Assembly (NCBI GenBank): GCA_023374045.1
Contig: CM041782.1
Location: 189,242,925 to 189,306,924, forward strand
Length of the DNA stretch: 64,000 bases
From: Limonium bicolor
Taxonomy: Eukaryota; Streptophyta; Magnoliopsida; Caryophyllales; Plumbaginaceae
Reading direction: 5' to 3'
Below are positions 1-64,000 of the stretch, in pieces. The translations under genes and the position numbers were made by a program. The notes under the pieces were generated by a model. The model made no database searches, had not been told where the DNA came from, and was given only the letters and a program-made list of their open reading frames with translations. Position 1 is the stretch's first letter. Every line of letters starts with the position of its first letter.

Positions 1-1
1 C

Positions 2-785
2 ACTGATGGCCAGACCGAGAGAACCATCCAGACCTTGGAGGATATGCTTCGAGCATGTATGATGGACGTCCAGGGTTCATGGGCTGATATGCTGCACTTG
101 GTGGAGTTTTCGTACAACAACAGTTACCATACCAGCATCAAGATAGCCCCTTATGAAGCTTTTTATGGGGAGAAAGTGCAGAACACCGTTGTGTTGGAGC
201 GACATTAGTGAAACTGTTGTTTTGGGGCCACAGCTGATTGAGGAAACTATGGAGCAGGTTCGAGTGATCCAGAGTCGGATGAAGGCAGCTCAGGACAGGC
301 AGAAGTCCTATGCCGATCTCAAGCGCAGACCAGTTGAGTTCGAGGTGGGAGACAGAGTCTTCCTGAAGGTATCTCCTGTGAGAGGGGTAACCAGATTCGG
401 GAAGAAAGGGAAGCTCAGTCCCAAATTCGTTGGGCCCTATGAGATCTTAGAGAGGATTGGAGAGGTGGCATACCGCCTGGCACTTCCTTGTGAGCTGGAG
501 AAGGTTCACAACGTCTTCCATGTATCCCAGCTGAAGCAGTACGTCGCCCTCTCGCACGTGTTGCAACCAGAGGTCTTGGAGCTAGAGCAGGATCTCTCTT
601 ACGAGGAGTATCCCATCAGAGTCATGCATACTAAGACAAGAGAGACCAGATCGAAGTCCACCCGCATGGTCAAGGTCTTATGGTCAAATCATGGGACGAA
701 GGAGGCCACGTGGGGAGTGGAGGAGGAGATGAGGAAGAAGTACCCACAACTCTTCGATCAGGTAATCGTTTCAGTCAGTACTTAG
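2..785 (+). pseudogene. Ty3/gypsy chromovirus pol 3' end: integrase C-terminus plus chromodomain (element C)
   Basis: This is the 3' end of a chromovirus polyprotein that starts left of the window. From base 2 the frame reads the end of the integrase core (TDGQTERTIQTLEDML, then FSYNNSYH), with the Glu of the DDE triad in TER. The frame then moves by one base near 165-170, where a GGGG run appears to have one G too many. It continues as a 210-codon stretch with the GPY/F-type module (KLSPKFVGPYEILERIGEVA), VFHVSQLK, and a C-terminal chromodomain (MVKVLWSNHGTKEATWGVEE) that ends at the stop at 783-785. Such chromodomains target integration to chromatin. The motif set fits the Tekay/Del lineage, like the A1 pol, but the sequence is clearly a different family. 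The frameshift could be decay or an assembly error. Confidence 0.93.
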
Positions 786-815
786 TTAGCAGTTTTCGCT
801 GTAAGGATGAGTTTT

Positions 816-853
816 AGCTTCGAGGGCGAAGCTTTCTTTTAAGGGGGATGAGA
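816..853 (+). promoter_or_regulatory. Pre-PPT hairpin and polypurine tract of element C
   Basis: A perfect 7-bp hairpin (AGCTTCG, loop AGGG, CGAAGCT) at 816-833 is followed by TTTTAAGGGGGATGAGA, the plus-strand primer tract, which directly abuts the LTR TG at 854. Elements A1 and D have an equivalent hairpin in the same place with a different stem sequence. Confidence 0.8.
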
Positions 854-3320
854 TGAAATACCCGGGAAATGCAGGTTAGGAATGATATAGTATATAGTTT
901 AATTTATGAGACTGAGGTTAGTATTAGGTTGGCCCAGAGAATTAAACGACAACTACTCCCAAATTAATCCTTCTCCTTAAAAGTGTTTACAACTATTCGT
1001 AATGTTTTGGCCTTATTCGATTTTAGATATATATTGCGGATGTCATACTATTTGGATACTACGTTATCCTCTTAACCTCGTTTTATTTATTTAAGCTATA
1101 AAATACTATTCTAGAATCTTCTTCCCAATTTATTAACTTTAGATATATGGAGTTCAAATTCAATTTGGCTCTCTCCTTGTGGTTATTTAATTTCAAGAGT
1201 TCAAGTCCAGTTTGACTACTTAAAATAATATATTATCTCTCCTTATTTATTTATTTCCCCTCAGCAAATATATCTTAGCATTTTGATTCTTTCTTTTAAC
1301 GTGATTGTCTTTCTTCCTGTTGAACTTTGAAACCATTTACAATATATATATATATATCTATTTGTTTCTAAACTACTTCCTTCCAAGCAGATTTTTATTA
1401 ATTAACTTCCTAATTATTTTATTTCTCTTTCTCATCTTGTTACAACGGTTACCCACGTTCTTCTATTTTCAAGTGTTGGATTCATTAATTTAATTATAAG
1501 TTCTACATCTTTTGAATATTGGCAAAACTGATTTCTCTTCTAATATTTAATATCTTCTCTCCTTAAAACCTAGACTTTTAATTACTAAATTTATGTTTTC
1601 TTTATTGTTTACAATTAGTTCTCTATTTAAAACCGATTATCTCATCCATCTTCATTCTCAATACGCCGTTCTTGCACTCATACTTTTCTGGTGCCAGTTA
1701 GTAAATTGTAGGGTAATGTATTCTAACTAGGGTTGTATAATTGTTGTACGCGTTGTTGGTTTCTTCTGATTGTTTTTTGGTTACCTAGACGCCGATTACA
1801 TCGACGAACGCTATCGATAGACTGGAGCAGTTGGGCTCTTGAGGGATTTTGGATTGTTCCAGGTAATTCTATGCTCAATGATTATTTTGACCGATGTTTT
1901 GTAAAACAATTGGAAAAGGTTTCGTTGTGCTTTTATGAGTTCTCGGTTGTGTTTCGGAATTGGGGATTGTTCCCACGTTTTGGAATTGAGGAATTGGATG
2001 GTGCTGTGGATTTTGGTTCTGGATTTTGGGAGTCTTTCGCAGGTTGTATTCTATTGTTTGGGAGCCCATAGGTGCTCCCATGTTTATTATTATTTGCGCT
2101 GCACACATTGTTGCAGTTAAGCCCTCTGATCTACTCTATGTTACTGCTGTCTCATAGGGGGTGTGCACACTTAAGGACTTAGGGTGAGGTGGCTGTTTGA
2201 CGGTCCCATAGGTGACCCCGTGTTGGTATTGTGGTGATCTCCTGCTGAAAGCTCCCTACTGTGATTTTAAATGTTGTTCTGGATTCTGGAAGTTCGTCTA
2301 ATGTTCACCGAATTATTCCTCTCTGATTGATAAATGGCAAATAGGGTTCTAAAACGTATTTTACGGATTGAGATAGTCTTTACTCAGTTTTTCTGATTTA
2401 TGCGATCCTTTCTGTGTTTTTGCCTATGTTTTATGATCGCAGGTATGGACGACTAAGTTTGGGGATTGGGACAGCGAATCACATAGCTTAGGAATAACGA
2501 GTTATTGAGACAATGTCTGAATCACGATGTTATAGAAGTATTGTGACGTTTTCCAAACGATTTACCTTTTGGTCTTTGTTTAGCTTCCGCATAAGTTGAA
2601 TTAACATTGTTTTGAGGTATTTAGTTCTTTAGCCTGAGCACCCATGGGGATTGGGTGTGGCGGTAATGCCCTGGAGGTTTTTGAATCCGCTGCTGTTTTG
2701 AGATTACATTCATTATGGTGTTCACTGATAAGTATTTTTGACAGTTTACGAATTGACCTTATGGAATTTGAGCTTGGTGACGAGGTACTTGTTGACAATA
2801 TTTCCCATTTAAATGTCTTCCGTGTTGATGTTATGGTTTAATAAGTGTTTTGGTGGTTTTTGATTTCTGATTACGCTTTTAAAACTGCACTTAGGGACCT
2901 GTCCGAACGTCCGTCCGGACATCCATGTTCGGACAGGCCCGAAAGATTTCAAAGGGTTTCGTCATTTGGCTGTGTCCGAACATCTGTCCGAGCATCAATG
3001 TTCGGACACACCCATCTGTTTCTCTGATTTGCTTCGACTTGTGTCCGAACTTTGACATTCGGACACATGTTCGGACTTTACACGAATCTGATTTCCAAAG
3101 GCGTCCGGACATCCGTCCGAGCTTCGATGTTCGGACATCAGTCTGTTTTTGGTTTCTAAAGTCTCGACTTGTGTTCGAACGTTGATGTCCGGACACACGT
3201 TCGGACATGGTGCTGTTTTGACCATAACTTGCTCATTTAAGCTCCGTTTTGACTTCCGTTTGCGCCGATGGATTTGTATTTTCTTAAGCTATCATTTGAG
3301 GTAAATTCCAGGGTGTTACA
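854..3320 (+). repeat. 3' LTR of element C (2.47 kb)
   Basis: It starts TGAAATACCCG directly after the polypurine tract and ends GGGTGTTACA, the same terminal pattern as the other Tekay-like LTRs here. The first ~800 bp are AT-rich; from about 1730 it is more GC-balanced. The last 420 bp hold a palindrome array (2900-3208). The 5' LTR lies outside the window, so ends were set from the PPT and the TG...CA boundary. Short open frames inside (around 1305, 1733 and 2644) show no family motif and are treated as chance. Confidence 0.82.
2900..3208. repeat. Palindrome array of GTCCGAAC / GTTCGGAC sites in LTR C
   Basis: Four to five clusters, roughly 60-90 bp apart. Each typically has three 8-bp sites in the pattern GTCCGAAC, 4-nt spacer, GTCCGGAC or GTCCGAGC, about 6-nt spacer, GTTCGGAC. 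Spacers between clusters are T-rich (TCTGATTT-like). The overlapping open frames on both strands here are a by-product of the symmetry. Confidence 0.85.
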
Positions 3321-6297
3321 GTGTAGTATTACTTGGGTATGTACATCACCGGGACGTCCCAAGGAACTTCAAGGGTTTTCTGTCCCGTTCTATCATTGGT
3401 ACACGAAGTTCTGATTGAGAGGCTTGTTGCCACTCATAGGTCTCATGACAAGATTTACCAATTTGGTGTTTACACAATGGTTCACCACATGCTTGGTTGC
3501 GCAAGGGGTACGCTTACTCCTTAAGTCATAATGGTTTGGAAAATCTCATTTCCTTGTTCCATCGCCCCTTGGCAATATCTATATGCGTAGGCTTTATTGT
3601 TATAGTAGATGGAAGTCTTCCCTACGGGTTCCCATCTTCACCACATTGGTGGTCTTCGGTTAATGGGATGTACCTTCCCTCGAGTTTCTGTAGTGTCCAA
3701 GTGTGGACTAGGCCATTATTGGCATTATAACGCTTCATATGCCTCTGTGTTATCATTTTCTACAGAAGGCATGAAGGGTAATTAAAAGCTTCATCAACTG
3801 TATATAGGGTGATGCTCTAGTGAAAGTGACACTGAGGTAGCCATTACTCCAAGTCACTTGTGATGTTGAGCTCCAATTGGGTGGTTCAATTGTCAATCTA
3901 TTACTCATGTGAGGCAATATCTTTTGCAAGTCTTGTTATTTTCCAAGGTGGTTCTACAACCATTTAAACTTATACCAGGTAACTAGTTTATGGCTTTTGA
4001 GCCCTATTGCTGCAAGCTATGCTCTTTGCAAGCTGCTTATACATGCTTCCACTCCTTGTATACCCCATAGGTTGGAGGTATTACTGGGCTCCATGGCAAG
4101 TCGTGACATCACGCTTCCGTTCGTAGGAGGTCCTTTAGGCAATTTGGTGCTAATCTGTGCCTTCTAGTAATTCAGGGTATTTCCTGTTAAGTGAAATCCC
4201 TTCGGTGTCTTAACCGAGTGTTCGTTCTAGCTCCCGTGCTCTTATCCTGACGCTCGTTCGACTGTTGTCAACTCAGACACCCTTCAAGGATTGCTCCTGG
4301 GTGTTGTTAGGTTATGCCGTTACATCCGGCTAGTGTTTATGGTATGTTGTGCCTACTATATCGCCTTGTGGTATTAGATTTTGAGTTATACCTTTTTGGG
4401 TTATAACGTCTCCCGTTCTTGGGTAGACTGTTTATACTTGTTCCTAGTGCTTAAGACTGGTTTAATATCCTCTTCAATGATAGATTATACTTTGTGGTAA
4501 TCTTGTGATCGCTTGGGAACTCCGCCCCGTTGTCGAGCATTGTTAAGTTCATGTTAGGCATTTGCCTTACTGTGTTTAGGCTGGGTATCCCATTCAGCTG
4601 TCAGTAATTGCTTGAATTATTTTAGACATATCCAATGTCTATACTTACTAGTCTGTGCTTTTTTGCACTTCCCAATCTTCATTCCTTATCTTCAGATGGA
4701 TTCTCTGAGTTCCTTATACTTGTTCATTAACTGAGTTTCCTCCTCCTTGATTGTCTGAGGTGTCCAGTTGTTCTGGTTAAAATTTACTCATGGTCCGTAG
4801 AACGGAGTTGACTACTTCTCGTGTGTCGTACACTACATGTATACATACGTGGGGTACCTTGTTGATACGTTACCACTTACCCGACTATCTGTCAGGCCCG
4901 CAAGCTCCTTCGGAGTGCGGTTGTCCCACATCCCGTAATTGGGTACACTCGTAGTGTTCGTCACACACCTAGGTGAAGTATTCTATTGTCCAACTCTTGT
5001 ATCATGGTATGATACTCACCGTAATTTTATTGGTTTGGTTTTAAAATCCAAGGTTTAAAAGAAAGGTTTGTGGTTTTGAAAGAAAAAAATTTGGTTTTAA
5101 AATCATGGTACAGTGTTAAAGAAGTTCTTCATGGCATAGCCATGTTCGAAATCTTGACCAAGTCCAGCTTCCGCTGACTGGTGTGTTCTAAATGTAATGG
5201 TCAGGCCGTCAGGCTTTTCCATGGTTTCATTCCTCCAGTTTTAGGATGTTTATTCCTGTAGTTGTTCCATTACGGCCACAGTACACTACTATGTACTTGT
5301 GGTGTGTTAGTGCTCCCCTGCGTGTTCCTGTTCTTACTGCACTTGTGTGGCAAGTGCGTGATACTGGTGGTTTTTGGGTAAACCGATACCGGTCACGGTA
5401 TGGTTTCCACTCGTAATTGGTAGTCTTGCTTACTCTTCCTTTGACCTTGTTGATCTTTTACTTAGGTTAATTACTCTTCTGAGTAACTTCTCAGTGAGTT
5501 TGACATGGTTGTCATTGATCAGGGTACTTCTCTAATCCTTGGAGATTCCCCTTTTGATTTGGTTGTGTTCTTCCTTGTTGCTCGTTCCCACACGTTTGTT
5601 GTGGTCCTGAGCCTGAGTTGTTTTGGGCACTACGGTTGCAGTTGCGTCAGATTATATCTTGTGAGTGTCCTGGTAGTTGTCTGAGCTATGTTGGCCAGGT
5701 TTGTAACCTTTTTGGCGTTGTAGTTTTGGAGTCAATCACTCCCGACTATGTCCTTAGCCAGCTAGCATACCGTTGGTGGTGTTGCTTAGCTATTACTGTT
5801 GTCCCGTAACTTGTGTCTCGGGTTCCATTACTGCTCCTTTTCCATTTCGTTGCACGGTTAGTGCTTCTCTTCCTACTGCTGGTTGCTTAGTTAGGTTCTG
5901 CGACTGCTAAGCATGTCGCCCCATGCTGTTGTAAGTTATAGCCCCCTTTGGTTGGAGTGCTCATTCAACCGCTATTGAGTGCGGGTATTGTTGTTCAACC
6001 GGAACCATCTCCGGGACTTCCAATTCTTTGCATCTATTATATGTCAGGTTCTTGTTACTGTATGATTATTTCACTACTGCCAGATCGGGTTTTCCCGAGT
6101 GTGAGAGGACTTTCCTTCTCTCTGGCGTACTTTCCAAAGTTATACAAAGGGGTTCGTGGAGGGGGGTCTGGTATTGTAGGCATCCGGTACTCACCGGGAG
6201 TTCCTAACTAGCATCTCTCTAATGCTATCACTCAGCCCTTAGCCCTAAGCTTCTAATTCCTAACTCGGTATTTCCTAACTCGGTATTTCCAGTCATC
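3321..6297 (-). other. Non-coding interior of minus-strand element B, no gag-pol seen
   Basis: Reading on the minus strand from the primer site at 6322 down, no gag, zinc knuckle, protease or RT motif can be found. Open frames stay below about 90 codons and match nothing recognised. This resembles the interior of element D and suggests a large retrotransposon derivative (LARD) that depends on another element's proteins. The left end at 3320 is the LTR of element C, which probably inserted here. The sequence next to that LTR (GTGTA) would be one copy of a target duplication, but its partner is off the window. Confidence 0.5.
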
Positions 6298-6322
6298 AGA
6301 GCGATACTTCGCTCTGATACCA
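6298..6322 (-). promoter_or_regulatory. Primer binding site (tRNA-iMet) and overlapping hairpin of element B
   Basis: On the minus strand the LTR end TGTTACA is followed by a short A-rich spacer and TGGTATCAGAGC, complementary to the 3' end of plant initiator tRNA-Met. The last seven PBS bases lie in the 5' arm of a 9-bp hairpin: arms TCAGAGCGA and TCGCTCTGA with loop AGTA. Element D has the same hairpin with one base pair changed on both sides. Confidence 0.85.
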
Positions 6323-6832
6323 CTTTTTGTAACACCCCTACCGCTAATACCGTCCAATCTCCTTATACAATCCAGATTCACGCAGCGGATACTTACATAC
6401 TCAACGGTGGGTGATACACTGCCGTTAGTCACCTACGTGACTAACAAGGCTACTACTACTACATACAGCATCGGTCTGATGGACTGAAATCCCGAGTACT
6501 ACACATCTACAAACGTACTCCATTTATCAATCAAATACTACAATGCTCCATTCAACACTTTACTCCTTCACAATACCATACAATACAATATACATAACCG
6601 AGTTTACTAGGTTCCAAATACAAATACAACGCTTCCTTCAATTTCATACATACTCATCACGAGTCTATCCACTACCCATTCCTCACAAACTACTTACTTC
6701 CTAAGTACAAGGGTGTACCACTTAGTACACCTCTACATTCTACTTCTACTATCCGAGTGTAGCCACCGGTCTCTTACCTTGACCATATCCGCTTCGGGTA
6801 CCTGCACACTAAAAACGTTCCCCCTAGAGGGT

Positions 6833-6844
6833 CAGCTTTCGCTG
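6833..6844 (-). promoter_or_regulatory. LTR tetraloop hairpin (CAGC-GAAA-GCTG) of B
   Basis: On the minus strand a 4-bp stem closes a GAAA (GNRA) loop, followed by ACCCTCTAGGGGG, a T-rich stretch and TGCAGG. The same order of elements occurs in LTRs A1 and E with other loops, which suggests a conserved R/U5 structure. Confidence 0.5.
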
Positions 6845-8088
6845 CATATGATAACCGCATACCCCGCGTACTAGTGAGGGTACGCCGACCACTTGGTCGA
6901 ATACATGCAATTCATTTTACAATACATACATGCATACATACTTTCATACATAATATTACATTACGTTACGCACGGAATACATACATACATTTCAATACGT
7001 ACAAGTAGTTCATACAAGCCAAATGGCACTTACTTACCTTTCCTGATATGCGCTTACACAATACATACTCAATGCATACACCATACATATTCCATACATA
7101 CACAATACTTGTTAGCTTTTTTGTCCACCCGGGTTAATCGGGTGGAGATTACTCTTTTACTCGTTACTCCATACTTACGCATCTCATACTTTACTTACTT
7201 ACTTACTCTTACTCATGTTAAGTCGTCGGGACCTCCGGCCCGGGGACTCTTGTCCCACCACCGGGATTTACTTGACTCACCAATCCGGGATGCTACCCAT
7301 TTAAGGGGTTTGGGCCGCGGACCAGTTTAAGAGTCAGGAATCGGATCCAACCTCTTGTGTCTCCTCATCCTCACGCGTGGCCGAAACTATATCGGACTTC
7401 TACTCATTCCAATTTATCCAATACTTAAGTTAGGAGTTAGGTAGTTAGGAATTAGTAGAAGTCATTCATTCAAGCCACATACACAAATACATTGCTCAAG
7501 TACACATCCATACACAATACAATATAAAATACAAGTACACTACTTATTACAAATGCACCCCATCATCATTCATATATTTCATGAATTATACAAACTATTG
7601 TTCAAGACAAATATCAAGAACAACGTAAACAAGCACAAGTAGGTGCAATATAGTCCGATTCATGCCTTTATCTTATTAGGTGATCAAATAAGCACACAAA
7701 TCGGGGTAACTAGATTAGGATACAGGGCATGAAGAAATCATACCTTTTTCGAGATTTACTTTACCGGGTGTCCCTTGTTCCTTAGTCCTTACTTGTTCCT
7801 CGAGTCCTATTCTTGAACCTCCGGCTACATGCCAAATGGTTCAATCAATACTAAGTATTACAAACACATACTTAATTACTACTCCCATACTTACCCTGTT
7901 ATCCCGTTGTTTCGGTTTAACTTAATGTTCTTAAACTTACAACTTTCTTAATTACTTCTTAAACTTGTTTACACTTCTTAGGGCCTTTAAAGGTCACCAA
8001 ACAAGGCCTTAACAACTTCTAAAACCATTACCAATCAATCCCCCATGTTTAGAACCCTTAAAAACACTCTCTGCTGAATTCTGGGGGT

Positions 8089-8268
8089 GATCCGGGACTT
8101 GGTCCGGACCCTAAGTCCCGGACCAACACTTAACTTGACTTTCGGCCTATTTTTACACCTGGTCCTGGACTTGGTCCTGGACTTAGTCCCCGGACCAATT
8201 CCGGCATTCACTCTCGGGCCTTTTTTTGAAGCGGTCCGGGACTTGGTACATATCCTAAGTCCCGGACC
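8089..8268. repeat. Palindrome array GGTCCGGGAC / GTCCCGGACC in LTR B
   Basis: Three clusters about 80 bp apart. Each has two or three sites of the form GGTCC(G/T)GGACTT and the inverse AAGTCCCGGACC. Cluster size (~36 bp) and spacing match the arrays in LTRs C and A1, although the motif differs. The 62-codon open frame across it is a by-product of the repeat. Confidence 0.82.
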
Positions 8269-10457
8269 CTGCTAAAAACTGCTATTAAGGTCATTTTTCA
8301 ACACTTAATCAACCCTTAATCCACCTCCAATCATTCCATAATCTTTCCACATGTTTTGTACATATTTAAACACACTTAAAAACTCACTAAAACTCCTTAA
8401 ATCCATGGTCCAATACTTACTCAACTTCTTGCTCAAATTCTACAAATTTCCATTCTCATTTCCACACTTTGCACACTTGTGCATTCCTACAACTTCTCTT
8501 TGCATTTTAGCACTTTGTTCTAACTTCATTTTACCATTCCAATTCATTTCCAGCAACTACAATACCTGTACCCAAGTTCAACACTCTTTCTACCAATTCT
8601 TGCACACTAATTTTCCTAACTTCTCCGATGCATGTTAATACACTTTGCTACAGATTTTACAACTATTTCTTATTACTACTACTACTACTACCACTTCATC
8701 AACTAAAAATACCTACTCAATCCAATATACACCTTGGTTCTCCCATTCACCAAGTCATTCTTAAATACATAATTCCTACCAAAATTTTGCCATAGTTCAC
8801 CTAATTTTCTTACTTAGCCATACACATGCTTTCTTCACCAAGTTCATTCCTATTCTGGCCACACCCATACAAGGGTCCTACCAGCAACCAATACAATACC
8901 AACTCAACAATACTTCCTCAATCCACAATACTAAACACATATACAATATACTTGGCTCTAAGGCCCACAATTTACTTACCAGTTCCCAATACTCAAAACT
9001 TCATAAACTTCAATACTAATACAATAGTTTAGGTTCTTTTATGTGTTTACCCATTCCCATTACTCTAATGCAATAGAATTAAACATTAGGAATGAGCTCT
9101 TACCTTGAGCTTATTTTTCCTTCATTTCTTTTCCCATTCTTTCTTCCTTCTTTCTTGCCCAAAATCGGTTATGTGGGGAATGGAGTTGCCAAACTCCATT
9201 CCCATCACCCAATGAACACAAAAACAATTGCAATTAACATCCTAACCCTTATATTAATGCTAGTTCATTGAAATGTTTAAAGCAAGATTTCTAGGGTTTA
9301 CCTTTGGAGTGTCTTAGGAGGTTTTTAGCCCTTGGTTCAAGAAGGTGAATCCACCACCATTGCAAGGTTGATATTATGCTCAAAGGAGAGAGAAAAAAAG
9401 AGCATTACAAATGGGGCAAAATCGGTTGTGAAGGAAGGTGAAGAAAACATGAGTTTTTCATGTAGATTTTTACCTTGTTGGAGAGAGGAGACTCCAAGCT
9501 ACACATTGATGCTATTTTCTTCACCAATGGGGTATACCCACGAAAATGAACTTCCTCATTTTGGATTTTGAAAAGAGAGAAGTGTAGAGGAGGATGAGGG
9601 GAGTTCAAATATGTAATTTATTTTTGATTTGGAGCTCAAATGGAGCTTGGGTGAGGGAGAGAAATTGAAGAAGCCATTGAAGCTTATTTTGAGAGCTTCA
9701 AATCGTGAATGAAGGAGGAAGGTGGGGAGTATTCTGTAGGGAGGGAATCCCATTGTGGGAAATGAGAGAATGAGGAGGAGAGAGATGAGGGAATTAAGGA
9801 AATAAGAAGAGAGAGGGCTACTTTTTACTTTTTGTTACTTTATTACTTATTTGTTTGTTGTAGTGTAATAGACAATTAATATAAGTGAGAGAGAGAGGGG
9901 ACAAATCGAGACCCATACCACTCTCATTCAGATTTTTAATTTTTTATTTGCAAATGGGACACATTAGTTTGGGTTTATTACAGTTTACACCTCAGAAGTT
10001 CCGTTTTTTGTACTATTCGCTAACCGAACCCGTTTTCCGGAATTTTCTCATTTAATTAATTTTATTGGTTATTAAGCTTCCATTAATGCTTAATTATAGT
10101 TATTTAATGAACTATAATTTTTATGGGTCCGTTTGACCACTTAAAGTCACGTTTTCGGGTTTCCTCGAAAAACGCGCGCTAAAGTTCTATTAGCGTTTTA
10201 ATACATTATTTGGATCCGTTTTCTTCGGGAGTTTTTCCCATATATTATTTAGGCCTTGTTAAGCCTTTAGAATCCATATAATACGCTAACCGAGGTCTCA
10301 TACCTCCTACGGTTATTTAACGCTTATTTAGTGTTTTCCGCTTTTTAAGCGTTTCTTTATTTATTTTTTTTCCTCATCATATTTACTTAGGCACCATTAA
10401 GCCCTTAAATACTTATTAGGATAATTTTAATCTCTATATTTAAGGTCGGGTATTTCA

Positions 10458-12646
10458 ATAAACATTATATCTTACATAAGGTAAAATTTATCTAAGAATT
10501 AAATCCCCACTCATAAGTGAATTGTCAATTATTTAATAAGATCATCTATTCTGAAAATTCTCATATTTTATATTCAAATAACATATCAATATTCCCAGTA
10601 CCGTAAAGTATATCAATATAATATCTTATGTAACTTAGTTCCGTCTAATTAAGGTTTCAAGTTTTAAATATCTGATTTATATTTACAAACCTTTTTACAA
10701 GTTCTAGCTATTAACTACACACTTATTTATAAACTCACATTCTAAATATTGGTAGTTAATGTTATAAATGTATTTTATATGGGTTATCTACTTCTAAGAA
10801 ACTTAAAGATTATTATCTAGATTAATTTCCTAATCATAGTTTAATATAGTTTTACATCACAATCCTTTTAATGATTTTATCTAAAACATTAAGTTATTTT
10901 CAATACTATATATGTTATGAAATGATTAAATCTAGACTTATAAATCCACTTCACATTTAGATAAAAGTATTTCATTTACTTTATTATTGATTATGTTATA
11001 AGATCTATTTGTGCAACATTTTGTGAAATCTAATTACAAATTTTCCTAAGTGTTAACTTATTAATTACTTAACCCAATTATAGATTTACATTATGGTCAT
11101 TGACTAATACTATACATGTATTTTAATACGGTTTATATAAATCTTAGAAATTCAAAGGTAACTCTTTAAACTTAATTTCATAACCATAATTCAATACTAC
11201 CTCATATAATATTCTTTAGTAGTATTATGTAGGCTTAGTTTAAATTATTAATTTCTTCATATTCTATTTTCTATGAGGTATTTTATTTCTTTTATTTATT
11301 TTTTATAAAAATATATTAGGATTTATTCAAGACATTCTTTATGTAGTTTTATTGAATTAAATTATTTATATTAACTTGTACACACATCTACACACAATAT
11401 ATGATTATAAGATAAAGTATTTTCTTTAGTTTCAATTCAGTATATTAACTTCCACATATATAATTAATAAAAAATGTAGATTAATTTAACTCCTTGATTT
11501 AACCTAAGTTACTACTTTATTTCTTTATATATATATATATATTATATATGTACATGTATTTAATTTTTACTTCACTTAAAAGTTGATACCTAAAAATATT
11601 TATTAACATTCTGTATTAAATGTTAGTTTCGTCTTATTATATTATTTCCAAACTATTAAGTTTATTAATAAGTCATACTTTAATTTCCGTTACATTAAAA
11701 ACGTTACATTATAAGGTAACTTATGAAAAATTTCAGAAACACAATTTTTAGGCCTATCTCCTCTTGTCTAAAAATCCTCAAATTTAATATATAGTAACTA
11801 TGATATTTTAGACATATAATAAAATTTATTTCATAAAAAATATCTTTTAAAATTATCTAAATAATTCCATAATACTCAGAACTTACAAAAATTATAATTT
11901 GTGTTTAAAAACTCAAAACCCATATTAATTTACATCAAAATAAACTAGATTTTATAAGGAATCTATGGTTAAAATTTTTAAGTCACAATACATTCGGGAA
12001 GGTCATTAAATAAATTCGACAAGTTAGGGTTTAATTCTGGAATTAATAGAACTCAAAACAACTTAATCTACCCACGTATTAATCTTGGCCGTCCGTTCCT
12101 ATAACCTACGATCGGACGGCTCACGTTTGTCGAGTTCTTCAGCGAACTCAACCCAGAACTCGAGTACTTAATCGACGATTTCTCTCAACTCACAGAGCCA
12201 AATTCGATGATTTTTGTTTCTATGGATTCTAAATTCAAAGACGGTTCTAATTGTACCGATTTCGTGAGCTATAACGCAAGGCACCGGATAATCAATTCTG
12301 GGTAAATACGAGTAGGGTTTATGTGGTTTGGGAATTTGAATTCCATCCAATTCTCGCCATACGATGCATTATATGTTAAATTGGTTGAGGGGTTTGTTCG
12401 AAAATGGCAAATAGAGTGAAATTATCGGAGGAATTTGGTCTGAGTCGTACCGGAATTGCGCCAACAAGGGAATTCGAGTTTCATTTTCTGGAAAATTGCA
12501 ATTTTACGAGTTGTTAAGGGTCGAACTTTGCTGAATCATAAGTTGCAGCACAGATCGAGTTAGGACAAGTTATTGGGCTTATTCGAAAGAGGAGATAAAG
12601 ATCTACATATAGGTAGCAAGAACTTAATCTAATTCGCAATATACAG
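10458..12646. other. AT-rich unassigned stretch
   Basis: 10458-12050 is very AT-rich with a (TA)n run near 11525 and no open frame of note. 12060-12646 is less AT-rich and has an inverted repeat CCGTCCG / CGGACGG near 12090-12117, resembling plant promoter or LTR leader sequence. No termini, coding domain or primer site were recognised. It may be older LTR material or the host sequence into which B and A1 inserted. A 60-codon minus-strand frame at 12168-12350 matches nothing I know. Confidence 0.4.
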
Positions 12647-13460
12647 TGAAATACCCCAAACCTAGGTATGTTGTTTAAACATTAAAACATGATTTACTAA
12701 GACAAGAAAATGTCTTAGAAACATTAGTAAACAAATTTAAACAAAAGAAAACACAAATGTGCTTTAAAGTCAATAAGAGCTAAAATGTGCTCTAAGCTTG
12801 GAATAAGCTTGGGTAAGACCTAATGAACTTACCAAGACCTTATTTATATATTAATGAATATATTAAATCAATTACCAAAGAAAACCAAGCTTGAAAACAA
12901 GTTAAAACACAAAATGTGCTTTAAGAAGTCTTAAAGCACATTTTTGAAAAATTGTCTTGTAAATGAGTTTTGAGTGGCTAAATGTCCATCATTACTCTTA
13001 AATATATATGTGTACTATATAGTATCACATTTGGGTGGCTATATTAATGGGAAATCAAAAATTTCACTTCTAAGTGCCTTGTTTTGGTGAATAGTGATTT
13101 TTATAAGCTAGTTTGTAACACATGTTGTCATAAGTAATTAAATTGACAAACAAAGACAAAAATACCCTCATTATATTATAGGGGGCCGTTTTCTAAGTGT
13201 GGTGACTCACCACTCTCTAGTTAATATGATAAGTAAATAAAGAAAACTAATTAAGTTACCTTTTTACTTTATAAAGCATAAATATCTCCTAAAAGTAAGT
13301 TCTATCTTCATTCTCTCATTTCTCCTTCATTTCCCACGGTTCCAAACACCATCTTCAACCTCTCTTCTTCATTCTCTCACGGTTTGCAATAGTACACACC
13401 ACCATCTCCATCTTTGACCTCTTGTAAAATCTAGCTCACTTGTCCAAATCAAAAACAAAC
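12647..13460 (+). repeat. 5' LTR of A1, first 814 bp, cut by an assembly gap
   Basis: It starts TGAAATACCCCAAACC and follows the start of the 3' LTR at 19858 with many substitutions and indels. Shared blocks include ATGTGCTCTAAGCTTGG, AATTACCAAAGAAAACCAAG and GAAAAATTGTCTTGTAAATG. By eye it is at least as close to LTR A2 at 45027. Sequence stops at the N run. Confidence 0.8.
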
Positions 13461-13960
13461 NNNNNNNNNNNNNNNNNNNNNNNNNNNNNNNNNNNNNNNN
13501 NNNNNNNNNNNNNNNNNNNNNNNNNNNNNNNNNNNNNNNNNNNNNNNNNNNNNNNNNNNNNNNNNNNNNNNNNNNNNNNNNNNNNNNNNNNNNNNNNNNN
13601 NNNNNNNNNNNNNNNNNNNNNNNNNNNNNNNNNNNNNNNNNNNNNNNNNNNNNNNNNNNNNNNNNNNNNNNNNNNNNNNNNNNNNNNNNNNNNNNNNNNN
13701 NNNNNNNNNNNNNNNNNNNNNNNNNNNNNNNNNNNNNNNNNNNNNNNNNNNNNNNNNNNNNNNNNNNNNNNNNNNNNNNNNNNNNNNNNNNNNNNNNNNN
13801 NNNNNNNNNNNNNNNNNNNNNNNNNNNNNNNNNNNNNNNNNNNNNNNNNNNNNNNNNNNNNNNNNNNNNNNNNNNNNNNNNNNNNNNNNNNNNNNNNNNN
13901 NNNNNNNNNNNNNNNNNNNNNNNNNNNNNNNNNNNNNNNNNNNNNNNNNNNNNNNNNNNN
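13461..13960. other. Assembly gap, exactly 500 N
   Basis: Unsequenced. The partner LTR is about 4.2 kb and only 0.8 kb of 5' LTR is present before the gap, so the real missing sequence (LTR rest, primer site, leader, gag N-terminus) is probably near 4 kb and the 500 is likely a placeholder. Confidence 0.95.
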
Positions 13961-14394
13961 AGGGGGAGACTGATCCCGCCAAGCTTGAGGCGTACATCTC
14001 CGAGCTGGAGACCGCCTTCGAGACCCTTGATGTCCCTGCTGGGATCAAGGTGCGCTTAGCTGCTTTCTACCTGAAGGGGGCGGCGGGCGATTGGTGGAAG
14101 CTGGTGAGGGCCGAGCATGTGGCCAACCCAGAGTTCGGCTGGGAGCAGTACACCGCCTTGCTACGGGCAAAGTACTACCCCGCCCATGTCCAGACGAAGA
14201 AGCGCTTGCAGTTAGATGCGCTTAAGCAGTCGGACAAGATGACGGTGGACGAGTATTACTCAGAGTTCACCGCCTTGCTCCGTCTTCTGCCAGGTCTAGG
14301 GTATTCTGACCAGATCTTGGTAGACCGCTTCTATGGCGGGCTTAGCCATCGACTCCGCTACGGCATGGGGCCGACTAGTTACACTACCTTGCAG
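13961..14394 (+). CDS. A1 Gag, capsid-type domain (exon 1, N-terminus missing in the gap)
   Basis: This is the retrotransposon gag (PF03732-type) domain that forms the particle core. The frame enters from the gap and reads DPAKLEAYISELETAFETL, then FYLKGAAGDWWKL, YYPAHVQTKKRLQLDAL and MTVDEYYSEFTALLRLLPG, the usual order of this family. It is GC-richer than the flanking LTRs. At 14394 the frame reaches TTGCAG|GTAATA and, if unspliced, stops at 14416-14418. Joining to 14479 continues Gag in frame, so a splice donor is inferred at 14395. The true start codon is not visible. Confidence 0.9.
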
Positions 14395-14478
14395 GTAATA
14401 AGAATGATTGAGAATTGAGTAAGTGATGAATAAGATTTAGATTGTGATGAATAAGTGACTAATACCATGGAAAAGCAG
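14395..14478 (+). other. Putative intron 1 of A1 (84 bp, in gag)
   Basis: GTAATA...AAGCAG interval, AT-rich against GC-richer flanks, with in-frame stops. Removal joins ...TTG CAG to GAG TGC and keeps the Gag frame (phase 0). Confidence 0.7.
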
Positions 14479-14730
14479 GAGTGCTATCATGCCGCTGCTA
14501 AGGTTGAGATTACCGTCCAGCTGAGGGACGAGGAGAATGCAAAGCGGAAGAGTGCTGGGAAGAGCTCAGAGAGTCAAGGGCAAGGAGGGTACAAGAAACA
14601 AAGTACCAGCCTCAAGCCCAGAAAAATCAGAACCCGAAGGGGAAGGAGGGAAAGGAGAAGGCTCCGGAAGAGCCATTGAAGCTGACATATGCTTATGCAG
14701 CTACACCCCTGCGCTCTAAGGCGCCGAAGG
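14479..14730 (+). pseudogene. A1 Gag linker (exon 2), basic and Gln/Lys-rich
   Basis: It joins the capsid-type domain to the zinc knuckles. It reads AAAKVEITVQLRDEENAKRK, then a Lys/Gln/Pro-rich stretch and LKLTYAYAATPLRSKAPK before the donor at 14731. The frame shifts once near 14590-14600, in an A-rich run (AAACAAAGTACC), as if one A were missing. Low-complexity basic linkers before CCHC knuckles are usual in plant Ty3 Gag and fit nucleic-acid binding. If unspliced at its 3' end, translation would run into stops in the next interval. Confidence 0.75.
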
Positions 14731-14808
14731 GTAAGGAATTGGTATTACATAGTTAAGAAACAACTAGTGACCATTTGAGATGTGAATATTGACATTGTAA
14801 ATGATCAG
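14731..14808 (+). other. Putative intron 2 of A1 (78 bp)
   Basis: GTAAGG...GATCAG, AT-rich with in-frame stops. Removal joins AAG G to GA TCT (phase 1) and carries the Gag frame into the zinc knuckles. Confidence 0.7.
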
Positions 14809-15147
14809 GATCTGAGACTGAGAAAGGAGCCGGTGGTGGCTACCATCGACGCTACATTTGTAGATGGTGTCACAAGGACCACCCCGGGCTCGACTGTAAG
14901 GGGAACAAAGTAGAGTGCAACTTCTGCGGAGTACTTGGACACCGAGCATATGAGTGCTACGGGAATCCAGAGAGTAAGAATTTCAGACCCAGTTTCAAAG
15001 TTAAGGCAAGGCTGATCAGGGATCTGGATCTGACGGTCAGAGGAGGGGCAACCAGCTGCAGACAAGAACCCAAGGGTGACCCAGAAGACGGGCCCACCCT
15101 ACACATGGTGGATCGGGACGATGAGCCTGAGCCCTCATCGAGGCCAG
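14809..15147 (+). CDS. A1 Gag nucleocapsid region with two zinc knuckles (exon 3)
   Basis: Two consecutive Cys/His knuckles bind the element RNA during packaging. The first is CRWCHKDHPGLDC (CX2C...H...C) at about 14862-14900, the second CNFCGVLGHRAYEC (canonical CX2CX4HX4C) at about 14919-14960. They follow a Gly-rich stretch (EKGAGGGYHRRY). The exon continues with an acidic tail (VDRDDEPEPSSRP) up to the donor CCAG|GTACCA at 15148. The frame is uninterrupted over 113 codons. Unspliced, it would end eight codons into the next interval. Two knuckles are unusual, since many plant Ty3 Gags have one. Confidence 0.88.
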
Positions 15148-15279
15148 GTACCACTATAACTATTTAGTAATAAAACTACCTGCTTACCGCATTATCATGC
15201 ATGTTTGGTGAAATATATGAGTTAAGTAAAATAAGATGAGACTAGAACCTAAGTAAGATATAACCTACTACCACTCTAG
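15148..15279 (+). other. Putative intron 3 of A1 (132 bp, before AlkB)
   Basis: GTACCA...CACTCTAG, AT-rich, stops in all frames. Removal joins CCA G to GA AAA TTC (phase 1) and opens the frame into the AlkB domain. Confidence 0.72.
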
Positions 15280-16023
15280 GAAAATTCAACATCTGCTACC
15301 CTATACCATCTACACCTAACCCGGAGCACACCGACATCGAAACCACACGCTTTCCAACCGAACAATGTCAGGTTATCCGCCCAGGTATGATTTTATTAAG
15401 GGGATACCTGACACCCGACGCACAAATAGCCATCATCAGGAGATGCAATCAACTAGGAATGGGACCGGGAGGTTTTTACACACCGGAGTACCCAGGGGGA
15501 GCAAGGATGAAATTAAAGATGATGAGCTTGGGCAAGGATTGGAATCCGTATGCCAAGAATTACCAAACCACAAGGGAGCAAGATGGAGTCTCACCACGGG
15601 GATACCCGAAGAGTTCCATCCAGTTATTACACAAGTCGTGGAAATCGCTCAGCAGTTGGAAGCTGAACCGATTCCAGACATCCAGCCAGACATTTGCATT
15701 GTAAACTTCTACGAAAAAGATGGAAAACTGGGACTACACCAGGATAAGGACGAGACAACGGAGTCTCTCGAGAAGAGGGATACCCGTAGTGTCTTGGTCC
15801 ATTGGAGATGATGCGGAATTTTTATACGGCGAGCAGAAGCGTGCGGACCGTGCCCCAGATAAGATAATACTTAAGTTAGGTGATGTATTAATTTGGGAGG
15901 AGAATCAAGGATGTTGTACCATGGGATTAAGAGAATCAAGCTGAATACAGCACGTCAGCAGTAATCAATGCGACGCATATGAGGCCAGGAAGATTAAACC
16001 TAACCTTTAGACATATTAGCCAT
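15280..16023 (+). pseudogene. AlkB-type Fe(II)/2-oxoglutarate dioxygenase domain inside the A1 polyprotein
   Basis: AlkB enzymes oxidatively remove methyl groups from nucleic-acid bases. After a ~30-residue linker the domain opens with VIRPGMILLRGYLTPDAQIA and LGMGPGGFYTPEYPGGARMK, an ALKBH1-like N-terminus. PDICIVNFYEKDGKLGLHQD follows, with the HxD iron ligands (His codon 15737-15739, Asp 15743-15745). Then come PVVSWSIGDDAEFLYG, GDVLIW, the second iron His in RMLYHGIKRI (15920-15922), and RLNLTFR (15991-16011) with the two Arg of the 2-oxoglutarate pocket. The fold is thus complete in order and length (~248 codons). The frame breaks four times (near 15600, 15775, 15897 and 15948), each explicable by one missing G or C in or next to a short run. 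It sits between the Gag knuckles and protease, flanked by putative introns 3 and 4. The domain call is sure; host-gene capture is inference. Confidence 0.93.
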
Positions 16024-16216
16024 GTAATGTTAGAATGAGATGAGAAATGAGATGTAAGATTGAAGCACATGTTGTAAACAGGATGGTCATGAATAAAATA
16101 ACAGTGTTGTTCATATAAATTGTTACGACTCTTGTTATACCATCAATACTCATGGAGCTTGTGAATACAATTAGGTTATGGACTCGGTACGGAAGGTGCA
16201 TTAAGCATACTCACAG
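16024..16216 (+). other. Putative intron 4 of A1 (193 bp, after AlkB)
   Basis: GTAATG...CTCACAG, AT-rich, with stops. Removal joins AGC CAT to AGG CAC (phase 0) and leads into the protease leader TQAGTILTGTF in frame. With intron 3 it isolates AlkB on its own exon. Confidence 0.65.
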
Positions 16217-16740
16217 AGGCACAGGCCGACGCAAGCGGGTACTATCCTCACCGGCACCTTTCCGATCATGGAATTGAGGCATCAGTCCTCTTCGACTCAG
16301 GGGCCTCGCATACCTTTATCTCTGCATCATTTGCGAGCAGGTTGGGGCTAGACGCTGATGAGCTACCCGACTTCACGGTTACGCTCCCGTCTAAGGAGAA
16401 GGTTCGTTGCACTCGTTATTACCGAGGAGCCACCATCAGAATTAAGGGGGAAGACTTCCCAGTCAGTTTCATTGAGTTCAGCAAGCTAGGATTTGATGTT
16501 ATCTTCGGGATGAACTGGTTGGAGCGGCACAAGGGACGTATCCTCTGCGCCGAGCATAGATTGCTGCTCAGGAGTCCGTCTGGGGTAACAATATCATACC
16601 GCCAGAGGCCCAGAGAGCCTTCGACTAAGATCATCACCGCCATGGCAATGCATAGAGAATTAAGGAGAAAGGAAGAAGTATACCTCTGCTATGTACAGGA
16701 CATAGAGAGAGACCCGAGTTCGACCCCGACTTACCGGTAG
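16217..16740 (+). pseudogene. A1 aspartic protease
   Basis: A retropepsin-like protease that would cut the Gag-Pol polyprotein. It reads TQAGTILTGTFP, then the active site in ASVLFDSGASHTFISASFA (DSGA at about 16290), DFTVTLPSKEKVRC, and the conserved FDVIFGMNWLERH near 16490-16530. One base appears missing near 16272 (C run) before the active-site frame, and another near 16711, after which translation stops at 16738-16740. The DSGASH signature and the order protease-RT are those of Ty3 elements. No separate start codon is needed, as it is part of the polyprotein. Confidence 0.9.
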
Positions 16741-17640
16741 TGTCGGAGTTCCCCGACTTATTCCCACGGGAACTGCCCGGCATGCCACCCACTCGGGAGG
16801 TAGAGTTCACCATTGAGCTGCTACCTGGTACCGGACCGATAGCCAAAGCACCATATCGTATGGCTCGGCAGAAATGACTGAGTTAAAAGAACAACTGAAA
16901 GATTTGTTGGATAAGGGATTCGTTAAGACCAAGTGTGTCACCATGGGGGAGCGCCAGTCCTCTTCGTGAAGAAGAAGGATGGTAGTCTCCGCCTCTGCAT
17001 CGACTACAGAGAGCTGAATGCAGTGACAGTGAAGAATAAGTACCCACTACCCCGCATTGACGATCTGTTCGATCAGTTGAAGGGAGCATCTGTGTTTTCC
17101 AAGATTGATCTCAGATCGGGGTATCATCAGATAGCCATTAAGGAGGGAGACATTGAGAAGACGGCATTCCGGACACGATACGGCCACTACGAGTTTACAG
17201 TGATGCTGTTCGTTTGTCGAACGCGCCAGCGAAGTTTATGGATCTGATGAACCGCTTGTTCCGGGAGCAGCTGGACAAGTCGGTGGTGGTTTTTATTGAT
17301 GATATTTTGATATATTCAAAGTCTAAGGTTGAGCATGAGGAACATTTGAGGAGGGTGTTGGAAATATTAAGGGAGAACCAGCTATATGCTAAGTTCTCCA
17401 AGTGTGAGTTTTGGCTTGACCAGGTCTCTTTCCTAGGTCATGTCATCTCAGATGCTGGGATCGCAGTGGATCCAGCAAAGATTGATGCCGTACGTACCTG
17501 GCCAAGGCCGAAGACTGTTACCGACATCAGGAGCTTTCTCAGTCTGGCAGGTTACTACAGGAGATTTGTTAGAGATTTCAGCAAGGTCGCGAAGCCGATG
17601 ACCAGTCTGATGAAGAAAGATGCACCATTTCTATGGACAG
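16741..17640 (+). pseudogene. A1 reverse transcriptase
   Basis: It copies the element RNA into DNA. Successive blocks are recognisable in three frames: [74 protein letters not shown], then [14 protein letters not shown] with the catalytic FIDD at 17292-17303, and [18 protein letters not shown] with [17 protein letters not shown]. Frame changes near 16870, 16933-16950 and 17205-17215 interrupt it. The first reflects a lost G, the second pair look like extra A bases, and the third is a small scramble in the conserved MPFGL block. Order and spacing are those of chromovirus RT. Confidence 0.93.
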
Positions 17641-18150
17641 TTGACTGTGAGAGATCATTTCAGCGCTTGAAGGACTCATTGACCACTGCACCGGTATTGA
17701 CTATTCCAGACGGTACAGAGGGCTTTGAGGTTTATTGTGATGCATCCGGCAGAGGGCTGGGTTGCGTGCTCATGTAACATGGCAAGGTGGTGGCATATGC
17801 CTCACGCCAGTGAAGAAACATGAGGAGAACTACCCCACACATGATTTAGAGCTGGGAGCTGTAGTCTTCGCTTTGAAGATATGGCGCCACTACTTATACG
17901 GGGTTAGTGTCACGATCTACACCGATCACAAGAGTTTGAAATACATATTCACTCAGAAGGAGTTAAATCTTCGACAGAGGAGATGGTTAGAATTTCTGAA
18001 AGACTATGACATTGACCTCCAATACAAAGAAGGGAAGGCCAATGTTGTAGCAGACGCCCTGAGCCGTCGAGCACACTCACTCCATTCACTAGTTTCTTTC
18101 TCCAGCTTGGTGATGAGGTGCGAGAGGCTCAGAGGACTGATGAGTATATG
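17641..18150 (+). pseudogene. A1 RNase H
   Basis: It degrades the RNA strand of the RNA-DNA hybrid. It begins around [16 protein letters not shown] (first catalytic Asp in YCDAS), with [20 protein letters not shown] (Glu) and [20 protein letters not shown] (second Asp), ending [20 protein letters not shown] and DALSRR, the usual border with integrase. A true stop codon TAA lies at 17774-17776 where the family has Gln, so a C-to-T change is likely. A further lost base follows near 17808. After 18090 the frame shifts again. The stop is good evidence that this copy is not only affected by indels. Confidence 0.9.
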
Positions 18151-19010
18151 AGAGAGGTCAGACAGAAGCTGACAGATGGTACCTTTGAGAGTCAGAAATA
18201 CGACTTCAGACTTCATGATGATGATCTGATCAGACTTAAGGGCCGATTATGCATACCACAAGGGTAACACGGATCTGAAAGACCGTATACTTAGAGAATC
18301 ACACTGTTCTTCAGTTTCCATCCATCCGGGGGCCTCTAAAATGTATAAAGACATGAATAGATACTTCTGGTGGTCGGGAATGAAGACAGATGTTACCGAG
18401 TTCGTCTTGAGGTGTCTCACATGCCAGAAGGTGAAATTCGAGCACAGACGACCGGGCGGAATGGTACAGTCGATGCCAGTTCTGGAGTGGAAGTTCCATG
18501 ATATCTCCATGGACTTCGTAGTTGGGCTTCCACCTGCTAGGGGAGGTCTCAACATGATATGGGTGGTGGTGGATCGCCTTACCAAAGTAGCCCGATTCAA
18601 CCGATGAAGGATACTTGGAAGGTGACCAAATTAGCTGAGTTGTTTGAGAAAGAAATCATGAGGCATCACGGCACACCAAAGACCATAGTGTCAGATAGAG
18701 ATACCAGATTCCTTCGAGGTACTGGAGAGCTACCAGAGAAGCGTTGGGTATAGAACTCAAGCTGAGTACCGCGTTCCATCCTCAGACAGATGGTCAGACT
18801 GAGCGTACTATTCAGACACTCGAGGACATGCTGAGAGCATGTGCCTTAGACTTCCAGGGCAGTTGGATTGACAGATTGCATCTGATCGAGTTTTCATACA
18901 ACAACAGCTATCACGCTTCGATCAAGATGGCACCTTTTCAAGCGTTGTACGGTAGACCATGTCGTACACGCTCTGCTGGGATGAGTCGAGTGAGACGGTC
19001 ATCATAGGAC
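18110..19010 (+). pseudogene. A1 integrase: zinc-binding and catalytic core
   Basis: It inserts the cDNA into the genome. The H2C2 zinc-binding part shows two His in ILRESHCSSVSIHPG (about 18295-18330) and CLTCQKVK (about 18415). The core follows: first Asp in HDISMDFVVGLPP (18512-18514), second in TIVSDRDTRF (about 18690), and Glu in FHPQTDGQTERTIQTL (18801-18803). FSYNNSYHASIKMAPFQALY marks the C-terminal border. Frameshifts occur near 18265, 18598 (one C lost), 18715 and 18960. The same segment at the window start (C) is similar but distinct, so the two belong to different families of one lineage. Confidence 0.92.
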
Positions 19011-19548
19011 CAGAGTACTTAGAACAAGTTAAGGCTGAAGTTCAGCAAATCAGGGAGAACATGAAAGCTGCTCAAGATAGGCAGAAGTCGTATGCTGATG
19101 TTCGACGACGAGACCTAGAGTTCGCAGTGGGCGACCGGGTATTTCTGCGAGTATCACCGATGAAGGGTGTATTCAGGTTTGGGCAGAAGGGCAAGTTAAG
19201 CCCGAAATTTGTTGGTCCTTATGAGATTACGGAGCGGGTGGGCCCGGTTGCTTACAGGTTGAATTTACCTGCTGAGCTGGGTAAAGTGCATGATGTCTTT
19301 CATGTTTCACAGCTGAAGAAATACATGCACCACCCCTCCCATGTGTTAGAACCTGAGGGTTGACTTTAGAACCAAACATGAGATCCGTGGAGACTCCTCA
19401 GAGAATCTTGGACAGAAAGACTAGGGACACTCGCCACAAGTCAGTGCGACTGGTGAAGGTTCTCTGGTCTAACCAGGATGTCGAAGAGGCCACGTGGGAA
19501 TTAGAGGATAAGATGAGGGCGAAGTACCCTTCTTTATTTACTGACTAG
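18959..19548 (+). pseudogene. A1 integrase C-terminus and chromodomain
   Basis: It contains ENMKAAQDRQKSYADVRRRD, the GPY/F module (KLSPKFVGPYEITERVGPVA), VFHVSQLKKY and HVLEPEG. After one lost base near 19362 it continues TPQRILDRKTRDTRHKSVRL and the chromodomain core LVKVLWSNQDVEEATWELED, ending MRAKYPSLFTD with the stop at 19546-19548. The Tyr/Trp/Trp pattern is of the reduced chromodomain type common in plant chromoviruses and supports Tekay/Del placement. This closes the polyprotein; about 300 bp of 3' leader follow before the LTR. Confidence 0.9.
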
Positions 19549-19557
19549 ATCGTCTGT

Positions 19558-19598
19558 ATAGGGTACGGGGCGTACCCCTTTTTAAGGGGGGTAGAGCT
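19558..19598 (+). promoter_or_regulatory. Upstream second polypurine tract with palindrome (A1)
   Basis: A palindrome around GGGTACGGGGCGTACCCC is followed by TTTTTAAGGGGGGTAGAG, nearly the same as the true PPT 265 bp downstream. Element D has the homologous palindrome plus tract at 58279-58322. Confidence 0.65.
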
Positions 19599-19821
19599 TC
19601 CTCGCTTTTGAGTTAGGAAACGATCATGTTGTCGTTTGTTTGGTAGTTTAAGATGTGGATTTGTGTAAGTTGCTACACTTCGGTGTAAGTTTGAGTTATG
19701 TATGATACTTATGTATTGTATTTGAGATTGACCTTTGAGTCTTAAGATGTATGAATGTGAATATAAGATGTGGTATTAAGATTAAGAGTATTGTGTACCG
19801 TGAATGGTTAAACACATGTGT

Positions 19822-19857
19822 GAACTTTGAGGACAAAGTTCTTTTAAGGGGGTAGAT
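19822..19857 (+). promoter_or_regulatory. Pre-PPT hairpin and PPT of A1
   Basis: An 8-bp hairpin (GAACTTTG, loop AGGA, CAAAGTTC) at 19822-19841, then TTTTAAGGGGGTAGAT directly before the LTR TG at 19858. Confidence 0.85.
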
Positions 19858-21416
19858 TGAAATACCCCAAACTTAGATATGGTGTTTAAATGATATAAAC
19901 AAGAAATAAGAAGGCTAAATAATGCCTTAGAAACATTAAGAACATTTCTAATCAAAGAAAATATAAGGAAACACCAAAAGAGCAGTTTAAGTAAAAATGT
20001 GCTCTAAGCTTGGAGAGACATGGGAGAGTACCCAAATATTGTTCTAAGACCTTAGTAATATCCTAATGGTCATTTTAAGTCAATTACCAAAGAAAACCAA
20101 GCTTGAAAACAAGTTAAAAACAAAAATGTGCTTTAAGGAGTCTTAAAGCACGTTTTTGAAAAATTGTCTTGTAAATGTGTTTTGAATGGCTAAATGTCCA
20201 TCATTACTCTTTAATTAATATGTGTACTATATAGTATCACATTTGGAGGTCTATATCAATGGGAAATCAAAAATTTCACAACAATGTGCCTTGTTTTTGA
20301 TGAATAGTGAATTATTAAGCTAGTTTATAACATAAGTCTATATAAGTGAGACATTTGGTCAACAAAGACTTAATTACCCTCATTAATAAAAGGGGGCCGG
20401 TTTCTTAGGAGGTGAGTCATCACCCACATGAGTCATTAAGCAATAAGAGAGCAAATGAGAGTTATAAAGTAAAACCACTATTCACCTTTTACATAAAATA
20501 CACTTTATTAGTTCTCTCTCCTCACTTCTTCATTTTCTTTGCTTTCCCACGGTTTGAACTGCTCTCTTTCTCTTCTCCATTCACGTAGAGCTGACCCCCA
20601 TGAAAGCTCCATCTTCCCTTGGCCACATCTTGCTCATTTTAGCTCCAAATCCAAAACAAAATACATATTCTTCTTAGTTAGCTCAAGCTCCTCCTTTCTA
20701 TCTTTTCAAAACTTCAAGAGCTTCATTTTGGTGCCAAGTCAAACCACCATTAGAGGAGGAAATTCAAGTTTGGAGACTCCATTGACATCTCCATCTCTTA
20801 AGGTAAAGAAAGTGTAAGAAAATCTAGGTTTCCACCATTTTCTTCACATAACCCAAAATATATACTCATGGGACTCCATGTTTATGCCTTGTTCTAGCTT
20901 GTTTCTACTCTTCAAAGGGGAGAGGAGGTCCTTCTTGCTTCAAATCCAAGTTGTCTTGAGAAACCAAGGTAAAACAATCACATTAATACCTTAAACATAT
21001 TTTTAAACCTAGGGTTTGTTCCTTAGGGTTAATGTGTTATCTAGTACTCATTGGAGTCATTGGATATTGGTTAGAACATTGGCAAGGAGAATCACATGGT
21101 GACCGAGATTGAACAAAGAAAACCTAAGGAGAAAAGCTTTAATCTTGTGAGAAAACAAGGTAAATTACTTACCTTAAGGTGTCTTGTTGTTTAAGGGAAT
21201 GAGATGTGGGTATATGATGAGTTTAGTGTAGAGTTTATATTGGGAAGGTGCTATAAAACCTAGGAGAAACAATGACTATTCTTGTGAACTTGTGACTAAG
21301 GAGCACATGAGGAAAAAGAGATAGTTTAAGAAGTTAAGGTGAAGTACAAGAAGCATTCTATTCAATGGGAGCCTTGTTGAGTGTATGTGCAGGTTGAAGG
21401 TTGCAGGTGAAGGCAT
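19858..21416 (+). repeat. 3' LTR of A1, left part (before the CACTA insertion)
   Basis: It starts TGAAATACCCCAAACTT right after the PPT and is interrupted at 21416 by the CACTA element, then resumes at 30586. Joined length is about 4.19 kb. It holds AT-rich sequence, a CT-rich stretch near 20500-20640, and several AAGGTAAA blocks. The 92-codon frame at 20539 has no domain. Confidence 0.88.
21414..21416. repeat. CACTA target-site duplication, left copy (CAT)
   Basis: CAT directly left of the CACTA terminus and again at 30583-30585. A 3-bp duplication is the rule for this superfamily. Confidence 0.9.
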
Positions 21417-21650
21417 CACTAGTAAAAAACGGGTCTTTTTCGGGGCCCTTATTTTCGGCGGTTTTATCTTTGTCGCCGAAAAAGATAACGTAACAGACAA
21501 ATTTTCGGCGGTTTATAGGTCAAAACCGCCGAAAATTGTCATCTTAATGAACAATATTCGGCGGTTTCTACCAAAAACCGCCGAAAATGTTACATTAAGA
21601 AGACAATTTTCGGCGGTTTTGACCTATAAACCGCCGAAAATTTGTGTTTT
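21417..21650. repeat. CACTA left terminus and subterminal foldback array
   Basis: After the inverted terminus come at least four foldbacks built from TTTTCGGCGGTTT and AAACCGCCGAAAA, for example 21507-21539 and 21600-21643. Subterminal repeats of this kind are binding sites for the element's own DNA-binding protein in En/Spm and Tam elements. Confidence 0.9.
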
Positions 21651-21659
21651 AATATCACC

Positions 21660-21890
21660 CGCGCCGAGTCGTCTTCCCCATTCATTCGCGCGCGACTGAA
21701 AATATTTCGACTCTCTCTCTTCGTTTCGCCTCTGTATCGCCGCCCTATTTTCCCCTTGTCCATGCGCCGTCTCCGGCTCTGAGTCACCGCCGTCGCTGCC
21801 GTCGCCGCCTCGCCCAAGTCGCGCCCAAGTCCCGCCCAAGTCGCGCCCAAGTCTCCGCCCAAGTCCCGCCCAAGTCGCCGCCTGCAGCCG
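21660..21890 (+). promoter_or_regulatory. GC-rich leader/promoter zone of the CACTA element with 11-bp tandem repeat
   Basis: A sharp GC-rich island in AT-rich surroundings. 21811-21878 has six copies of an 11-bp unit (CGCCCAAGTCG/C). A GC-rich zone next to the subterminal array fits a 5' UTR or promoter region, as in En/Spm. No TATA box was confidently placed. Confidence 0.55.
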
Positions 21891-21938
21891 TAATTGTCAA
21901 TTTAGGTTTGTTTTTTCAGATTTCTAATGTATGTTGAT

Positions 21939-22765
21939 AAATTTGGTATTAATTCATTGTTTATAGGTGATTGTTGACTGATTATGTGATTTGGAGTGTA
22001 ATTGAGTAATTGTTTTGGTTGGAACTATTAAATTTGTGTTAATTGTACAAAATTGCTAGTTTTGATCATTTGTATAAATTTGGTATTAATTCATTGTTTA
22101 TAGGTGATTGTTGACTGATTATGTGATTTGGAGTGTAATTGAGAGTAATTGAGTAATGTTTTGGTTGGAACTATTAAATTTGTGTTAATTGTACAAAATT
22201 GCTAGTTTGATTTGTATAAATAGGTTTTGTCATTTATAAAGAATAATTGACATGTATTTATATGTGAAGGTTGAATCATTATTCCTGTATCTGCTGCATC
22301 AGTCGGATACTAGTTGCAGTCGGGGCTAGTCTCTTCACTCACGTAATTAAAATGCATTGTAGTTTTAAGTGTTAATTGATTTATAATTATTATTTTTTGA
22401 TTAGATATTGTTGATTCATAATTATTATTTTGATTAGATAACAAATAATAACTAGTTTAAGTGTTGAACATTGTGTTAATTATACAAAATTGCTAGTTTT
22501 TCATTTGTATAAGTAGGTTTTGTCATTTATAAAGAATAATTGACATGTATTTATATGTGAAGGTTGAATCATTATTCCAGTATATCTGCTGCATCAGTCG
22601 GATACTAGTTTGCAGTCGGGGCTAGTCTCTTCACTCACGGTAAAATGCATTGTAGTTTTAAGTGTTAATTGATTTATAATTATTATTTTTTGATTAGATA
22701 TTGTTGATTCATAATTATTATTTTTGATTAGATAACCAAATAATAACTAGTTTAAGTGTTGACAT
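21939..22765. repeat. Direct duplications in the CACTA 5' intron or leader
   Basis: Two sets. A unit of about 137 bp starting AAATTTGGTATTAATTC is repeated at 21939 and 22076. A unit of about 293 bp containing CATCAGTCGGATACTAGTT and GCAGTCGGGGCTAGTCTC is repeated from about 22221 and 22514. Copies are near-identical apart from small indels. Confidence 0.8.
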
Positions 22766-22795
22766 TAAACATTAATACATTTGTCATTGTCAACA

Positions 22796-22853
22796 GACAA
22801 ACCAGACCGTAAGACAAGAAGTACCACTGTATCCATTTGTATCAGACTCAGCA
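22796..22853 (+). other. Possible 5' untranslated exon of the transposase gene
   Basis: A short stretch with an acceptor-like CAACAG before and a donor-like CAG|GTTAGT after, upstream of the TNP2 start. This is inferred from splice-like borders only. Confidence 0.3.
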
Positions 22854-23188
22854 GGTTAGTTTTTATGTTTTATTTGTTTTATTTTTTAATTCTTCATAAA
22901 TTTACATGTGCCAGTTGTTTGAATGTTTTCTGGTTGTATGAGTTTGGTCAGTGCTCAATAATAAGCACGGAAGAGTAACATTATTCATAGGTCATGCCAA
23001 ATTTTTTCTAGAAATGCATTAGTTATTGATAATTCTCCAAAATAATAAGAACCACTTAGTTGTAATGTATATATACGATCACATACCAAAGTTATGATGA
23101 TTATTATCTGCACAATTATTAGTCATTGTAGTGTGGATGAAAATAAATCTAAAATATTTGTTTTGAACTTTCATCTAATGTGGATAGA

Positions 23189-26100
23189 ATGGACCGTGGA
23201 TGGATGTACGGTCAAAGAGGGAACTATTTTGAAAGTAAGGTGGATAACGAATTTTGCAAAGTGGCACTCGAACATCAGAAGAGGATGAACGAGACACATA
23301 TTCCTTGTCCTTGTGCTCAGTGCGAACTTCGAAATAAGTTCCCTAGCTTACACACAATCAGATTCCACCTTTCAAGGCGTGGGTTTATGCCGAACTATAA
23401 AATATGGTTCTTACATGGCGAGTGTGCAGAAGCTAGTAGTAGAGTACAATCTTCAAGTCAGTGTAATAGCGACGTAAGGACGGAAATCATTGTTGACACA
23501 ATCGCCAACACCGAGCGTGATCAGACTGACATTGAAATCAGCGATGACGGTGATAATGTTGAACAATGTGACCCAATACTCCAAGATGTTGAAGATAATT
23601 TCACTGACAAGCCAGCTGTGTATCAAAGATTGATTGACGCATCACGGATGCCTCTGTTTCCCACATGTGGCAAATATACGAAATTGACATCCGTGCTTCA
23701 CATGTTCAACCTGAAAGCAAGATTTGGCTTGAGTGACAAGAGTTTCACTGCACTGCTCGAACTCTTCCACGACATGCTGCCAGATGATAATGTACTCCCT
23801 ACTTCGACTTATGAGGCGAAGAAGCTCATGTGTCCTATGGGGGTGGAGTATGAAAAAATACACGCATGTCCAAACAGTTGTGTATTATACAGAGGAGAGA
23901 ACGCACATTTGGATCAGTGTCCAAAATGTAACATGTCACGTTATAAACAGAAGGACAGACAACCTTCTAGACCCCAAAAAAAAATCCTCCGGCGAAAGTG
24001 ATATGGTATTTACCCATAATACCAAGATTCAAGCGTTTGTTTGCAAATGTTAGAGATGCTAAAAATTTAAGGTGGCACGCAGAAGGAAGAAGAAAAAAGG
24101 ATGACAAGTTGAGACATCCCGCCGATTCACCACAATGGAACAACATCAACAGAAGATTTAGTTATTTCGCAGATGACAACCGAAATTTGAGGCTTGGATT
24201 GTGTACTGATGGCATGAATCCGTATGGCACACTAAGCAGCCAACACAGTACTTGGCCAGTTCTACTGGTGATCTACAACCTGCCTTCGTGGTTGTGTATG
24301 AAACGGAAATACATAATGTTATCGTTGTTGATTTCTGGACCGAAACAACCGGGAAATAATAGAGATGTCTTCCTTGCACCGCTGATTGATGATTTGAAAT
24401 TGTTGTGGAATGAAGGAGCAATGGTGTATGATGCCTACGGCAGACAAAATTTCACACTACGAGCTATGTTGTTTTGCACAATCAATGACTTTCCTGCATA
24501 TGGAAACTTATCTGGGTATACAGTGAAAGGCGCATTTGCTTGCCCAATATGTGAGGATGACACTTGTTCTGATCGTCTAAAGCATTGCGGGAAGAACATT
24601 TACATGTGTCATCGTAGATTCCTACCAATGACGCACCCATATCGTAGAAAAAAAGAGTTGTTTAATGGAAAGTATGAGAAACGTGTGGCCCGTGTCCCTT
24701 TGATTTCTGAACAGATATATGAAAAGGTGAAAGACATTGAGAACGTGTTTGGTGATACGTCAAAGTCTGCCCAAAAGAGCATTTGGAAAAAATATTCAAT
24801 ATTCTGGGAACTTCCGTACTGGAAGCATTTACCAGTTAGACATTGTCTAGATTTTATGCATATCGTGAAGAACGTTGGTGAGGCATTTGTCGGGACATTG
24901 CTTAACATACCTGGTAAAACCAAAGATGGAATAAAGGTTCGTAAAGACATGGTAGCTATGGACATACGTCATGAGCTACATCCTCAAGAAAGAGGCAACC
25001 GGACATATCTACCTCCAGCCTGTTACACGTTGTCTAAGAATGAAAAAATCAGTTTTTGCAAGTGCCTTGTTTCTGTTAAGGTCCCTACAGGGTATTCTTC
25101 TAACTGGAAAAATCTGGTGTCAATGAAAGATCTAAAGTTGGTAGGGTTGAAGTCCCACGATTATCATGTTCTGATGCTACACCTCCTCCCCATTGCCATT
25201 CGGGGTATATTGCCGTTAAATGTCAGAAATGTTATCACAAGGTTGTGTTTCTTTTTAAATGCGGTGTGCAACAAAGTTGTTGATGCTGATACGCTAGACA
25301 GTTTGCAGCGTGATGTTGTCGTGACACTCTGCCAATTAGAAATATATTTTCCACCATCATTTTTCGATATCATGGTCCACTTAGTTGTGCATGTTGTTCG
25401 AGAAATTAAAGAATGTGGTCCTATATATCTGAGATACATGTATCCATTTGAACGATATATGGGAATTCTGAAGGGAAGAATGAAGAACAGATATCGACCC
25501 GAAGGGAGCATTATAGAAGGGACAACTACTGAGGAGGTGACAGAATTTTGTTCTGAATACCTGAAAGGGGTCGAAGCTATTGGAGTGCCACAAGGTGCGC
25601 ACCCCGGTGGGTCAGAGGGTGAAGGTGTTATTGGGAAAAAAATCGTGGCCATTGACTCATCGTTCATGGAGTTAGCCCATTTATTCGTTTTGCATCATCT
25701 CGAGATTGTTGAGCTATTTTTTGAACAGCACATGAGTGAACTAAGAGCTCAAAATCCAGGAAGAAATTTGGTTTGGTTAACGAACGAGCAGAACAAAACG
25801 TTTTGTATGTGGTTTAGACATCATGTCATGAGACTAGCATCAGTAGAACCTGCTAAAGTTAGTGAAGAGATTCGTTGGTTAGCTATGGGACCCGGTTATA
25901 CTGTTATATCTTATGAAGGCTATGATATCAATGGGTTCACCTACTGCACAAAGCGACATGATGACAAATGTTTGAATCAGAACAGTGGTGTGAAAGTTGA
26001 AGCAACTACCACTGAATATGACAGATGTGATCCAACTTCAGTTACTTCAACTTCAAGTTGGTATTATGGTTTTATAGAAGACATATGGGAACTTGATTAT

Positions 26101-26471
26101 CATTTTCAAAAGTTTGTGACATTCAAATGTAAATGGGTGGAGAATAGGCATGGTTATCGGGTTCTTGATGGGTTTACCATGGTTGATCTGACACGACTTG
26201 GGCCCCTGATAGATACATTTATATTTCCAAAGACTGTGAACAAGTATTTTACATTCAAGACCCGGTCGATTCTAGATGGTCAGTGGTTTTACCTGGAAAA
26301 AGATTTGTCAACTCAGATGTTGATCAAACTGAAGATGATGAAGCGCTATTTGATGAGACTCCGCCGTTTTCAAACAACCTTCCTGTCGCAGATACTGATA
26401 CACGACCGAACGATGTAGTTTATGCTAGGTCAGATCATGATGAGGGTTTGTGGATTGACAAACAAAAATGA
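23189..26471 (+). pseudogene. CACTA TNP2-family transposase (two frameshifts)
   Basis: Cuts and joins the element ends. ATG at 23189 (MDRGWMYGQRGNYF) opens the transposase-associated N-terminal domain with CPCAQCELRNKF (residues ~1-75). An acidic linker and the TNP2 domain (PF02992-type, ~155-600) follow, with CPNSCVLYRGEN, CPKCNMSRYK, LRLGLCTDGMNPYGTLSSQH, SGPKQPGNNRDVFLAPLIDD and HCLDFMHIVKNV. DUF4218-like (LHLLPIAIRGILP, YLRYMYPFERYMGILKG) and DUF4216-like (YYGFIEDIWELDYH) parts come next, ending RSDHDEGLWIDKQK at 26469-26471. The frame changes in a nine-A run at 23976-23984 and near 26238 (one G apparently missing). About 1090 codons, full family length. The AATAG before the ATG could be a splice acceptor. 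Confidence 0.95.
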
Positions 26472-26605
26472 TCGATATTATTATGTGGTAAGTAAGAAAT
26501 AAGTTAGCAATTGTCTTTTGTTTACTATTAGCATTTAACATTTATTTATATTCACAAATGTTTGATGTTGACATCCTGATTTCTTAATTTGATGTGTTAA
26601 CGCAG

Positions 26606-29600
26606 ATGGATGAAGGAGATGACCTAGTTGGTGAGCTCTTAGCACCATCGTCCCCCCCGAGGAAGAAACGAACGCGTGGTGGAAAGGGGCGCAGATCAGA
26701 AGTTCGAGGAGAGCTAGCAGCTGGCACAGGTGACCAGATAGATGAGGTGCAGGGGGGTGGTACTCAACCACAGGCGCCAGAGCAGACCACAAAACCCCGT
26801 GGTATTACTAGAGCACTAAAAGCGAAAAAGGTTGAGAATAAACCATTGGCCTTCGATGAGTATCTGCAGCCATGCGGTGAATGGGCTGGCGACTTCACCA
26901 CTGAGGTTGGCATCATCGTACGGGAGTACGTGGATATCACCTTGACATGGAAGCAGGTGGATGAGGGGTTGAAGAGACAGATGTTTGATATTGTTCAGGT
27001 ATATTTTCTTTTCCGATTATCAGGTATTTTAAATAAAAGTTGATTATATACAATGTTTGTTAAACTTTCGTAGCGTTATGATATGATGAGTATATATCAA
27101 ATGGTTAAAGGATGAAAATAAAAATTTCGGGATCACAAGAGAATTTGATGATGAATGGTTACAGACAAGCTAGGTCAAAGCGCACACAAGAACGGAGGCA
27201 TCACTAAGAACCGGACAACCTTGGGAGATCTACACGCCAATCACTGAGGAGAAGTGGAAGGTGTTCTACGAGAATAAGTTGGCTACCCTGGTAAATTTAA
27301 TTTGTATATGTTTTTATATGTAGTTATACATGTATTTAAATATTATAGTTGTAAATGTGTTTAATAAATGTTTTGGGATGGAATATAACAGGAATATCGT
27401 GCCAGTCAGAGCGCAAATGCTAAACAGAATGAATATCATCATGTGCTGGGTGCCAAGGGATAAACAGAAGGGTGCCAGAATGGGTGGCAGAAGGAGAGCT
27501 ACCGGCTGATATCAGTACCATGGAGAAACCCGTGCTACGACACACACTTTGGAAGCTCTCACGCTCGAAGAAGGATCCAAAAACTGGAGAGCGGATGTAC
27601 CCATTCGAGAAGGCTAAAGAAGTCGTGCAGAAGATTGTAAGTGATCTTGACTTAAAATTGTGTCAAAATATTATTTTTTCAAATTTTTTGTAAATCTTCA
27701 TTTTTACAATTAGGATGAGTTGGGTGAGCAAGTCACCCAAGGGACTTGGGCCCCTGATAGATACAATGATCATCTTACTCAAGCATTGGGGAAGAAAGAC
27801 CATTATGGACGAGTGGTGGGCATGGGCGGGGCGGGCATTACGTTACGTAAAGTATTTGGAAACCCCGGGTCCAGAAAAGAGGGTAAATCAATACCATATG
27901 ACGAGCATGTGCGTTTGATTAGTCAAATAAAGGAGCAGATCAAGAATGAACTCAAGGCAGAGTTTTACTCTGGTGCTTCTGCTTCTCAGCCAAGGGGCTA
28001 TGATCCTTCATCTCCTAGCTGTCAGAATTATCCTCCACCAAACCCACACATTGAAGCTTTCACTCCTGTTCAGCCGAACACAGGTGTCGAGTCTAATGGC
28101 GCTTACCCATACGCAGACGTACAGGTAATTAAATAGTATTATGTTTAATGCATGGTTTTAATTGTTGTATCAATTTATTCTATATTTTGTATTTAAATGG
28201 TGTAACTTAAATTTTGTTTAATGATTGTAGGAACCCATTAACTGTAATCTTCTCCTTCCACATAACAACGAAGATATCTTTGTAGCGTATGGAAGAGTGT
28301 ACTCTTCAGGGCCGAATGCTACGACACATGGGTTGCCACTGCAGCCTTATCATGCGAGGGTATCTGTGGATGAACCAGACTCTAAGTGCCCTGATCTTCC
28401 ACTTCCAGTACCCCAGGCAGAGTTCACTACAGTTCGGTCTGCCAGGAGTGCATTTGTTCAATGGCCAGTTCGTCTTATTCAAAAATGTGTGAAGGTATGA
28501 CTACTACGAAGTTTTGTTATTAATTAGCAATGATTGTTATATCTTTTTGGTAGCTATGTGTTAAGGTCAAATATTGATTAATGTCAATTTTTAACTTAAT
28601 TGTGAATAGGCATTAAAAAATATATCAAGGTCTCCAGAAAAAAACGATACAAAAGTTTCCGAAATCTTCTGAATTCAAAGCGTCCACCAATGTTGTTCGG
28701 CATGAAAACTTGGTGGATGATTCCATATTAGCACGTTTGAGGCCGAACATGAGAACTCTTCACGACATTGTGCGTGACTTCCCACCCGACAGAGATTCTA
28801 TCGTGATGAGGTTTGAGGATGAGCTTCTTCACTATGAAAATGGTATAGAGATAGACATGTACACCTCGGACATGATAGATATCTTGAAGTTTGACTGGGT
28901 GCCTATCTCAGCGATACATTCATTCATCCTGTACGTATTTCATTTTGTTTATATTTAATTTATTAATTTATTCATTTGTTGATATAATTTACATTTTGTT
29001 TTAATTTATGAACAGATTTTTGCATGAAAAAATGCAAACCTTCAATCTTAGAGAATATGGATTTCTGTGTCCTGAGAGATCATCATACACAGCTGCAAAG
29101 GGTGATTCGGTCGCATTTAAGAGCTACATGCAGCGTGGGATCACCAATTGCATCAAAGCAAACAACAAATATGCGTTGTTGCCATATCATCAAAAGTAAG
29201 TATTTTTTATTTATCAATTTTACTAAATAAATGACTTACTCATTGATGATGATATTAAAAATGATATATTGTTGTTTTGTTGTCTATGAACAAAGTGGAC
29301 ATTGGGTCTTAATTGTACTGTGTCTGGATCGTACGAATATCCTATTTCTGGATCCTCTCCAGCAGGGTCACCCAAAAGACATCAAGATAAAACCTAATCT
29401 CAACATGTGAGTACATTTTTAACATTTAATTATGTATTTTATCTCTTTTATTATGCTTTGTATATGTTGTAATTAATGCCTTCAATTATTCAGCATTTAT
29501 CAAAGTGTTATGATGACGGAACGAAAAGTGAAGATTAGAGGTGCGGTCCCATGGACTGCGGTGAAGGTATATGTTTGTCATAACTTACAACTTCTTAAAA

Positions 29601-29944
29601 ATTTAAGTGTAATAATGAACTTATGCTTATGTGCATTTGTTTATTTGTTTTGTTTCATCGTCTTTCAGTGTCCACGTCAACCGGGACATTCAGAGTGTGG
29701 GTATTATGTCATGAGGTACATGCATGACATAATCACCCTATTTGGACAGATGGGAGAACAATTAGAAAGGTATGTCGTAGTTTAATAATAAGTTTTTTCA
29801 TAATAAATAATTGTATGTGATTGGCTAACTTTTCTCTTATTCTATGTTTTAAAGGTTTTCCCAAGCGTCGGAGAGTACAACAAACCAATTATTGATGATA
29901 TGATGGAGGATTGGGCGGAGTACCTGTATATGAATTTGGTTTGA
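26606..29944 (+). pseudogene. CACTA second gene: Transposase_24 (PF03004-type) joined to a Ulp1-like cysteine protease, about 11 exons
   Basis: Exons inferred from GT-AG borders and domain continuity: 26606-26998, ~27074-27290 (several frame breaks), 27392-27636, 27714-28124, 28231-28494, 28620-28930, 29016-29195, 29296-29406, 29494-29566, 29669-29769, 29855-29944. Exon 1 has a basic motif (PPRKKRTRGGKGRR). The fourth exon has the PF03004 signature (HLTQALGKKDHYGRVVGMGG). 28231-28494 resembles the linker seen with plant transposon Ulp1 proteins (ATTHGLPLQPYHARVSVDEP). The C48 peptidase residues are present: His in GHWVLIVLCLD (29300-29302), Asp in LFLDPL (29351-29353), Gln and Cys in QPGHSECGYYVMRYM (29678-29680, 29696-29698). 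Frame breaks near 27100-27250, 27460 and 28640, plus a phase clash before the last exon, make this copy doubtful as functional. The role is probably TnpA-like binding plus SUMO-type proteolysis. Confidence 0.82.
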
Positions 29945-30309
29945 TTTTTTACAAACTTTCTGTTAGAACTTGTAGTTTAGATTGTTAGGAAATAGATAGA
30001 TCGAGTTTGTGACATTTGCGTTTAAGTGTTTATGTGAATGGTCTTTGTGACCATTGGTATTGAAAGTGAATTGCGGTTGTGTGAATTGGCATTTTGGTGT
30101 GAATGGCATTGTGGTAACCATTCAAAGTTAGGTTGTTTTGGTTTGTATTTTATATTCATTGTGAGCAATTGGACACAATCCAGCAAGGGTGTATATATGT
30201 GTTGCCCTGCTGCAATGTGTATGATTAAAACAGGGATGAATTAAACAGGTTTTGCATAGAATGTGGGGAGTATGAACAAAAACGAGGAAAACTAAAAAAA
30301 AAAAATAAA

Positions 30310-30582
30310 TAATTTTCGGCGGTTCTAACAAAAAACCGCCGAAAATGAGTCATTTTCGGCGGTTTTTTGTTAGAACCGCCGAAAATCAATTTTTTTTTCG
30401 ACGTATAGAACAACTATTCGGCGGTTTTGGTGAAAAAACCGCCGAAAAAAAAACACTTTTTCGGCGGTTTTAAACCGCCGTAAATTGGCTAAGACCTTTT
30501 TCGGCGGTGTTATTTTCGGCGGTTTTAAACCGCCGAATAAGACCCTAAAAAACCGCCGAAAAAGACTCGTTTTTTACTAGTG
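30310..30582. repeat. CACTA right subterminal foldback array and terminus
   Basis: At least six CGGCGG(T)TTT / AAACCGCCG foldbacks between 30313 and 30560, then the right inverted terminus. The arms are nearly perfect (for example 30346-30386), mirroring the left end. Confidence 0.9.
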
Positions 30583-31388
30583 CATATATATGGGAAATCA
30601 GTGGTTAGTGTTAAGATTATGTCATTTAAGGGCCTAAGTGCCAAGCATTTTAAGTTTGAGCACTATTTGATGATGTGGTGAAGTTAGTGAAAATTGTGTG
30701 ATAAGTGTGGTGATAAGAATTTGTGTGGTATTGGTTGTTTGATTGAGAAAAAACCATGTGTAGGAGGTACTATATACTAGAGAACCTATGGCAAAAATTT
30801 AAAGGGAGTTTAAGTGTTTAAGATATCCTAAGGGAATTTATGACTAAGAAAGTACTAGAAGTGTTCTATGGGTTGTCTTGGTGAAAAGGGGTGAGAATAA
30901 GGTGTTCTAAGGACTTATAATGACTTAGGCGTTACTAGCAAGGATTTAGAAATCAAGAGAATGTATCTGAGTATTTAGGACTTAGGCAAATGTTGTTGCA
31001 CAACTAGGAAGGGAATAATGTGTTGATGATGAAAGTTTAAGCTTGGGAAGGAACTTTAAGTAAATGCATAAAGAGTTTTAGAAGGAGAAAGATGCTTGGG
31101 AGATGATGTTAAGATAAGGAGAAAACATTTTGGGATAGTAGTTATCATAGGTGAGAAACACCATTTAGAAACCTAGTACAAATGTTGTAAGTGTTAAGGA
31201 AATTCACAAAGAAATAAGTAAAGGCTTAAGGAATTAGAAAATGAGTTTCATGAATGTTGTATGTGGATATAAGGGTACCAAATGTTGTTAGGAAGCATTA
31301 AGAGGCCTTAGGAGAAGATACTATAAGGGTTGGAGGCTTTGGAGGAATTTGGTTAAGTGTTTAAGGCTTAGAAATTGAGTATAATGGC

Positions 31389-31709
31389 ACGTCCGAACTT
31401 CCGTCCGAACTTGGAAGCTCGGACATGCCCTGTTACGCTTACAGTTTTCTGGATTTTAGGTAGTGTCCGAACTACCGTCCGAATTTGGAAGTTCGGACGC
31501 ACCTGTTATTTCTTAGGATTATCCTCGAACTGTGTCCGAACTTTGGAAGTCCGGACACATGTTCGGACGTATGGATTTCTGGTTAGGATTTTCCTCGACT
31601 CATGTCCGAACTTCCGAAGTCCGGACACAAGTTCGGACATGTGTCTGATTTCTGTCTAAAGTCACGGCTTGTGTCCGAACTTGGAAGTCCGGACACAAGT
31701 TCGGACAGG
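31389..31709. repeat. Palindrome array GTCCGAAC / GTTCGGAC in LTR A1
   Basis: Five clusters, roughly 60-100 bp apart, each with two to four sites, such as GTCCGAAC + TTCC + GTCCGAAC and AAGTCCGGACACAAGTTCGG. The core octamer is shared with LTR C, although the rest of the two LTRs is not obviously alike. Confidence 0.85.
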
Positions 31710-32824
31710 CCACTGTATGGACCAAAACCTTGTTTAAGGTTAGGAAATGATGGGGATAATTAAGTATGGATGTTATGAGATTGTTAAGGACTTGTTTGGT
31801 GGGTGTGATGGTCATTAAGTGGGAGAGTAAGTGTAATAAATAATGAGGAGCTGATGTACTTAAGAGTCAAGTTAAAGACCATAAGGCTTAGTGAAAAGCA
31901 ATGGGTAAGAGTTGATGTCTAGGAAAGTTAAGTAATTCTATTGAGTTGGATTGATAATAACCTAAAACTGAATCAATGTTCTAGGCTTTGTGAATTGGGA
32001 CTTGGAAGGAGATAAACCAAACGATCGTCGACGGTGAACGGTACAATCCTTTTCGTGACCTGCTTGCTAACGAGGTGTCCCTCGGCTTGTGTGCTATCTG
32101 TTTATTTGCTATGACTAAAACAAGATAAAGCATGCAACCGGTCATATTGTTCTCGTTGTGATTGTGTTATATTTACACTAACCCGCGAGGCTTGAGATTG
32201 TTACTAACCAAGTTTAGTACCTACTGAGTTAAGAATAAGAGTTAAGTTGATGGTTGTTGGTTAATGCCCGATAAGGCTTAGCTAGCACATGGTGTTTAAG
32301 ATGTCTACTAACTGGAACTTGAGTGAGGAAACCCGGGACCGATCTCCGGTCATGCATGCTAAGTGAAAGGGGGACGGTATCTGAATCAGATCCGCCCTCC
32401 GCTTAAGGACTTGTCTTCGGACTTGTAGCCTAGGGCCGGTTGCCGGCTCAGCTACGCTGGACTCCCGTCCAGAGTAGGTGGCATTAAGATGGTGCGGTGG
32501 GATCACCTAAATCCCAGGTTCGAATTAAGCTACAACCAATCCCTTCCAGGAAAGGTTTGTATACTGAGATTAAGATTAAGATTGAGATTAAGATTAAGGT
32601 AAGGTAAGGTAGGAACTGAGATTAAGGAAATGAGGACTAAGGGGGGGTTACTAACCCACTTGTTAAGGGAACGCTTGAGCCGTTCATTGCTTGTGAACTA
32701 TATATGTTCATCTGTGGTTATTGTTATTGCACTTCATATTATGTTTGTGTATGTAGTCAATTTCCATGCTATCGACAATTAGTCGTCGTAGCCCCGTTAG
32801 CTTGGGGGCCATGAGAGGGTGTAC

Positions 32825-32874
32825 CAGCATTCGTGCTGACCCCCTCGGGGGCTATTTTTTTTACACTTGCAGGT
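32825..32874 (+). promoter_or_regulatory. Conserved LTR hairpin with UUCG loop, C/G hairpin, T-run and TGCAGG
   Basis: CAGCA-TTCG-TGCTG, then ACCCCCTCGGGGG, TTTTTTTT and CTTGCAGGT, about 350 bp from the LTR 3' end. The same series occurs in E and B with other loops. It could act in RNA 3' end formation, or the T-run plus CAGGT could be a 3' splice site for the leader. Confidence 0.5.
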
Positions 32875-33214
32875 AAGAGGCCCATGAGGACGCACTACGA
32901 GAGTAGGAGCGGTTAGACTTAGGAGGGGACATTTATTTTGAATTCGGGTTGCGCCTGTGCACCCGATTGTTTATATTAAATTGTTGTAAGTTTGAGATTG
33001 CGTTTGAGATGCTAGTACTCGGTTGGTTGTGGGATTGTGTATGTTAATGTTTTGAGTTGGATAAGTATTTTGGTTAAGTATTGTATATATTAAGCCGGTA
33101 TATTCTAACGATCAGACCGTGGCAAGGTCCAGGTGTTGTTTATTTCCGCTGCGACGTTTTCGATTAAGTGTTCAGATTGTGATAACCACGATAGGCTTTG
33201 GATGGGGTGTTACA

Positions 33215-33415
33215 CCCTCAAACGGGTCCCTGGGTGAAATCGGTTTATGTGGACCCTCGCTCTCATATGACGCAAAAGTACAGAAATTTAAATTGCGCAC
33301 CAAAGTAAACAAACAATGCAATCAAGCCATAAATAAACATTTTCGAGTTAAGCCCTCTTTCTTAAAATTAAACAAGTTAATATTAAGAATCTTGTCCCCA
33401 GCAGAGTCGCCAGTC
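33215..33415 (-). mobile_element. Tat/Ogre-type element fragment: primer site and start of interior
   Basis: On the minus strand the LTR ends at 33416 and is followed by TGGCGACTCTGCTGGGGA (33395-33412), the tRNA-Arg-type primer site typical of Tat/Ogre elements. Only about 200 bp of leader remain before the A1 LTR end at 33214. The remainder of the element is not seen in the window. Confidence 0.7.
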
Positions 33416-35214
33416 TGTGAGCCTCGATTTTAAAACCATATCCTATGTTGATTAAAGTTGATTAGGATCTAACCGGGTTTTAGGTCCACTTATAGCCTAA
33501 GATTAATAACTATGTCATATAACAATAATTATTAAAACCTAAGCTAGCTCACTGGAACCTATTATGAGTCGCCACCTAATTTTAACCTAGATCAAATTAG
33601 GAAAGGAGAGTTCGGGTTCGGGGGCTCGATATTCGACTTAATTAGGGTTCAATTACTTTCATTACCCCTCCTAGGTCGTTTTTCCTCTACTTGGTTTAAT
33701 TACGGCTTTCTACAAAGTTGCTTTTTATCCTAGGTGACGCGCTTCTGCTTTTTTGTGTTTTTTAGCAATTTTTTGAAACAGAAAATTAAAGTGGAAATTA
33801 AAATACCTAAACTAGGGCGTTTCGGAGGCAGAATTAGGTTCAAATTTTTATTTCCGTCCGTAGCCACGGACCTAATGTCCGAAGCCACGGACCCCAGTTA
33901 ACCTACATAACAATAAAAAGTCGAATTAAAAACAGAAAATAGAAAATTGTAAAGTCCGGGGCCATGGACAGACTGTCCGTGGGCCCGGACACTATTAAAA
34001 AACCTAATTTTTAAATTTTAAAAATCCCGCCGCCGTCCGTGGGTGTCTGAGCTTACGGACAGGGAGTCCGGACCCCGGACACGACGTCCGTGGGTGCGGA
34101 CAGCCCTCGGACGGCGGCTTTGAGGCTGTTCCCGAAGGTGTTTCGGCTCAAATTTTATGGGTGCGTAGCCTGAAAGATGTACAATACGTTAGTGGTCGAA
34201 AGTTCTCAATTTGAATTCAAATTATGCACGAAACTTGGTAAACAAGTTATTGGACAGAAGCTTGAATAAACAGCAATACAGAAGCGTATGAAGGTTAGTT
34301 TGAGCCCAAAGTTTGAGGCAAGACAGATAATACCGTGGTGAATTAGGGAAGTGGAGTTTTTACCTGTTTTACCTTCGGATTCACAACGTTTCTTCACACC
34401 GTTCGTCGAGTGCTCCGTTGATGGCAGACCCGAGAGGATTTCGACCCAAGCTTCTGGTTGTTGGTTGTTCTTGCTGTTCTTCATGTTTTGGAGGTGTTTT
34501 TTGGGGTTTTGATGATTATTGGTGCTTTGGGAATTGGAAAACGTGTGTTAGGTGGTGATTTCGGGGGATTTTCGGTATGATTTGGGTGGCCGGGTGTTGG
34601 AAAACGTGAGAGAGAGAGAGGAGGCTGTGTATTCTGACTCTCTAGGGTTCTTGAGCATATGAGGTTCTGATTTTATCCAAAAACCTATCCCCTTATATAG
34701 ACTTTCTTAAAGATAAAGAAAATCTAGTAAAAGTAAGATTTTTTGACATTTTAGTTAAGAGACTTCCCAAAGGAATTTTGCTATGAATTTTAACCACGTG
34801 TCAAGGATGGAAATTATGAATTTCTGAAGTGGAATCGGATTTTTTAAATGTTGGAATATTTTTAAATTGAATTTCTCGTCAGATTCAGTCAGAAATTGCT
34901 AGAAAATTATTGGAAACTCGAAAAATCAAAATTCCAACGCCATTATGCTTAGAATGTCATCCTCTATCATGGGTTAAAATATCAAAGCATTTCAAGCTGA
35001 TTTGGGCATCCTTTGGAGGAGAGAGAAAGCTTATAGGAGGTCTTAGGAGCCTCTAAAGATTACCAAAACGCCCCTGAAAATGACGAAGCTGCTCCTCATG
35101 CCATGGGATGTGCCACTCGAGCCGGAATCCTCACTACTACTCGATTAAAACGCCCCTCACATCACCAAGACCTCGTGGACCCTTACCAGGGGGGTCAAAA
35201 TTTTGGGTATAACA
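33416..35214 (-). repeat. 5' LTR of a Tat/Ogre-type element (1.8 kb)
   Basis: On the minus strand it starts TGTTATACCCAAAATTTTG (35214) and ends GAGGCTCACA (33416), three bases from the primer site. The start matches the usual Tat/Ogre LTR opening. It holds a palindrome array at 33856-34115 and a (GA)n stretch near 34605. It abuts LTR D1 at 35215, which lacks its first ~105 bp, so this element probably inserted into D1. Confidence 0.75.
33856..34115. repeat. Palindrome array GTCCGT / ACGGAC in the Tat/Ogre-type LTR
   Basis: A dozen or more GTCCG / CGGAC half-sites, mostly as inverted pairs, such as GTCCGTAGCCACGGAC (33856-33871) and GTCCGTGGGCCCGGAC. Same half-site as in LTRs A1 and C, but in a retrotransposon of another lineage. 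Confidence 0.8.
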
Positions 35215-35419
35215 ACAACGTTACAATATTATAACGTTGTATATATACTTAAAACGCGACAAATAAAATAGTCGTACCCACATATGTGTATAACTAGTAA
35301 CGTGACATAACAGATAGCCGCATATACATATGTACATATAACAAATAGTGCGACATATTAATACAGTCGCATACATATACAAGAAATAGATACAAAAGAG
35401 GCTGAAACAAAAAAAAGGG

Positions 35420-35507
35420 AAAAGAGCAAACATGCTCTAGTCGGGATTTGAACCCGAGACCTCTCGTACCCTTCCCGAAGCCTTAACCATTTGAGCTATG
35501 CTCGAAC
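35420..35507 (-). ncRNA. tRNA-like unit with A and B boxes, antisense in LTR D1
   Basis: On the minus strand the sequence has TAGCTCAAATGG (A box, 35487-35498), and GTTCAAATC (B box, 35445-35453) inside a perfect 5-bp T-arm TCGGG/CCCGA. After the T-arm comes a GAGCA-TGTT-TGCTC hairpin, and then TTTT at 35420-35423 and a longer T-run, as RNA polymerase III would need to stop. The acceptor stem and anticodon loop are not canonical, so this is a tRNA-derived unit, not a functional tRNA gene. Homologues lie in D2 and D3. Confidence 0.6.
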
Positions 35508-36499
35508 TCAGTAACATATACTAACAGTTAGAATTAGTAGCTAGACTACTAAGGTAACTGCACACACACAAAAAAGAAGAGAAGCAGGCGGGTCAGCTTC
35601 ACCTAACACCACTATCCGAAGACCTGTAATGGCAACGGGCTCAATTTGCTCCTGATTTGACTCGTCAACTCCAAAACATTCTCTTTGGGAACTGCAGACA
35701 CTAAATTATTTGTACACGCCCATACTTCCTTGTAATCGAGACAGCACTTCATTACCCAGGCAGCAATCTTCATTCTCTCCTCCTGCGCTCTGTAATACCG
35801 TAGATCAAAAACAAGAACAACTTGAGCAACAACATCTGCTCCCTGTTTCAAGCCCAACGTCTCAGAATTTGAGCACTTTAGTTCTTCACAAACTCCTCCT
35901 GGATCTTGCAACTGGTAGCAGTTCGTTTGATACCCCATCTCAGTCCCTCTTCCCTTCGCAACTTCAGGCCACGACATGCAGAAGCAAACTTGGAAAAAGT
36001 GGTTGTTCTCTTACACGATGGTAAGCCAAATGCCAAGAATACTTCCTAGTTTTCTCGATTCGCTTCCTTCCTGATCAACGAAAAACTCTACCTCTTCGGG
36101 TAGTAAAGCCTGCTGCACTACACCGAAATCACATCTAAAAAAAAAAGAGATTGATGAGAACCAGTATCGCACTGGTGCGAATGTCAAATCAGGTAGGCCA
36201 CGAAGCTACTGATATAAGTACCTCTCTGGTTGTTGTCGCCTGGGACTCCGAGGCACTAACCTCTGTAAAACTTTACCCGCATGAATCCTAGTAGTACCCT
36301 CTAGAAAAGGACACTAAAACCCCACGAATGACAACCCCTGCTACACCATGATCAGAGGGTAACAATTTCTTCTCTTTCCAAAGCAAGCCAGTTACATCCA
36401 CCCATTACCTGTTTTCTTTCTCCTGTTTTGACAAGTCTAACCGTGGGTACTCTTCAGTGCTAGGCCCTGGGAGTTTCACGCTTTGTCAAGAGTAGATCA

Positions 36500-39330
36500 G
36501 AGAAAACCAACCACAAACAAAGGGAAAAGAAAACCAAGGTACAGCTACATGTAGTTTTTTTTCTGTATTTTTTTTAAAACTGATTTCAAAGTGCACTCCA
36601 AAGAGTTATAGGTCTTAGTGAATTAATGATGTACTTAATACATTTCCAATGCACCTAACTAAGTAGTAGCTGACCTGAGAGTGTGAGAAAAACAGTCAGC
36701 CTATTGAAACAGAATTGAAACAACAGAAGAAGATGCAAAAGTAAATATCAGTTTTGAATCTTTGGAGTTCTGTATAGATACGTTCCAGTAGTGTAGTCCT
36801 TTAATACTTTGGGCTGTCTTAAAATTTACACTGTACTAAAACATAGGGCTAAGTGGGCAGACGGTGGATAAGAAAGTTGAGAATCAACTGGTCAGCAAAA
36901 CAGAAACGATAGAAGGAAGGAACATCAGTTTCAGTTCCTGAAACTTAGTGTTCTTCTGGAAATTAACTTCTTAGGGTATAGCTTTGATGTTGTGAATTGC
37001 TTTGGAGTTAAACTACTGAAAAAACTCTTAGTAAGTGGAGTAACACTTAGGTATAAGTAACAACCTGGTTAATGAGCAATAAGAAAAACAAAAGAGGAAG
37101 AAGACAGATGTGCAGGAGCTAAAAATCCGGTTCTGTGACTGGTGTTCTGTAACATTGGTTTCCAATGGTTATATGAGGTCTGTACTGGCGTGATGATTGG
37201 CTTGAAAGGTTGCTCACACACATGACTAATGCATAAACAGGCTAGGAATGTGGGAGAAAACAATAGCGCATTAAAGAGAGTAGCAGAAGTAGTAGAGGGC
37301 AGAAGCTTAGCTTCAGTTTACAGATTCTCCTGAAAACTTTGAACTTCTGTATAACCCATGTCACCTAAGGTTATAAGGGGTGGCATTGAATTATTAATGG
37401 ACCTAAAACATCTCTAACACACTTAAGTAAGTTATAAACACTTGGGAGGAAAATTCAATGTCGAAATGGTGAACATACAGAAAGGAAAGAAAGAGAGGAT
37501 AGCATGTTTTGATGTTTCAGTTTCTTAATCCTACTGAAATCCTGAGTGTCTGTATAACTGAATTGCTAATGGAATGAGGGTGTTTTATTAGCTTATTAAT
37601 AAACCCAACATACGCCTAAGTAGATCTGCAAAGTAAGAATTTTTTAGGGAGAACTGAGAAACTGAATGGTGGATAACCAGAAAGAAAATTGAAATAAACC
37701 ATTTTCAGATTCCTGCATCTGTTGTTTTAGTAACACTAGCACTATTATTTTGGGTTCAGTAACAAGCTTAAAATCAGGACTAAACAGATAACTAAGTGTA
37801 TACAATTAAGGAGAAACTACAAACTCAACTTCGTGAACAACTAGAAAGAAGTCTAGGTGAAGTTATCAGGAACATGTTTCAGTTTCATGATGGCAGTATA
37901 TCAGTTTTTGCCTCTGTATAATGAAGTTCAGTAGTGTTCTCAATGTTGTCCTGAAGTTGTCTTGGATTCAAACTCTTACTAAACCACTTGACTAGGTGGG
38001 TAAACAACTTGGGGAGAAGTTAGAAGTCACACTAATGGATAAAAAGAAGGATGGAAGAGAAGATACAGTTCTAGTGATTCCAGTTTTTCTGTTGCACCAG
38101 TTCTGTGCACAGAAGTTCCAGTGGTGTTATCCAAACTGCTTGACTTAGTTTTAAGTTTACAAACCTTGACAAGACACCAAACCAAGTGGGTAAATACCTA
38201 GTGGGGGATTAGAAGCCAGTTAAGAAAATTAAAACTGAAGTTCGATGAGGTAGAAGGCGGGGTTGTGTGTACCAGTTTTGTCTCTATAACATGGGTTTTC
38301 TAAACACGAATTTCAGATAAGATATAAGGGTTGATTGAATTATGAATGAACCTATGAAACTCCTAATACACCTTACAAGGAAGCTATACGATATGGGAAA
38401 AATTTAAAGGCCAGACTAGAAAAACAGAAGACAACGACAAGAAGAGATTGCGTCAGTTTTCAGTCTTCAGTTTTCAGTTCTGTATAACAGATTCCTTTTT
38501 TTTCAGAAACAGAGCCCTTACTGCCTTGAGTCTGTCTAGAATTTAAAACTATACTACGACACCTAACTAAGGGGACTAAATAGACTGGGAGAATAGAAAC
38601 TCAAGTAGGGAACTGAAAAGAAAGACAAAACAGAATCAGACCATATCTCAGTTCTTATCGGTTTTGGATTAATTTCAAGTTTCAGTTTTTTTTTCCTTGC
38701 TTCTGTATAACGTATCTTCAGAGGTTTTAACTGGATATTTGGAGCTGGCTCTAGTTGAGGACTGGCCTAATACCCTTAACTATCTGGTAATTAAGTTGGG
38801 GAAAAACAATGGGGGTCAAGTTAGTGCATAACCAGAAAAGAAACAGAAGGAAACGAATCAGTCATGTTTTCAGTATTTCAGTCTGAGTCAGTTCTGTGTA
38901 AGTGTAATACAGTCAGGTTGTGAGGGTTGGATTGGCCTGGGGAAGTACTTAGAATCTTGCTAACACACCTAACTAAGAGTGTAAGTACTTGGAACAGGAT
39001 TAGAATCAGTTTAATGCTTTAAACAGAAGTAGGAAGGATTAGATGCACACACAGTTGCTTCAGTTTTCTGCAAAAATTATGTCTCTGTAAAACGCAAATC
39101 CTGTTTTGGTTTTGTCCTTCTCTCGGTAACCATGTTTCTGTGCAGCTGAAACACTAATGGAATAAGAGCCTTGTACTGGTTATTACTAAACATAAAACCC
39201 AGCCATTTTACTTAAGTAAATCTGTAGGAAATTGGGATGAGATTAGAAACTGACAATCAAGCTGCAAGAGGAAGAGGGGAGAGGCATATCACCGGATGTG
39301 ATTTCAGTTTCAACTGACTACTGTTTCTGT
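36500..39330. repeat. Diverged tandem array, period about 190 bp, in LTR D1
   Basis: The phrase TTCTGTATAA (variants CTCTGTATAA, TCTGTAACA) recurs near 36768, 37140, 37338, 37543, 37912, 38285, 38477, 38703, 38893, 39077 and 39315. Each is followed by a TAAAC/CTAACTAAG-type block, GGGA(G)AA and AAACAGAA(G)GAA. Spacing is mostly 180-230 bp or about twice that. Units are strongly diverged, so the array is only seen as a rhythm. No coding potential. Confidence 0.6.
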
Positions 39331-41249
39331 ATAAGGGAGTACAACAGAAGGATGAGTGTGTAAGTGGGGATTAAGATACAATATAGTTGCAAAGCTTATA
39401 ATGTATGATGAATGCAGTAGGATATAAGGTAAGTGGTAAAATTGGAATGTTGAGCGTATGGGATTTGATGAGAAATGGAGACAATATATATATATATACA
39501 CTACCGGAAATCATGACAAGGATTATAAAACCCTGAGTTATAATCTGTTACAAGTTTTGGTGTTATAAATTAAGTATCTACGACATGTGGTTAGTATATG
39601 ATTATATTATAATCAATGAGAAATATGTGAATAAAGGAGCACAAGTATAATATATGTGCGTGCCCATTATTTTCGGTACTTGCATATAGTTACCCAAAAC
39701 TATATGTTATAAAGTTGAATGACACATAAAATATCATACTATAAAACATCGAGAAATAAGTGTAACGCTAAACAATATTATGTGAGCAAACCATAGTTTA
39801 ATAGAACCGTCATACTGAGAGCATGTGTATATGTAAACACAAGTCAGAATAAAGATACAAACTATAGTATACAATGACATGAAAACACTATAGTTAACAT
39901 ATGATTCTAGTATGATAAACAAACATTGAATGAAAGATAACAAGCGTATAATGGAAGGTTCCATACTCCAAAGTAAACCGAGTATTAACTCACACTACGA
40001 GTAAAAAACTTAAGTCAACAATACCAAAACTCATAACAGTTGTATTACTGGGGTTACTGACATTATTCGGAAATACCGAAACATAAGGTCATGTGGATTG
40101 ACACTTAGCGTTCTCTGTATTGTTAGATCTCCCGTCAGACGTGTGCGCGCTCGAGGAAAAAAACTTAGTGGTCTACACAGCGCGACCTTGACACGGTGTA
40201 CAGTATGTAAAGGGATTTGATCCGGGTTGTCCTGAGGAATTCCTCGGGCTCGGATTTGTTTGATAAATAACTTGTGTGAATGTATGTATGTATGTGATTT
40301 ATGTGTGTGATGTGTATTATGTTCACTGCATTATGTATTTATGCACGAACGTCCTACGGGACTAATACTACGTCGACTATAGATCGACTTATACGAAACT
40401 ACATATGCGAAATGTGTGATTGTGACCCCTGTTGCTTGAACTAATACGCTAAGTATTACAAGTATGTAGTTATAACCTAAGTAAAATACTTAGGAACGGG
40501 ACACGACATTGTCGGTCTCTAGAGCTTTGACTCGAACGTGAATGTTACCTAGAATAATTCTAGGCATGCGTAAGACCCGTAGGGCAGCCAACAAATTAAG
40601 TGATGTACTCCATAACTAAAACCGTAATTGACTATCTAACTAACAAAGCTAACAGTGGAGTGTGAATAAATGTGATGATGTACCTTAATCCAGACAGTCA
40701 CTGGCTGCTGGTCGCGCGTAGAGATCTCTTGGGTTATCCCGTATCGGGTTTTCCCTAGTTAATCCTGATCGAGCCTAGATAGATCGTCAGGCGGAGTGTG
40801 CTACCATTGGCACTAGGCCCTTGGCCACCTAAATGGACGCCTTTACAAAGGTAAAGTGAATAAGTCCCAGAGTCTTCGGATGATCAGGGCAGTGAGCACC
40901 ATTGTGTGTACGTGGGACTACTGTCCAAGTGAGTATATTTCGGGTTGTCCTAACTGACGCCCGACTGTGCTAACCTAAACAAACGATATGTGAAGGCCCG
41001 GAGGGCCGAGTGATGTACTATGTGATGATGTTAACATACGATGAATGAGTTCTCAATGCCATTGTATTGTATGATGTATGACAGTAATGTGTATATCCAT
41101 ATATGACTGTTTGGATTGGATGAATGATTATATAATCATGCATGTTGTTACAGTATTTATTATATCTGTAAAATGACAAAGCATGAAATCAATCTAATAT
41201 CAAGACGGTTAAAAATGACAAGTGACCAATAGGGTCCAGATCCGGCATA

Positions 41250-41290
41250 CTCAGCGTCTATCGCTGAGACTACACTTATTGTGCAGGTTG
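41250..41290 (+). promoter_or_regulatory. LTR 3'-region hairpin of D1 (CTCAGCG...CGCTGAG) and TGCAGG
   Basis: A 7-bp stem with a 5-nt loop, then ACTACACTTATTGTGCAGG, about 400 bp before the LTR end. Conserved at 53345-53363 in D2, and in position like the CAGC...GCTG hairpins of A1, B and E. Confidence 0.5.
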
Positions 41291-41891
41291 CTGAACACGT
41301 TGAAGCCGAATTGTGGGACTGGGTAGTTAGGACGTTGTTGATTTGGATTTACCGTTCATACCTCGTTATGTATTAAATGATTCCACTGGGAAGGGGTTAT
41401 AAGATTTGGATTATGTTAGGATGCTCACAGTAGTTGTGCTTTTGATACTTAGATAGAAATGTAGGTGGTATCTCGTTGTCACCGCGGATTGTATTTTTAT
41501 GTTTAATTTTGTTAAGATGTTGTACTGCTACATCACTCGTATGGGCGAGTGGTGGCAAGTAAACCCCACGTGAGTTCTATTACTGTAATTCCTTCCGCTG
41601 CGAGACACCTTTAATTCTAGTTAACGTGAGCGATTATTACGTATTTGTTATGAGGGGTGTTACACTGACTAACCGGATTATTACTCGAGCATCTATACAA
41701 TACAATCCATAAACCACAACTTATACCGAGTAACTCAAATTCTAATACATCATACTAACATCTCTTCTGTTTACTAAACGAGTGCATATGCAAAACTCGT
41801 GTAACAAATGTAAAAGCAACCCGAAGAACTCTACGCGTTCCTACTCTCAGGATGGACGTCTTCTGCTATTCACCTGCAAAATAAACAGTAG

Positions 41892-41918
41892 CCCCCGAGG
41901 GGGTCAGCACCTTTGCTG
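41892..41918 (-). promoter_or_regulatory. Conserved LTR hairpin of E (CAGCA-AAGG-TGCTG) and C/G hairpin
   Basis: On the minus strand CAGCA, loop AAGG, TGCTG, then ACCCCCTCGGGGG and further on TTTGCAGG. Same stem as A1 with a changed loop. Confidence 0.55.
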
Positions 41919-43102
41919 GTACGATTTTCCCATAGCCCCCAAGCTAACGGGGCTACGACGACTAATTGTCGATAGCATGGAGTTGATTCGATACACAATA
42001 TAAGTAAGAAGTGCAATAAACAACAAGCCACATATGAACAAACATAGTTCACACAAAATGAACCACTTAAAAGCGTTCCCTGAATAAATGAGTTAATCAG
42101 TTAACTCCTTAAATGATTTCTCTTAATCTTAGTTCATTCTTACATTACCTCAATCTTAAACCTTATCTCAAATCTTATCTCAATTAAGACAACCGTTCTT
42201 TAATTATAACCGATTGTACCTTAGTTCGTTGTTTATTTTGGTCGAGTTGTTAATAACCCTAGCTAGTGAGTTATCAGCTCCACTAGTTTAAATAAACAAT
42301 ATTTCTTAAATTATGAGGGGTGTAGGCTTGACCCTCCTGCGCCAACTGAATTTGCCCCCCACCTCGAGCTGTTCATCCGTGGTGGTCGAGTCTATTTGTC
42401 GACTCTAGGCGACGAGTCATAAGACAAGTCAAACGGAAGACGGATCTGATGTCGATGCCGACCTCCTTCCTGAACATGCATGACCGGAGTCAGTCTCGGA
42501 TTCCTCACTCCCAAGTTCCAGTTGGTAGAAGTCTCAAAGTCAATGTTTGTTAGTTAACCTCTTTCGGTTACTAATAAAACAATATTAGGGTGAGTTCTTT
42601 ATTCTCACATAACTCTTTACTAAACATTGTTAGTAAGTTCTCAAGGTAAAGTTGTGTTTGTGCATCACAATCACACAACAAACATAATATTCCGGTTGCA
42701 TGCTTTATCTTGTTTAGTTAGCACACATAAACAAATAGCACACAAGCCGAGGGACACCTCGTTAGCAAGCAGACTACAAGAAAACCATACCGTACACCGG
42801 AGATTGGCTAGCTCTTAATACCACGTTCGCCTAATCTGCCGAACGCCTTTGACTATCTAGATCTGTAACCAGAACTAGTATTAGTATCCTGTGTCTTAGA
42901 ACTAGTTTGGTTCTCTTTTCAACTTAAACCTCTTCTTAGGTTAACCCGGGTATAATAGTTTACCGTTAACGGGTTCGTTCATCTAGGAGCGTTTTCAAGC
43001 TCATTTCTAATTCATTAACATACTAACGTCGTTAGCAGTTACTTAGTTGCACAGTTAGCAACTTTAGACTTATACAGACCTTGTATTAGGTTTTAGTATT
43101 TT

Positions 43103-43333
43103 TCACTATTCATCCGTATTTCACTATTCATTTATACGGCCACGTATTTGACTATTCACCGTATTTCACTATTCACGTATATGTCTCGTATTTTACTGTT
43201 CATATATACGTATTTCCTATTCATGTATACGAGTGCTATTCATGTATACGGATACTATTCACATATACGAGAACTATTCATGTATACCAAAAATTTTCGT
43301 ATACGTCCGTATGATACTCCGTATCATACGTAT
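43103..43333. repeat. Short tandem array CTATTCATGTATACG in LTR E
   Basis: About ten degenerate copies of a 17-24 bp unit (CTATTCA plus TATACG or CCGTATTT). The array ends in a perfect palindrome with 10-bp arms CGTATGATAC / GTATCATACG around TCC (43308-43330). Confidence 0.8.
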
Positions 43334-45026
43334 TTATTTCTTTTTCCAATATAACTTGTTTTTTCTTTAAAATACTTTAAGTATTGATTTCTCCTATACT
43401 TATTAAATTACGGGTATACCCCTCGTATACCTTAAGTTATATATGGGTCTCGTTTAAACCCGTCTTAACTCTGTTTCTTTTACAACTTGTTTCTAAATTC
43501 TTTATTTAATTTCCTTAACCTTCTAAACACATAAAAATGTGTTATTTACATTCCTTAACCATAGTTTTCTTTTAATTCCTATTTTACTCATAATAAGTTA
43601 TAAACTTGTTATTTTTATTTCTAATTTCTTCCAAAGTCTTTCGTAATCAATTTCTTCTATACTTTTGGTCAATTACCAAACATACCCAAGTTTGACTAGC
43701 CTTTTATGGTCAAACCCCCTAACTTACAGAATTACAATATTACCCCTGAAGTTAATTTAACTTAACCTTTTTTTCCTTAAACATTTTAATACCTAATCTT
43801 TTGGTATAAATTTTATTCTAACTCATCCTAATATTTTATAAACTGTCATTGACCATGTTTGACCAGTAAAATTACCATTTTACCCTTGTGGTTTATTCTT
43901 TCATTTAATAACCAATTTAACTCCAACTAATTCTAATTTTCGTAATTAATTTACCTACAGATTTTTGAACATCAAAAATCATTTAAACATCTCTAAATCA
44001 CCAATTTAATTATCTAATGTTATAGTATATATATAGCATCCTTTATTTACTTTTAAATATACTAAACACCTTATAAATTCCTTATAATACTTATAAACTC
44101 TCTACAATTGTAAACTTAATTCTACATTATTTTCTCATCATCTAAACCCTCAAAAATTCCATATTGACCCCATTAATTTTCAGTATTCACCTTTAGGTAC
44201 CAAAACTTCTTAAATTTTACATATTACTTTAATTACTCCAATTCCTTTAATTTAACTAAGTTAGATAATTTTTCTAACTCATTAATAAGCCCTTAATTTT
44301 CGGCCATATTGAAATTCATATTATATGAATTTTTCTTGTATATTATGATAGTTTATATTGAAGCTTATATCATAAGGAGTATAAATCTAATTTTAGAATT
44401 ACAAAATATTAACATTTAATGTGTCAAAAATTAAATCTAACACACTTATAATTTCGTAATAATAAACAAGATGAACAATATGTTAGATCATATATAGATC
44501 AACAATTAGAACCTTGAAATAGGTAGTTGTAGGATTTAGCTTGTATAATAACCTTTAGCTTTATATTTATGCTTGATTTCCTTAGAAATTTTGACAGCAA
44601 TTTGCTAGAGAAATTGGCTCCAAAATCATTGAATAAGCTGAAGAATAAGAAGGGTTAGTAACCCTAGGCACTCAACCTTGATGAAAATCAAAGAACAACG
44701 AGTTTCCTAGAAGGGAATGTTTTACCTCGAGAATCAAAGGAACTTCTTTGTCGTTTTTTTTCAGATTTTGGACACCCATGAGCTATGGATGTAAAGCTCT
44801 TCGAAAGAGGATTCAAACGGGCTATCAAGCTTGGAATTTGGACTAAGATGAGAAAGTTATGATTTCTACAAGATAAGGTGTTCTTTAAGCTCCTAAATGG
44901 CAACAATGAAGGAAAACCAATGTAGGAGAAGGGAGGGAGCTTATAATGTTGAAGACTCACGGTTTGGGACAGGAGCTAATGAAGGGATTCGTGTAAAGCA
45001 AGAAGAAGAAGAGAAAAGTAGTTAAG

Positions 45027-47100
45027 TGAAATACCCCAAACCTTGATATATTGTTTAAATGTTAAACTATGGTATATAAAGGCTAAAAGTGTCTTAGAAA
45101 CATCAGTGAACAATTTAAACCGTAGTAAAACACAATAAAGCACTAAGACATAGCTTGAGCAAAAACATGCTCTAAGCTTAGAGTGAACTTGGTTGGGACC
45201 CAAAGAGCCTACCAAGACTAATAAAATTCAATTATGATTTAATAAGGCTAATTAAGTCCTTAGGAAACCTTGGTAGACAATTAAACCAAATAAAACGCAA
45301 TGAATACCTTAAAGTCAATATGGGCAAAAATGTGCTCTAAGCTTGGGATAAATTTGTATAAGACCTAAAGTCATACCTATACCTTATAATATGTTAATGA
45401 ACATATTAAACCAATTACCAAAGAAAACCAAGCTTGAAAACAAGTTAAAACACAAAATGTGCTTTAAGGAGCCTTAAAGCACATTTTCGAAAAATTGTCT
45501 TGTAAATGAGTTTTGAATGACTAAATGACCATCATTACTCTTTAATTAACATTTGTACTACTTAGTATCACATTAGGAAGTCTAAATGAATGGGAAATCA
45601 AAAATTTCACATCTATGTGCCTTGTTTTAGTGAATAGTAACTATTATAAGCTAGTTTGTAACATATGTTATTGTAAGTTATGTTATTGGTCAACAATGAC
45701 CAAAACACCCTTAGTATTAAACGGGGGCTGGTTTTTGCAAGGGATGAGTCATTCCCCTTGTTAGTTAAATAAGAAAAGTAAAACTTATAAAGTAATGTAC
45801 TATTTTGCTTTTATACATAAATATCCTAACAAGAGCACTCTCTCACCTCATTCTCTTCTTCCCTTTTCATTTCCCAGGTTGTCTATCTCCTTCCTCCTCT
45901 CTCCATCGGTTTTCTACAGCCATATACAATTCTCCATCTTGGAATACTTGTAACTTATGATTCCATGCTCCAAAATCAATTTCAAGACTACCTTTGTCTT
46001 AGTTAGATCAAGCTCTTCATTTCCCTCTTTTCAAATCTTCAAGAACTCAATTTGGTGCCATGGAGATTCACCATTGAAGGAGCTTGAGCTCATATTTTCA
46101 TGACTTGTCATTCTCTTATGCTTCAAGGTAAGGAAAATCAAAGAAAAACCATGTTTCCTCTCATTTTGGTACATGTCCGAAAATTCACCTCACAATGGTG
46201 TTTTGTCTTGCTCTCTTCTTAGCTTAATTCAAACTTCAAAGGACTAGGAGGAGTCCTACCTTGCTACTTAACCAAGTTCTCTTTCAAATTCAAAGGTAAA
46301 TATCATTTTAGTGTATTAAAAACACTTATGTTAAACTAGGGTTTGTATATGAGTTTAAGTGTGAATTCTTAAGCTCATTACCCTTATATGTATATTGATT
46401 AGAAAGTTGACAAGGGATCAAACTCCTTGCTGATTTTCGGTTTAAGGAAACAAGAAAGAAGTTTGAGAGGAAAAGAGGTAAACAAACTATCTCAAGGTAG
46501 TTTAAATGCCTTAGGAAAATGAGCTTGATTTGTTGATAAAATACCTAAGGAGCCAATGGTGAATGACCTAGTAAAATGCTCTCAAGGAAACTATTAAGGG
46601 GCATATGTGATGCTGAGTGTATTTGCTGGTTAAAGGCAATATATTATGTGGGAAATTCAGTGTTAAAGGTTTATGTTATTTAAGGGCCTAAGAGCCAAGT
46701 TATTTAAGGGCCTAAGTGCCAAGCAATTTAAGTTTATGCACTATATTGTGATGTAGTGTAAAATTTGGTGAGTGTTGTGTGTGAGAATACTCTTGATGGA
46801 TTTTAGGTGTTCTTGAATGAATTAAGGTACAAACCTAAGTGTTTGGATGTGAGAATATACAAGGGAAGCTATGGCAAAATTTGGAAAATGTATAAGAAGT
46901 TCTAAGTTTTTAAATGAGTTTTTGGTGAACTAGGAAGTGTTAAAGATGAACAAGTGTTTTACTAGGGAAGAAAGCATGTATTAAGGTGATTTAGAGTGAT
47001 ACAAGGATTTAGGCATTACTTGGAAGTTCTAGGAATTCAATGAGTGTTTTTGGGGAGTTTAACGTCTTGGAGAAGTTTGTTTAAGGTTTTAGGTAATGTT
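45027..47100 (+). repeat. LTR A2, A1-family, 5' half, interrupted by element D
   Basis: It starts TGAAATACCCCAAACCTTG and follows the A1 LTR through AATTACCAAAGAAAACCAAG, GAAAAATTGTCTTGTAAATG and GGGCCTAAGTGCCAAGCA. It has an extra internal duplication of the CATGCTCTAAGCTTAG segment near 45165-45345. At 47100 element D begins, so the rest lies beyond the window. Confidence 0.82.
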
Positions 47101-47407
47101 TGAAATGCCCCTAAATAATTAAACGTTATTTAAAAAATAAATTACTACATTAAAGTATGAACCAACAATATTGACACGGTTACGTACGTATATATGTACG
47201 TATATATAACGTTACAACATTATAACGTTGTACATATATTTAGTAACGTTGTGATCGGAAACAGATAGTTAAAACATGGCAAATAAAAAAATAGTCAAAC
47301 CGTATAACGGTTTAAATCAACATCGCGACATAACATTAGTCGTTTATATATATATGTAAATACCAATATACAAGAATATACACAAATGGGACTGAAACAA
47401 AATAAAA

Positions 47408-47487
47408 GAGCAAATATGCTCTAAGCGGGATTCGAACCCGAGACCTCTCGTATCTATCCCGAAACTTAACCAATCGAGCTGAGCTCG
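47408..47487 (-). ncRNA. tRNA-like unit in the D 5' LTR (antisense)
   Basis: The B box GTTCGAATC is perfect within a T-arm CGGG/CCCG. The A-box region CAGCTCGATTGG is slightly off consensus. A hairpin GAGCA-TATT-TGCTC and TTTT follow on the minus strand. Same layout as in D1. Confidence 0.55.
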
Positions 47488-48699
47488 TTTTCAGTATAAA
47501 ACACCCACGAACTGTAATAAGTAATCACTATACATAAGTGACAGAAAGGAATGAAGAACAACCCGACATTCCCTGCTGGAATTGACGCCTCAATCTCTGT
47601 TATTTCAAACTCCCATACCGACACAACAGATTTATCTACAATACCTTGTAATCCCCTCTGTGCATGGGAATTATTTTTGCCAAACGCCCATCCCTTGAGG
47701 ATTCCAAGCGACCAACTGTCCATACCACCATGTTATAATCGGTTCCCTTCTCTTCTTCCTCCTCAGTACCTTCGCTTTCTCCAACTCCTACCGAGGGCTA
47801 CCACGACCTCCACGGCTGCTGCTCCACAGCTGGGTGAGTTTCTAAGTTTGAATTATACTCACTGACTCCTATGAGTTTTCATCTTCAAGAACTAAACCGT
47901 GTATGTACACACCAGCAGCAAAGATCGATATTGGGAGCTAGCACAGTGGGTAGCCTCGGTTGAAAGACAGAGAAGGAAGGGAAGTTAGCTTCCTTGTTTT
48001 CTCAAGGTAAAACCATACGAAACCCAGCTTAGATTTCACCTGCATTTCAGTAATAAACCCATCATGCAATAAGCTTCTACTCTCTGTTTTGTTTCTTAAG
48101 TAAACGTCACCATATTTTCACTCACGGTGGTACCGGTTACAGCCATAGCCAATCCTGAGTTCTTTTTCTCCCTTTCTGTCCCTCCTCATGTAGAAGACAG
48201 TAGATGGAGCTCAGCTTGGTGAAGGAGCAAGACCTAGCCATTCTTCCTTGCTGTACCAGTCTCGGAAAAAAAAAAGAAGCAAGGTAAAGTCCATACCTGT
48301 CTCAGTAATCCCACTGTGTCTTCCTTTCTGAGTTAACATAATTCTGATCTCTGAGTAAACTATCCCAGTATAGATGAACCGACCAGGAGCTGTGAGTCGA
48401 AATTTCCACCAAGGGTGTAACTAAGGGATTATCAAGTCTCTACTGGTGAGTCACTTCTAAACTCATGTAGATCAGAGAAACAGAAAGAAAATTAAATCTA
48501 GCAAGTTGATAAACATGCAAACCTGTAGCATGTAGCACCGGTATTTGAATGTCCTTGGGTTGCTATATACCTCATAATCCTATAATGTACCTGAACCAAT
48601 CTCTATCCGTAAGGGTGTTGAAGAAAAGAAGTAAAAACAGATCACAACCCAAGGAAAGAAAACAAACAGAAACAGATGTAGAAGTTCTGGTTTCGTTTC

Positions 48700-51420
48700 T
48701 GGTATAGTTTCTACTTCTGTTACAGTTCAGGTAGCTAACCCTTGCGATTGATAAGTGTTTCTAAGTTAAGACCTGAGAACCACTTACTTGATAGCTAGGC
48801 AATTAGGTTAGGGATGAGGATCAAATGGGTAAGCAGAAAGGCAAAACAAAAACGTAAAGAAACACAAATTTCAGACTATACTTATCAGTTCTAGTTTCTT
48901 ACCAGTTCAGCTCTGGCAATTTATACGTCAGTAATAAGGTGGTTTTGGGTTGTTCTTGAAGTCTGGAATCTAAATGAATTATTAGCCAAGTAGGTAAGTA
49001 GTTGGAAGGAGGTGTAGGTTGATCTAGGAAAAAAATGACAGAGAAGAAAAAACAGTAGGAACACATAGCATTCCTGTTTTAGTTTCAGTTTCAGGAACTT
49101 CTGTTTCTGTATAATAATGTCACAGAGAAGTAAAAAGGGCGGCAGTGAATAAGTGCAATAACTTAAAACATTATAAACCCACTCAACTAAGTATGTAAGC
49201 ATCCTGGAAAGGAAAGAAGAAACTGCAAGCCACGGTAAATTATCAGATAAGAGAATCTAGCAGTTTAGGATTCAGTTTCTGCCATACTAACCTTGCCTGT
49301 ATAATAACTCTCAGAAGTTTAAACAATGGGATGGTAAACCTATCTTGAATCTTTGGAACTTAAGAACTGCCACACCCTAAACTATCAGAGCTAATAGTGA
49401 GAGGAAACTGAAGAGCAATCCATGAGTAAAACAGAAAAGAAATAAACAGAAGAGCTAATCTGTTTGGGGCTCAAAGTTCTGAATCCTAACTTTCCTGTAT
49501 CACGACCTTTTGGGAGTTAAACGAGATGATGGGGGAAATCTGTTTTGAGAAGATTAAACCACACCAGGATACTTAACTAGCTGGCTAAACAACCAAGGAA
49601 CTAGGAATCTGATGAAAGGTCACAGAAAGGAAGACAGATAATAATTCCTGTTTGTCTGTTTGTATATCAGTTTCAGATTTTCTGGTTTTCTGTGGTGTAG
49701 GTAGCCTTAGTAACTCTAACTCAGTATCTTAAATTGTGTGAAGTTTAAACTGTATTGAAACTCCTAACTGAGAGTAACTAAACTGGGAAAAAATTAAGGA
49801 ATCAGGTGGCACGTTGCAGAGAGAATCAACCAGTTTCACATTTCTGTTTCTTCTTCTGTAACAACATAGGCTAAAAGTTTCTGTTTTAAGAATCCTGATT
49901 TCAGTAACACCGACAGTGTTGTCCTAATTCATCTGTAAACCTAGGAACCACTGAACATCAACATAATGATGAGAACCAACTAATACCTTGGGGCTGAGAT
50001 CAGAAGAAGAAGAAAAGAAAAACTGGTGTAAGAAGGAACTCAAAAACCTGAAATTTTCACTTCTGTGTAATGGTTTCCAGAAGCTTTGTAGATGCTAAAT
50101 TGATAAGCTGAGTATCCTAAGAACTCTGTAACACATTACATTAAGAGTGATGAGCTGGGGAAAAAGTTCAGGAACCAGGGGACACGAGACAAGGGAATCG
50201 GTCAACTTTACATGTCTGTTTTCGGTAACAGCATAGCCCAGTTCTGTGTGGATAGTTTCTGAGAAATGTCCTAACTGATTGAGGATTGGTTGTGAGGTAA
50301 AGTCAGGATAGACCATTAGCTGTTTGGGTAACTAATTCGGAGGAAAAAGGGAGTTAAATGAGTAATCACAAAGACAGACAGAAGAAGAATGAAACACCAG
50401 TTTTTGATGCAGACTGAGTTTAGTTTCAGTTTCTTAGCAGATAAGTGCCTAGCAATTCATGTGTTTGCAACAGACCTGTCTTGGGTTTTGTTTGGAGTTA
50501 AAGCTTGATGATAACTAGTGGGTAAAGAGTTAGGAGAAACGTAATCAGTTAAATAAAAAAAAAACAGATAAGGCAGAAAGCAAGAACACCTATCAGTGTT
50601 GATCTCAGACTGCTGTTCAGTACCAGTTTTTCTACCAGATTAGGGTCTGGTTGTCTTTTGTATCTGTAACAAGATGTCATGGGTCTAAGCTGGGTTTAGA
50701 AACCTAATTGTACACTTACCTAACTGGGACAACGGTTGGAGAGAACTGAGGGTCAACCACGTGAACAACAGAGGGTAATAAAACAAAAAAAACTGCAGTC
50801 TGGTTTCTATTTTGGTTTTAGTCTCAGAACTTGTTGCCTCTGTATAACTAAGCTGCAGGGAGTGTAAGCGAATGGCACTGAGTGATTAAGGAGTTTAAAA
50901 CCTAACTAATCTGTGTAACTGATAAGTGAAGCATGTTGGGAACCGACTTGCAACCAGCAAGGGGAGTTCAAAGAAAACCTGTGTAGATTTGGTACTTGCA
51001 ATTCCTACCGATCTAAGTTTCTGTTAGGTGAGTTTCCAGGAAGGGGAGCTTCATTGTTTTAAGTAGTTTGCAAGTTCAAATCATTCCTAACACAATCATG
51101 TAGTAGTGATGCAGTTTTGGGAAGTTGGAAACAAATCAATAAACCGAAATAAAGATTTGAGGGAGGAGTAAACAAACGATGCTTCAGCCTTCTTGTTCCT
51201 TCTGTTCAGATTCTACCCAGTCAAAATGGGGTTGTTTCTGTGTCTGTAACAGATTGAAATAACACCATGAAATGAGTACCAAACAGATGGGAAAGAGGGA
51301 GTGAAAAAGGAAACCAAATCCGGGAATGAGAAACAAAACAAAAGGGGAAAAATTCTAACAAACTTAATACATCAGTTCTAGCTGTTTTCTGAAATGAGTA
51401 ACTTCTGTATAAGCAAGTTC
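48700..51420. repeat. ~190-bp diverged tandem array in the D 5' LTR
   Basis: CTGTAT/CTGTAA landmarks near 48715, 49105, 49297, 49494, 49690, 49855, 50065, 50245, 50660, 50840, 51010, 51240 and 51405 give steps mostly of 160-210 bp. Same unit order as in D1. Confidence 0.6.
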
Positions 51421-53009
51421 ACAGGGGGTGTTTAAGTGGTTATGCAGTCATGAATCTAGTAATCTGTAGTGGGAATGGTGGATGGTGAGTTGAGTTGAGA
51501 AAGGAATTAGATATACATATATATGTAACCGATAACCAAACAAGTGTGAAAAGACCTTGGGTTATATCTTACCACAAGGTTTTGATATTATAAAATTAAA
51601 TGCCTACAATATATTATAAGTTATGTGGTAGTTTTGCGGGTAATGAAAATATATATAATAAAGGAGCTCAAATATGCACATGTGTATACCATTTTCGACA
51701 CATTCATAAGTGGCCAAAACTAGGTGTCATAAATCTAGTGACACATAAAATATCGTACCACATAACATTATGTAACAAACATAACACAAACAATATTATG
51801 TGGTTAAGAGTATAGTTATTCAAACTGTTATGCTAAATGCATACATACATAGATAAACACGTACCAAGAAGTAAAGTTATACACTATAGTTATAACTACA
51901 TAAAATACTAAGGTTAGTATAAGATTTTGGTCGATAAATAAACCCTGGTGAGGTATCATAAGTGTATAACGCAAGGTTTCATGCTCTAATGTAAACCGAA
52001 AATTAACTCACACGACGTGTGAGGGGTTTATAAAATAATAATAACGAGACTTTAACTAGTAACAAATGTTAAGCCTAGGGACATAGTACTAGGATTTCAA
52101 ACGTTATTCGGGAATACCGAATTGTGCTGTCATGTGGATTGACGCTTAGTGTTCCTTGTATTACTAGATCGTATTCCCGACGTACGCGCTCGAAAGCTCT
52201 AGTGGTCTGCACTGCACGAATCTAGTCATCGGTGTACGGTATGTAAAGGGATTTGATCCGAGTTGTCCTGAGGAATTCCTCGGGCTCGGATTTGTTTGAT
52301 AAATAACTTGTGTGAATGTATGTATGTGATGTATGTATGTGATGCATGTGTATGATGTAGTTATGTTCATTGCATTATTTATTTATGCACGAACGTCCTA
52401 CGGGACTAATACTACGTCGACTATAGATCGACTTATACAAAACTACATATGCGAAATGTGTGATTGTGACCACTGTTGCTTGACTTAATATGCTAATTAT
52501 TACAAGTACGTAGTTATAACCTAAGTAAAATACTTAGGAACGGGACACGACATTGTCGGTCTCTAGAGCTTTGACTCGAAAGTGAATGTTACCTAGAAAG
52601 ATTCTAGGCATGCGTAAGACCCATAGGGCAGCCAACAAATTAAGTGATGTACTCCATAACAAAAACTGTAACTGACTATCTAACTAACAAGCTAACAATG
52701 GAGTGTGTGAATGAATGTGATGATGTACCTTAATCCAGACAGTCACTGGCTGCTGGTCGCGCGTAGAGATCTCTTGGGTTATCCCGTTTCGGGTTTTCCC
52801 TAGTTAAATCCTGTTCGAGCCTAGATAGATCGTCAGGCGGAGTGTGCTACCGTTGGCACCAGGCCTTGGCCACCTAAATGGACGCCTTACAAAGGCAAAG
52901 TGAAGAAGAGCCCAGAGTCTTCGGATGATCAGGGCAGTGAGCACCTTGTGTGTACGTGGGACTACAGTCCAAGTGAATATAAATCGGGTTGTCCTAACTG
53001 ACTCCCAAC

Positions 53010-53115
53010 AGTGCTAACCAAAACTAATAATATGTGAGGGCCCGGGGGGCCGAATGTTGTACTGTGCTAACTAAATTAATGATATGTGAAGGCCCGAAGG
53101 GCCGAGTGATGTACT
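53010..53115. repeat. Local ~60-bp duplication with GGCCC...GGGCC palindromes in D 5' LTR
   Basis: GTGCTAACYAAA...ATATGTGARGGCCCGNNGGGCCGA occurs twice here but once in D1 (near 40970-41010), so it was duplicated after the two copies parted. Confidence 0.75.
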
Positions 53116-53344
53116 ATGTGATGATGTTAACATACGATGAATGAGTTCTCGATGCCATTATATTGTATGATGTATGACGGTAATGTGTATATCCATATAT
53201 GACTGTTTGGATCGGATGATCGATTATATAATCATGCATGTTGTTACAGTAATTGTTATATCTGTAAAATGACGAGCATGAAATCAATCTAATATTAAGA
53301 CGGTTAAAAATGACAAGTGACCAATAGGGTCCAGATCCGGCATA

Positions 53345-53363
53345 CTCAGCGTCTATCGCTGAT
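53345..53363 (+). promoter_or_regulatory. LTR 3'-region hairpin of D 5' LTR
   Basis: CTCAGCG, loop TCTAT, CGCTGA, the counterpart of 41250-41268. The outermost pair is lost (G to T). Confidence 0.45.
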
Positions 53364-53701
53364 ACTACACTTATTGTGCAGGTTGCTGAACACGTTGAAG
53401 CCGAAGTGCGGGATTGGGTAGTTAGGACATTGTGAGATTTGGATTATGTTTAGATGCTCATAGTAGTTGTGCTTTTGATACTTAGATAGAAATGTAGATG
53501 GTATCTCGTTGTCACTGCGGATTGTATTTTTATGTTTAATTTTGTTAAGATGATGTACTGCTACATCACTCGTATGGGCGAGTGGTGGCAAGTAACACCC
53601 ATGTGAGTTCTATTACTGTAATTACTTCCGCTGTGAGACGCCTTTACTTCCTGTTCACGTGAGCGACTATTACGTAATTGTTATGAGGGGTGTTACAAAA
53701 G

Positions 53702-53728
53702 TGGTATCAGAGCGGAGTACCGCTCTGA
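53702..53728 (+). promoter_or_regulatory. Primer binding site (tRNA-iMet) with overlapping 9-bp hairpin, element D
   Basis: TGGTATCAGAGC four bases after the LTR. Its last seven bases form part of arm TCAGAGCGG, which pairs with CCGCTCTGA around loop AGTA. Compared with element B, one pair is G-C here and A-T there, so pairing is preserved. Confidence 0.88.
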
Positions 53729-56700
53729 TGACGAGATACTAGGTTAAGACAGTGAGCTTAGGATTTGGGGAAACTTGGGAAACGTTTGTGAGGTACGAAA
53801 CGTCTGTGTCTTAACGAAATTAGGTGTTGGCAGAGCCTTTGGCCTGCAAGTGTTAGCCCATGGGGCACATAAATGAGTTGATTGTATTATGGTGCGTTGC
53901 TGAAAAGACGAACGGTAATACCGACATCTAGTGGTGGTGTGAGCCAGGAAGCTGACCAAGGGCATAAAGGCCCGGGAATATTACCCCTATTAAGGTCCAG
54001 CTGAGAGCTCAACCAGGAGGAGACATAAACATCGTGCGTACATTGGCGACAGTCCACTTTCATGTGGGAGTCCAATACGAACTACCGCCGACAGTACCCC
54101 TCCCGCCACAACCCAATGAGTATAATACAACCAAGAAATATAATCCCCGAATATAGGGAAAAGGGGCTACCAAGCCCAACAGGCCGTTTAAACACTCTCG
54201 CAGCGAATGGGTAATTCCTGCGCCTATAACATTTATACAACCTCAATGTCATACCTCCACTGACGACCAAGCGCCGTACCAATAGGCACTGCCAAAGGCG
54301 AGCGCCACTACTACTATAACATCGTGGAAAGGGTCACCCAAGAACATCAGGGCAGGCAGACCAGGAGCACCATGAACTCCGCGGGACCGTCGCCCGTAAT
54401 GAGACCTTTAACCACCAAACAGTAAAAAAGAACTATCTTAAAAACGTGGAAAAATTTCATAAGTATACTGCCCTGTTGTGTTCAAACTCCAATCCTGAAA
54501 TGGTGTACACACAATACAGTGACGCTAGGACCTTGACGTGACGACACATCTGGAGAAACAAATTTCGAGCGTTATGCTACTGTGAATCTAACGTGAGGGA
54601 AGCCTTGGATAAAGTAATGACAATGTTGTCAGGAAAATCTCCCAAATCCAAATATTGTCTTATTCGTGAACAATCTTTCTAACGGTACTTAATCAACCAA
54701 CGCAGCAGTGAGACAAACAAGTCGGAAACCGACAACTCTACTTGCATGGTGCGCTTGCAACTGCAAGCGCTGATTTGAACAATGTACTAATAATTTCGTC
54801 TACCCCGCGCACTTGCCACTGCAAGTGCTGCAAACAATTATAACTGCAGCTGCCACTGCTATTATCGTACAAACGAATAATGCAAACTGTGTAGATCTAT
54901 GGTACGACACCATGGCTGCCAATAATCACCAAACAATTGTACACCCCTAATATGAACTACATAATTACAATTGTTACTATAAACCTCTAAGATACGAGGC
55001 CTACAACCTCTGGAGGGACCGACGAGTCCGAGTAACGCAAAAAAAGGGGCACACCAGCCCATAACAAATCATAACCACAAAACGAGAACGAATGCAATGA
55101 CACAGGCTGGGAGCCAAAACAACATAATTTAGTTATCAAGACATTCAATGGCTGAATTGGAAGTGGACGGTGAAACCTGATTCCCGGGGATCAAGGGAAA
55201 ACCAACCACAAATTGGGGTGAAAGGTTAGTGCAACACTGGTGCTGATCACACCAGAGTCGTATGACTCCTGAAACTCTTCACAAGTTGCCAACCTTAATT
55301 ATAGTAAGGATAAACAAAACTGCAGTATCCTAGTTACAAGCAACTAGCAAAGGAAACTTGCGATTAACAGTTACGTTGTATATATATATATATATATAGT
55401 CAAATCATACAAATAAAACTATGAAGAGAATACGATCGTATAACGATCGCTGCCATACAATTTCCAACTATACCGTATGCGCAGTATTTATACTTATTCA
55501 CTTACATTTATATCTCATGAATTATTCTCTTATATCTTATGTCACATTTCCACCATCATCTTAATGTAAGATGGATATTTGATTAGATGCATTATATTAT
55601 GCAATATATACTAGGAACTTTATCTTAATATCTTGTCACATTTCAGGACAGAATTTAAAATTCCTAAGGTTTCATTTTATACTAACCTTAGGTCATAAAT
55701 TCCATTTCTCATTGTATATACTATAACTCATACTTTTAATAAAAACAATATTATTGCCGAAAGTTCCACCAACTCCTAATACTTTTCTATTATTTCAGTA
55801 TTGCCACATATTTAATAAATGTATACATCATGCGTATAACATTTCAACCTTGTAATAAATGTAACTTATAGTTCACTAACTATAAGTACGTATACGCCAA
55901 CCTGTGATGAACACAAGAGAGTTGGAAAACGTATCAGTCCACAGATGGACCAAGAATGGAAAGAATAATTCTACCGTAATACGGACATACCTACCTTCGC
56001 AACAATGAACGCGAATCAACATAATGCACGAATATTACAACTAATCAACCTTACCAAGGAGTGCCATAGATTGTATTATTAAACTAATCAACATTAAGAT
56101 TAAGTTTATGTGTATGACAAGAATCATAATGATTATCAGACAATTCTAAGTAGAAGAAGGCGTCCCGCCATGTAAAGAAAATGATAAATATTCAAAATAT
56201 GTGGAAGACATGTCGTTTACTACTATGACGACTGTCAGTAATGAATGAAGTAAATGAATCAAGAAACCACCTAAATCGATATTACAGAACACACAAACCA
56301 AACGCTAAATAGCGTAAATAAGCAAGTACCTAATGTACAAATAAGGGCATAAGCTCAGGGGGGCGACTAAGCTCAGGCAATACTAACAATGTTAAGTTAA
56401 TAATGAAGCAATGGAGCTACGGTACATACCGTAAACAATGTGAATAACAATCATGACTTATTAACAGGCGTCAAACCGCGCACGTGAAAAATAAATAACT
56501 GCAGTTACAAGTAACTAGCACTAAACAAAAGTAACAACAAAGACATTACTCACTAGCTGAATACCAGGAGTATATACCAGCATGTAATGTTAATCACTAA
56601 TAGTGGTAAATGTTTAGTCCTAATGGACAAACCTAATCTTATGAGAAATAGCATACCCCTTTGAGGATGCAGTACCATCAAAGAAAATAGTTGGGAAGAT

Positions 56701-57739
56701 GAAGAGCCAAGTTGCTCAAGCAATCATGCAATCTACAATACACCCAATTAAACGAAAGAGGAAACACACATAAACACCCAAGTATGAGAACTTACCCTAC
56801 GCCGTATCGGGAAGCAACATGATAATGATTAAACCTGGAGGAAATAGTTATGTATGTACTCATGGAGATCGAGATAGGAGAACCGACACTGCTTCCTCAG
56901 CACCAATATTACATAGACGATTGCAACCATACAGACGAAACAACGTTTAACGTTCAACTGGTTAGCAACCAAGTGCTACCACTAATATGTTACTAAGGAC
57001 ATGAGTCCAGGGAACAAAAATGTTCCAACCACCTTACCATCATACTGCTAGAACATTAGACTCTACGACAAGATAACCGACATTGCGGACCAATCAACAT
57101 CGAACTACAACAAGGACATCCATCAAAAGGGAGATTGACAATAGAATACTTCACAATAGTCGTGTGAGGAGCTACTAGTTTACTTAACGAATATCTGTGA
57201 CGGAGCTATAGTATACAGAGTAGAGGCGACGGACACTCCGACAGAGAAGAGGGGACAGATAGTATAGTATAAGTAGTAGTAAGTAGTCAAGTAGTAATGT
57301 ATCAGTATGTACCCCATGCATGTAGACAAGTAGTGTTAGGAACACGAGAAGTAGTCAACTCCGTACTACGGACAGTGATGCAAATTACCTCGAAGATGGA
57401 CGAGAAGAGCCGCAGTTAACCAACGGGCTAGAGAAACCAAGAACCTACAACACAGAGTAGCAGACGATACACAGTGGAGACAAGGAGACCCTTCAAAGAT
57501 GACAAAGCAGACGACAGCTACAAGAAACCAAATGATGCAAGTTCTTGCAATCCAGAGGAATCTACCAAATGATGTGAACATAAACGCATGACTACGCAAT
57601 GATAAGAGACAAGCTAAATGCTAGTAGATAATAATGGACTTGGAATGTACCACTCATATGATGAGTCGCTCATCTCATCTGTTTCACTCTTTAGATACTA
57701 GCTGCTGAGAGTTTACGCCTCTGCACTCTGTAGGACTGA
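53729..57739 (+). other. Non-coding interior of element D
   Basis: About 4 kb rich in A and C with only short open frames. No gag, protease, RT or integrase motif was found on either strand. Paired phrases CACTTGC(CA)CTGCAAGTGC near 54740-54830 make local inverted repeats, and a (TA) run lies at 55378-55400. It might be a degenerate former gag-pol or unrelated filler, which cannot be told by eye. Confidence 0.6.
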
Positions 57740-58144
57740 GTGTTTTGGTATTGCACTTGTGCAGTTATTAATCTAGAAGAAATACAGAAAGATGCAGTGC
57801 ATATCAACAAGAGTGTGTATCAAAGAACTATAACAGTGTATTACTCTGGAACAAAACCACCAGGAGACACGGATGACAATCATCATCTACGTGGACATGT
57901 AGGCTGGTACGTCTTAGTATTACAAAGACAAGTGCAAAGAGCACCAGGTACTAACAAGAGCCAATGTCACATTATACCTCAAGCTGAATATCAGTGGGAG
58001 AAGACACACGAATGTATGCTAGTGATCCAAATAAGAGGATACACAGTAATTGTTCATGGGTCTGCACCTCATACAGAGCGAGTGGGCCCATTAGAACGAA
58101 CTTGGGAGAGAACACAAATACGTGCCTCACCCTTTTATATTTAA
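57740..58144 (+). CDS. Unrecognised 134-codon open frame in D interior
   Basis: The longest forward frame of the D interior, ATG at 57740, stop at 58142-58144. It contains YYSGTKPPGDTDDNHHLRGH, VGWYVLVLQRQVQRAPG and HGSAPHTERVGPLERTW. No signal peptide or membrane segment is visible, no family was recognised, and composition is only mildly better than background. It lies 5' of the palindrome/PPT-like zone, where chromoviruses have the end of pol, but shows no chromodomain motif. It may be chance. Confidence 0.25.
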   Translation: MFWYCTCAVINLEEIQKDAVHINKSVYQRTITVYYSGTKPPGDTDDNHHLRGHVGWYVLVLQRQVQRAPGTNKSQCHIIPQAEYQWEKTHECMLVIQIRGYTVIVHGSAPHTERVGPLERTWERTQIRASPFYI

Positions 58145-58278
58145 GAGCCCGAAGGGGCTAGAGTCATACCCGTCTCTCTGATATGAGAATGATCTACTCC
58201 AAAGGTGGAAACACCACATGAGAGTTAGAGAACTCCATGAGAGTCAAGTATCCAGTGCCCCTTGTGGAGCGGCTGTCG

Positions 58279-58322
58279 AATACGTGGGGTACGGGGGCGT
58301 AACCCTTTTTAAGGGGGGTAGA
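58279..58322 (+). promoter_or_regulatory. Upstream second PPT-like tract and palindrome (D)
   Basis: GGGGTACGGGGGCGTAACCC then TTTTTAAGGGGGGTAGAG, homologous to 19558-19598 in A1. This is direct evidence that D shares ancestry with A1 downstream of pol. Confidence 0.7.
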
Positions 58323-58500
58323 GCCTCTTGGTTGTGCACATGTTTGCACTAAATTCGGGTATTTCGTATGCGGGTCATACAATAGTTTGTGGGTATGCGG
58401 GGCATACGATGAGCCTCTTGGCTGTGCACATGTTTGCACTAAATTCGGGTATTTCGTATGCGGGTCAGACAATAGTTTGTGGGTATGCGGGGCATACGAT
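58321..58500. repeat. Two tandem copies of a 90-bp unit
   Basis: 58321-58410 and 58411-58500 differ at about two bases. Each unit contains two GTATGCGGG palindromes. The minus-strand open frame at 58194-58874 carries the same duplication at protein level and is probably a by-product. Confidence 0.92.
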
Positions 58501-59053
58501 GTTGATTGTTGGACGTTGTCTGTGATGTGTTTGATCATTTGTTGGTGTTGTTTGGTACGCGGGGCGTACGTGGTTAATTGTTGTGTGAAATGTGCACTTG
58601 TTGTATGTATCTTATGAAATACTTCTTGAGATGATGTATCCACATCCATGAATGTAATACTGTTCTTTATGATATGCGGGATATATATGGTTATAGTACC
58701 TTGTAGATTGATTACACATGGTATAGTCTGGATACAAAATAAATCCTTAGATATGGAATGTGGAATGACAATATGGTATGACACCTCGGGGAGGTTGTCA
58801 GGATTGGTAGAACTGATAGGAAATGATGGTGCTGATGGATCACCTACATCCACATATGTTTGAATTAACGCCACAATTGAGGGCTATGTGCGGTATTAGC
58901 ACAATACGATGTGTAAATAAATATACATAGATATACATCGTGGGATCGTAAGAGTAGTTATTAATACACCTATTTAAGTAAAGCGACTTCGGGACATACG
59001 TGTGTAATTGATTATCATGTGTGTCGGTATGTGTATTTGTATGCGGGGCATAC
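58366..59053. repeat. Dispersed palindromes GTATGC-GGG-GCATAC in D 3' leader
   Basis: Six copies at 58366, 58393, 58456, 58483, 58555 (GTACGC-GGG-GCGTAC, both arms changed) and 59039, plus a weak one near 58673. 6-bp arms around a 3-nt loop. Confidence 0.8.
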
Positions 59054-59257
59054 ATGTTTTGTGTTGTTGGTAGGTTGTTTGCGCATTGCGCATATGTGTA
59101 TGTTGTGAACATGTATGAATGGTTGACGATTGTTATATATATATATATATGTGTACCCCTTTATGAATTCAGTTCGTACTGTATCGCGGTACCGTCACAT
59201 CAAATAGATGTGCACCATGTCCATATGGGTAGTTACTATAAATCATTCGAGAATGAC

Positions 59258-59292
59258 GACTTCGGGACGAAGTCTCTTTAAGGGGGGTAGAC
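59258..59292 (+). promoter_or_regulatory. Pre-PPT hairpin and PPT of element D
   Basis: GACTTCG, loop GGA, CGAAGTC at 59258-59274, then TCTTTAAGGGGGGTAGAC directly before the 3' LTR. Confidence 0.85.
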
Positions 59293-59599
59293 TGAAATGC
59301 CCCTAAATAATTAAACGTTATTTAAAAAATAAATTACTACATTAAAGTATGAACCAACAATATTGACACGGTTACGTACGTATATATGTACGTATATATA
59401 ACGTTACAACATTATAACGTTGTACATATATTTAGTAACGTTGTGATCGGAAACAGATAGTTAAAACATGGCAAATAAAAAAATAGTCAAAACCGTATAA
59501 CGGTTTAAATCAACATCGCGACATAACATTAGTCGTTTATATATATATGTAAATACCAATATACAAGAATATACACAAATGGGACTGAAACAAAAATAA

Positions 59600-59681
59600 A
59601 AGAGCAACTATGCTCTAAGCGGGATTCGAACCCGAGACCTCTCGTATCTATCCCGAAACCTTAACCAATCGAGCTGAGCTC
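59600..59681 (-). ncRNA. tRNA-like unit in the D 3' LTR (antisense)
   Basis: As at 47408-47487, with one C more (CCGAAACC) and a GAGCA-TAGT-TGCTC hairpin followed by TTTT on the minus strand. Confidence 0.55.
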
Positions 59682-60889
59682 GTTTTCAGTATAAAACACC
59701 CACGAACTGTAATAAGTAATCACTATACATAAGTGACAGAAAGGAATGAAGAACAACCCGACATTCCCTGCTGGAATTGACGCCTCAATCTCTGTTATTT
59801 CAAACTCCCATACCGACACAACAGATTTATCTACAATACCTTGTAATCCCCTCTGTGCATGGGAATTATTTTGCCAAACGCCCATCCCTTGAGGATTCCC
59901 AAGCGACCAACTGTCCATACCACCATGTTATAATCGGTTCCCTTCTCTTCTTCCTCCTCAGTACCTTCGCTTTCTCCAACTCCTACCGAGGGCTACCACG
60001 ACCTCCACGGCTGCTGCTCCACAGCTGGGTGAGTTTCTAAGTTTGAATTATACTCACTGACTCCTATGAGTTTCTCATCTTCAAGAACTAAACCGTGTAT
60101 GTACACACCAGCAGCAAAGATCGATATTGGGAGCTAGCACAGTGGGTAGCCTCGGTTGAAAGACAGAGAAGGAAGGGAAGTTAGCTTCCTTGTTTTCTCA
60201 AGGTAAAACCATACGAAACCCAGCTTAGATTTCACCTGCATTTCAGTAATAAACCCATCATGCAATAAGCTTCTACTCTCTGTTTTGTTTCTTAAGTAAA
60301 CGTCACCATATTTTCACTCACGGTGGTACCGGTTACAGCCATAGCCAATCCTGAGTTCTTTTTCTCCCTTTCTGTCCCTCCTCATGTAGAAGACAGTAGA
60401 TGGAGCTCAGCTTGGTGAAGGAGCAAGACCTAGCCATTCTTCCTTGCTGTACCAGTCTCGGAAAAAAAAAAGAAGCAAGGTAAAGTCCATACCTGTCTCA
60501 GTAATCCCACTGTGTCTTCCTTTCTGAGTTAACATAATTCTGATCTCTGAGTAAACTATCCCAGTATAGATGAACCGACCAGGAGCTGTGAGTCGAAATT
60601 TCCACCAAGGGTGTAACTAAGGGATTATCAAGTCTCTACTGGTGAGTCACTTCTAAACTCATGTAGGATCAGAGAAACAGAAAGAAAATTAAATCTAGCA
60701 AGTTGATAAACATGCAAACCTGTAGCATGTAGCACCGGTATTTTGAATGTCCTTGGGTTGCTATATACCTCATAATCCTATAATGTACCTGAACCAATCT
60801 CTATCCGTAAGGGTGTTGAAGAAAAGAAGTAAAAACAGATCACAACCCAAGGAAAGAAAACAAACAGAAACAGAAGATGTAGAAGTTCT

Positions 60890-63615
60890 GGTTTCGTTTC
60901 TGGTATAGTTTCTACTTCTGTTACAGTTCAGGTAGCTAACCCTTGCGATTGATAAGTGTTTCTAAGTTAAGACCTGAGAACCACTTACTTGATAGCTAGG
61001 CAATTAGGTTAGGGATGAGGATCAAATGGGTAAGCAGAAAGGCAAAACAAAACGTAAAGAAACACAAATTTCAGACTATACTTATCAGTTCTAGTTTCTT
61101 ACCAGTTCAGCTCTGGCAATTTATACGTCAGTAATAAGGTGGTTTTGGGTTGTTCTTGAAGTCTGGAATCTAAATGAATTATTAGCCAAGTAGGTAAGTA
61201 GTTGGAAGGAGGTGTAGGTTGATCTAGGAAAAAAATGACAGAGAAGAAAAAACAGTAGGAACACATAGCATTCCTGTTTTAGTTTCAGTTTCAGGAACTT
61301 CTGTTTCTGTATAATAATGTCACAGAGAAGTAAAAAGGGCGGCAGTGAATAAGTGCAATAACTTAAAACATTATAAACCCACTCAACTAAGTATGTAAGC
61401 ATCCTGGAAAGGAAAGAAGAAACTGCAAGCCACGGTAAATTATCAGATAAGAGAATCTAGCAGTTTAGGATTCAGTTTCTGCCATACTAACCTTGCCTGT
61501 ATAATAACTCTCAGAAGTTTAAACAATGGGATGGTAAACCTATCTTGAATCTTTGGAACTTAAGAACTGCCACACCCTAAACTATCAGAGCTAATAGTGA
61601 GAGGAAACTGAAGAGCAATCCATGAGTAAAACAGAAAAGAAATAAACAGAAGAGCTAATCTGTTTGGGGCTCAAAGTTCTGAATCCTAACTTTCCTGTAT
61701 CACGACCTTTTGGGAGTTAAACGAGATGATGGGGGAAATCTGTTTTGAGAAGATTAAACCACACCAGGATACTTAACTAGCTGGCTAAACAACCAAGGAA
61801 CTAGGAATCTGATGAAAGGTCACAGAAAGGAAGACAGATAATAATTCCTGTTTGTCTGTTTGTATATCAGTTTCAGATTTTCTGGTTTTCTGTGGTGTAG
61901 GTAGCCTTAGTAACTCTAACTCAGTATCTTAAATTGTGTGAAGTTTAAACTGTATTGAAACTCCTAACTGAGAGTAACTAAACTGGGAAAAAATTAAGGA
62001 ATCAGGTGGCACGTTGCAGAGAGAATCAACCAGTTTCACATTTCTGTTTCTTCTTCTGTAACAACATAGGCTAGTTTCTGTTTTAAGAATCCTGATTTCA
62101 GTAACACCGACAGTGTTGTCCTAATTCATCTGTAAACCTAGGAACCACTGAACATCAACATAATGATGAGAACCAACTAATACCTTGGGGCTGAGATCAG
62201 AAGAAGAAGAAAAGAAAACTGGTGTAAGAAGGAACTCAAAAACCTGAAATTTTCACTTCTGTGTAATTGGTTTCCAGAAGCTTTGTAGATGCTAAATTGA
62301 TAAGCTGAGTATCCTAAGAACTCTGTAACACATTACATTAAGAGTGATGAGCTGGGGAAAAAGTTCAGGAACCAGGGGACACGAGACAAGGGAATCGGTC
62401 AACTTTACATGTCTGTTTTCGGTAACAGCATAGCCCAGTTCTGTGTGGATAGTTTCTGAGAAATGTCCTAACTGATTGAGGATTGGTTGTGAGGTAAAGT
62501 CAGGATAGACCATTAGCTGTTTGGGTAACTAATTCGGAGGAAAAAGGGAGTTAAATGAGTAATCACAAAAGACAGACAGAAGAAGAATGAAACACCAGTT
62601 TTTGATGCAGACTGAGTTTAGTTTCAGTTTCTTAGCAGATAAGTGCCTAGCAATTCATGTGTTTGCAACAGACCTGTCTTGGGTTTTGTTTGGAGTTAAA
62701 GCTTGATGATAACTAGTGGGTAAAGAGTTAGGAGAAACGTAATCAGTTAAATAAAAAAAAAACAGATAAGGCAGAAAGCAAGAACACCTATCAGTGTTGA
62801 TCTCAGACTGCTGTTCAGTACCAGTTTTTCTACCAGATTAGGGTCTGGTTGTCTTTTGTATCTGTAACAAGATGTCATGGGTCTAAGCTGGGTTTAGAAA
62901 CCTAATTGTACACTTACCTAACTGGGACAACGGTTGGAGAGAACTGAGGGTCAACCACGTGAACAACAGAGGGTAATAAAACAAAAAAAAACTGCAGTCT
63001 GGTTTCTATTTTGGTTTTAGTCTCAGAACTTGTTGCCTCTGTATAACTAAGCTGCAGGGAGTGTAAGCGAATGGCACTGAGTGATTAAGGAGTTTAAAAC
63101 CTAACTAATCTGTGTAACTGATAAGTGAAGCATGTTGGGAACCGACTTGCAACCAGCAAGGGGAGTTCAAAGAAAACCTGTGTAGATTTGGTACTTGCAA
63201 TTCCTACCGATCTAAGTTTCTGTTAGGTGAGTTTCCAGGAAGGGGAGCTTCATTGTTTTAAGTAGTTTGCAAGTTCAAATCATTCCTAACACAATCATGT
63301 AGTAGTGATGCAGTTTTGGGAAGTTGGAAACAAATCAATAAACCGAAATAAAGATTTGAGGGAGGAGTAAACAAACGATGCTTCAGCCTTCTTGTTCCTT
63401 CTGTTCAGATTCTACCCAGTCAAAATGGGGTTGTTTCTGTGTCTGTAACAGATTGAAATAACACCATGAAATGAGTACCAAACAGATGGGAAAGAGGGAG
63501 TGAAAAAGGAAACCAAATCCGGGAATGAGAAACAAAACAAAAGGGGGAAAAATTCTAACAAACTTAATACATCAGTTCTAGCTGTTTTCTGAAATGAGTA
63601 ACTTCTGTATAAGCA
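60890..63615. repeat. ~190-bp diverged tandem array in the D 3' LTR
   Basis: Copy of the 48700-51420 array with the same landmarks, shifted by about 12.2 kb. Confidence 0.6.
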
Positions 63616-64000
63616 AGTTCACAGGGGTGTGTTTAAGTGGTTATGCAGTCATGAATCTAGTAATCTGTAGTGGGAATGGTGGATGGTGAGTTGAGTTGAG
63701 AAAGGGAATTAGATATACATATATATATGTAACCGATAACCAAACAAGTGTGAAAAGACCTTGGGTTATATCTTACCACAAGGTTTTGATATTATAAAAT
63801 TAAATGCCTACAATATATTATAAGTTATGTGGTAGTTTTGCGGGTAATGAAAATATATATAATAAAGGAGCTCAAATATGCACATGTGTATACCATTTTC
63901 GACACATTCATAAGTGGCCAAAACTAGGTGTCATAAATCTAGTGACACATAAAATATCGTACCACATAACATTATGTAACAAACATAACACAAACAATAT

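Follow-up and report, generated by a model that had tools for sequence, protein, structure and literature searches.

An ALKBH1-type dioxygenase domain between Gag zinc knuckle and protease in a chromodomain Ty3/gypsy retrotransposon of Limonium bicolor

Introduction

Plant Ty3/gypsy elements carrying an AlkB-family dioxygenase have been described in the orchid Phalaenopsis, where the Gypsy_Pa_2799 family encodes a paALKBH5-like protein in ORF2 that acts as an m6A demethylase in vitro (Alvarado-Marchena et al. 2022, PMC9289625). The excerpted text of that report presents the family as Ogre/Tat-related, with a dual RNase H and with ORF2 lying apart from a single Gag-Pol ORF, and it found the ALKBH5-type domain in no other plant among 121 genomes. 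According to its discussion section, parasite-borne AlkB domains also occur in plant RNA viruses (flexiviruses, closteroviruses), which we liken to the present case by description and not by sequence, the carriers there being RNA viruses. The separation of products by splicing of one transcript is known from Ogre and EVADE elements, in which, as far as the excerpted sources describe it, the alternative exon comes without a captured enzyme (PMC6317226, PMC12786077). Sunflower Tekay elements possess an unrelated extra ORF on the 5' side, AlkB being unmentioned in the excerpted text (PMC11728184).

Here we describe an AlkB domain in a 64,000-nucleotide stretch of Limonium bicolor DNA, called the window below; all coordinates refer to it, and all features of the element and its LTRs lie on the + strand. 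The original prediction for this locus held that no LTR retrotransposon with an AlkB domain had been described, which the ALKBH5-type domain of the Phalaenopsis Gypsy elements, active in vitro, contradicts (PMC9289625, as excerpted). Among the open-licence PMC literature, searched by titles and abstract starts, we found no further report of an AlkB capture of the type seen here.

Results and Discussion

The AlkB domain lies on an exon-like stretch at 15280–16038 (E4), which is read in several frame pieces and ends with a stop codon at 16036–16038; its assignment as an ALKBH1-type 2OG/Fe(II) dioxygenase is based on PF13532, tblastn and phylogenetic trees. Two frame pieces match PF13532, at 15264–15701 (E 8e-6, 26.6 bits) and at 15320–15808 (E 1.8e-11, 45.1 bits), the first below and the second above the Pfam cut-off of 31.2 bits. 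Using the database protein P0003 as query, tblastn recovered 15387–15893 at 9e-49 and further pieces up to 16014 at 3.4e-31, and these scores together with those of PF13532 exclude a chance similarity. Reading from the sequence, the motifs follow each other in the expected order, with HxD at 15737–15745, the second His at 15920–15922 and RxNxxxR at 15991–16011, although they are spread over different frame pieces. The solved structure nearest by sequence is 5xeg/5xoi (1.5e-11), titled OsALKBH1, so that domain, motifs and nearest relative are all those of a plant ALKBH1-type protein. Judged from the sequence, the AlkB domain in the element is real, and the predicted arrangement of HxD, second His and RxNxxxR between CCHC knuckles and a DSGASH protease was borne out.

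The domain is part of a Ty3/gypsy LTR retrotransposon that spans 12647 to about 21087, with two LTRs and the order gag-PR-RT-RH-INT, in transposon-rich surroundings. The 5' LTR (12647–13460) is cut by an assembly gap and shows 79% identity to 19858–20423 over 572 columns (452 of them identical); the 3' LTR (19858–21087, end approximate) matches 12647–13213 as well as an LTR-like stretch at 45240–46415, and both LTRs start with TGAAATACCCC. A run of 500 N (13461–13960) covers the start of gag and the region of the primer binding site. The Gag capsid exon E1 (13961–14394), whose start lies inside the gap, is identified by Retrotrans_gag (2.6e-18) and Ty3_capsid (2e-11); E2 (14479–14730, one frame change) was assigned to gag by reading the sequence, and E3 (14809–15147, phase 1 at its end) carries a CCHC zinc knuckle recognized by eye, with a zf-CCHC score of 0.009 below the cut-off. 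Downstream of AlkB, E5 (16175–19548) encodes protease, RT, RNase H, integrase and a chromodomain, read with about 11 changes of frame and a single in-frame stop. Its protease contains DSGASH (RVP_2 1.9e-22), RT, RNase H and the integrase zinc-binding domain are supported by profile matches, and the chromodomain at the integrase C-terminus (PF00385 1.9e-6, above cut-off) marks the element as a chromovirus. A purine-rich stretch read directly before the 3' LTR (19846–19857) is likely to be the polypurine tract. The gag, CCHC and protease flanks and the LTR pair thus support the predicted location of an ALKBH1-type domain inside a Ty3/gypsy element. The element shares the order Gag-CCHC-PR-RT-RH-INT-chromodomain with Tekay-clade chromoviruses, to which, judging by its motifs, it presumably belongs.

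The LTR pair (12647–13213 versus 19858–20423) shows a K2P distance of 0.26 over 564 sites, and relative to this divergence the coding part looks intact, with one in-frame stop in pol and 54 of 58 conserved AlkB columns kept. No date was taken from the LTR pair, since the 500-N gap lies between gag and the 5' LTR and since the coding part looks too intact. The divergence lies far above what the state of the coding part suggests and, with the gap between them, the two LTRs may stem from different insertions. A diverged relative of the LTR is located at 45027–46415 (78% identity to the 5' LTR, 70% to the 3' LTR); a tblastn search with the element pieces found no internal element part beside it, and it is perhaps a solo LTR. 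At 2–745 the window also contains the 3' end of the pol region from a further Ty3/gypsy element with chromodomain, with an integrase C-terminal piece 68% identical and a Chromo match of 0.0044 (below cut-off).

In comparison to Gypsy_Pa_2799, the window element likewise is a plant Ty3/gypsy element with a host-derived AlkB-family 2-ODD domain including the cofactor motifs, and it is a candidate for a system working alike (PMC9289625, as excerpted). In contrast, its domain is of ALKBH1 type and lies between knuckle and protease, not in a separate ORF, its gag is interrupted by intron-like segments, and it carries a chromodomain unlike the Ogre/Tat lineage; demethylase activity of its AlkB is predicted. 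We modelled the structure of P0126, a database relative of the element AlkB (mean pLDDT 87.5), which gave target TM values of 0.91–0.93 to OsALKBH1, 0.82–0.90 to E. coli AlkB and 0.57–0.61 to ALKBH5 entries. The domain is thus not of the ALKBH5 type that defines the orchid family, and a common origin with it was rejected on the same values. As lineage, enzyme subfamily and position all differ from the orchid case, an independent capture is indicated, and the window AlkB was probably acquired independently of the orchid elements.

To place the domain among its relatives, a protein search with the AlkB piece gave 5 matches, a search with P0003 in an X-padded query gave 355 and an alignment-based search gave 7618 of 8000 scored, the best 120 being examined in each of the latter two. 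All of the best 120 of the 355 P0003 matches carry PF13532 and, PF21770 aside, none carries what we take to be a gag, protease or RT family. Six database sequences stand apart (P0001, P0002, P0003, P0004, P0126 and P0127), P0001 and P0127 being almost identical. Identity to P0003 is 60–78% for P0001, P0004, P0126 and P0127 and 47–57% for other proteins among the best 120 of the 7618; identity to P0126 is 54–67% within the family (P0002 over 32% of the query only) and about 55% for the best host protein. No relatives of the element AlkB were found in viral contigs and prokaryote genome contigs. A bacterial source was rejected, since P0126 matches rice ALKBH1 at 1.9e-75 and E. coli AlkB at 1.8e-20.

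In a tree of 55 rows (LG+G4 without mixture model), the six sequences and two unjoined pieces from the window form one clade (100/99) against 47 plant ALKBH1 host rows. The clade adjoins the conifer Cryptomeria on long branches, and this placement is unsure. The same clade was recovered in a fast tree of 243 rows from which P0002 was omitted, and in these trees, read as unrooted, the element AlkB does not group inside the host ALKBH1 genes (47 and 236 host rows). The original prediction had suggested such a tree as a check, and the separate clade is its outcome. A recent copy of one of the host genes tested is thereby excluded in both trees, and because the clade lies apart from the host rows, the element AlkB is not a near-identical copy of one host gene. 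Plant ALKBH1 proteins (OsALKBH1, 5xeg/5xoi; 'ALKBH1B/C/D' in database names) have the same fold and catalytic motifs, whereas the element AlkB differs from them by its separate clade (100/99) and by its linkers, of which the N-terminal one is dissimilar and the one preceding the HxD strand is shorter. Retroelement context is seen in the window copy, the six relatives being known from protein sequences alone.

This last point bears on the alternative that a single element copy trapped part of an AlkB gene, which is useless to the element. The window copy is the sole one seen in retroelement context and is broken as assembled, and the excerpted report of a screen of 121 plant genomes saw 2-ODD domains in Phalaenopsis alone (PMC9289625). 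Against a useless passenger stand the deep clade apart from the host rows, the phase-matched intron-like segments flanking AlkB and the conservation of the domain. Scored among 40 aligned proteins, five of them from the element-like family, the window pieces carry the commonest residue in 54 of the 58 columns conserved at 95% or more, in 32/44 of those at 80–95%, in 12/52 at 50–80% and in 14/61 below 50%. We regard such a passenger as unlikely and a function of the element AlkB as likely.

How broken the copy is depends on the quality of the assembly. The reading of AlkB needs five frame segments in three frames, that of pol (16175–19548) twelve with the one in-frame stop, and gag one frame change, in total about 16 frame changes in about 5.2 kb of element exons (about 3 per kb). 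As a control, the repeat 47101–51796 was compared with 59293–64000, giving 1 mismatch and 19 gap openings in 4714 columns; 15 of the 19 gaps are single bases and nearly all are short. Most of them are to be taken as assembly errors, because true mutation yields more substitutions. The resulting gap rate of about 2 per kb per copy comes close to the frequency of frame changes in the element, which suggests that many of the latter are assembly errors. Counter-evidence is an unbroken transposase frame of 815 codons at 23971–26418, so that the view of a dead element is weakened by the control repeat and favoured by this frame. The frame belongs to a CACTA-type transposase at 23153–26418 (Transpos_assoc, Transposase_21, DUF4218). 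The direct repeat itself (at least 4.7 kb, 99.47% identity, reaching the end of the window) probably represents the LTRs of a young giant element.

Three intron-like segments precede the AlkB exon: segment 1 (14395–14478, 84 nt, GC 0.298, phase 0), segment 2 (14731–14808, 78 nt, GC 0.308, phase 1) and segment 3 (15148–15279, 132 nt, GC 0.318). The three gag exons have a GC content of 0.585, 0.540 and 0.549. All three segments have GT-AG ends and at least 3 stops in the incoming frame, and the phases agree at every join. Another AT-rich segment (16039–16174, GC 0.324), recognized by base composition, lies before the protease acceptor. Splice sites were scored with a rough matrix. Among 101 donors the modelled ones take ranks 2, 3 and 8, and among 203 acceptors those of gag take ranks 6 and 2, whereas those of AlkB (37) and protease (35) are both weak; our model makes no use of the highest-scoring donor, 15385 within AlkB, or of the highest-scoring acceptor, 14395. 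A dipeptide LG precedes the AlkB domain in all three sequences that reach its N-terminal border (window, P0001, P0126), and in the window it coincides with the TAG/G acceptor.

The original prediction had placed AlkB in one frame with knuckles and protease after intron removal, as part of a single Gag-AlkB-Pol chain. For this, the introns on either side of AlkB would be removed constitutively and the protease would cut the chain. It would fit that AlkB shares the orientation of the knuckle before it and the protease after it and has an AT-rich segment on either side, and indel errors in the assembly could mask an in-phase join. Nevertheless, besides the five segments in three frames, AlkB in the window closes with a stop of its own, and the two GT donors that lie between the end of the domain and this stop (16024, 16029) are both out of phase with the protease acceptor. 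The relatives agree with this, as all four sequences reaching the C-terminus (window, P0003, P0126, P0127) terminate a few residues past the domain; P0001, P0002 and P0004 stop before it. The phase-1 end of the knuckle exon E3 is compatible with both the AlkB exon and the protease exon. Because of the AlkB stop, the out-of-phase donors and the relatives ending after the domain, we prefer alternative 3' exons, with separate Gag-AlkB and Gag-Pol, to the one chain, which we consider rather improbable.

We therefore suggest the following model, in which splicing, packaging, substrate and benefit to the element are what we infer. Long ago, a chromodomain Ty3/gypsy element would have acquired the catalytic portion of a gene of plant ALKBH1 type and kept it as an exon between Gag zinc knuckle and protease. 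Joined to the AlkB acceptor, the phase-1 donor that follows the knuckle would yield Gag-AlkB, ending at the AlkB stop; joined to the protease acceptor, the same donor would skip AlkB and yield Gag-Pol; the packaged RNA would be unspliced, by which the introns are retained in new copies. Gag-AlkB and Gag-Pol as alternative products are thus predicted from exon phases, in likeness to Ogre and EVADE (PMC6317226, PMC12786077, as excerpted). Gag-AlkB might enter the particle along with Gag, holding the demethylase on the element RNA, single-stranded cDNA or RNA:DNA hybrid, where it could remove N6-methyladenine or other methyl adducts that impede reverse transcription or on which host control relies. 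ALKBH1 is described as acting on 6mA where DNA is single-stranded or unpaired, and the human enzyme on RNA too (PMC10469495, as excerpted), a preference that suits the intermediates of reverse transcription. In Arabidopsis, according to an excerpted source, m6A keeps ONSEN RNA in stress granules, from which it is released by ALKBH9B (PMC12786077). A counter-defence role of the element AlkB is plausible.

An old capture with alternative Gag-AlkB and Gag-Pol products and an AlkB acting on the element's own nucleic acid is the reading we favour, at a confidence just short of even. Several points count against it: as assembled the copy is broken, pol containing one in-frame stop; it is the sole copy seen inside a retroelement; the acceptors of AlkB and protease are weak, and the highest-scoring donor and acceptor are left aside; indel errors could disturb the exon phases; and the position beside Cryptomeria rests on long branches. 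The enzyme could also be directed at the host, with 6mA or Polycomb marks of its chromatin as targets, or repair alkylation damage, instead of serving the element's own nucleic acid. In rice, ALKBH1 binds to chromatin and acts as an antagonist of PRC2 (PMC10469495), and plant-virus AlkB has been proposed as a repair enzyme in the discussion of PMC9289625, both as given in the excerpted texts; in contrast, the fusion to a knuckle would favour the element's own RNA, and we judge host targets or repair to be quite improbable. Least probable of all is that the clade represents a host gene family of unusual kind and that nesting or misassembly brought a host gene or pseudogene beside element parts in the window: the 500-N gap in the element, the many indels and six relatives known without genomic context would allow it, but there is no gap within 13961–19548, gag-CCHC-AlkB-PR-RT-INT are colinear there and the junction phases fit.

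Conclusion

In summary, the window contains a chromodomain Ty3/gypsy element with an ALKBH1-type domain between Gag zinc knuckle and protease. In its most specific form, our favoured model says that a chromovirus lineage captured an ALKBH1-type adenine demethylase, in an event separate from that in the orchid Ogre-related elements, and uses it as an alternative 3' exon; a Gag-AlkB eraser would enter the particle and clean element RNA and single-stranded cDNA, and skipping of the exon would give Gag-Pol. In this completeness we put it forward tentatively and with more doubt than belief. From the nearness of AlkB to the nucleocapsid, and from the alternative use of its exon or that of the protease, follow predictions that are testable by RNA data alone. 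If true, there would be a second independent AlkB capture, from another subfamily and by another lineage, making the orchid case part of a pattern, and both together would mean that LTR retrotransposons have come to encode erasers of their own by convergent evolution. Such elements would then be evolving to escape a control point, the adenine methylation of their RNA or cDNA.
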